A model generated the notes under the pieces. It was given only the letters and a program-made list of their open reading frames with translations. It had not been told where the DNA came from and did not search any database. A program made the translations under genes and the position numbers. From the NCBI GenBank assembly GCA_903872185.1, contig CAIQJL010000009.1:1-36653 (forward strand): DNA of 36,653 bases, given 5' to 3'. Shown here in pieces: positions 1-36,653 of this stretch. The stretch is from an uncultured Bacteroidota bacterium. Its GTDB lineage: Bacteria; Bacteroidota; Bacteroidia; Bacteroidales; GWA2-32-17. Numbering within the stretch: the stretch's first letter is position 1; every line of letters starts with the position of its first letter.

Positions 1-2698
1 ACCATATTCCTACCACTGGACTTCAGGTCAGACAACAGCTGCTGCAACAAATCTTACAACTGGTTGGCAGTATGTTACTGTAACCGATTATTGTAAATCA
101 AAAAAAGATTCTGTTTTAATAGGCAGTATGCCAATATTACAAACAAGTATTACCTCTTCAACGCCCGCTAATTGTATTGCAACTGCAAATGGTAGCGCAA
201 CAGTTACTGCAACAAATGGAGGTTCTCCATATACATATTTATGGACATCGGGTGAAGCCACAGCAACAGCCACAGCACTTGGTGCAGGCTGGAATTATGT
301 TACTGTAAGTGATGTTTGCTCAACAATAAAAAAAGATTCAGTAAATATTTCGGTACAATCAGCTTTAGTTGCAACTGTATCATTAACAGCACAAGCAAGC
401 TGTCCAACTTCAACAAATGGATCAGCTTCTGTTGCGATAACCTCAGGTGTTGCGCCTTTTAGTTATTTGTGGTCAACAACTGCAACAACACCTGCAATAA
501 GTAATTTGCCTGTAGGCTGGGTTTATGTAACAATTACTGATGGTTGTGGTCCAAAGAAAGATTCTGTTCAGGTAACAAATATGCCATTGGCTCAGATATC
601 GCTAAGTACAGAAAATATTTTACTTACTTGTGCAAGTGATTTTGGTACAGTAACTGTGTTAACTCAAAACGGTGTTGCACCATATAGTTATACCTGGAAT
701 GATTTAGGGGTTGTTGTAAGTCCAACACGAAATAATTTATCACCAGGGTGGTATTTTGTTACGGTTACTGATGTTTGTAACGTACCTTTTATTGATAGTG
801 TAAGAGTAAATAACTTACCAGAAGTTACAACTTCAATAACAGGTTCTGGTATTGCATCATGTTCAATAGGTGGTGATGGAATAGCAACAGTACAGGCAAT
901 TTCAGGTGTGCCACCATATAGTTATTTATGGTCAACCGGAAGTACAACAGCTACCGTTAACAATTTACTTACAGGATGGCAATATGTATCGGTAAGTGAT
1001 TTTTGTGTTACTCATGTAGATTCTGTTTTAATTGGCAGTATGCCACCTTTAGTAATTGACATTACCGATTCAACAACTGTAAGTTGTTTAGGCGGAACCA
1101 ATGGTACTGCAACAGTAACTGCAACAGAAGGTGGAGCACCATATTCATATTTATGGACATCAGGTGAAATTACCGCAACAGCAATTAATTTACAAGCTGG
1201 TTTGAACTTTGTTACAGTTACCGATGCCTGCGGAACCAAAAAAGATTCTGTAATAATAACTGTAAGTGCTCCAATGTCGATAGCTATTACTGGATCTTCA
1301 CCAACTTCATGCGCCGGTGGTAATAATGGAGGCGGGCAGGTTACAGCAACTAACGGATCGATACCCGTTACATATTTATGGTCAACAAATAATTTATTTT
1401 CCGATACTTTAAATGAAAATGCATTTGCAGGCAATTTAAATAATGCATGGAATTATATTAGAGTTACAGATTTCTGTACATCAATAATTGATTCGGTGCA
1501 AATTGGATTTTTACCTGTGTTAAGTGCAAGCATTACATTTAGCGTACCTGCTTCATGTGTTACAGTTGCTGATGGTAAAGCCAGTGTTACTGCAATAAAT
1601 GGTGCAGCACCTTATACTTATTTATGGAGTGATGTTGCAGCAACTACAGGTTTTGTTGCTTTAGATTTATTACCTGGCTGGAATTACGTAACTGTAACCG
1701 ATCAATGCGGAACAGCAGTTGATTCGGTAAATATGTCGAATTTACCAGCACTTTCAATAAGCACTACTTCAATAAGTTTAGTTTCATGTGCTGGTGGTAG
1801 TAATGGTTCTGCTGTTGTTACAACAACAAATGGGGTAGCTCCATTTACTTATCTCTGGAGTACTACAGAGGCTAATGATACAGCAATAACACTTATTACC
1901 GGTTGGAATTATGTTACCGTTACAGATATTTGTGGTTCTTTAAAAGATTCAATAAATGTAATGGTTGTACCAGTTGTTACTGCAATTTATGATAGATTAA
2001 ATGATATTTATTGTTTTGGTGATTCTACTGCAAGAATTGTAGTAGAACCAGTAAATGGTCTTGCTCCATATACCTATATTTGGGGCGATACTACTTTAAC
2101 CACTAATGATAGAACTGGATTAACTGCAGGTAAATATTTATTTACAGTAACCGATGGTTGTAATTCAACTTATGTTGATTCGATAGTTGTTGATCAGCCA
2201 GGAGCGTTGTCGCTTTCAATGATAACAACAAATGTTTCATTTACCGGATTATCTGATGGTGCAATAGATTTAATTATGTCTGGAGGTAACCAACCTTATT
2301 CTTATAACTGGTCTAATTCTGTTGTTTTCGAAGATCAGGCAGCTATTCCTGAAGGTGTTTATTACATTACTGTAACAGATAACAATGGTTGCTTAATTGT
2401 TGATAGTACAACAATAGTTACCGATTCATGGCATATCGAAATATATAAGTCCTTTACTCCAAATGGTGATGGTAAAAATGACGTATGGAATATTAAATAT
2501 ATTTCTGCCTACCCAAATTGTAGTGTAACTATTTTTAACGAATGGGGAATGCAGGTATTTGAATCTACCGGTTATGAGACTGCTTGGGATGGTACAAACA
2601 AAAGTGGAAATAAACTTCCTGCAGCAACATACTATTATATTATCGACTTAAAAGATGGGTCGAAGGTTTATACCGGTTACGTAACATTAGTTAAATAA
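1..2698 (+). CDS. SprB-like repeat adhesin, 5'-truncated, T9SS type B C-terminal domain
   Basis: The reading frame is open from base 2, so the true start lies outside the window. The visible ~899 residues hold one partial and ten complete SprB-type repeats of about 75 residues. Each follows the pattern Cys, NGxA, APYSYLW, then GWxYVTVTD and a DSV ending. Most repeats have TDxC with KDSV where the common SprB form has TDxNGC with an ITQP linker; only the last complete repeat (TDNNGC) looks canonical. The C-terminus (about 2430-2695) is a gliding-motility-associated CHU_C domain: SFTPNGDGKND, VTIFNEWGMQVFES, WDGT, then a basic end. This is the known T9SS type B sorting signal. The product is expected to be secreted through T9SS and held at the surface. 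The PorP/SprF gene starts 13 bp downstream, as in sprB-sprF pairs. Ligand and role in gliding or adhesion are unknown. Confidence 0.9.
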   Translation, partial: PYSYHWTSGQTTAAATNLTTGWQYVTVTDYCKSKKDSVLIGSMPILQTSITSSTPANCIATANGSATVTATNGGSPYTYLWTSGEATATATALGAGWNYVTVSDVCSTIKKDSVNISVQSALVATVSLTAQASCPTSTNGSASVAITSGVAPFSYLWSTTATTPAISNLPVGWVYVTITDGCGPKKDSVQVTNMPLAQISLSTENILLTCASDFGTVTVLTQNGVAPYSYTWNDLGVVVSPTRNNLSPGWYFVTVTDVCNVPFIDSVRVNNLPEVTTSITGSGIASCSIGGDGIATVQAISGVPPYSYLWSTGSTTATVNNLLTGWQYVSVSDFCVTHVDSVLIGSMPPLVIDITDSTTVSCLGGTNGTATVTATEGGAPYSYLWTSGEITATAINLQAGLNFVTVTDACGTKKDSVIITVSAPMSIAITGSSPTSCAGGNNGGGQVTATNGSIPVTYLWSTNNLFSDTLNENAFAGNLNNAWNYIRVTDFCTSIIDSVQIGFLPVLSASITFSVPASCVTVADGKASVTAINGAAPYTYLWSDVAATTGFVALDLLPGWNYVTVTDQCGTAVDSVNMSNLPALSISTTSISLVSCAGGSNGSAVVTTTNGVAPFTYLWSTTEANDTAITLITGWNYVTVTDICGSLKDSINVMVVPVVTAIYDRLNDIYCFGDSTARIVVEPVNGLAPYTYIWGDTTLTTNDRTGLTAGKYLFTVTDGCNSTYVDSIVVDQPGALSLSMITTNVSFTGLSDGAIDLIMSGGNQPYSYNWSNSVVFEDQAAIPEGVYYITVTDNNGCLIVDSTTIVTDSWHIEIYKSFTPNGDGKNDVWNIKYISAYPNCSVTIFNEWGMQVFESTGYETAWDGTNKSGNKLPAATYYYIIDLKDGSKVYTGYVTLVK

Positions 2699-2711
2699 TT
2701 AGAAAAAGATC

Positions 2712-3614
2712 ATGATTATGCAAAAGATATTTTTCACAATAGCAGTAATGGTTTTATTTCAGAGTGCATTTGCTCAGCAATTAACTTCTGTTAGCCAGTA
2801 CATGGAAAACAAATACGTATTTAATCCTGCAGCTGTAGGTACGTTGCCATATAGTCCTCTTGCTTTATCTTATAAAAGAATGTGGACCGGCGTAGATGAT
2901 GCTCCAACAAATCAGATGATAAGTTCGCATTTTCAGGCAGCAGATAACATGGGCATTGGTGGTAAAATTTTTAATTATTCAGCAGGTGCTATGTCGAAAA
3001 TGGGAATTGAAGGCACATATGCATATCAATTACCAATAGGAACAAGCGGTGCAAAATTATCGTTAGGTTTATCGGCTCAGCTGTATCAGTTTTATTTAAA
3101 TAAAAATAAATTAACATTAGAGCAACAAGATGATGACATAATGATGTTTGGTTCAGAAAAACTTATTTCACCTGATGCTGCTTTTGGTGCATATTATTAT
3201 ACCGATAAATATTTTGCAGGATTATCTGCTTATCAACTGTTCAATCGCAAGGTTGATTTGATGACAGACAACATTATAGAAAACAGACAGGTTAGACATT
3301 ACTTTTTAAGTGCAGGATATAATTTTGATATTAATTCTAACTTCTCTATTGAGCCATCATTTTTAGCTAAAGTAATTGAAGCTGGTATTGCTCAGATTGA
3401 TATTAATGCAAAAGTAATGTATAAACAAACTGTTTGGTTAGGCTTATCGTATAGAACAAAAGATGCAATTGTTGTAAACCTTGGTTTACGTAAAGATCGT
3501 TTTATCTTTGGTTATTCATTTGACTATTCAATTACTGATATAAAGAAATATAATGTAGGTTCGCACGAGTTATTCTTTATTGTTAAGTTTAACAGATCGA
3601 AACCAAAATTGTAG
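2712..3614 (+). CDS. PorP/SprF family T9SS-associated outer-membrane protein
   Basis: A 300-residue protein with an N-terminal signal peptide (hydrophobic run then AFAQQ). It has the family start QLTSVSQYMENKYVFNPAAVG, and the family's alternating beta-strand pattern follows to a C-terminal strand ending near FFIVKFNR. PorP/SprF proteins are predicted beta-barrels; SprF is needed for secretion or surface attachment of SprB in Flavobacterium johnsoniae. The gene lies 13 bp after the SprB-like gene, so co-transcription and a dedicated cargo partnership are likely (inference). A second ATG two codons downstream, at 2718, is an equally good start. The second paralogue in the window, at 12431-13438, is clearly diverged. 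Confidence 0.9.
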   Translation: MIMQKIFFTIAVMVLFQSAFAQQLTSVSQYMENKYVFNPAAVGTLPYSPLALSYKRMWTGVDDAPTNQMISSHFQAADNMGIGGKIFNYSAGAMSKMGIEGTYAYQLPIGTSGAKLSLGLSAQLYQFYLNKNKLTLEQQDDDIMMFGSEKLISPDAAFGAYYYTDKYFAGLSAYQLFNRKVDLMTDNIIENRQVRHYFLSAGYNFDINSNFSIEPSFLAKVIEAGIAQIDINAKVMYKQTVWLGLSYRTKDAIVVNLGLRKDRFIFGYSFDYSITDIKKYNVGSHELFFIVKFNRSKPKL

Positions 3615-3624
3615 AAGAAATAGC

Positions 3625-3662
3625 ACGCAGATAACGCAGATTTGGCGGATTAACGCGGATTT
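3625..3662. repeat. Four imperfect tandem 9-10-mers (ACGCAGATA type)
   Basis: Four consecutive units read acgcagata, acgcagattt, ggcggatta and acgcggattt, immediately after the PorP gene. They are non-coding in any convincing frame. Short G/C-containing units of this kind stand out in AT-rich intergenic DNA. I believe similar strings recur between genes in some Bacteroidota, but I cannot test that here. Confidence 0.6.
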
Positions 3663-3674
3663 AATATTAACGTC

Positions 3675-3696
3675 ATGGCGGGCTTCGACCCGCCAT
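3675..3696. repeat. GC-rich perfect hairpin (REP-like)
   Basis: An 8-bp perfect inverted repeat, atggcggg/cccgccat, encloses a six-base loop (cttcga). A ctccttttt tract follows on the + strand. It lies between the convergent PorP (+) and VOC (-) genes, so it could end transcription from the + side. Its G/C content is far above its surroundings, which also fits a dispersed REP-type palindrome. Confidence 0.6.
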
Positions 3697-3767
3697 CTCC
3701 TTTTTAGGTATAGTAGTTTCTGTCACACTTTGTTGGCACAAGTTTTAAGCAAGAGTCAAACAATCAT

Positions 3768-4187
3768 TTATTGCTCAATTAACTCTACAAGATGAGCATC
3801 TGGAGTATATAAAAAGATACATTTTTTTCCCTGAAAGGCTTCAGAATTAAAATATTCCAGAGCTTTATAATTTAATAGCTCTAATTTATTTACAGTAGCA
3901 ATTATATCGGTTACTTTGTAAGCAATATGATAGTAACTTATTCGTTTTTTTAAGAGTTTAAAAACAACCGATTCTTCGCCCATAGGTTCAACTAATTCTA
4001 TAAAAGTGCCATCAGAAACTTTAACAAAACACACTTTTACTTTTTGAGAATCTACTAAATAAACTTTTGAAATATTTTCTTTACTAAATAATTCAGAATA
4101 ATGAATTATAGAGCTTTCAATACTGTCAACCAACAAACCAACATGATGAAATGTTAGTTTAGTTAATTCTAGATTCTCACCTAACAT
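3768..4187 (-). CDS. VOC/glyoxalase-fold protein, methylmalonyl-CoA epimerase-like
   Basis: A 139-residue protein with two beta-alpha-beta-beta-beta modules of the vicinal oxygen chelate fold. Likely metal ligands sit at the expected places: H14/H15 in TFHHVGLLV, E64 in FIELVEP, H87 in YYHIAYKV, and E135 in HLVELIEQ. This layout resembles methylmalonyl-CoA epimerase and other small VOC enzymes that epimerise or isomerise an acyl thioester. It is the last gene of the FkbH-methyltransferase-ACP operon, 11 bp after the ACP gene. The substrate may therefore be an ACP-bound hydroxyacyl group rather than a CoA ester (inference). The true reaction is unknown; the family call is firm. Confidence 0.8.
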   Translation of the reverse strand: MLGENLELTKLTFHHVGLLVDSIESSIIHYSELFSKENISKVYLVDSQKVKVCFVKVSDGTFIELVEPMGEESVVFKLLKKRISYYHIAYKVTDIIATVNKLELLNYKALEYFNSEAFQGKKCIFLYTPDAHLVELIEQ

Positions 4188-4198
4188 AAATAATTTTG

Positions 4199-4441
4199 CT
4201 ATTTGTTTTTTGCAATAATTGTGTTTACCATTTCACCAACATTTTTCCAACCCTGAATTTCAGCAGTTGTAAAACGAATTTTGAATTTCTTTTCCATTGC
4301 AACAACAATTTGAATGTGTGTTAAAGAATCCCATTCATCAATATCATTAGCCGTTGTTTCGGTTGTAATAACTAAATTGTCAATGTCTAGAATATCAATA
4401 AAAATATCGTTAATTTGTTTTAAAACTTCAGTTTGCTCCAT
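4199..4441 (-). CDS. Acyl carrier protein (operon-specific)
   Basis: An 80-residue carrier protein with the phosphopantetheine site DEWDSL (serine 39) followed by the helix THIQIVVAMEKKFKIRF, typical of ACPs. Length is normal for the family. It is embedded between a methyltransferase and a VOC gene, downstream of an FkbH-like enzyme, and not with fatty-acid synthesis genes. That makes it a specialised carrier. In characterised FkbH systems the enzyme takes a glyceryl unit from 1,3-bisphosphoglycerate and loads it on a discrete ACP, so glyceryl-ACP formation is a reasonable prediction here. Spacings are 15 bp to the methyltransferase gene and 11 bp to the VOC gene. Confidence 0.9.
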   Translation of the reverse strand: MEQTEVLKQINDIFIDILDIDNLVITTETTANDIDEWDSLTHIQIVVAMEKKFKIRFTTAEIQGWKNVGEMVNTIIAKNK

Positions 4442-4456
4442 TATTATATTTGTTTT

Positions 4457-5365
4457 TTAATTTTTACTTTTCTTTAAAAAAGCACCATACATTATTGAAA
4501 TTTTATGTTTCTCTGCTTTTTCGGGTGATACATCTTCTGATAAAAAATATTTTTCTGAAGAAATTTCGAATCCTGATTGTGTAATAAGTTCCTGAATTTC
4601 TTTTACATTTCTAAAGAGAAAAATATGGTCGATTGCAGGCGCATTAGTGGGCGTTGTTATAAATACAGTTCCATCAACAGTTAATAAGCTATTTAATTTT
4701 AATAATAATTTTAATGGGTCCTCAACATGTTCTAGTACTTCGCCCATTGAAATAAAATCATAACAATTTTCTTTCTTAAAATCGAAAATATTTGACAAAT
4801 TAAAATTTATCCGGCTGTCTTCTATAAAGTTTTTTGCTAAATCAATAGAAGTCTGACTAATATCAACAACAGAAAAAACAGTGTTTTTATCAAGAATTTC
4901 TAAAGCTTTTGAAAGATATAAACCATGACCAGCACCAATTTCCAGGTAATTAGTCACTTTATCAGAATATTTAGGCAAAGTGTTAATATAGTAATCATAA
5001 ATCTGATAATGGTGTTTCCATAAAAATTGCGATAACAACAAGCCATGCATGTAATACTCCATTGTTTCAGGATTTGCATAAACTCTTTTGTTAACCTCGT
5101 CAAAAGTACTGCTTGTGTATTTATCTGTATAAATAAATTCAATAGTTTCTGTTGTTACATCTGCAATCATTTTCAAGTAACAATCAATGGCGTAATCAAT
5201 AGTTTTGTTATTCGTTTTTAAATACTTATTATACTTAAGCATAAAATTATTAGCTCTTTCGTAGTATAAGTCGTCGAACTCGGCAATGTTTTTTTTAAGT
5301 TTTTTTGCATGAAGAGGACTTAAAACTTCTATTTTATTATAAATATCGTTTATGAAATTACTCAT
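4457..5365 (-). CDS. Class I SAM-dependent methyltransferase
   Basis: A 302-residue protein. The SAM-binding motif I is NYLEIGAGHG (residues 139-148), with the acidic strand-2 residue in VVDIS (167-170). Motif EVLEHVEDP (209-217) is typical of methyltransferases of the Ubi/Coq type. About 135 residues precede the catalytic fold; they are mostly helical, and I do not recognise them. The start codon overlaps the stop of the FkbH-like gene by 4 bp (ATGA), which implies translational coupling. By context it may O- or C-methylate the acyl unit carried by the ACP. Methoxymalonyl-ACP pathways also combine an FkbH enzyme, an ACP and a methyltransferase, but the two dehydrogenases of that pathway are absent here. 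Substrate not determined. Confidence 0.85.
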   Translation of the reverse strand: MSNFINDIYNKIEVLSPLHAKKLKKNIAEFDDLYYERANNFMLKYNKYLKTNNKTIDYAIDCYLKMIADVTTETIEFIYTDKYTSSTFDEVNKRVYANPETMEYYMHGLLLSQFLWKHHYQIYDYYINTLPKYSDKVTNYLEIGAGHGLYLSKALEILDKNTVFSVVDISQTSIDLAKNFIEDSRINFNLSNIFDFKKENCYDFISMGEVLEHVEDPLKLLLKLNSLLTVDGTVFITTPTNAPAIDHIFLFRNVKEIQELITQSGFEISSEKYFLSEDVSPEKAEKHKISIMYGAFLKKSKN

Positions 5366-7086
5366 TTTTTTATTTTGATAAAGTTCGTTTTTTCTTTAAC
5401 ATCATTTGTGTCTAAAATCCAGTAATTTTTTTTTGCTGAAAACCCTAAATTTAAATAATGATCTTGAACAATTACATTTTTAACTGTTGGAATATATTCT
5501 CCAATAATAGTTTTAAAACCATTCTCCCTTGCGGTTTTAACAATTTGATTTAAAACAAAATTTTCCATTCCTCTTTTTAACACTCTGCAACTCATAAACC
5601 AGGTATCAATAAAAACGCTATTTTCATTTTCCTTTTTTAAAATAACAGAGCAAATTAAACCATTATCGCCAAATTTATCTTCCAGAGTAAAGGCAAAGGT
5701 AAAATATTTATCAGAAATTGAAATAGATTCAATATCAGATTCGGTGTAGCGTACAGTTCTTAAATTAAATTGATTAGAACGTTGCGAAAGCTGAGCTATT
5801 CTTGGGATATTAAATTTATTAAAGGGTTCAACTACCGAAAACATATTTAAACTTTTTAAAAAGTCATCCTCATTTGTAAACGCTTTTTGTAAAACTACGC
5901 GTTTAGCTTCCACCTGGTATAGTTTTGTTCTTTCTGCATCTTCATTTGAGAAAGAAACTGTTTCGAATAAATTTTGTGTATATAAAAATTCCAAATATTC
6001 AGCAGGATCCTCGGGTAACTCGGGAACAGTGATATCTAAAATATTTTCTTTTACTATATTTCTTTCAAATGGGTTATCGTCCAAAAATACCATTGAATCG
6101 AAACCAATATTTAAAATACTTTGTATTTGCCTTATGTTATCAGCTTTGTTTTCCCAATTTGCCATAAATACAGCAATATCATCAAGCCTCAGTACCATAT
6201 CAGGGTGCTTTTCAAACGGCTCTTTTGCAATCGATTCGGTATTTTTACTGCAAACACAAAGTATTATTCCACGGTTTTTAAGTTTCTTAATCCAATATTG
6301 AAATTCGGTAAATGCTTTTCCTATTCCAAGACTTCCTAATTGAATATTTTCTATACCATCGTCGCCAATTACTCCACCCCAAAGAGTATTATCTAAATCA
6401 AGAATTAAACATTTTTTAAATTTACCGTAAATAGATGCAATTAAATCAACAGTTATAGCAGAAATATTAGGTAGCACATCAATACTTAAAACCATTTCGG
6501 TTGAAACATAAACAGAACTCATAAAGAAATTGCTCTTTCCTACCTGGTTTTGAATTGACGAGATATCGCATAAGTAAAAATTTGAATTATTTGATGCAAA
6601 TAACATTAAATCGTAATTTAATTTACGAAGCTGAAAAAGAAATGACGACTCGGTTTTATTAGCATAATTACCGAACACAGCATCGTTTATTTCAGAATAG
6701 TTATAGTAAATTATTTTTGCGTTTAAATTAGTGCTAATTGTTACATTAATATTTTCAATTAGTTCGAGCTGATTCTTTGCAAGATTTTTATATTCGGAAG
6801 GGCTTAATTTGTTATACTTTAAAAGTAATTTATGTGAAGATTGAAAAATAATAACTACTTCCGGTTTATATTCATAAAGCTCCGAGGTTTGGTCGAAAAC
6901 CTGACGTTCTATTTGGTTAAAATCTGCTTCCAAAATTTGAAAATCAAAACCATAATTATAACCGGTTCCACGAATTGCTTCAGAAAGAAACTGAGTGGAA
7001 GTATCTCCTAACAAAGCAACTTTAATGGATTTAAGATTCGAAAAATCTTTTTTTAAGTTCTTTTTTAATTGTGAGAAGGATATCAT
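5362..7086 (-). CDS. FkbH-like HAD-IIIC enzyme (putative glyceryl-ACP synthase)
   Basis: A 574-residue protein with full FkbH architecture. An N-terminal SGNH-like region (about 20-215) leads into a HAD domain with the nucleophile motif DLDNT (D230, D232). The HAD domain also has CSKN (279-282), K314 and the acidic motif FLDDNPFER (about 334-342). A GNAT-like C-terminal region (about 420-560) contains SQRSNQFNLRT and DTWFMSCRVLKRG. Characterised members bind 1,3-bisphosphoglycerate, remove the phosphate and transfer the glyceryl group to an ACP thiol. All HAD catalytic residues are present, so activity is expected. It is first in the operon, followed by the methyltransferase (4-bp overlap), ACP and VOC genes. 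The exact acyl product is inferred from the family. Confidence 0.88.
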   Translation of the reverse strand: MISFSQLKKNLKKDFSNLKSIKVALLGDTSTQFLSEAIRGTGYNYGFDFQILEADFNQIERQVFDQTSELYEYKPEVVIIFQSSHKLLLKYNKLSPSEYKNLAKNQLELIENINVTISTNLNAKIIYYNYSEINDAVFGNYANKTESSFLFQLRKLNYDLMLFASNNSNFYLCDISSIQNQVGKSNFFMSSVYVSTEMVLSIDVLPNISAITVDLIASIYGKFKKCLILDLDNTLWGGVIGDDGIENIQLGSLGIGKAFTEFQYWIKKLKNRGIILCVCSKNTESIAKEPFEKHPDMVLRLDDIAVFMANWENKADNIRQIQSILNIGFDSMVFLDDNPFERNIVKENILDITVPELPEDPAEYLEFLYTQNLFETVSFSNEDAERTKLYQVEAKRVVLQKAFTNEDDFLKSLNMFSVVEPFNKFNIPRIAQLSQRSNQFNLRTVRYTESDIESISISDKYFTFAFTLEDKFGDNGLICSVILKKENENSVFIDTWFMSCRVLKRGMENFVLNQIVKTARENGFKTIIGEYIPTVKNVIVQDHYLNLGFSAKKNYWILDTNDVKEKTNFIKIKK

Positions 7087-7197
7087 TTTATAAATTCTCT
7101 AAAACTCTTTTTTCCAATTAGATTTAAGAAACTTTTTTGAATTAATTAAAATTTTCAATTTTCTTAATTTTATCACAGAATTATAATTAATAAAACA

Positions 7198-7292
7198 CCC
7201 AAAACCCTGTCATCTTGAGGCACTCGAAAGATATGCCCGCGCTCTTGCACATTCTTCGAGAACCTCAGAATGACCCTGTTAAGTATTTTGGG
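7198..7292. repeat. Long imperfect palindromic intergenic element
   Basis: Outer arms cccaaaa (7198-7204) and ttttggg (7286-7292) enclose a second imperfect inverted repeat at 7209-7274. In that repeat gtcatcttgaggcactcgaa pairs with ttctcgaag, cctcag and atgac on the far side. The centre is GC-rich (gcccgcgctcttgcac). It lies between the MBOAT/SGNH pair and the FkbH operon, all on the minus strand. It looks like a dispersed REP/MITE-like palindrome, and it may also attenuate read-through between the two groups. Confidence 0.6.
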
Positions 7293-7345
7293 ATGATATT
7301 TAATCTCATTATATTTTGTATATTAATAAAAATTCAAAACAGTTT

Positions 7346-8314
7346 CTAAAGTTCAACAATTTTTTTCAATGAATCATTAAGCATTAAACTAAATTTATCA
7401 GCACCTTTTGGATTAAAATGTGTATAATCTACATAATCATCTAAAGTAAACTTAGTATATTTTCCAAAATTCACATAAAACACTGATTTATTATCAGCTT
7501 TCGATTTAAAAAGATTGTCGAAATACCTTACGGTAGAATCATTAAAACTATTAATCTCTAAATCCCGCATTGGCATATTTACCAAAATCAGTTTTATTTT
7601 ATTCTCTTTAGCAAAAGATAGAATATTTTCAAAGTACTTCATTTGAACAGGTAATATATTTGAATCGTATGATTTTTTATCGTTTGGACTTGCTTTTGTG
7701 ATAGGCTTAACAATATACTGACCATTTTCTTTAAGATATGATTTTTCTGAATCTGGAGTTTTGATAATTAACGATTTTATACCAAGAATAAAATATGGAA
7801 AAGTATTAGTAATGTTAAGTGTAACGTATTCACTTAGTTTATTTTCAGTAGGTTTAAAAGAATACCAAGGAAGAGAATCTTTTTTAATTTCAAAATCTTT
7901 TTGGTATTCTTTATCAAAAAACTTATTAAAAGCATAGTTTCTGGAGTCTGTTAAAAAAGAAAACTGAAGATAACTAACTCCGACTATTGCATATTTACAT
8001 TTTAGTGCATTATGTTCTTTCAGGTATTTTAATTTGTAATACATTTGATTAAAAGCATCGTTATCATGAGAAAAGTTGAAAGAAGAAATTGCTTTAATAT
8101 TTTCGGGATTTACACCTCTGTAAAACTTTGAGCTTCCTAGTATTAATAAATCATATTTTAGCTTTGTTGCATTAGTAAAGCTTTGGGCTATCTGTTGTTC
8201 GGTTGAAATGCCCATTATCCTTGTAACAATGTCCGTAATATTTAAAATATATAGCAATACTATTCCTGAAATAAGGATGCCAAATAGTAATATTTTAAAG
8301 AATAGTTTCTTCAT
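7346..8314 (-). CDS. Membrane-anchored SGNH-like protein, MBOAT partner
   Basis: A 322-residue protein with one N-terminal membrane segment (about 5-27) and an extracytoplasmic domain. LLILGSSKFYRG (block I, GSS at 60-62) and DYTHFNPKG (D296, H299) are the catalytic blocks of the SGNH hydrolase/acyltransferase fold. The start abuts the MBOAT stop with no gap, so the two are co-translated. AlgI-AlgJ/X and DltB-DltD pairs have the same logic. The MBOAT protein passes an acyl group across the membrane and the SGNH partner places it on a cell-surface polymer. The acceptor here is unknown. Overall similarity to AlgJ or DltD is not evident, so only the general role is proposed. Confidence 0.8.
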   Translation of the reverse strand: MKKLFFKILLFGILISGIVLLYILNITDIVTRIMGISTEQQIAQSFTNATKLKYDLLILGSSKFYRGVNPENIKAISSFNFSHDNDAFNQMYYKLKYLKEHNALKCKYAIVGVSYLQFSFLTDSRNYAFNKFFDKEYQKDFEIKKDSLPWYSFKPTENKLSEYVTLNITNTFPYFILGIKSLIIKTPDSEKSYLKENGQYIVKPITKASPNDKKSYDSNILPVQMKYFENILSFAKENKIKLILVNMPMRDLEINSFNDSTVRYFDNLFKSKADNKSVFYVNFGKYTKFTLDDYVDYTHFNPKGADKFSLMLNDSLKKIVEL

Positions 8315-9745
8315 TTAAAACTGAAAATAAATAAAACTCTTACTACCAAATTTACCTAGAAAAACAATTAGCAAAGCTAAAGTAATATATGCACTCCATC
8401 TGATAACAACATGCCTTTTTTTCAAAAACTCAACCGGACTTTGTTTTGATTGCATTAATTGAACTGCTTCCATTATTAATATAGAGCAAATAATTATTGC
8501 ATAATCAATTCTTTTTAGACCAACAACTTCCGGATCGAATCCTTTAAAATTGAAAATGTTAGTAATAATATAAACCGCATCAGAGACTGAATGTGCTCTA
8601 AAAAATATAAATGTAAAATTCACAAAACTAAATGTAAGTATTACGCTTATAGCATTAAAAATAATAGGTGGAATCTTTTTTGCTAGCCGTTTTCTGCGCT
8701 TAGCCAGAAGTAATTCTATACATATCATTACACCATTTAATACTCCAAGAATAATAAAATTCCAGCCAGCTCCATGCCAAAGTCCGCTTATTGTAAAAGT
8801 TATTAGTAATGCAATAATTATAGCTATTGTACCATGATTTCTATATTTTATTGCAATGGGTTCATATAAATAATCTCTCAGCCATGATGAAAGAGAAATA
8901 TGCCACCTTGTCCAAAATTCAGAAACTGTTTTTGACTGGTAAGGCAAATTAAAATTCTTCATTAAATTAAAACCTAAAATTCGCGCTGTACCAATTGCAA
9001 TATCTGAGTATCCCGAAAAATCGCAATAAACCTGAAATGCAAAAAACACTGTAGCTAGTAAAAGAGGAAAACCTGAATACATATGCGGTTCAGAATAAAC
9101 AGAGCCAACATAAACTGCTAATCTATCTGCAATAACCATTTTTTTAAAAGCTCCCCATAAAACAAGCTTTAATCCTGAAGTAATTCTTTCGTAATCAAAT
9201 TCTTTTTTTGTTCGAAATTGCCATAAAAGATTTTGAGGTCGCTCAATTGGACCCGCAACCAACTGAGGAAAAAACATAACATAGAGCGAATAAATCCCAA
9301 AATGTTTCTCAGCTTTTTGTCGACCGTAATAAATTTCCATTGTATAACTCATTGCCTGAAAAGTATGGAAAGACAATCCTACAGGTAACAATATTGATAA
9401 ATATGGTATTGGATTCTGAAAACCTGCACCGTGCAAGAGTGAAGTTAAGTTTTCGTTAAAGAAATTATAATATTTAAAAACAGACAGAACCCCAATATTT
9501 GCAATTAAACTAACGATTAAAAAAAGTCTCCGTCTTTTTCCCTTAGCATTTTCAATTAAAATTCCTGCAAAATAATCAACAACTATAGTAAAGCCAAGAA
9601 TAAGAATGTAAACAGGAACAAAAACCATGTAGAAATAACAACTGCTTGCTAGAAGTAACATCCACCTATATTTATGGGGAGATGCAAAATAAATTATTGC
9701 AATAATTATAAAGAAAAATAGAAAATGAAAAGAATTAAACAACAT
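8315..9745 (-). CDS. MBOAT family O-acyltransferase (AlgI/DltB-like)
   Basis: A 476-residue polytopic membrane protein. It shows the MBOAT signature FWTRWHISLSSWLRDYLY (histidine 282) and the invariant catalytic histidine in SGLWHGAGWNF (H324). It also has LPVGLSFHTFQAMSY and the FPQLVAGPIERP loop, characteristic of the AlgI branch. Length matches AlgI (about 470-520). AlgI-type proteins move acetyl or other acyl groups to exported polysaccharides, while DltB uses D-alanyl-carrier protein as donor. The nearby FkbH operon encodes its own acyl carrier protein. A carrier-protein donor is therefore plausible but unproven. The SGNH gene follows directly. Confidence 0.92.
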   Translation of the reverse strand: MLFNSFHFLFFFIIIAIIYFASPHKYRWMLLLASSCYFYMVFVPVYILILGFTIVVDYFAGILIENAKGKRRRLFLIVSLIANIGVLSVFKYYNFFNENLTSLLHGAGFQNPIPYLSILLPVGLSFHTFQAMSYTMEIYYGRQKAEKHFGIYSLYVMFFPQLVAGPIERPQNLLWQFRTKKEFDYERITSGLKLVLWGAFKKMVIADRLAVYVGSVYSEPHMYSGFPLLLATVFFAFQVYCDFSGYSDIAIGTARILGFNLMKNFNLPYQSKTVSEFWTRWHISLSSWLRDYLYEPIAIKYRNHGTIAIIIALLITFTISGLWHGAGWNFIILGVLNGVMICIELLLAKRRKRLAKKIPPIIFNAISVILTFSFVNFTFIFFRAHSVSDAVYIITNIFNFKGFDPEVVGLKRIDYAIIICSILIMEAVQLMQSKQSPVEFLKKRHVVIRWSAYITLALLIVFLGKFGSKSFIYFQF

Positions 9746-10001
9746 AATTATTCTAACTTCTAATAATAAAATTTAAATATTTTCATTTTCAATAAGCTGC
9801 ACAGGCATGTATGTCAGCAATATAGGCCATGGGTTTTTTATATATTTCTCAAAGATAAAGTTTATTTTTCATTTTTTAATTATAGAATAAATTTCAAACT
9901 TTTTTGATTATGAACGTCTAGTCTTTTTTAAAATAAAAAAATGAAACTAGTTATTTGCTAAAGTTTTAAAATTAATATAGGTTTACAGAAAAATAATATT
10001 C
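9746..10001. other. Divergent intergenic region, AT-rich
   Basis: These 256 bases separate the minus-strand MBOAT gene from the plus-strand comM-like gene. No open reading frame of note, no RNA gene and no strong hairpin is visible. It must carry both promoters; only the comM side gives a recognisable candidate. Confidence 0.6.
9954..9985 (+). promoter_or_regulatory. Candidate Bacteroidota promoter for comM-like gene
   Basis: TTTG at 9954-9957 and TAGGTTTA at 9978-9985 resemble the Bacteroidota -33 TTTG and -7 TAnnTTTG boxes, with 20 bp between them. The last base of the -7 box is A rather than G. The gene starts 16 bp further on. Confidence 0.4.
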
Positions 10002-11543
10002 ATGCTTGTTAAAGCTTATGCAAGTGCAGTTCATGGCATAAATGCTACTACAATAACTGTTGAGGTTAATGCGACTCAAGGTATTAAATATTTTTTAGTA
10101 GGCCTTCCGGATAATGCTGTTAAAGAAAGTCTGCAAAGAATAGAATCTGCGTTAAAAACTAATGGCTATAAAATGCCAGGGCAAAAGCTTATAATTAATT
10201 TAGCTCCCGCCGATCTTAGAAAAGAGGGTTCTGCCTATGATTTACCTTTGGCATTAGGAATTCTTGCAGCCTCTGGCCAAATAAGCAGTGATAAATTAAA
10301 AGACTACGTTATTATGGGCGAGCTTTCATTAGATGGAAGTTTACAACCAATAAAAGGCGCATTACCAATTTCAATTCAAGCAAAAGAAGAAGGATTTAAA
10401 GGATTTATTTTACCCGAAACAAATGCTCGAGAGGCTGCTGTTGTTAGTGATTTAAATGTATATGGAGTAAATAATCTTAAAGAAGTTATTGATTTTTTTG
10501 AAGATAAAAAGATGCTTAATCCTGTTGTTGTAAATACTCATGAAGAGTTTTATAACAATTATGATAAATACGATTTTGATTTTGCAGATGTAAGAGGCCA
10601 GGAAAGCGTAAAGCGTGCATTAGAAATTGCAGCTGCCGGTGGTCATAATATTATAATGATTGGTCCTCCGGGTGCAGGAAAAACAATGCTTGCAAAACGA
10701 ATCCCAACTATACTTCCTCCTCTTACTTTACAAGAAGCACTAGAAACAACAAAAATTCATTCAGTAGCAGGAAAAATTGAAAAGGACACTTCACTAATGA
10801 CCAGAAGACCATTTCGTTCACCACACCACACAATTTCTGATGTGGCATTAGTCGGAGGTGGTACTTTTCCGCAACCAGGTGAAATTTCACTCGCTCATAA
10901 TGGGGTTTTATTTTTAGATGAGTTACCTGAATTTAAAAGAACAGTTCTTGAAGTAATGCGACAACCTCTTGAGGATAGAGTTATAACAATTAGCAGAGCG
11001 AAATTTACTGTTGATTATCCTGCAAGTTTTATGCTCGTTTCTTCTATGAATCCTTGCCCCTGCGGATTTTATAACCATCCCGAAAAAGAGTGTGTTTGCT
11101 CACCTGGTGTTGTTCAAAAATATTTAAGTAGAATCTCTGGTCCGCTTTTAGATAGAATTGATATTCATTTAGAAGTAGTTCCTGTGCCATTTGATAAATT
11201 AACATCAGAACAGCATAAAAGTGAAACCAGTGCTTCGGTTCGCGAACGTGTTATTGCTGCAAGAAAAATACAGGAAGAACGCTTTAGGGGAATTAATGGC
11301 ATTCATAGTAATTCGCAAATGAATTCAAAACTATTTCACCAATATTGTAAAATTGATATTGCCGGAACCGAATTGCTTAAAAATGCGATGTCGCGTCTTG
11401 GCTTATCTGCTCGTGCTTACGACAGAATTTTAAAAGTAGCGAGAACTATTGCAGATCTTGAAAATGAATTAAATATAAAAACACAACATCTTGCAGAAGC
11501 AATTCAATACAGAAGTCTTGACAGAGAGGGCTGGGCGGGTTAA
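10002..11543 (+). CDS. comM: ComM/YifB family AAA+ ATPase (Mg-chelatase-like)
   Basis: A 513-residue protein of the normal family length. An N-terminal Lon-protease-like fold segment (about 1-170; GLPDNAVKESLQRIESAL and NLAPADLRKEGSAYDLPLA) precedes the Mg-chelatase AAA+ module. That module has Walker A GPPGAGKT (221-228) and Walker B LFLDELPEF (about 303-311). A four-cysteine group, PCPCGF then CVCSPG (C352, C354, C364, C366), follows, and then the C-terminal helical domain. In competent bacteria ComM is a hexameric helicase that promotes branch migration during integration of transformed DNA; it is also widespread in bacteria not known to be competent. The gene appears monocistronic and faces away from the MBOAT gene. 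Confidence 0.93.
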   Translation: MLVKAYASAVHGINATTITVEVNATQGIKYFLVGLPDNAVKESLQRIESALKTNGYKMPGQKLIINLAPADLRKEGSAYDLPLALGILAASGQISSDKLKDYVIMGELSLDGSLQPIKGALPISIQAKEEGFKGFILPETNAREAAVVSDLNVYGVNNLKEVIDFFEDKKMLNPVVVNTHEEFYNNYDKYDFDFADVRGQESVKRALEIAAAGGHNIIMIGPPGAGKTMLAKRIPTILPPLTLQEALETTKIHSVAGKIEKDTSLMTRRPFRSPHHTISDVALVGGGTFPQPGEISLAHNGVLFLDELPEFKRTVLEVMRQPLEDRVITISRAKFTVDYPASFMLVSSMNPCPCGFYNHPEKECVCSPGVVQKYLSRISGPLLDRIDIHLEVVPVPFDKLTSEQHKSETSASVRERVIAARKIQEERFRGINGIHSNSQMNSKLFHQYCKIDIAGTELLKNAMSRLGLSARAYDRILKVARTIADLENELNIKTQHLAEAIQYRSLDREGWAG

Positions 11544-11623
11544 AAAAACTTCTAAAAATCAAAAGATAAAAACTTTTTTAATTACAAACTAAATTATAAT
11601 TTTAAGTCTTTAAAAACAGAAAA

Positions 11624-12325
11624 ATGAAAACTGTATTTTTACTTATAACCTTCTACCTTACTTCTTTATTTGCTTTTTCTCAAGGAAGTCAACCCGTAGT
11701 TCTTATTTCTGGAAAAGTTGTTAATGAAAGAACAATGGAACCATTGGAGGCTCGAGTAATTTGGGAACTTTTGCCAGATGGAATCGAAGCCGGAATTGCC
11801 CGCACTGATCCAACCACTGGTGAATACAAAATAATACTTCCTTTTGGAAAAAAATATGGCTATTTAGCGATGGCCGAAGGTTTCTATTCTGTAACTAAAA
11901 ACTTAGACGTAACCGACCTCAAAGAATATAAAGAAATAGATGAGCAAAATTTATTTATGGCACCTGTAATGGAATCTCAAACGGTGAGGATTAACAATGT
12001 GTTTTTTAAAAAGAAGACTAATGAATTTGAAAAAGAATCATTTCCTGAATTAAATAGGTTTGTAGAATTTTTAAAAGTGAATAAAAAGATAACCATCGAA
12101 ATTCAAGGCCATACAGACAATAAAGGAGAGCCTGCCGAAAATCTTGCTTTATCTGAAAAACAAGCTCAAGCAATTGCCGATTATTGTATCTCAAAAGGAA
12201 TAAAAGCAGAAAGAATGACCATTAAGGGTTTTGGACAAACAAGACCAATTGGCTTTAATAAAGATGAAGAAGGCCGCGCAATGAATCGTCGTGTAGAGTT
12301 TAAAGTTATAACAACAGGAAAATAA
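11624..12325 (+). CDS. OmpA-like protein with N-terminal carboxypeptidase-regulatory-like domain
   Basis: A 233-residue secreted protein. A signal peptide (residues 1-19, ending AFSQ) is followed by a beta-sandwich segment (about 25-100; LISGKVVNERTMEPLEARVIW and TGEYKIILPFGKKYGY), typical of CarboxypepD_reg-like domains. The C-terminal OmpA domain (about 125-230) has the peptidoglycan-binding signature IEIQGHTDNKGEPAENLALS and the closing NRRVEFKV. It likely anchors an envelope structure to peptidoglycan in the periplasm. There is no lipobox cysteine, so it is not a lipoprotein. It sits 80 bp after the comM-like gene and may have its own promoter. The direct partner is unknown. Confidence 0.88.
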   Translation: MKTVFLLITFYLTSLFAFSQGSQPVVLISGKVVNERTMEPLEARVIWELLPDGIEAGIARTDPTTGEYKIILPFGKKYGYLAMAEGFYSVTKNLDVTDLKEYKEIDEQNLFMAPVMESQTVRINNVFFKKKTNEFEKESFPELNRFVEFLKVNKKITIEIQGHTDNKGEPAENLALSEKQAQAIADYCISKGIKAERMTIKGFGQTRPIGFNKDEEGRAMNRRVEFKVITTGK

Positions 12326-12401
12326 TATAAAATAGCCCAACCAATTGTCCCTCTTTTTTGAAGAGGGTAGGGAGATGAATAAAAAACCGGGCTATTTTAT
12401 A
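12326..12401. repeat. Nested-hairpin intergenic element, copy A (possible bidirectional terminator)
   Basis: Starting one base after the OmpA stop, 13-bp perfect outer arms (12326-12338 with 12389-12401, containing aatagccc/gggctatt) enclose an inner hairpin. The inner stem is ccctctt/aagaggg (12349-12355 with 12361-12367). The right arm ends in a TTTT run. It lies between convergent genes, so it may end transcription on both strands. The core from about 12335 to 12398 recurs at 29388-29455 with few changes. Confidence 0.75.
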
Positions 12402-12430
12402 ATCTGCCACTGTGGAAATAGTCTGATTTT

Positions 12431-13438
12431 TTAAAATTTCGGACAAGGAATAATTTTCGTTCGGTGGTGCTTTGGTTTTTTTGGATTGATAAATTGATAA
12501 TTTAAAGAGATTTCATGTGAACCACCCGAGGCCATTGTAAGTATAGATATTGTAATATCATAACTATATCCAATAATCAAATCTTTATAAATGCCTCCAA
12601 CCATTATTGCAAGTGCATCATGATTTGAATAACCCTTTTTATATGCCTTTAATCCAGGAAGTCCTCTGTACCAAACGCCCACAAATATATAAGGTCTTTT
12701 ATAATAAACTCCTAAATCTGCTTGATCAAATTCTTTTTGAAAACGATATTGAAAAGCAACAGTAATAGATGGTTTTTCGTTTTTGCGACCTTCGCCTCCC
12801 TGTGCATTTAGTGGAAAATTATAGCCACCATGAACAGAGCCTTTTATCGGTAACGGAGCACTTTTACTTAAAAAAGATTCATTTGGCCGGTTTATATGGT
12901 CTAATGTTACACCAATCCATTGTTTTTGCGAGAACAATAAAGCTCCAGTTGCAAAATCCATGTAATTAATCTTATCAGGCGTTGGTGTTTGAATTGAAGT
13001 TGATGCTCCTCTTGAAATCTGGTCACCAAAAACTAACCGATTAAAATCTAAAGAACGGTAACCATATGTTGCTCTAATTCCAAGCGATGCAGACCATACT
13101 CTTGTAAACTTATAATCATAAGCATAATTTAATCCAACTGTATTATTTCCTAAACCAGCCGAGCCGGCTTTATCACTTGTTAACATTATACCTACACCAC
13201 TTCTGAAATTACTTAAATAATAATCGTAAGAAAGCAGGAATGAATTAAATGCACCGGGTAAAGCAGCCCATTGATTTCTGTAAGTTGTTGCTAAACGAGA
13301 ATCTGCATTTGCTCCGGCAAAAGCAGGATTTAAATAAATAGGAGCAGCATAAAACTGAGTTAACTGTATATCCTGAGCTATAGTTACAGAAAACTGTAAT
13401 CCTAAAAAAATTAATAATATGAAAAACTTTATTTTCAT
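12431..13438 (-). CDS. PorP/SprF family T9SS-associated outer-membrane protein (second copy)
   Basis: A 335-residue protein with signal peptide (ending VTIAQ) and the family signature DIQLTQFYAAPIYLNPAFAGA. RLATTYRNQWAALPGAF and a long beta-rich barrel region follow. The final strand is SLNYQF, with a short basic tail (KKPKHHRTK) after it. Its start overlaps the stop of the 2016-residue SprB-like gene by 4 bp (ATGA), so translation is coupled. It is the probable outer-membrane partner needed to export or hold that protein, as SprF does for SprB. It belongs to a more canonical branch than the copy at 2712-3614. Confidence 0.93.
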   Translation of the reverse strand: MKIKFFILLIFLGLQFSVTIAQDIQLTQFYAAPIYLNPAFAGANADSRLATTYRNQWAALPGAFNSFLLSYDYYLSNFRSGVGIMLTSDKAGSAGLGNNTVGLNYAYDYKFTRVWSASLGIRATYGYRSLDFNRLVFGDQISRGASTSIQTPTPDKINYMDFATGALLFSQKQWIGVTLDHINRPNESFLSKSAPLPIKGSVHGGYNFPLNAQGGEGRKNEKPSITVAFQYRFQKEFDQADLGVYYKRPYIFVGVWYRGLPGLKAYKKGYSNHDALAIMVGGIYKDLIIGYSYDITISILTMASGGSHEISLNYQFINPKKPKHHRTKIIPCPKF

Positions 13439-16400
13439 CTTAATAATAATATATCACCTACTTTATCTGCTTTTCTTCCATCAATAAATGTTGCAGAGGC
13501 TTTATAAACATATACATCTTCCTGACAAAGTTGTCCTCTGTAATATCCATCCCAACCAATATTTATATCATTTGTTTCAAAAATTAATTCGCCCCATCTA
13601 TTAAATATAAGCATTTTAAATGCAGTAATACCAGTAGCAAAAGGAAAGAAAACATAATTTAATAAATCGGTTGGATTATAAACTCCTCCCGAGGAATGAT
13701 TTTGATCTGGAGTAAAAGCATTTGGGAAAATAATATCGCCTGTTGCATTTACAGAAATAGATGCAGAGTCGGTACAACCGTATGTGTTAACTGTTACTAA
13801 AGTAATATTATATTGCCCTAAATTCATGTAATTATGTATTGGATTTATTTGTACAGATGTATTTCCATCGCCAAAATTCCAAAGATAACCAACTCCACCT
13901 GTTGAAGTATTGGTGCAGATTACAGGATCGTTTGGAAGATATAAAGTTGTTGCATTTACTGTAAATGAAGCCGAAGGATTTGGGAAAACATATACAGGTA
14001 ATGGATAAGTGGCAGAACTTGACACACAACCTCCTTGTGTTACTAGGTCTAATGAAACATAAAATGTATCTGCTGTTGCAAATGTATGTGTAGGATGTTG
14101 CAGGGTAGACGAAGTTCCATCACTAAAGTACCATGTCCATGAATTTATGTCATCAAATGTTGTAAAAGAGCTGTCTGTAAAATTAATTGTTAACGGCATA
14201 CAGCCTTGTGTTGCATCTGCATTAAAGTAAATGGTTGGTGGTGGTGCAAAATATAAATGCACTGAATCAATTACTGTGAATCCACAAGTATTTGTTACAG
14301 TTATTATGTATGTTGTTTCTTCTGAAGGTGCATCAATAAATGGTCCTTCACCTGGTCCTAATCCATTATTCCATGTATATGTTAAAGTGTCAAACATTCC
14401 AACTGTTGAAGTTGAATAAATGGTTGTTTGTGTGCCTGCACATACCGGAGAATTAACAAGAATGTCAACATCTTGTGGAAATAATGTTTTTACATATACA
14501 CTAATCGTATCTCCAACACCGGGACAACCATTTTGATCATAGGCATTAACTATGTATGTTGTTTCACCTGTTGGAGAAACAGTTTTTATATTTCCTAACC
14601 CAAGTCCATGATTCCAATAATATAAATAATTACCAGCACCACCTGAAGCGATTGCAGTTAAAGTTGTTGTTTCTCCTAAACAAATTACATTTTGGCCGGC
14701 AACAATAGCACTTACTTGAGTTGGATTATTTATTATAACGTTAGCAGATGAAGAACATCCATTGTTGTCGGAAACTGTTGCCGTATAAGAGCCTGATGAC
14801 AGCCCTGTTGCTGTTTGTCCGTTTTGTTGTGGTGTTGTGCCCCATAAAATATTATATGGCGGAGTACCGCCTGTAGCGCCTGTTGTAGCAATTCCATTTG
14901 AGCCATTATGACAAGAAACATCTACATGAGAAACTACAACAGCAGTTAAAGCTGTTGGCTCAGAAATAATTATTGTAGTTGAGGTTGTACATCCATTTGC
15001 ATCAGTAATTGAAACAGTATAATTTCCTGCATAAATATCTATTACGCTTAATGTAGTTTGGGCAGGTATTGTATTCCAATTATAATCATATGGCGGGGTT
15101 CCTCCTGATACATTAGCAGAAGCAGCACCGGTATTTGTGCCATAACAATTAACAGCTAAATCTTCATTTGCAATTACATATAATGGTTGTGGTTGAGTTA
15201 AAGAAATATTTGCTGAAATCTGACAACCGTTTATATCTGTAACAGAAATAGTATATGTTCCAGCTATTAAATTTGATGCATTTGCAGTAAACTGACTTGC
15301 AGGAACCCAGACATAAGAATAAGGTGAAGTTCCGCCTAAAGCCAGTGCAGTTGCAAAACCATCTGCTAAGCCATAACATGAAATATTTTGTGAGGTCAAA
15401 TTGACACTTAAACCTTGCAATGGGGCGTGAATTACTACAGAAGAGGTGTCAAAACAACCTCTTGAATCTGTCACCGTAACAAAGTAAATGTTTTCATTTA
15501 GACCAGTAATTCCAGGAGAGTTACTTCCTGTTGACCAATGATAAGTATATATAGGAACACCACCACTTACAGATGCCAAAGCATTACCATCGCTACCACC
15601 GTAACAACTTACATCTGAAAAGTTAGTAATTGAAATATCAACTGGTGAAGGTTGTGAAATTATTACAGGAACAAAGCTCTGACAAGAATGTTGGTCTGTA
15701 ACTGTTACATAATAAATTCCTGCTTGAAGATTAGTTGCAGTATCATTTGTGCCGCCAATAGGCGACCAATTATAATTATAAGGAGGTGTTCCACCTGCTG
15801 CTAAAACCCATGCAAATCCATCATTGCCATTATAACATTGCGGATTTGTAAAACCAGATAATATTGATAAATAAGAAGGCTGAGATAAAAATATAGTAGC
15901 ACTTCCTGAGCAACCTTTAGAATCTGTAACATAAACAGTATGAGTTCCTGCAGACAATCCAGATGCAGTTTGTGAAGTTGCTCCGCCGGGCGACCATGAA
16001 AAATTATAAGGTGGGGTTCCTCCGGAAACAGTTGCTGTTGCGGAACCATCATAACCACCAAAGCAGCTAATATTTTGAAATGTGTTAATTGAAACATTTA
16101 AAGGGTTAGGTTCAACAAATGTTACAAAATAAAAATCCTGACAATTATGAGCATCTGTTACAGTTACCTGATAAATAGCAGGAGATAATCCTGTAAGGTT
16201 TGGAATTGTTGGTCCATTTGACCACAAATATGTGTACGGGGCTGTTCCTCCGTTTACTGTTAAGTTTACCGAGCCATTATTTGCACCAGTACAAGTAATA
16301 TTAATTTGATTAGAAGATATAGAAATTGCTGGTGGCTGAGTTATTTCGGGATTTGTTACTGCGATTCCTTGGCAACCATTTGCGTCATTTACAAGAACTA

Positions 16401-19400
16401 CAAAAATTCCAGCGCCCAGACCAGTTCCTGTTGCAGTATTTCCACCATATGGCGACCAGGAATAACTATATGGAGCTAGACCACCACTTACATTTACTGT
16501 TGCAGTTCCGTTATGTCCACCAAAACATGATACATTTTGAATGGCAGCCATTGCTACAATTGGTCCTGAAATATCATTTAATGCTACATTTGCAACCTGA
16601 CTACAACCAGAAAAATCGGTTACTGTAACACTATACAATCCAGAAGAAATATTATTAATAGTGGAAGTTGTTACAGCTCCTGGTTGCCAAAAGTAAGAGA
16701 ATGGTGGAGTTCCTCCAATTGGCGCTACAGTTGCTGTCCCATTTGAAGCACCACATGTAGATTGCGTAGTACTGGTTGACAAAAGTATTCCTCCCGGCTG
16801 AGTAATGTTAATTGAATTAGTTAATGAACATCCATTGGCGTCAGAAATTGTAACGAAAAATGTTCCAGCACCAATATTTGATAATGTTTGAGAAATACTT
16901 CCCGAGGGTTGCCATATATAATTATATGGAGCTGTACCTCCTATTGTGTTAGCTGTTATGCTACCTGTTTGTCCACCAAAACAACTAACATTTGACTGAG
17001 AGAAGGTTGAACTTAATGATGATGAAGGTTGTGATACAAAAACATTTAATTGTGAAACACATAAATTGGCATCTGTTATAGAAACAATATAATTACCAGC
17101 TGGAAGTCCAGTTGCAATAGGTGAATTGCCACCCGTAGGAAGCCATTGATAATTGTAGCCTGGTGTTCCTCCATTTACAGAAATACTTGCCGCTCCATTA
17201 TTTCCGCTAAAACATAAAACGTTTGAAACATTATTTAACATTATACTTAATGGAGGAGGTTGAACAATACTTGCTATTGTTGTTTGCTGACAGCCCTTAT
17301 TGTCGGTTACTGTTATTGTATAATTTCCTGCTAAAAGGCCATTAGCATTTGCAGTATTTCCTCCACTAGGTGACCAGGAATACATATATGTTGGAGTTCC
17401 ACCAGAAACAACAACAGATGCAGATCCATTATTTCCACCATAACATGAAACATTGGATGTTGTCAAATTTATTAACAAAACATTTGGTTGCGTAATAACA
17501 ATAGATGTGTTTGCCTGACAACCATTATTATCTGTTACTGTCACCAAATATGTGCCAGCAGAAAGTCCAGATGCAGTTTGTGATGTGCCCGCTCCAGATG
17601 ACCAATAATAATTATATCCAGGTGTTCCTCCGGTTGCTAGTATAGTAGCAGAACCATTACTTCCACCAGCACAAAAAACATTAACGGAATTATTAATTAC
17701 TGCAGTTAATAAAACCGGTGTTCCAACTGTAGATGAGACAACAACAGTGCAACCTTTAGCATCTGTAACTGTTACAGAATAATTTCCTGCAGTTAATCCT
17801 GTTGCACTTAAACCATTATAACCATTTGACCATAGATATGAATATCCAGGAGTTCCGCCAAATGCAGAAACCACTAAATTCCCATTAGATAAACCAAAAC
17901 AAGTAACATTTGTTACAGAAATAACTGCTGAAAGTGGCTGTGGCTGAGTAATTGTAACTGTTGATATTTTAGTACATCCATTTCCATTTGTTACGGTTAC
18001 CGAATAAGTCCCAATCGAAAGACCATTTGCTGTTTGACCTGTTTGCTGAGGTGAAGTATTCCAAAGATAAGTATATGGAGGAACACCTGTTGTTACATTA
18101 ACAGTAGCACTTCCATTACTCCAGCCATAACAACCTACATTATTTGCCGAAATGGTTAGATTTGCTGTAAAAGAGACAAAATGCACTACAACATTATCAG
18201 TATCTGCCGGACAGGTTCCATTTCCTGTTGTTGTTAAAGTTAGAATAACTGTTCCCGAAATAATTTCTGAAGGAGTTGGTGTGTAGGTACAATTAAGAGA
18301 TGTGTTAGATGGTAAAAAACTACCGCTTCCACCAGACCATATTCCTCCAGATGCAGCAGTTACTGTTCCTGATAAATTTACAATTGAATTTGTGTTGCAT
18401 AATATTTGGTTAGATCCTCCATTTGCAGTTACCGCAACAGGATAGGATGTAATAATAACTGTGGCAGAAACAGGCGCACAGCCTGAAGCATCATTTACTA
18501 ATAAAGTATATGTTCCTGCACCACCGGTAATACTTTGTGTAGTTGCGCCGGTATTCCATAAATAAGTATATGGAGGTGTTCCACCCGATGGAACACCTGT
18601 GATTATTGTGTTAGCTTGTCCAAAACATAATGTAGGATTTGTAGGAGTAATTGTTGCGGTTAATAATGGATGTATTAAAACATAAATGGAATCAGTTCCA
18701 GTATAAATACCATCAGATAAATGAACGACATACCACCCATTTTGTGTTGGGGCAAATGAAGGTGGGTGGTAATTATTATATGTAAATCCACCAGGACCCG
18801 TCCACCATACATTAGAGCTCTGAGGGCATGTTATAACAACGTTATCAATTCCCCAATGGTCGTAATTATTTCCGGATGTGTTAGATTGATACCATCTGAA
18901 TTGAATATTGTTACCTGCAACAGGAACATTTGCACAGTGATTATGCCAGGTAGTAAGATTTGGATCATTTCCACCATTTGGAGACCAATATTGAATATCC
19001 GTCCAAGTTGTTCCTCCGTTATTTGACCATTGTAAATGAACTCCTTCTGTAGGTAAATCCGGTCCTTCGCAAGGAGAATTAACACCTTGCACAGAATATA
19101 TCATATCAAAACAAATTGTACAGGAAGTAGTTACTGTAAATGGTAAAGTAACTAATTCTCTCGGAAAATTAGAAGCTGGTCCTATCCATAAACAAGTTGA
19201 ACCATCAGGACCAGGAACACATGGATTGTTAAACATTGGAGATGCATTGGTTGACCAACCTGCTCCAATTGAACCATTATTAAAATTGTTATTCATTAAA
19301 AAATCATCACAATTGCCCCATGAATGTAATTTAACATGTTCACCGTTGCAAATATAAACGGTATCAGCAATCTGGTTATCTGCTGTTGCTAAGATATTAC

Positions 19401-19485
19401 ACTGTGAAAAAGAATTAAAAGAATATCCAACAAAATTAAGTGTTGTTGTACAAATCAATATAATATTGAAAAAAAACTTTTTCAC
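13435..19485 (-). CDS. Giant SprB-like repeat adhesin with reelin-like insert, PKD domains and T9SS type B tail
   Basis: A 2016-residue secreted protein. The signal peptide ends near residue 27 (SFSQC). Residues about 60-220 resemble a reelin/MAM-type jelly roll (HLQWSNNGGTTWTDIQYW, IQFRWYQSNTSG, DHWGIDNVVI). They seem to sit inside an Ig-like domain that resumes at VWWTGPGGF. One further repeat and a distinct beta domain lead to 15 consecutive SprB repeats (about 435-1590). The repeat consensus is SCFGGNNGSATV, GGTPPYNYLWS, AGTYTVTVTDANGC, ITQP. Two Ig-like and two PKD domains (WTWYFSDGTSS and YLWNFGDGNTS) precede the CHU_C tail (about 1918-2016; FPNAFTPD, IFNRWGELIFET). It is expected to be a cell-surface filament used in gliding or adhesion. 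It is the middle gene of a three-gene operon. Confidence 0.93.
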   Translation of the reverse strand: MKKFFFNIILICTTTLNFVGYSFNSFSQCNILATADNQIADTVYICNGEHVKLHSWGNCDDFLMNNNFNNGSIGAGWSTNASPMFNNPCVPGPDGSTCLWIGPASNFPRELVTLPFTVTTSCTICFDMIYSVQGVNSPCEGPDLPTEGVHLQWSNNGGTTWTDIQYWSPNGGNDPNLTTWHNHCANVPVAGNNIQFRWYQSNTSGNNYDHWGIDNVVITCPQSSNVWWTGPGGFTYNNYHPPSFAPTQNGWYVVHLSDGIYTGTDSIYVLIHPLLTATITPTNPTLCFGQANTIITGVPSGGTPPYTYLWNTGATTQSITGGAGTYTLLVNDASGCAPVSATVIITSYPVAVTANGGSNQILCNTNSIVNLSGTVTAASGGIWSGGSGSFLPSNTSLNCTYTPTPSEIISGTVILTLTTTGNGTCPADTDNVVVHFVSFTANLTISANNVGCYGWSNGSATVNVTTGVPPYTYLWNTSPQQTGQTANGLSIGTYSVTVTNGNGCTKISTVTITQPQPLSAVISVTNVTCFGLSNGNLVVSAFGGTPGYSYLWSNGYNGLSATGLTAGNYSVTVTDAKGCTVVVSSTVGTPVLLTAVINNSVNVFCAGGSNGSATILATGGTPGYNYYWSSGAGTSQTASGLSAGTYLVTVTDNNGCQANTSIVITQPNVLLINLTTSNVSCYGGNNGSASVVVSGGTPTYMYSWSPSGGNTANANGLLAGNYTITVTDNKGCQQTTIASIVQPPPLSIMLNNVSNVLCFSGNNGAASISVNGGTPGYNYQWLPTGGNSPIATGLPAGNYIVSITDANLCVSQLNVFVSQPSSSLSSTFSQSNVSCFGGQTGSITANTIGGTAPYNYIWQPSGSISQTLSNIGAGTFFVTISDANGCSLTNSINITQPGGILLSTSTTQSTCGASNGTATVAPIGGTPPFSYFWQPGAVTTSTINNISSGLYSVTVTDFSGCSQVANVALNDISGPIVAMAAIQNVSCFGGHNGTATVNVSGGLAPYSYSWSPYGGNTATGTGLGAGIFVVLVNDANGCQGIAVTNPEITQPPAISISSNQINITCTGANNGSVNLTVNGGTAPYTYLWSNGPTIPNLTGLSPAIYQVTVTDAHNCQDFYFVTFVEPNPLNVSINTFQNISCFGGYDGSATATVSGGTPPYNFSWSPGGATSQTASGLSAGTHTVYVTDSKGCSGSATIFLSQPSYLSILSGFTNPQCYNGNDGFAWVLAAGGTPPYNYNWSPIGGTNDTATNLQAGIYYVTVTDQHSCQSFVPVIISQPSPVDISITNFSDVSCYGGSDGNALASVSGGVPIYTYHWSTGSNSPGITGLNENIYFVTVTDSRGCFDTSSVVIHAPLQGLSVNLTSQNISCYGLADGFATALALGGTSPYSYVWVPASQFTANASNLIAGTYTISVTDINGCQISANISLTQPQPLYVIANEDLAVNCYGTNTGAASANVSGGTPPYDYNWNTIPAQTTLSVIDIYAGNYTVSITDANGCTTSTTIIISEPTALTAVVVSHVDVSCHNGSNGIATTGATGGTPPYNILWGTTPQQNGQTATGLSSGSYTATVSDNNGCSSSANVIINNPTQVSAIVAGQNVICLGETTTLTAIASGGAGNYLYYWNHGLGLGNIKTVSPTGETTYIVNAYDQNGCPGVGDTISVYVKTLFPQDVDILVNSPVCAGTQTTIYSTSTVGMFDTLTYTWNNGLGPGEGPFIDAPSEETTYIITVTNTCGFTVIDSVHLYFAPPPTIYFNADATQGCMPLTINFTDSSFTTFDDINSWTWYFSDGTSSTLQHPTHTFATADTFYVSLDLVTQGGCVSSSATYPLPVYVFPNPSASFTVNATTLYLPNDPVICTNTSTGGVGYLWNFGDGNTSVQINPIHNYMNLGQYNITLVTVNTYGCTDSASISVNATGDIIFPNAFTPDQNHSSGGVYNPTDLLNYVFFPFATGITAFKMLIFNRWGELIFETNDINIGWDGYYRGQLCQEDVYVYKASATFIDGRKADKVGDILLLR

Positions 19486-19509
19486 GATTTTAGGTTTTGT
19501 AACTATTCA

Positions 19510-20007
19510 TCACTTTATTTCCAAATTAATTAATTCGTATTTTGTTAAAACGGGTTTGTCGGTGTAATTTAAAAAACGATTAAAAATTCTAAACATATCA
19601 TTTATGTCAACATCACAATTTCCTTGCTTGGTTTGATTAGCGTTTAATTCAAATTCAAAAATTGGTTTATCGCTATTCCCATTACAATTACTGCATTTCC
19701 CATTATAATATAGATTCTCTGACCATTTAATTTTCTTATTAACAGAAGTAGTGTTTACAAATTTTAACATAAGATACTCATAATGAGTTCCGTTTTTAAA
19801 ATCATGGCATTCGTCGTTTTGGGTATAAATCTGAATACCGTTTGATTCTATATATAAATTCCATTCGTTTTCAGGCGCCGAAATAGTTTTTGAAGTATTT
19901 TGAGAAAAAAGTTCTGTTGAAATCAGAAAAACGAAAATTAAAAAACAAGCCGTAGCAAAACTTAAATTGGTATTGGAAGGCGTTATTGAAAGTGTAGGTT
20001 TTTTCAT
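19510..20007 (-). CDS. Small secreted protein of unknown function, first in SprB/PorP operon
   Basis: A 165-residue protein. An unusually long N-terminal lead precedes the hydrophobic segment (about 18-33), and the cleavage-like site is near LFSQ (residue 36). The mature part is beta-rich, with EWNLYIESNGIQIYTQNDEC, YEYLMLKFVNT and a cysteine group GKCSNCNGN plus GNCDVD. The four or more cysteines suggest disulfides or metal binding. I recognise no domain and no T9SS sorting tail. It lies 24 bp upstream of the giant SprB-like gene on the same strand. It could therefore help that protein's export or be a separate envelope protein. A shorter start at an internal Met is not obvious. Confidence 0.75.
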   Translation of the reverse strand: MKKPTLSITPSNTNLSFATACFLIFVFLISTELFSQNTSKTISAPENEWNLYIESNGIQIYTQNDECHDFKNGTHYEYLMLKFVNTTSVNKKIKWSENLYYNGKCSNCNGNSDKPIFEFELNANQTKQGNCDVDINDMFRIFNRFLNYTDKPVLTKYELINLEIK

Positions 20008-20192
20008 TTTATTTGCCTTTGTTATTTTGTACGCAAGATATGCATTACGGTTATGTTAATATTAAATTTTATTAATAAACTATTCTTGATGTAAGAAGAT
20101 TAAAATAAGTTATTTTTATAATATGTTGAATAATTTAGGGGGTGTCTTTTAAAAAATATGTATATTTTCATTTTTTACCTCAATATTTTTTA

Positions 20193-20200
20193 TAGTTTTG
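20193..20200 (+). promoter_or_regulatory. Candidate -7 box (TAGTTTTG) for glutamine synthetase
   Basis: TAGTTTTG matches the Bacteroidota -7 consensus TAnnTTTG exactly, 18 bp before the start codon. No clear TTTG -33 box lies 19-21 bp upstream; the region there is T-rich. An activator-dependent promoter is possible. Confidence 0.45.
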
Positions 20201-20218
20201 CAGAAAAATACATAAATC

Positions 20219-22411
20219 ATGACAATTTTTAGAAATGAAGCATTAAAGAATGCATTAACAAGAAATATTGATTTAACTCCAAAAATAATAGGAAAAATTT
20301 CTGAAATATACGGAAGTGAAGTTTTTGGTATGGATGCATTACGTGAGCAATTGCACCATGATACTTACGAAAAAATTAAACTTACTATTGAATCAGGACA
20401 AATAATTGATAGAAAAATTGCTGATGAAGTTGCTTCTGCAATGAAAACCTGGGCAATGGGAAAAGGTGCAACACATTACACACATTGGTTTCAACCTTTG
20501 AATGGCGCAACTGCAGAAAAACATGACGCATTCTTTTCACCATCTGAAGGAAGTCGTTCAATTGAGAGATTTGAAGGAAAAAACCTTGTACAACAAGAGC
20601 CAGATGCTTCAAGTTTTCCTAGTGGTGGAATTAGAAATACATTCGAGGCTCGTGGATATTCAGCCTGGGATCCGACTTCACCGGCATTTATAATTAGCGG
20701 AACACTTTGTATTCCAACAGTATTTATTTCATATACAGGAGAATCTTTAGATTATAAAACTCCACTTCTTAGAGCAGTAAGTTATTTAGATAAAGCTGCT
20801 GTTGATGTTTGCCAGTTTTTCGATAAAAATATTACTAAAGTATTTCCAACTTTAGGTTGGGAGCAGGAATATTTCTTAATTGATGAAGCATTGTTTTTTG
20901 CTCGTCCTGATTTAGTTTTAACAGGAAGAAGTCTTTTTGGACATGCAGCTGCAAAAGATCAGCAATTAGAAGATCATTATTTTGGATCTATTCCAGAAAG
21001 AGTAACAGCGTACATGAAAGATTTTGAAATTGAAGCCTGGAAACTGGGAATACCTGTAAAAACAAGACATAACGAAGTTGCTCCCAATCAATTTGAACTT
21101 GCACCTGTTTACGAAGAAGTAAATATTGCAATTGACCACAATCAATTAATTATGGACTTGATGGCAAGAATTGCAAGAAAACATCATTTTAGAATTCTAC
21201 TTCACGAAAAACCTTTTGCAGGGGTTAATGGATCGGGAAAACATAACAACTGGTCGTTAGCTACAAATACTGGTAAAAATTTATTGAGCCCAGGAAAGAC
21301 ACCAAAAAACAACATGATGTTTTTAGCAATTTTTATAAATGTTATAAAAGCTGTTTATGATCATGCTGATTTGTTACGAGCTGCAATTGCTACTGCGGGA
21401 AACGATCACAGACTTGGCGCAAACGAAGCTCCGCCTGCAATAATTTCAGTTTTTATAGGAGAGCATCTTACAAAAGTATTTAACGACATAGTTAATAAGG
21501 TGAAGGAAGATAAAATGACACCCGATGAAAAAACAGTGTTGAAATTAAATATTTGTAAAATTCCACAAATAATAATGGATAATACTGATAGGAATCGAAC
21601 TTCTCCATTTGCATTTACTGGCGATAAATTTGAGTTTAGGGCAGTTGGTTCTTCTGCAAATTGTTCTCCCTCAATGATTGTATTAAACACAATTGTTGCA
21701 AATCAATTAATTCTTTTTAAAGAAGATGTTGAAAAAATGATACATGGTAACGATGACAAAAAAGATGAAGCAATTATTAAGGTATTAAGAAATTATATTA
21801 TTGCATCTAAGAATATTCTTTTTGAAGGAAATGGATATGGCGACGAATGGGTAAAAGAAGCAGAAAAAAGAGGCTTGTCTAACTTAAAAGAAACCCCAAG
21901 AGCATTAGGTGCATATTTATCTAAAAAATCAAAAGATTTATTTGCTAAAACAGGTGTTTTCTCGATGCGTGAACTTGAAGCTCGTTATCACATTAAACAC
22001 GAGATGTACACAAAAATTATTCAGATTGAAGCCCGTGTTATGGGTGACTTAGCTTTAAATCATATTATCCCAACAGCAATAAAATACCAGAATCTGTTAT
22101 TAGAAAATGTAAGAGGATTAAAAGAAGTATTAACTGAAGCAGACTTTAAAAAGAAAGCGTATTATCAGTTAGAGTTAATAAAAGAAATTTCTGACCATAT
22201 TAATGGTATTCAATCTGATGTTAGCAAAATGATAGAAGAACGTAAAAAGGTAAATCAAATCGAAGAAATTGATAAAAAATCTTTAATGTATTGCGATAAA
22301 GTAAAGCCTTATTTTGAAACTATTCGTTATCATGCAGATAAACTCGAAACACTTATTGATGACGAATTGTGGCCACTTCCTAAGTACAGAGAATTGCTTT
22401 TTATCAAATAG
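20219..22411 (+). CDS. glnN: Type III glutamine synthetase
   Basis: A 730-residue ATP-dependent enzyme that makes glutamine from glutamate and ammonia in the cytoplasm. Length matches GSIII (about 700-730) and greatly exceeds GSI (about 470). Visible family motifs are FPSGGIRNTFEARGYSAWD (133-151) and GWEQEYFLID (213-222, metal-binding glutamates). Further motifs are RHNEVAPNQFELAP (283-296), GVNGSGKHNNWS (335-346) and NRTSPFAFTGDKFEFR with the AVGSSANCSP end. The C-terminal ~200 residues form the helical region typical of GSIII. GSIII is the common form in Bacteroidota. It is monocistronic and ends at a strong bidirectional hairpin shared with the convergent butyrate kinase gene. Confidence 0.96.
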   Translation: MTIFRNEALKNALTRNIDLTPKIIGKISEIYGSEVFGMDALREQLHHDTYEKIKLTIESGQIIDRKIADEVASAMKTWAMGKGATHYTHWFQPLNGATAEKHDAFFSPSEGSRSIERFEGKNLVQQEPDASSFPSGGIRNTFEARGYSAWDPTSPAFIISGTLCIPTVFISYTGESLDYKTPLLRAVSYLDKAAVDVCQFFDKNITKVFPTLGWEQEYFLIDEALFFARPDLVLTGRSLFGHAAAKDQQLEDHYFGSIPERVTAYMKDFEIEAWKLGIPVKTRHNEVAPNQFELAPVYEEVNIAIDHNQLIMDLMARIARKHHFRILLHEKPFAGVNGSGKHNNWSLATNTGKNLLSPGKTPKNNMMFLAIFINVIKAVYDHADLLRAAIATAGNDHRLGANEAPPAIISVFIGEHLTKVFNDIVNKVKEDKMTPDEKTVLKLNICKIPQIIMDNTDRNRTSPFAFTGDKFEFRAVGSSANCSPSMIVLNTIVANQLILFKEDVEKMIHGNDDKKDEAIIKVLRNYIIASKNILFEGNGYGDEWVKEAEKRGLSNLKETPRALGAYLSKKSKDLFAKTGVFSMRELEARYHIKHEMYTKIIQIEARVMGDLALNHIIPTAIKYQNLLLENVRGLKEVLTEADFKKKAYYQLELIKEISDHINGIQSDVSKMIEERKKVNQIEEIDKKSLMYCDKVKPYFETIRYHADKLETLIDDELWPLPKYRELLFIK

Positions 22412-22420
22412 AAAATAGAT

Positions 22421-22453
22421 AGACCTAACAGGTTTAAAAAACCTGTTAGGTCT
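22421..22453. terminator. Bidirectional hairpin between glnN and buk
   Basis: A perfect 15-bp stem (agacctaacaggttt with aaacctgttaggtct) surrounds a three-base AAA loop. It lies between two convergent stop codons. No long T run follows on either strand, but a stem this strong should stop transcription both ways. Confidence 0.75.
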
Positions 22454-22459
22454 TAAAAA

Positions 22460-23536
22460 TTATTCGTATACTTTTAATTCTGTTTCGCCTTCTAAAACTC
22501 TTAAGCCATTCATCGCCAAGGAGCGCATTTCATCTTCACCAGGATATACGCCAACAGTAGCTATATGACCAACTTTTGATTTTACATAATTCACAAAAGT
22601 TTTATTATAAGCTATTCCACCTGTAAGTAATATTGCATCTACTTTTCCTTCTAAAACAGCACACATTGCACCTATTTCTTTAGAAACCTGATAAGCCATT
22701 GCTTCCTGAATCATAATAGCATCTGGATCGCCAGCACTTGCTTTTTGTTCAACTTCATATGCGCTATTTGTTCCAAGATATGCAACAAAACCGCCTTTAC
22801 CGGTTATCATTTTTAAAATTTCTTTTTCTTTATATTTTCCGCTGAAACAAAGTTTTACCAAATCGCCTGCAGGCAAAGTACCGCTTCTTTCTGGAGAGAA
22901 TGGACCTTCACCATCAAGGGCTTGGTTAACATCTATTACTCTTCCGTTTTTATGAGCTCCAATACTAACTCCGCCGCCAAGATGTACAACAATTAAATTC
23001 ATTTCTTCATAAATTCTTCCAATAGCTAAGGCATGCATTCTTGCAATTGCTTTTTGATTTAGTGCATGAAAAATTGAAAATCTTTGAAAATTTGGGTGAC
23101 CAGAAATTCTCGCTATTGGATCAAGCTCGTCAACAACAACAGGATCTGCGATATATGCTTTTGCTCCAGGAATCTGTTTTATTAAATCATCAGCTATTAA
23201 TCCACCTAAATTACTTGCATGTTGGCCTTGAATTCCAGCTATTAAATCCTCCTTCAATCTATCATTTACCTCATATACCCCTGAAGGAATTGGTTTCACA
23301 AGCCCACCACGAGCAACAATTGCCTGAATTGTATTAATCTCAATATGTGCAAAAATTAATTCTTTAACTATAATGTCTTTTCTAAATTCATATTGGTCAG
23401 AAATTTTTTCAAATTTATCAAGCTCTTCGCTAGTATGCTTTATGTTTTTTAAAAAAACAACATCGTTTGAACTATACAATGCAATCTTTGTAGAAGTTGA
23501 ACCAGGATTAATTGTTAGAATAATTTTTTTGCTCAT
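22460..23536 (-). CDS. buk: Butyrate kinase
   Basis: A 358-residue member of the acetokinase/ASKHA family, of the usual butyrate kinase length (about 355). Motifs: N-terminal phosphate loop LTINPGSTSTKIALY, GGLVKPIPSGVYEVN, LVVHLGGGVSIGAHKNGRVIDV and LDGEGPFSPERSGTLP. The adenosine site is LLTGGIAYNKTFV. It interconverts butyryl-phosphate plus ADP with butyrate plus ATP. The partner phosphate butyryltransferase (ptb), often adjacent, is not in this window. It is transcribed divergently from the Fe-S oxidoreductase pair, and a -7-like box lies upstream. Branched-chain acyl substrates are also possible for this family. Confidence 0.93.
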   Translation of the reverse strand: MSKKIILTINPGSTSTKIALYSSNDVVFLKNIKHTSEELDKFEKISDQYEFRKDIIVKELIFAHIEINTIQAIVARGGLVKPIPSGVYEVNDRLKEDLIAGIQGQHASNLGGLIADDLIKQIPGAKAYIADPVVVDELDPIARISGHPNFQRFSIFHALNQKAIARMHALAIGRIYEEMNLIVVHLGGGVSIGAHKNGRVIDVNQALDGEGPFSPERSGTLPAGDLVKLCFSGKYKEKEILKMITGKGGFVAYLGTNSAYEVEQKASAGDPDAIMIQEAMAYQVSKEIGAMCAVLEGKVDAILLTGGIAYNKTFVNYVKSKVGHIATVGVYPGEDEMRSLAMNGLRVLEGETELKVYE

Positions 23537-23559
23537 GATTTTAATAATAATTAATATTA

Positions 23560-23567
23560 CAAAATTA
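23560..23567 (-). promoter_or_regulatory. Candidate -7 box (TAATTTTG) for butyrate kinase
   Basis: Read on the minus strand, TAATTTTG matches TAnnTTTG exactly and lies 23 bp before the buk start. No good -33 TTTG partner is visible at 19-21 bp. Confidence 0.35.
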
Positions 23568-23623
23568 TTATAAAAAAACAGATATTACATATGTGTTTAA
23601 TCATGGTTTAAACTTATCCCTTT

Positions 23624-24928
23624 ATGATAAAGCAAAGTGTTTTCATAGCTATAACAATATTTTCGTTTGGAATACTAGTATATTCTTTACTAAGAGTATA
23701 TTCTTTTCTAAAGCTTACTAAGGATTATAAAACAGGTCCTTTAGGAAAAAGAATTTCAATAACATTTATGGTAGCTTTTTTTCAAACAAAGATTTTGAGA
23801 CGTCCTATAATTGGTCTTCTTCATGCTCTTGTATTTTGGGGATTTGTAGTTATTCTTTTTGGAAGCCTTGAAATAATTATTGATGGGTTTACAGGCTTGG
23901 AGAAATCTTTATCCTCGCTAGGCTTTGTATATCATGTAATTTCAATTTCTGGTGATGTTTTTTCTTGGGTAATTTTTATTGCAGTTGGAATATTTTTTAT
24001 TAGAAGAATGTTTCTAAACATCAAAAGATTTGATGGCATTGAAATGAAACGTAGATCGCATTCAGATGCAAACTTTGCTTTATCACTTATTTTAGTTTTA
24101 ATGGTAACTTTAATCTGGATGAATATTTTGTCTTCTGCAATGAACCTAGAACAAGGAAGAACCTTATATCCAATTAATGCTTTGTTCGGACAATTTTTTT
24201 CTTCTTTGGATCATTCTATTTTAATGGATGCATATCAAATAAATTGGTGGACGCATATTTGTGTGATTTTTCTTTTTATGAATATTCTTCCATATTCTAA
24301 GCATTTTCATGTGTTTATGTCAATTCCGAATGTGTTTTTTAGTAGAACAGAACCATATGGAAAATTACCAAACATGGATAGTATTACAAAAGAGGTAAAA
24401 CTGATGATGGATCCAAATTTAGCTTTCGCAACACCTACGGAACCTGTTGCTGAAATAGAAAGATTTGGAGTAAAAGATGTTGAAGATGTTACTTGGAAAA
24501 ATTATATGGATTCACTTGCTTGTACTCAATGTGGCCGATGTACCGCTGCTTGTCCGGCAAATATAACAGGTAAAATGCTTTCTCCGCGAAAAATCATGCT
24601 TAATCTTCGTGCTAGAATGAAAGAAAAAGCACCACGTATATTAAAAGAAGGAAAAAGTTATACCGATGATAAGTCTTTACTTCGAGATTATATTTCAACA
24701 GAAGAAATATGGGCTTGTACAACGTGTAATGCTTGTGTGCAAGAATGTCCGGTTAATATAAATCATATTGAAATGATTGTTTTTATGAGACGATTTCTGG
24801 TTATGGAAGAATCTGCTGCTCCCACTGGACTTAATGTTATGTTTTCAAACATTGAGAACAACGGAGCTCCATGGCCATTTTCACCAGAAGACAGACTTTT
24901 GTGGGCAAACGATTTAACGACTAATTAG
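23624..24928 (+). CDS. Membrane Fe-S oxidoreductase subunit (NarI-like plus two 4Fe-4S sites)
   Basis: A 434-residue protein. About five membrane helices (roughly 5-25, 62-85, 105-127, 152-172, 208-225) carry histidines near their ends (H67, H104, H211, H227) that could bind haem b, as in NarI. A cytoplasmic domain then holds two ferredoxin-type sites: CTQCGRCTAACP (C300, 303, 306, 310) and CTTCNACVQECP (C365, 368, 371, 375). The layout matches HdrE/HdrC-like or ETF:menaquinone oxidoreductase-like (EMO) proteins, with the CCG domains on the next gene (20 bp away). The likely role is to pass electrons between a soluble donor such as ETF and the menaquinone pool. The donor is an inference. Confidence 0.85.
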   Translation: MIKQSVFIAITIFSFGILVYSLLRVYSFLKLTKDYKTGPLGKRISITFMVAFFQTKILRRPIIGLLHALVFWGFVVILFGSLEIIIDGFTGLEKSLSSLGFVYHVISISGDVFSWVIFIAVGIFFIRRMFLNIKRFDGIEMKRRSHSDANFALSLILVLMVTLIWMNILSSAMNLEQGRTLYPINALFGQFFSSLDHSILMDAYQINWWTHICVIFLFMNILPYSKHFHVFMSIPNVFFSRTEPYGKLPNMDSITKEVKLMMDPNLAFATPTEPVAEIERFGVKDVEDVTWKNYMDSLACTQCGRCTAACPANITGKMLSPRKIMLNLRARMKEKAPRILKEGKSYTDDKSLLRDYISTEEIWACTTCNACVQECPVNINHIEMIVFMRRFLVMEESAAPTGLNVMFSNIENNGAPWPFSPEDRLLWANDLTTN

Positions 24929-24948
24929 GAATTTAACAATATAAAATA

Positions 24949-25734
24949 ATGAAGATAGAAATTCCAATAATGGCCAATATTACTGCTACAGGGCAGCAGC
25001 CAGAATATTTATTTTGGGTGGGTTGTGCAGGAGCGTTTGATGACAGGTATAGAAAGGTATCTAGAGCCTTTACAAAAATATTACATAATTTAAATGTTAG
25101 TTATGCTGTTCTTGGAAAAGAAGAAACCTGTTCTGGCGATCCAGCAAGGCGCGCAGGAAATGAAATGCTTTACCAAATGCAGGCTTTAACAAATATCAAT
25201 ACTTTTACAAAATATAATGTAAAAAAGATACTTACAATTTGTCCACATTGTTATAATATTTTTAAAAACGATTATCCGGATTTAGGCGGACATTACGAAG
25301 TGATTAATTATACCCAGTTTTTACAAACTTTTATTGAAAGCGGTGCATTAAAAATCACATCTGATAGATTTGCCGATAAATCAATTACATTTCACGATCC
25401 TTGTTATTTAGGAAGAGCAAATGGCGAATACGCTGCTCCAAGAAAAGTTCTTGAAGCAATACCTTCTACTAAGGTTGAAATGAAACGAAATAAAAGTTTT
25501 GCACTTTGCTGTGGTGCTGGTGGCGGACAAATGTTTAAAGAAGCCGAAAAAGGAAATAAAGAAATTTTTATTGAAAGAACAGAGGATGCATTAGAAACAG
25601 GTGCAAATATTATTGCTACATCGTGTCCGTTTTGTATGGTAATGCTTACCGACGGACTAAAATATAAAAATAAAGAAGAGGAAATTTTTAATTACGACAT
25701 TGCCGAGTTAATTGTTATGGCAATGGAATGGTAA
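24949..25734 (+). CDS. CCG-domain Fe-S protein (HdrB-like), partner of the membrane subunit
   Basis: A 261-residue cytoplasmic protein with two cysteine-rich CCG-type domains. Module 1: C26 (FWVGC), ETCSGDPARR (C61), ICPHC (C98, C101). Module 2: DPCYLGR (C152), CCGAGGG (C187-C188), SCPFC (C226, C229). The first module has a single Cys where canonical CCG has two, so only the second is expected to bind a full HdrB-type noncubane cluster. It lies 20 bp after the NarI-like subunit gene and completes a split HdrDE/EMO-like complex. An alternative start at M8 (24970) would shorten it slightly. Confidence 0.87.
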   Translation: MKIEIPIMANITATGQQPEYLFWVGCAGAFDDRYRKVSRAFTKILHNLNVSYAVLGKEETCSGDPARRAGNEMLYQMQALTNINTFTKYNVKKILTICPHCYNIFKNDYPDLGGHYEVINYTQFLQTFIESGALKITSDRFADKSITFHDPCYLGRANGEYAAPRKVLEAIPSTKVEMKRNKSFALCCGAGGGQMFKEAEKGNKEIFIERTEDALETGANIIATSCPFCMVMLTDGLKYKNKEEEIFNYDIAELIVMAMEW

Positions 25735-25746
25735 AAAAATCAAGAC

Positions 25747-25774
25747 TGTTGTCAGGCCGAAAGACCTGACAACA
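25747..25774. repeat. Palindromic element after the Fe-S genes
   Basis: A 10-bp perfect inverted repeat (tgttgtcagg/cctgacaaca) with an eight-base loop follows the Fe-S operon by 12 bp. No T run follows, so it is a weak intrinsic terminator at best. It may be a dispersed palindrome. Confidence 0.55.
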
Positions 25775-25900
25775 CCTACACAAATCTACACATCAACATT
25801 TTTTCATGTTTTAACGTGTTGAATGATTGCGTTTTTAATAGGCTCAGGCAACGAATTTAAAAGTTATTTGTCTTAGTAATATATTCAAAAACTTACAGCC

Positions 25901-28900
25901 ATGAAAACCGTATTAAAAACATCAATTTTATTATTTGTTTTTTTGATAATAAAAAGCAATATGTTTGCTCAAAGTACAGATTTGCATAGAAAATGTGCAA
26001 CCGTTGAGGTGAACGAATCAATTTTCAATGCAAACCCTGAAATTCAAATTCGCTATCAAAAAACTCAGGCATTTATAAATAAATATGTGCAAGAGCATCA
26101 AGGGCAATCTGCAAAGTCAATAATTTATATTCCAGTTGTATTTCATGTTGTTTTAAATCCTGCTCAAATGGCCAGTTTTCCCGATATAAGAATGCAGGAA
26201 CAAATAGCTGCTTTAAATCGCGATTTTTCTGGACAAAATCCTCATCCAATGGGAGCTTTTCCTGCAAATCTAAAAGCAAATACAAACATTCAGTTTTATT
26301 TGGCAGCTATAGATTCTCTAGGAAATCCAACAAATGGGATTGAAAGAAGAGATTATACAGGTGCTCAATGGTTTATGAATTCGGGAATAAAACATTATGC
26401 AAATGGCGGACTTGATGCATGGAATTCAAGTCATTATTATAATATATGGGTAGGTGATTTAGGCACAGATTTTTTAGGTTATGCAATGTTACCAGTAATT
26501 CCAACTGGTTATGAGTATGGAGTTGTACTTAATTATCAATGCACCGGAATTACAGGAACTTCGGCTCCATACGATAATGGAACTTCAGCAACTCATTTAG
26601 TTGCTCATAGTTTTAATTTAAGTCATATTTGGGGCGATGCTGTTGGCTGTTTAACAGATGATGGATGTGCCGATACTCCACCTCAGGATATTGAAACATA
26701 TGGAAGCCCAACTGCACCACTTTATGATGCCTGTACTTCTAGTGGCAATGGTATAATGTTTATGAATTTTATGGATTACGTAGATGATAATACATATGCA
26801 AATTTTACTCCCGATCAGGCAACAAAAATGCAGGCTTGTTTTGCTTCTGGTGGTCCGTTGGAATTACTTACTCAGCAATCAACTTGCACAGCATACGCAG
26901 GTACAGATGTTACATTTTGTGGTTTAACAACGAGCCTTAATGCTACTGTTAATGTTGGAGATTATAACATGCATTGGTTACCACAAGCCGGTATAACATA
27001 TAACAATGTTAATTCTCCATCGGCAACTATTACAGCTTCTTATTCTGGAACATTTAATTTAATATGGCAAATAACAAATTCTGTTGGAATAACATGTGCA
27101 GATACTGTTAACGCAACTTTATACCAACAACCAGTTGCAAATGCAGGACCGGATGGGAGTATTTGTCAGTTAAGCTATGTAATGGCAGCTACGCCAAGCA
27201 TGGGAGTTGCATGTTGGTCACAAGTATCAGGGCCCGGGACCAGCACCTTTACAAATATCAATTCTGCTTCACCATTCCTTACTGTAACACAAGCGGGTGT
27301 TTATACATTTCAATGGACTGAAACCAATGGTGGTTGCATTGATTCAGATACTGTAACAATTACTTTTCTTTCTGCTCCTACTTCAACTTTTGTTGTAAAT
27401 TCTCCTGTTTGTATCGGCGAGGCTTGTACGGTAACCTATACAGGAAATGCCGGACCAAGTTCAACATATTCGTGGAATTTTAGTGGCGGGATAATTACTT
27501 CTGGCTCTGGTCAGGGACCTTATACAATTATTTTTTTATCTGCTGGAGTTTATACCATTTCTTTACAAATTTCGAGCAATGGTTGTGTCAGTAGCCAAAC
27601 TCAAACTGTCACTGTATTGCAAGCTGGCTCACCTAATTGCTGCATAGTTCCAACGCCAAACGCAGGCGCCGATACTACAGTTTGTGGGCTATTATATGAA
27701 CTTCAAAATTCTACGCCAGCCCAGGGGAATGTAACAACATGGACGCAGCTTTCTGGCCCTGGTTTTTCTAATTTTATACCCGGCTTACACTATATTGTTA
27801 CAGTTTCGGCACCTGGAATATATCAGTTTCAATATAAAGAAGTAAATGGCGCATGCGACTCATCTGATGTCGTTGTTATTAATTTTGTAATGCCACCAAC
27901 ACCAGATGCTGGATTAGATTTTTCTGTTTGTGGAAAATTTGCACGTATTTGTGCTACACCAAGTGTGTCGGGTGGTTCATGGAGTTGCCCTTCAGGTGGA
28001 GTTGCATATTATGATGCACCTATTGATTCGTCAAGCCATTTTAATTCTACTTATGCAGATTCAGCTAGTACTTGGATAAGATATGCTTCACAAAATGATA
28101 CAGTAACAATGTATTGGTTTGAAAATAATGGTGTTTGTACAGGTTATGATTCAGTTAATGTTTATTTTGGAAGCTTCCTACCTGCGATTTCATTAGTTGA
28201 TCCGACAGATTCAGTAGTTTGTGGTCCTGAGTTTTCTTTATTAAATGCACAACAACCTGCTTATGGAAATGGATATTGGTTTGATGCATTTCAAAACTCA
28301 ATATTTTCACCATCTGCAATAGATTTAAATCCTACTGTAACAATTAACAATAACAGTTTTGGTTATCATGATTTTTATTGGATAACAATGAATGGTTCAT
28401 GTAGTGATACATCAGATGTTGTTAGAGTTAATTTTAAAACAAATAAAATAGAAGGAATTGCTCAATCATCTTTTGTTACTGATTTTTCGACTTTTAAAGC
28501 AGAATTATATAATGATATTAGTTACGAAAATATTCCATTTAGTAATATTAATCTTACGTCATCTGGCAGTTTTTCTCTTTGGGCAGAACCTAATCAAAAC
28601 TACTATTTAAAAATATCAAAAACCGATCCTTTACTTTTCCCAAGCATAGCGAATTCATATTACAATAGTTCTTATAATTGGAACAATGCAACTTTGCTAA
28701 CAACCACTGCGAACTGTGATACATTAAATGTAAATGTTCCATTGGAAAATATGACACCAGCTACAGGCGGACAATGTAGAATTTTCGGTTTAGTAAGATA
28801 TGATGGCTCGCTTGCCCCTGTTGCAAATGCTACTGTTTATATGAAATATCAACCAAACCAGAATCCAGCACGATTTGAATTAACAAATCAAAATGGATAT

Positions 28901-29356
28901 TATTCTATTAATAATTTACCTAATGGAAATTATAAATTGTTTGTTGATATACCAGGATTGCCTCAGGTAACAAATCATCATATTGTTGTTAATCCTAACG
29001 ATACTGTTTTTGCAAATGTTAACTTTATTGTAGATACTACTTCTATTAATAAACAATATGGTTTTGGAATTTATGCCGACACAACAGGTTTTATAGGAGT
29101 AGATGAAATATTAGCAGATAGGTATAATTTTGTTATTTCTCCTAATCCTGCGTCGGATTTTATAAAAATAATCAGTAATAATTTAGACGAGAAAGCAATA
29201 GTAACAATATATAATATTGAAGGAAAAAAAATGATTGAAGAAACAGTTTCTACGTCAAATAACATTATTTACATAAACAAACTAAATTCAGGATTATATA
29301 CTATTGAAATCAAAAACGATAATTTTGTAAAAAGAGAAAAAATTGTTAAACAATAA
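25901..29356 (+). CDS. M43-type metalloprotease homologue with degenerate active site, multidomain, T9SS type A cargo
   Basis: A 1151-residue secreted protein. The signal peptide ends near FAQS, and a cytophagalysin/pappalysin-like (M43) domain spans about 60-320. The zinc site reads THLVAHSFNLSHIWGD: the three metal histidines (H232, H236, H242) remain, but the catalytic Glu of HExxH is Leu233. The downstream DTPP and Met-turn FMNFMDYVDD are kept. Several Ig/PKD-like domains (about 325-860) with the pattern CG...AN...GP follow. A CarboxypepD_reg-like domain (about 960-1043; GLVRYDGSLAPVANATVY) precedes the type A sorting tail (about 1075-1151; SPNPASDFIKI, LNSGLYTIEI, basic end). It is likely a non-catalytic surface or secreted binding protein (inference). 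Glu to Leu needs two base changes, so a simple read error is unlikely. Confidence 0.88.
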   Translation: MKTVLKTSILLFVFLIIKSNMFAQSTDLHRKCATVEVNESIFNANPEIQIRYQKTQAFINKYVQEHQGQSAKSIIYIPVVFHVVLNPAQMASFPDIRMQEQIAALNRDFSGQNPHPMGAFPANLKANTNIQFYLAAIDSLGNPTNGIERRDYTGAQWFMNSGIKHYANGGLDAWNSSHYYNIWVGDLGTDFLGYAMLPVIPTGYEYGVVLNYQCTGITGTSAPYDNGTSATHLVAHSFNLSHIWGDAVGCLTDDGCADTPPQDIETYGSPTAPLYDACTSSGNGIMFMNFMDYVDDNTYANFTPDQATKMQACFASGGPLELLTQQSTCTAYAGTDVTFCGLTTSLNATVNVGDYNMHWLPQAGITYNNVNSPSATITASYSGTFNLIWQITNSVGITCADTVNATLYQQPVANAGPDGSICQLSYVMAATPSMGVACWSQVSGPGTSTFTNINSASPFLTVTQAGVYTFQWTETNGGCIDSDTVTITFLSAPTSTFVVNSPVCIGEACTVTYTGNAGPSSTYSWNFSGGIITSGSGQGPYTIIFLSAGVYTISLQISSNGCVSSQTQTVTVLQAGSPNCCIVPTPNAGADTTVCGLLYELQNSTPAQGNVTTWTQLSGPGFSNFIPGLHYIVTVSAPGIYQFQYKEVNGACDSSDVVVINFVMPPTPDAGLDFSVCGKFARICATPSVSGGSWSCPSGGVAYYDAPIDSSSHFNSTYADSASTWIRYASQNDTVTMYWFENNGVCTGYDSVNVYFGSFLPAISLVDPTDSVVCGPEFSLLNAQQPAYGNGYWFDAFQNSIFSPSAIDLNPTVTINNNSFGYHDFYWITMNGSCSDTSDVVRVNFKTNKIEGIAQSSFVTDFSTFKAELYNDISYENIPFSNINLTSSGSFSLWAEPNQNYYLKISKTDPLLFPSIANSYYNSSYNWNNATLLTTTANCDTLNVNVPLENMTPATGGQCRIFGLVRYDGSLAPVANATVYMKYQPNQNPARFELTNQNGYYSINNLPNGNYKLFVDIPGLPQVTNHHIVVNPNDTVFANVNFIVDTTSINKQYGFGIYADTTGFIGVDEILADRYNFVISPNPASDFIKIISNNLDEKAIVTIYNIEGKKMIEETVSTSNNIIYINKLNSGLYTIEIKNDNFVKREKIVKQ

Positions 29357-29368
29357 TTTCACAATAAA

Positions 29369-29469
29369 ACCAAACATAATTATAAATTAGTCCAACCAAT
29401 TGTCCCACTTTTCTGAAGAGGGTTGGGAGATGAATAAAAAAATCGGGCTATTTTTTAATTATGTTTGGT
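29369..29469. repeat. Nested-hairpin intergenic element, copy B
   Basis: The core at about 29388-29455 is nearly identical to copy A (shared ccaaccaattgtccc, gaagaggg, gggagatgaataaaaaa and gggctatttt). The inner stem has one mismatch (cccactt against aagaggg). Outer arms specific to this copy (29369-29382 with 29456-29469, accaaacataatta) pair perfectly over 14 bp. It begins 13 bp after the stop of the M43-like gene, the same position relative to a gene as copy A. Confidence 0.75.
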
Positions 29470-29487
29470 ATAAATCTTTATTGTTTT

Positions 29488-29513
29488 AAAAGCTGCTATA
29501 AAAGGCAGCTTTT
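29488..29513 (+). terminator. Intrinsic terminator
   Basis: A 9-bp stem aaaagctgc/gcagctttt with an eight-base loop runs into a six-base T tract on the + strand. It lies after the M43-like gene and the repeat element, and just before the next gene's promoter region. Confidence 0.75.
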
Positions 29514-29559
29514 TTATTTCAACAATTTAGTATATTTACCTCAAACAAAATAAACTACT

Positions 29560-30645
29560 ATGAAAAAACTTTTACCTATTCTTTTAGCTCTGGTATGGTA
29601 TTCTTCAACTGCTCAGATAACCATCTATCAGCAGGACTTACCGCAACCCGGTGACACTTTTAAGCTTTATGTAGATAAAACTCCAACTGTTTCATTAGGA
29701 AATGCATCAGCATCTTCTCAAATTTGGAATTTCTTAGCTCTTGGAAATGATTCAACAAAATGGGCACCTTATGGAATAACAGCTAATCTTCCATTTGCAG
29801 CTTCTTTTCCTGCATCAAATTCTTATACATACGGACCAGCAATGTTATACGGGGGTCCAGGTGCGCCAAGTCCAGGAGCTGGCGTAGGATATACGATGTG
29901 GGCAGTAAACAGTACTGGAATGTGGGTAGTTGGACATAGAAGCAATTATGACGGACATGGCGATAAAAATATTTTTATTAATCCTCTTGAAATGCTTATG
30001 CCCGTTCCTTGTACTTATCCTTTTAATCAAACTTATGATTCAAAATGGGAGGTAACAATTGGTTATGTGCCAACAAATTTCGATACCTTATACAGAAGTC
30101 GTACTCACAAAACAATTACATGTGATGCATGGGGAAGTATGACTACTCCATTAGGCTCATTTTCAAATGTTATTAGAGTTCATGAATATTCTGTAACAAC
30201 GGATAGTGCATTTGCTTTTATCGGTTCTACAACTTATTATTCGATGCTATTTAAAAAAGATACATCAAATAAATATTTATTTTGGGCTCCAAATGAAAGA
30301 CATCCGGTAGCAATTGCTTATTGCAGTAATTCAGGAGTTTTACAAAGAATAGAATATGTTTCGTGGGCACATTTAAATGTTCCTGAAATTGCTAATAGCG
30401 AGTTTTCAGTTTCTTTATTTCCAAATCCTGTTTCTGATTATATTACGATTAAAGTATCTGAGAATTTAAAAAACAAAAATTACGCTTTAAGAATTTTTGA
30501 TGTGTCGGGAAAGGAACTATATAATCAAATCTGCAAAAGCGATGAGAATACTATTTCTGTAAAAGGTTTTGACAAAGGATTATATTTTGTAGAAATTTTA
30601 ACCGAGCAAGTAACTATTATTAAGTCTAATTTTATTGTTAACTAA
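29560..30645 (+). CDS. Secreted protein of unknown function, T9SS type A sorting domain
   Basis: A 361-residue protein. The signal peptide (about 1-18) ends at STAQ. Residues about 20-275 are a beta-rich region that I cannot assign. It starts ITIYQQDLPQPGDTFKLYVD and contains repeated aromatic-rich strands (YTYGPAMLYGG, WAVNSTGMWVVGHRSN, TTPLGSFSNVIRVHEY). The C-terminal tail (about 282-361; FSVSLFPNPVSDYITIKV, LRIFDVSGKELY, FDKGLYFVEI) is a T9SS type A sorting domain. It is removed on export, and the mature protein may be attached to A-LPS or released. The same middle region occurs, to my recollection, in other Bacteroidota secreted proteins without a known function. The gene appears monocistronic. 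Confidence 0.85.
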   Translation: MKKLLPILLALVWYSSTAQITIYQQDLPQPGDTFKLYVDKTPTVSLGNASASSQIWNFLALGNDSTKWAPYGITANLPFAASFPASNSYTYGPAMLYGGPGAPSPGAGVGYTMWAVNSTGMWVVGHRSNYDGHGDKNIFINPLEMLMPVPCTYPFNQTYDSKWEVTIGYVPTNFDTLYRSRTHKTITCDAWGSMTTPLGSFSNVIRVHEYSVTTDSAFAFIGSTTYYSMLFKKDTSNKYLFWAPNERHPVAIAYCSNSGVLQRIEYVSWAHLNVPEIANSEFSVSLFPNPVSDYITIKVSENLKNKNYALRIFDVSGKELYNQICKSDENTISVKGFDKGLYFVEILTEQVTIIKSNFIVN

Positions 30646-30676
30646 CGAAATACGATATTTTAATGTTTTTTATCAT

Positions 30677-30720
30677 CAAGATGAATATTTTATCTTTAAA
30701 TAGGTGAAATATTCATTTTG
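30677..30720. repeat. Inverted repeat between the T9SS cargo and the glycogen fusion gene
   Basis: Arms atgaatattt (30681-30690) and aaatattcat (30707-30716) pair perfectly over 10 bp, and extend to 14 bp if one G-T pair is allowed. The loop is 16 bases. It is AT-rich. It may end transcription of the upstream gene or act as an operator in front of the glycogen gene. Confidence 0.45.
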
Positions 30721-30778
30721 CTTTTAACTTTACGGTATCATTCCGGTAAAAAATCCGGGAAATAAAAAATTATTCCAA

Positions 30779-33700
30779 ATGACTGAAAATAAACTTTTAC
30801 CTGATTATCTTTTTGAAGTAAGTTGGGAAGTGTGTAATAAAGTTGGTGGTATTTACACAGTAATATCAACTAAGGCTAAGTCTATAGTTGATGATTTAAA
30901 AGATAATTACATTTTAATTGGACCAGATGTTTGGAAAGAAACTCATCACAATCCGGAGTTTATAGAAGATAAATTTTTATTCAAGGCTTGGCGCATACAA
31001 GCTGAAATGGAGGGAAATAAATTTAAAATTGGTAGATGGAATATTGCAGGTTCTCCGGTAGTTATTCTTGTAGATTTTACCCCTTATTTTAGTCAAAAAG
31101 ATAAAATATTTTATGAGTTTTGGGAAACATATAAACTCGACTCACTTCATGGTCAATGGGATTATATGGAGCCGACTCTTTTTGGTTATGCTTCAGCTAA
31201 ACTTATTGAGAGTTTTTACGAATTTTCTCACACTTCAAAAGACAGAATTATTGCTCATTTTCATGAGTGGATGACAGGATCTGGAATTCTTTATTTAAAG
31301 AAGGAAGTGCCACAAATAGGAACACTTTTTACAACTCATGCAACAACTGTTGGACGATCAATTGCTGGAAATGGATTGCCTTTGTACAGAGATCTTGAAA
31401 AATATGATGCAAATGAATTAGCAGAAAGATTTAATATACAATCAAAGCAATCTTTAGAAATGCTTTCGGCAAATAACTGCGATGCATTTACGGTTGTTAG
31501 CGAAATTACGGATAGAGAATGTGTTCAGTTTCACAAGAAGAAAGCTGATGTTGTAACACCAAATGGTTTTGAAGATTCTTTTGTTCCGTTAGATTGTGAT
31601 TTTGAAGCAAAACGACAAATAGCAAGAAATAAATTGTTTAATGTTACAGAAGCTCTCCTTAATCAGGAAATAGACCGAAACAGTTTGTTGATTATTAATA
31701 GTGGTCGTTATGAATTCAGAAATAAAGGGATTGATCTCTTTATTGATTCTATGGCCGAGATAAATGAAAATCCTGACTATAAAAAAAATATAATTGCTTT
31801 TATAACTGTACCATCTAATCATGCAGGACCCAGAACAGATTTAATTGAACGAATACATAATTGTGATTTTAATAATCCTATTTCTCACGAATATCTTACA
31901 CATAATCTTCACGATTTCGAGTATGATCCAATACTTCAAAAAATAAAAGATAGCAATCTTAATAATGGACCTTCAGATAAAGTAAAAATTATTTTTGTTC
32001 CTTGTTATTTTAATGGTGTAGATGGTGTTTTTAATTTGCCTTATTACGATTTGTTAATAGGTTTTGACTTGTCTGTTTTTCCATCATATTACGAACCCTG
32101 GGGTTATACTCCGCTAGAAAGTGTTGCTTTTCATATTCCAACTGTTACAACAACTCTTGCTGGATTTGGACTATGGATAAAACAACAAGGTGACGAAAGA
32201 GGCGATGGAATAAAAGTAATTATTCGCGACGATTTTAACCATGTTGAAGTCTTTCATGAAATATCCAAATTTATTGTCGAGTACGACTCTAAATCTGAAA
32301 GTGAAGTAGCTTCTTCCCGCAAAGTTGCATATGAAATCTCACAAACTGTATTATGGAGAAATCTTATTTCTTATTATCATGAAGCTTTTCATATAGCACT
32401 TGAAAAAGCTGAATTAAGAATAGAAGATTATAAACATAAGCAATTACCAGAGGGTTTAAAATCACTTAAGAACATTGAGACAGTAAAACCTGCCTGGAAA
32501 AAAGTTTTTATTAAATCATATATTCCACAGAGTTTATATAATTTACAGAAATTATCAAAAAATCTATGGTGGTCGTGGAATTATGAAGCCCATGAATTAT
32601 TTGAAATGATTGATCCGAAATTATGGGAAGAAGTAAGCCATAATCCAATTGTTTTGCTCGAATCAATAACTCTTGAAAGATTTAGAGAACTTGAAAAAAA
32701 TCAGGATTTTATTCAAAAGCTTGAAAGAGTAAATACAACTTTTGATGTATACATGAGCTCTAAACACAACAATGGTGATAAGCAAATTGGATATTTTAGT
32801 ATGGAATTTGGTTTGCATGATACCTTAAAAATATATTCAGGTGGATTAGGTCTGTTAGCTGGTGATTATTTGAAACAGGCCAGCGATTCCGCGGTAAACA
32901 TTGTTGGAGTAGGTTTGTTATATAGATATGGCTATTTCACACAATCCCTTTCTGTTTCTGGAGAACAAATTGCAAATTATGTTCCTCAAAGATTTACCGC
33001 CTTACCTTTGCAACCTGTTAGAAACGAAAAAGGTGATTGGGTAATTATCAATCTTCCAATGCCTGGCAGGTTGTTACATGCAAAAGTATGGAGAGTTGAT
33101 GTTGGAAGAGTTCCACTTTATTTATTGGATGCTGATATTGAAGAAAATTCAGATGCAGACAAATCAATAACCTATCAACTTTATGGTGGCGATCTTGAAC
33201 ATCGGTTAAAACAAGAAATATTATTAGGTATTGGTGGTATTAAAATGTTAGATTCTTTGGGAATAAGACCAGAAATTTATCATTGTAATGAAGGTCATGC
33301 TGCTTTTATTGGATTAGAAAGATTAAGAAGATTGGTAGAATTAAGGCGCATGAATTTTTATGAGGCCTTGGAAATTGTTCGCACATCTTCATTGTTTACT
33401 ACTCATACACCAGTACCTGCTGGTCATGATGCTTTCCGCGAAGATATGATTAGAACGTATCTTTCATATTTTACAGATAAATTAAATATTAGCTGGGAAA
33501 CCCTAATGGGTTTAGGCCGTGTTCGTGAAGATGATAATAAGGAAACATTTTCAATGTCGGTTTTAGCTTGTAAATTTTCGCAAGAAGTAAATGGCGTAAG
33601 CAAAATACATGGTAGGGTTTCGCGAACAATGTTTAATTCTTTATGGAGTGATTATTTTCCACAAGAATTACATATTGGCTATGTTACAAATGGTGTTCAT

Positions 33701-35023
33701 TTTCCAACCTGGGTGGCAAAACCATGGTGGAATTTATATAACGAATATTTACCAAAAGAATTTTTTGACGATCAATCTAATAAAGATTCTTGGGCTGCAA
33801 TAAATAAGGTGCCAGACGAAAGAATTTGGGAAGTTCGTTCACAATTACGTCAGGATTTATTTGCAACAATTCGCAAAAAATTAATGGAAGGGCTTGAAAA
33901 TCGTCAGGAAAATCCGACTTTAGTTTTAGAAACAGTAGAAAAACTTAACGAAAATGTTTTAACTATTGGTTTTGCGCGTCGTTTTGCAACATATAAAAGA
34001 GCGCATTTAATTTTTAGTAACTTAAAACGTTTAGCAGAACTTGTAAATAATAAAGAAAAGCCTGTACAGTTTATTTTTGCAGGAAAAGCACATCCTGCCG
34101 ATAAAGCTGGTCAGGATTTAATAAAAATGATAGTTGAAATATCACGTCGCCCAGAATTTGTTGGTAAAATATTATTCCTGGATAACTATGATATTGAACT
34201 TGCAAAAAAATTAGTGCAAGGTGTTGACGTTTGGTTAAACACACCAACTCGTCCTCTTGAAGCATCTGGAACCAGTGGTGAAAAAGCAGTAATGAATGGT
34301 GTAATAAATTGCAGCGTATTAGATGGGTGGTGGGCAGAAGGCTACGTAAAAGGAGCTGGTTGGGCTTTAAAAGAAGAGCGCACATATGATAATCAGGACT
34401 TCCAGGATGAGTTAGATGCAGAAACATTATATTTCCTTTTCGAAAATGAAATAGTTCCTACATTCTACAATAATGACAAATCTGGCTTACCAACAAAATG
34501 GATTGCACATATTAAGAAAACTATTTCTGATATAGTTCCTCGTTTTACTATGAAACGTCAACTTGATGATTATTATAGTAAATATTATAACAAATTGTTT
34601 GAAAGAAGAAATTTATTGTATGCAAACAATTATGAATTGGCCAAAAAGATTGCAGCCTGGAAACAAAAAATGATTAGAGGGTGGGAAAGTATTGAAGTTG
34701 TGTCTTACAATTTACCCGACTCTACTGCAAAACCACTATTACTTGGAGAAGATTTTATTGCCGAAATAGCTTTAAATCTTCACGAAATACCTACTTCAGA
34801 TATTGGTATTGAAATAGTTTTTGGACAAAAAGTTTTTGATGAGGTAAAAGAAATACATTTTATTGAAGAAATGAAACCAATTTCAGAACATCAAGGGCAA
34901 GTTACTTTTAAATGTGTAGTTCCAGCAACACGATCTGGTGTATATGACTACTCGTTTAGGATTTTTCCAAAGAATCCCGACTTACCTCATAGAATGGATT
35001 TCCCATTATTGAAATGGATTTAA
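30779..35023 (+). CDS. Fused glycogen synthase (GT3-like) and alpha-glucan phosphorylase (GT35)
   Basis: A 1414-residue cytoplasmic protein with two catalytic halves. Residues about 5-545 are a GT3-type glycogen synthase with VSWEVCNKVGGIYTVIS near the start and SYYEPWGYTPLES (about 438-450) at the donor site. Residues about 565-650 match the N-terminal domain of the smaller alpha-glucan phosphorylases (NLQKLSKNLWWSWNYEAHELF). The phosphorylase core follows: YFSMEFGLHDTLKIYSGGLG (from 672), CNEGHAAF, FTTHTPVPAGHD. The pyridoxal-phosphate site is EASGTSGEKAVMNG with lysine 1169. The synthase half would extend alpha-1,4-glucan and the phosphorylase half would release glucose-1-phosphate. Both active sites look intact. 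Similar fusions are known in Bacteroidota. The gene ends in a strong terminator that overlaps its stop codon. Confidence 0.92.
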   Translation: MTENKLLPDYLFEVSWEVCNKVGGIYTVISTKAKSIVDDLKDNYILIGPDVWKETHHNPEFIEDKFLFKAWRIQAEMEGNKFKIGRWNIAGSPVVILVDFTPYFSQKDKIFYEFWETYKLDSLHGQWDYMEPTLFGYASAKLIESFYEFSHTSKDRIIAHFHEWMTGSGILYLKKEVPQIGTLFTTHATTVGRSIAGNGLPLYRDLEKYDANELAERFNIQSKQSLEMLSANNCDAFTVVSEITDRECVQFHKKKADVVTPNGFEDSFVPLDCDFEAKRQIARNKLFNVTEALLNQEIDRNSLLIINSGRYEFRNKGIDLFIDSMAEINENPDYKKNIIAFITVPSNHAGPRTDLIERIHNCDFNNPISHEYLTHNLHDFEYDPILQKIKDSNLNNGPSDKVKIIFVPCYFNGVDGVFNLPYYDLLIGFDLSVFPSYYEPWGYTPLESVAFHIPTVTTTLAGFGLWIKQQGDERGDGIKVIIRDDFNHVEVFHEISKFIVEYDSKSESEVASSRKVAYEISQTVLWRNLISYYHEAFHIALEKAELRIEDYKHKQLPEGLKSLKNIETVKPAWKKVFIKSYIPQSLYNLQKLSKNLWWSWNYEAHELFEMIDPKLWEEVSHNPIVLLESITLERFRELEKNQDFIQKLERVNTTFDVYMSSKHNNGDKQIGYFSMEFGLHDTLKIYSGGLGLLAGDYLKQASDSAVNIVGVGLLYRYGYFTQSLSVSGEQIANYVPQRFTALPLQPVRNEKGDWVIINLPMPGRLLHAKVWRVDVGRVPLYLLDADIEENSDADKSITYQLYGGDLEHRLKQEILLGIGGIKMLDSLGIRPEIYHCNEGHAAFIGLERLRRLVELRRMNFYEALEIVRTSSLFTTHTPVPAGHDAFREDMIRTYLSYFTDKLNISWETLMGLGRVREDDNKETFSMSVLACKFSQEVNGVSKIHGRVSRTMFNSLWSDYFPQELHIGYVTNGVHFPTWVAKPWWNLYNEYLPKEFFDDQSNKDSWAAINKVPDERIWEVRSQLRQDLFATIRKKLMEGLENRQENPTLVLETVEKLNENVLTIGFARRFATYKRAHLIFSNLKRLAELVNNKEKPVQFIFAGKAHPADKAGQDLIKMIVEISRRPEFVGKILFLDNYDIELAKKLVQGVDVWLNTPTRPLEASGTSGEKAVMNGVINCSVLDGWWAEGYVKGAGWALKEERTYDNQDFQDELDAETLYFLFENEIVPTFYNNDKSGLPTKWIAHIKKTISDIVPRFTMKRQLDDYYSKYYNKLFERRNLLYANNYELAKKIAAWKQKMIRGWESIEVVSYNLPDSTAKPLLLGEDFIAEIALNLHEIPTSDIGIEIVFGQKVFDEVKEIHFIEEMKPISEHQGQVTFKCVVPATRSGVYDYSFRIFPKNPDLPHRMDFPLLKWI

Positions 35024-35058
35024 AAAAAAGAGCAGTGAAAATCACTGCTCTTTTTTTT
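35022..35058. terminator. Bidirectional terminator overlapping two convergent stop codons
   Basis: A perfect 17-bp stem (A8 gagcagtga with tcactgctc T8) has a three-base loop. The eight-T run on the + strand and the seven-A/T run on the - strand make it a textbook intrinsic terminator both ways. The stop of the glycogen fusion (35021-35023) begins just before it. The stop of the minus-strand RHH gene (35042-35044) lies in its right arm. Confidence 0.88.
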
Positions 35059-35218
35059 CGTTGTTAACTTTTTTTTGCCTTCCTTCTTTTTTTAAAGATT
35101 GGTCAATTATCCATTCAAGTTGACCGTTAATGCTTCTGAATTCATCATCAGCCCATTTCTGAACTGCAGCAAGGGTTTCTTCATTTAACCGTAGAACAAA
35201 GGCTTTCTTTTTTCCCAC
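35042..35218 (-). CDS. Arc-like ribbon-helix-helix DNA-binding protein, 58 residues, GTG start
   Basis: A small gene found by reading the minus strand. Its 58-residue product starts (V/M)GKKKAFVLRLNEETLAAVQ and continues KWADDEFRSINGQLEWIIDQ. It ends in a lysine-rich tail. The strand FVLRL, then two helices with RSINGQLEW, is the Arc/MetJ ribbon-helix-helix pattern (RS-NGQ turn), so it should dimerise and bind DNA through the beta strand. GTG at 35216-35218 is the only reasonable start, because an in-frame TAA lies two codons upstream. It is 11 bp after the DUF5652-like gene and last in the SPFH operon. It may regulate its own promoter, where a GTGATAT repeat site exists (inference). The stop lies inside the shared terminator. 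Confidence 0.85.
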   Translation of the reverse strand: MGKKKAFVLRLNEETLAAVQKWADDEFRSINGQLEWIIDQSLKKEGRQKKVNNEKKEQ

Positions 35219-35229
35219 AACTTAATGTA

Positions 35230-35433
35230 TTAATCTTTTTTCCGATGTGTTATAATATAAATTATAGGTAAAATGCCAATAGTATTAAATATTGCAATGC
35301 ATATAAACCAGGCAAGTTTATTTGCTCGTGCCGATTTCCATAATGCAATAGTTTTCCATATTACATCCCATATTCCAATAATTATTAGTAATGGAATAAA
35401 CCAAACAAAATTAGTAAATAGTTGTGCTTCCAT
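35230..35433 (-). CDS. Small two-helix membrane protein, DUF5652/PLDc_N-like
   Basis: A 67-residue protein with two hydrophobic helices, about 9-30 and 40-61. They flank a cytoplasmic-type loop (KTIALWKSARANKLAWF). The second helix is followed by NTIGILPIIYI and a basic tail HRKKD. WK-ALW-AAR and NT-GILPI-Y are the hallmarks of the DUF5652/PLDc_N-like small membrane proteins, whose function is unknown. It lies 11 bp after the SPFH gene and 11 bp before the RHH gene, so it is translated from the same mRNA and probably works in the same membrane assembly. Confidence 0.8.
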   Translation of the reverse strand: MEAQLFTNFVWFIPLLIIIGIWDVIWKTIALWKSARANKLAWFICIAIFNTIGILPIIYIITHRKKD

Positions 35434-35444
35434 AATTGGTTATT

Positions 35445-36311
35445 TTAATGATTTAAAGTACCTGCATTTACAATTGGAGCCGCTGATTTTTCAGAACAAA
35501 GAACAACCATAAGGTTACTTACCATTGCAGCTTTTTTCTCTTCATCAAGATCAATTATCTTTTTCTTTGATAATTGTTCTAACGCCATTTCTACCATGCT
35601 TACAGCACCTTCCACTATTTTAAAACGTGCTGCAACAACGGCCGTTGCTTGTTGACGCTGTAACATAGCACTTGCAATTTCAGGCGCATATGCTAAATTA
35701 CTAATACGTGCTTCAAGAACAGTGATACCAGCCAACTCTAATCTTTCACGAATTTCTTCTTCTAATTTGTGATTTATTTCATCGCCACCAGAACGTAAGC
35801 TAATATCTTTTTCTTCATCATCAAAATTATCATAAGGATAAGAATGAGCTAATTTTCTAATTGCAGATTCTGTCTGAATTTTTATAAAATTCACATAATC
35901 GTCTACAGCAAATGCAGCTTTAAATGTTTCTTCAACTTTCCAAACTAGAATTACACCTATTAATATAGGGTTTCCAATTTTATCGTTAACCTTTATAAGT
36001 TCGCTGTCAAAGTTACGGGCTCTAAGACTAATTTTCTTTTTCATGTTAAATGGATTTACCCAATAAAAACCATTTTGTTTTACCGTTCCATTGTATTTTC
36101 CAAATAAAATTAAAACTCTTGATTCGTTTGGATCAACAACCATTAAACCAGTAAAGGCAAATACGCCGAATAGTGCAATAAAAATTGTTGCCCCAATAAC
36201 AATTGGGTTTTCTGGAATCGCAATGTTTATTAATGGAGATAATAACATTAATAAGCCTACTAATAATCCTAAATAACCAGAATTTGTTGATAATGTTTTA
36301 GCTTTTTCCAT
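35445..36311 (-). CDS. SPFH/Band 7 domain membrane protein
   Basis: A 288-residue protein. Two N-terminal membrane segments (about 13-31 and 37-57) precede the SPFH domain (about 58-240). Visible SPFH features are VDPNESRVLILFGKYNGTV, GFYWVNPF, SLRARNFDSE, IGVILVWKVEETFKAAFAV and EARISNLAYAPEIASAMLQRQQA. SPFH proteins oligomerise into ring or cage structures in the membrane and act as scaffolds or protease regulators (HflK/C, flotillin, stomatin). This branch has no protease gene beside it; its partners are the DUF5652-like and RHH genes. A well-formed promoter with an overlapping operator-like repeat precedes it. Confidence 0.9.
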   Translation of the reverse strand: MEKAKTLSTNSGYLGLLVGLLMLLSPLINIAIPENPIVIGATIFIALFGVFAFTGLMVVDPNESRVLILFGKYNGTVKQNGFYWVNPFNMKKKISLRARNFDSELIKVNDKIGNPILIGVILVWKVEETFKAAFAVDDYVNFIKIQTESAIRKLAHSYPYDNFDDEEKDISLRSGGDEINHKLEEEIRERLELAGITVLEARISNLAYAPEIASAMLQRQQATAVVAARFKIVEGAVSMVEMALEQLSKKKIIDLDEEKKAAMVSNLMVVLCSEKSAAPIVNAGTLNH

Positions 36312-36315
36312 TTTG

Positions 36316-36338
36316 TGTGATATTAAAGTGATATCACA
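36316..36338. promoter_or_regulatory. Operator-like GTGATAT repeats on the SPFH promoter
   Basis: tgtgatat (36316-36323) and atatcaca (36331-36338) form an inverted repeat. Inside it, gtgatatcac (36328-36337) is itself a perfect 10-bp palindrome. Read another way, gtgatat occurs directly at 36317 and 36328, 11 bp apart, one helical turn. It overlaps the likely -7 box and start point, which fits repression by a ribbon-helix-helix dimer pair. Confidence 0.6.
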
Positions 36339-36369
36339 AAGATACTATATTGAATACCCGAAATGCAAA
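36337..36369 (-). promoter_or_regulatory. Bacteroidota-type promoter of the SPFH-DUF5652-RHH operon
   Basis: On the minus strand, TTTG (36366-36369) and TATCTTTG (36337-36344) match the -33 TTTG and -7 TAnnTTTG boxes exactly, with 21 bp between. The -7 box is 25 bp before the SPFH start codon. Confidence 0.7.
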
Positions 36370-36507
36370 TATTTTCTCGATTATTTTTCATCGCAATTTG
36401 GAATTGGTTGATAATGAGGTAAAAAATTTACAACCTCAACTTCGTTTTTAAAATCTTTCACATTTTAGAATCAAAGAAAAATTATGAATACTTTTTTTCT
36501 GGATATA

Positions 36508-36561
36508 AAATCACATAAATAAAAAAGGAGGCAATTGCCTCCTTTTTTATTTATGTGATTT
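36508..36561. terminator. 54-bp perfect palindrome, terminator of the truncated minus-strand gene
   Basis: Two 27-bp arms are perfectly complementary with no spacer (centre gcaattgc, between 36534 and 36535). The inner part ggaggc/gcctcc followed by six T residues is an intrinsic terminator on both strands. It lies just after the stop of the T9SS cargo gene that enters from the right edge. The full arm is far longer than a terminator needs. Confidence 0.8.
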
Positions 36562-36568
36562 AAGAATT

Positions 36569-36653
36569 TTATTTTTCTCTTAGCAGATAGAAGAATCCTT
36601 TAAATTCATAATCTGTTTCTTTCTTTCCTTTAGCAGTGACAATGTAGTAATAA
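36569..36653 (-). CDS. C-terminal end of a third T9SS type B (CHU_C) cargo, truncated by window edge
   Basis: The frame is open from the right edge to a TAA at 36569-36571. The 27 visible residues read YYYIVTAKGKKETDYEFKG then FFYLLREK. This matches the last two strands of the gliding-motility-associated C-terminal domain (compare YYYIIDLKDG and YTGYVTLVK in the first gene of the window). The rest of the gene lies outside. A very strong hairpin follows the stop. Too little is visible for more than the sorting-domain call. Confidence 0.7.
   Translation of the reverse strand, partial: YYYIVTAKGKKETDYEFKGFFYLLREK

Follow-up and report, generated by a model that had tools for sequence, protein, structure and literature searches.

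A candidate carrier-protein-dependent surface acylation pathway in an uncultured Bacteroidota bacterium

The window is a 36,653-nucleotide stretch of DNA from an uncultured Bacteroidota bacterium. It contains a six-gene operon on the minus strand, in which all six open reading frames are intact. The six genes probably specify a pathway in which a carrier protein supplies acyl groups for attachment to an exported acceptor. The pathway is best read as a Dlt-like carrier donor combined with a PatA-like built-in shuttle. A cassette of FkbH, acyl carrier protein (ACP), and MBOAT genes with exchangeable parts recurs across many Bacteroidota. The transcription order in the window is MBOAT, SGNH, gap, FkbH, methyltransferase, ACP, and VOC, with the following features.

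8315 to 9745, minus strand: MBOAT O-acyltransferase, 476 amino acids, first gene of the operon (PF03062; DltB match; invariant His324 and Tyr473)
8318 to 8335, minus strand: predicted C-terminal acyl-shuttle motif FIYFQF, residues 471 to 476, including Tyr473 (FxYxxF among homologs)
7346 to 8314, minus strand: membrane-anchored SGNH-fold protein, 322 amino acids, DltD/PatB-like (hydrophobic helix, catalytic residues, predicted fold)
7345 to 7087: gap between the SGNH and FkbH genes, 259 bp
7128 to 7346, no strand assigned: MITE-like repeat, 219 bp (copies across the genome; inverted repeats at its ends, GAAACTGTTTTGAATT)
5362 to 7086, minus strand: FkbH-type HAD-IIIC glyceryl transferase/phosphatase, 574 amino acids (FkbH_N, TIGR01686)
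4457 to 5365, minus strand: class I SAM-dependent methyltransferase, 302 amino acids (Methyltransf_23; SAM motif)
4199 to 4441, minus strand: stand-alone ACP, 80 amino acids, phosphopantetheine Ser39 in EWDSL (PF00550)
3768 to 4187, minus strand: VOC metalloenzyme, relative of methylmalonyl-CoA epimerase and glyoxalase I, 139 amino acids (Glyoxalase_4)

The operon is flanked by a divergent Mg-chelatase-family gene on one side and a convergent porP/sprF gene on the other. The original prediction described the last four genes as an overlapping operon. The four genes are present, but only FkbH and the methyltransferase overlap (4 bp, ATGA). Spacers of 15 bp and 11 bp separate the methyltransferase from the ACP and the ACP from the VOC. 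No ketosynthase, condensation, adenylation, or glycosyltransferase genes were found near the operon. The two dehydrogenases that convert glyceryl-ACP to hydroxymalonyl-ACP were absent among the operon genes and the flanking genes scanned. These results bear out the claim that the operon lacks a ketosynthase and dehydrogenases, and we rejected the methoxymalonyl-ACP pathway because the dehydrogenases are absent.

The MBOAT scored 94.8 bits against PF03062 (cutoff, 27). Its best solved relative was DltB, both by sequence and by fold. His324 and Tyr473 were invariant in a 38-row alignment. The FxYxxF motif was found in 61 of 63 full-length MBOAT homologs and the tyrosine in all 63; the motif and the role of the tyrosine have been described (PMC12148441). 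The MBOAT thus has the domain, catalytic histidine, C-terminal FxYxxF, and adjacent SGNH gene of polymer-acylating MBOAT/SGNH systems. The SGNH protein matched no Pfam family. It contains an N-terminal hydrophobic helix (residues 2 to 34), invariant Ser62 and His299, and Asp296 in the motif DYTH. Its AlphaFold model matches DltD (6pfx; Z score, 14.0; rmsd, 4.3 over 235 residues) and PatB (7trr). The SGNH fold, the Ser...Asp-x-x-His residues, and the N-terminal membrane anchor place it with the DltD/PatB proteins. The family, fold, and coordinates of the pair were as predicted, upstream of the FkbH block. With the acyl-shuttle tyrosine of the MBOAT and the catalytic residues of the SGNH protein, the pair is equipped for surface transfer.

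A 259-bp gap with a palindrome had been described between the two halves. The size was right, and the palindrome is a MITE-like repeat with inverted ends. It is flanked by TTA on both sides and contributes the final base to the stop codon of the SGNH gene. At least 20 sequences related to it occur in the genome; two span most of the repeat with 87 to 96% identity. Most of the gap is thus taken up by an inserted MITE. In L067, a relative that shares the gene order of the window, the gap is occupied by a different palindromic sequence. The MBOAT/SGNH pair lies upstream of FkbH in the window and downstream in most relatives. Given this position, the repeat, and the different palindrome in L067, the two halves could be transcribed separately.

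The FkbH protein scored 298.2 bits against TIGR01686 (cutoff, 146.65) and 241 against FkbH_N (cutoff, 27). It is the only FkbH of its genome. D230, D232, and C500 were conserved at 97% or more among 67 relatives, and the HAD motif and conserved cysteine, with a domain score above the curated cutoff, place it in the FkbH family. The methyltransferase scored 56.6 bits against Methyltransf_23 (cutoff, 27), and its SAM motif was conserved in 19 relatives. The ACP scored 28.9 against PF00550 (PP-binding; cutoff, 20.8), with W37-D38-S39 conserved in 65 relatives. The VOC protein scored 45.1 bits against Glyoxalase_4 (cutoff, 27), and its profile matches were solved glyoxalase and methylmalonyl-CoA epimerase structures. 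H15, Q48, E64, H87, and E135 were invariant in 17 sequences. H15, E64, H87, and E135 fit the four-ligand pattern H/(Q,E)/H/E of VOC metalloenzymes, and we take them to be the metal ligands by analogy with the family.

It is possible, if somewhat unlikely, that the pathway is the same and the acyl group is another one. The methyltransferase and VOC would then not make O-methylglyceryl (for example, through another methylation substrate), or FkbH would load another acid. The VOC protein falls below the methylmalonyl-CoA epimerase cutoff (TIGR03081; 54.9 versus 114.95 bits) and is not assigned to that family. It has Q48 and E64 at positions that are presumably Glu and Gln in the epimerase. No known substrate is assigned to the methyltransferase family. 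However, the FkbH catalytic residues are conserved and the methyltransferase gene lies inside the cassette. In L122, a single open frame runs through the methyltransferase and ACP; a lost stop codon or an assembly error would look identical, so we did not accept this as proof that the methyltransferase acts on the ACP.

Rare linkage of the two gene groups in related genomes would have spoken against the original prediction. Linkage was not rare. Of 58 public loci of the window FkbH subfamily, 45 had an MBOAT within 6 kb of FkbH; among loci with adequate flanks, the count was 39 of 47. The MBOAT gene usually followed the ACP or the tailoring genes directly. An ACP was present in 55 of the 58. 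In a phylum-wide FkbH sample, no MBOAT was nearby in any of 10 loci, one of which had a cut flank and some of which were rich in glycosyltransferases. The available stretch of 27 of 50 FkbH-MBOAT loci, some of them cut by contig ends, showed no glycosyltransferase of the GT2/GT4 type. The link is therefore not readily explained by shared residence in glycan clusters, and we did not favor that explanation, given also the glycosyltransferase-rich phylum-wide loci without an MBOAT. An ACP lay within about 1.5 kb of the MBOAT in only 2 of 30 loci unlinked to FkbH (L017 and L032), and we rejected an adjacent ACP as a general feature of MBOAT loci. Loci without an MBOAT often hold another acyltransferase in its place. 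These were KAS III (L084, L108, L118, and L055), AT3 (L099), HGSNAT_cat (L113), hexapeptide (L124), and GNAT/FemAB (L054) proteins. That these families can take the place of the MBOAT supports the view that the ACP cargo is destined for acyl transfer.

The phylogeny of the MBOAT proteins bears on the window itself. A 29-member clade (support, 100) contains only members beside FkbH. The window MBOAT falls outside it, in a mixed clade where three close members have no FkbH nearby, so coupling to FkbH is less certain here than for a typical family member. Of the predicted ACP-fed surface acylation, the linkage and an MBOAT/SGNH pair equipped for transfer held up; coupling in the window is weaker on account of the mixed clade. 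A rather unlikely alternative is that two separate units adjoin. One would be a PatA/PatB- or AlgI-like MBOAT/SGNH pair that uses acetyl-CoA for the O-acetylation of a surface polymer, and the other an FkbH-methyltransferase-ACP-VOC set whose product is used elsewhere. The best MBOAT matches come from genomes G011 and G015, in which no FkbH was found, and a near homolog in G003 is located away from FkbH. L053, from the same genus, has FkbH-methyltransferase-ACP-VOC without an MBOAT. The repeat and gap also lie between the halves. PatA uses acetyl-CoA, and acyl-CoA donors were inferred by the authors for other MBOAT/SGNH systems (PMC12148441). However, the sole FkbH belongs to a strongly MBOAT-linked subfamily, the mixed clade includes FkbH-adjacent members (L067, L077, L109, and L122), and the gap is accounted for largely by the MITE.

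We think it improbable that the acyl-ACP goes into a small molecule (a polyketide, a peptide, or a glycolipid) and that the MBOAT/SGNH pair tailors this product or is unrelated to it. FkbH proteins classically take part in the assembly of polyketides and peptides (PMC7489565, PMC8949500). The original prediction counted a small-molecule destination against itself, and one relative points to it: in L092, an FkbH-ACP-VOC set lies between NRPS and PKS genes. In most relatives, the linked gene instead encodes an acyltransferase of the membrane that is paired with an SGNH protein, and the window operon has no assembly-line genes nearby.

For the preferred pathway to an exported acceptor, we propose four steps. 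FkbH would take D-glycerate from 1,3-bisphosphoglycerate, strip the phosphate, and load a glyceryl thioester on the ACP, as expected from its family. The methyltransferase may O-methylate the ACP-bound glyceryl to O-methylglyceryl-ACP, and the VOC metalloenzyme may work at C2, most likely by epimerization. The MBOAT, which carries the shuttle motif, would move the acyl group from the ACP onto its own Tyr473 at the outer face of the membrane. The serine of the anchored SGNH protein would then accept it and deliver it to an acceptor on the cell surface, which is probably a glycan. In related loci with MaoC and SDR genes, the glyceryl could become a lactyl-type group. Bryostatin-type FkbH-DH-KR modules are a lactyl precedent; no passage supporting it was found in the literature searched. 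That literature, which left most subscription journals outside its scope, yielded no report of FkbH with MBOAT; of MBOAT, SGNH, and acyl carrier protein together; of FkbH with O-antigen; or of glyceric acid, O-polysaccharide, and ACP together.

The pathway shares a carrier donor, a DltB-type MBOAT, a DltD-type SGNH protein, and the FxYxxF relay with the Dlt pathway (DltA-DltB-DltC-DltD-DltX) of teichoic acid D-alanylation. Unlike Dlt, the operon has FkbH in place of the adenylating enzyme DltA, its shuttle is fused to the MBOAT, and its host is Gram negative. No AMP-binding (DltA) or DltX gene was seen in the operon and the MBOAT scored 169.7 against the DltB model TIGR04091 (cutoff, 375), so we rejected membership in the Dlt pathway. 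PatA/PatB peptidoglycan O-acetylation and AlgI-type systems share the MBOAT with a fused C-terminal shuttle and a separate SGNH protein. They are held to use acyl-CoA without a carrier protein (PMC12148441), whereas the window cassette has an ACP and a loader. The glyceryl-ACP/methoxymalonyl-ACP and tetronate pathways share FkbH, ACP, and methyltransferase (PMC7489565), but the operon has none of their genes for dehydrogenases, FabH-like proteins, or polyketide synthases. OMT-FkbH-PCP modules of suomilide and varlaxin are described as O-methylglycerate makers and have a carrier-bound methylated glycerate without dehydrogenases (PMC10143770), as is only proposed for the window. They differ in their peptide synthetase domains and in their product, a small peptide and not a surface decoration. 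Campylobacter flagellin bears di-O-methylglyceroyl pseudaminic acid, in which a sugar exposed at the surface carries methylated glyceric acid, as in the proposed product; the passage that describes it mentions no link to an MBOAT (PMC3958885).

The chances seem about even that a modular class of surface acylation systems, in which an FkbH-loaded carrier with exchangeable tailoring enzymes feeds membrane acyltransferases, is widespread in Bacteroidota. Next to Dlt, this would form a second MBOAT/SGNH lineage that depends on a carrier protein, with glyceryl, O-methylglyceryl, or lactyl-type decorations swapped by cassette exchange. The cassettes suggest a Gram-negative exception, with a carrier donor plus an acyl shuttle within the MBOAT. 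In them, a loading enzyme of the polyketide type would be tied to the decoration of the cell surface, and glycolysis would become a source of unusual acyl groups on glycans. Swaps of tailoring genes at a single locus would offer a simple reason for variation in surface chemistry. The exchangeable middle genes of related loci suggest a modular way of altering the acyl decoration. Minimal loci contain only FkbH, ACP, MBOAT, and SGNH (L077, L079, L088, and L095). In others, the genes between FkbH and MBOAT are a methyltransferase and/or VOC, or MaoC and SDR; VOC and MaoC never occurred together among the related loci surveyed. L068 and L074 are 87% alike in FkbH and 88% alike in MBOAT. Their methyltransferase and ACP regions differ, with MaoC-SDR tailoring genes in one and VOC in the other.

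All six ORFs of the cassette (3768-9745, minus strand) are intact. Pfam and NCBIfam identify the MBOAT, both halves of FkbH, a class I methyltransferase (MT), an acyl carrier protein (ACP) and a VOC/glyoxalase protein; no Pfam family matches the SGNH protein. FkbH, MT, ACP and VOC had been described as an overlapping operon. FkbH and MT do overlap by 4 bp, but gaps of 15 bp (MT-ACP) and 11 bp (ACP-VOC) separate the others. The window is the entire contig of 36,653 bp, from a genome of 4.3 Mb in 407 contigs, placed in Bacteroidota by its relatives, with one FkbH and three MBOATs.

A search with the window FkbH retrieved 58 loci, mainly from Bacteroidota, with one Myxococcota and one Pseudomonadota MAG. 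The original prediction of ACP-fed surface acylation was open to refutation by rare linkage of the two gene groups in related genomes; it withstood this test. MBOAT lies within 6 kb of FkbH in 45 of the 58 loci, ACP in 55 and SGNH in 38 (by profile), although the loci are non-independent, some coming from close species and all retrieved by similarity to the window FkbH. MaoC-like (23), SDR (22), MT (18), VOC (14) and KAS III (3) genes also occur within this distance. Among loci with at least 2.4 kb on either side, 39/47 contain MBOAT. The linked MBOATs cluster near FkbH and are almost always on its strand. In contrast, of 148 genomes drawn evenly across the phylum, 11 had FkbH above the cut-off, and in the ten other than the window genome no MBOAT was found near it. 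MBOAT linkage is therefore a property of one FkbH subfamily. The window FkbH falls within it (61-row set, 49 rows MBOAT-linked). A Myxococcota-labelled MAG contig (L104, 9973-16452) encodes FkbH-ACP-MaoC-radical SAM/B12-MBOAT, and a gene downstream of these occupies the SGNH position. Its FkbH is 62% identical to that of the window, and horizontal transfer or a binning error is likely.

Support is weaker for the window's own MBOAT. In the MBOAT tree it lies outside a 29-row clade that is FkbH-linked throughout; its own clade of 14 rows (support 98) comprises 11 linked and 3 unlinked members. Its best matches (58% and 57%) come from genomes in which no FkbH was found. The case for the pathway is thus stronger at the level of the family than for the window itself. 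Ferruginibacter loci contain two tandem MBOAT/SGNH pairs after FkbH-ACP, and the second pair's MBOAT is closest to that of the window.

The middle genes are exchangeable. Loci L068, L074, L076 and L090 share flanking genes, and L068 and L074 are 87% identical in FkbH, 88% in MBOAT, 68% in ACP and 54% in MT. L068 contains MT-ACP-MaoC-SDR, and L074 contains ACP-MT-VOC. With kinship of loci uncorrected, VOC and MaoC never share a locus (0/15 VOC loci; Fisher p=0.0004), MT and VOC co-occur more than expected (p=0.03), and KAS III (L084, L108, L118) never accompanies MBOAT (p=0.001). In loci that lack MBOAT, the gene after the ACP or the tailoring set is often for a different acyltransferase: KAS III (the three loci just named), AT3 (L099), HGSNAT_cat (L113), a hexapeptide transferase (L124) or a GNAT/FemAB protein (L054). 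These replacements argue that the ACP cargo is destined for acyl transfer. In L113, a Beijerinckiaceae contig, the HGSNAT-type membrane acyltransferase gene directly follows FkbH-ACP, so the loading pair extends beyond Bacteroidota.

Other arrangements were also observed. A Bacteroidales MAG (L092, 3580-21721) encodes FkbH-ACP-VOC with an NRPS of 2119 aa on one side and, on the other, an NRPS/PKS protein of which 2410 aa lie before the stretch ends; this loading set apparently serves small-molecule synthesis. In L058 (8098-11754), which lacks FkbH, the gene for a radical SAM protein bearing a BATS (biotin/thiamin synthesis) domain stands in a tight row with ACP, MBOAT and SGNH genes. This suggests a further carrier-fed MBOAT system with another acyl source. 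L051, L052, L093 and L100 contain a divergent MBOAT beside B12-radical SAM genes (one or two per locus) and the gene for a large protein (~1100 aa); the L100 version of this protein includes an AlgX-type SGNH domain.

FkbH proteins use 1,3-bisphosphoglycerate as the source of the glyceryl that they load (PMC7489565, PMC8949500). The window FkbH retains the HAD Asp residues and conserved Cys. OMT-FkbH-PCP modules are reported to produce O-methylglycerate (PMC10143770) and are the best guide to FkbH-MT-ACP chemistry. The VOC family retains H15, E64, H87 and E135. The window VOC resembles methylmalonyl-CoA epimerase and glyoxalase structures, scores below the methylmalonyl-CoA epimerase cut-off, and is proposed to epimerise at C2. 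In MaoC + SDR loci, on chemical grounds, glyceryl could be dehydrated to pyruvyl and then reduced to lactyl. A methoxymalonyl route was rejected, as dehydrogenases are absent.

The MBOAT model (pLDDT 90) best matches DltB and has two helices between the MBOAT core and a C-terminal motif (FIYFQF, Tyr473). The motif Tyr is kept in 63/63 full-length MBOATs and exact FxYxxF in 61/63; His324 is invariant across a 38-row alignment. The motif Tyr of PatA becomes auto-acetylated and passes the group on to PatB; the Dlt system carries the motif on DltX (PMC12148441). The SGNH protein begins with a membrane helix and contains Asp296 together with Ser62 and His299, which are both invariant. By Foldseek, DltD is the top match to its model and PatB ranks among those that follow; in VIA-align, general SGNH hydrolases score just as well. 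Membership in the Dlt system was rejected, as neither DltA nor DltX is present. By analogy, the cassette would work most like a Dlt-like donor half joined with a PatA/PatB-type export half. The idea of ACP-fed surface acylation gains a specific mechanism. A literature search of incomplete coverage found no published description of the FkbH/ACP and MBOAT/SGNH combination.

The gap between SGNH and FkbH contains a repeat element.

7128-7346: repeat element of 219 bp, inside the 259-bp SGNH-FkbH gap, ending in inverted repeats of the GAAACTGTTTTGAATT type

The source genome contains at least 20 matches to it, two of which, at 87-96% identity, span the greater part of its length. TTA lies on either side. 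Excising the element and one TTA retains the SGNH stop (TAA) and leaves ~35-40 bp before the FkbH start. We infer that the element may have inserted into a formerly continuous six-gene unit. No empty site was found for it. In L067, a locus with the gene order of the window, a different palindrome occupies the corresponding gap. Short sequences 3' of the VOC gene (3640-3768), such as GGCGGGTCGAAGCCCGCC, resemble more repeats.

The window also encodes two long repeat-rich proteins of 2016 aa (13435-19485, minus strand) and 856 aa (128-2698, plus strand), whose ends resemble gliding/T9SS-secreted proteins. Each adjoins a PorP/SprF gene (12431-13438 and 2712-3614).
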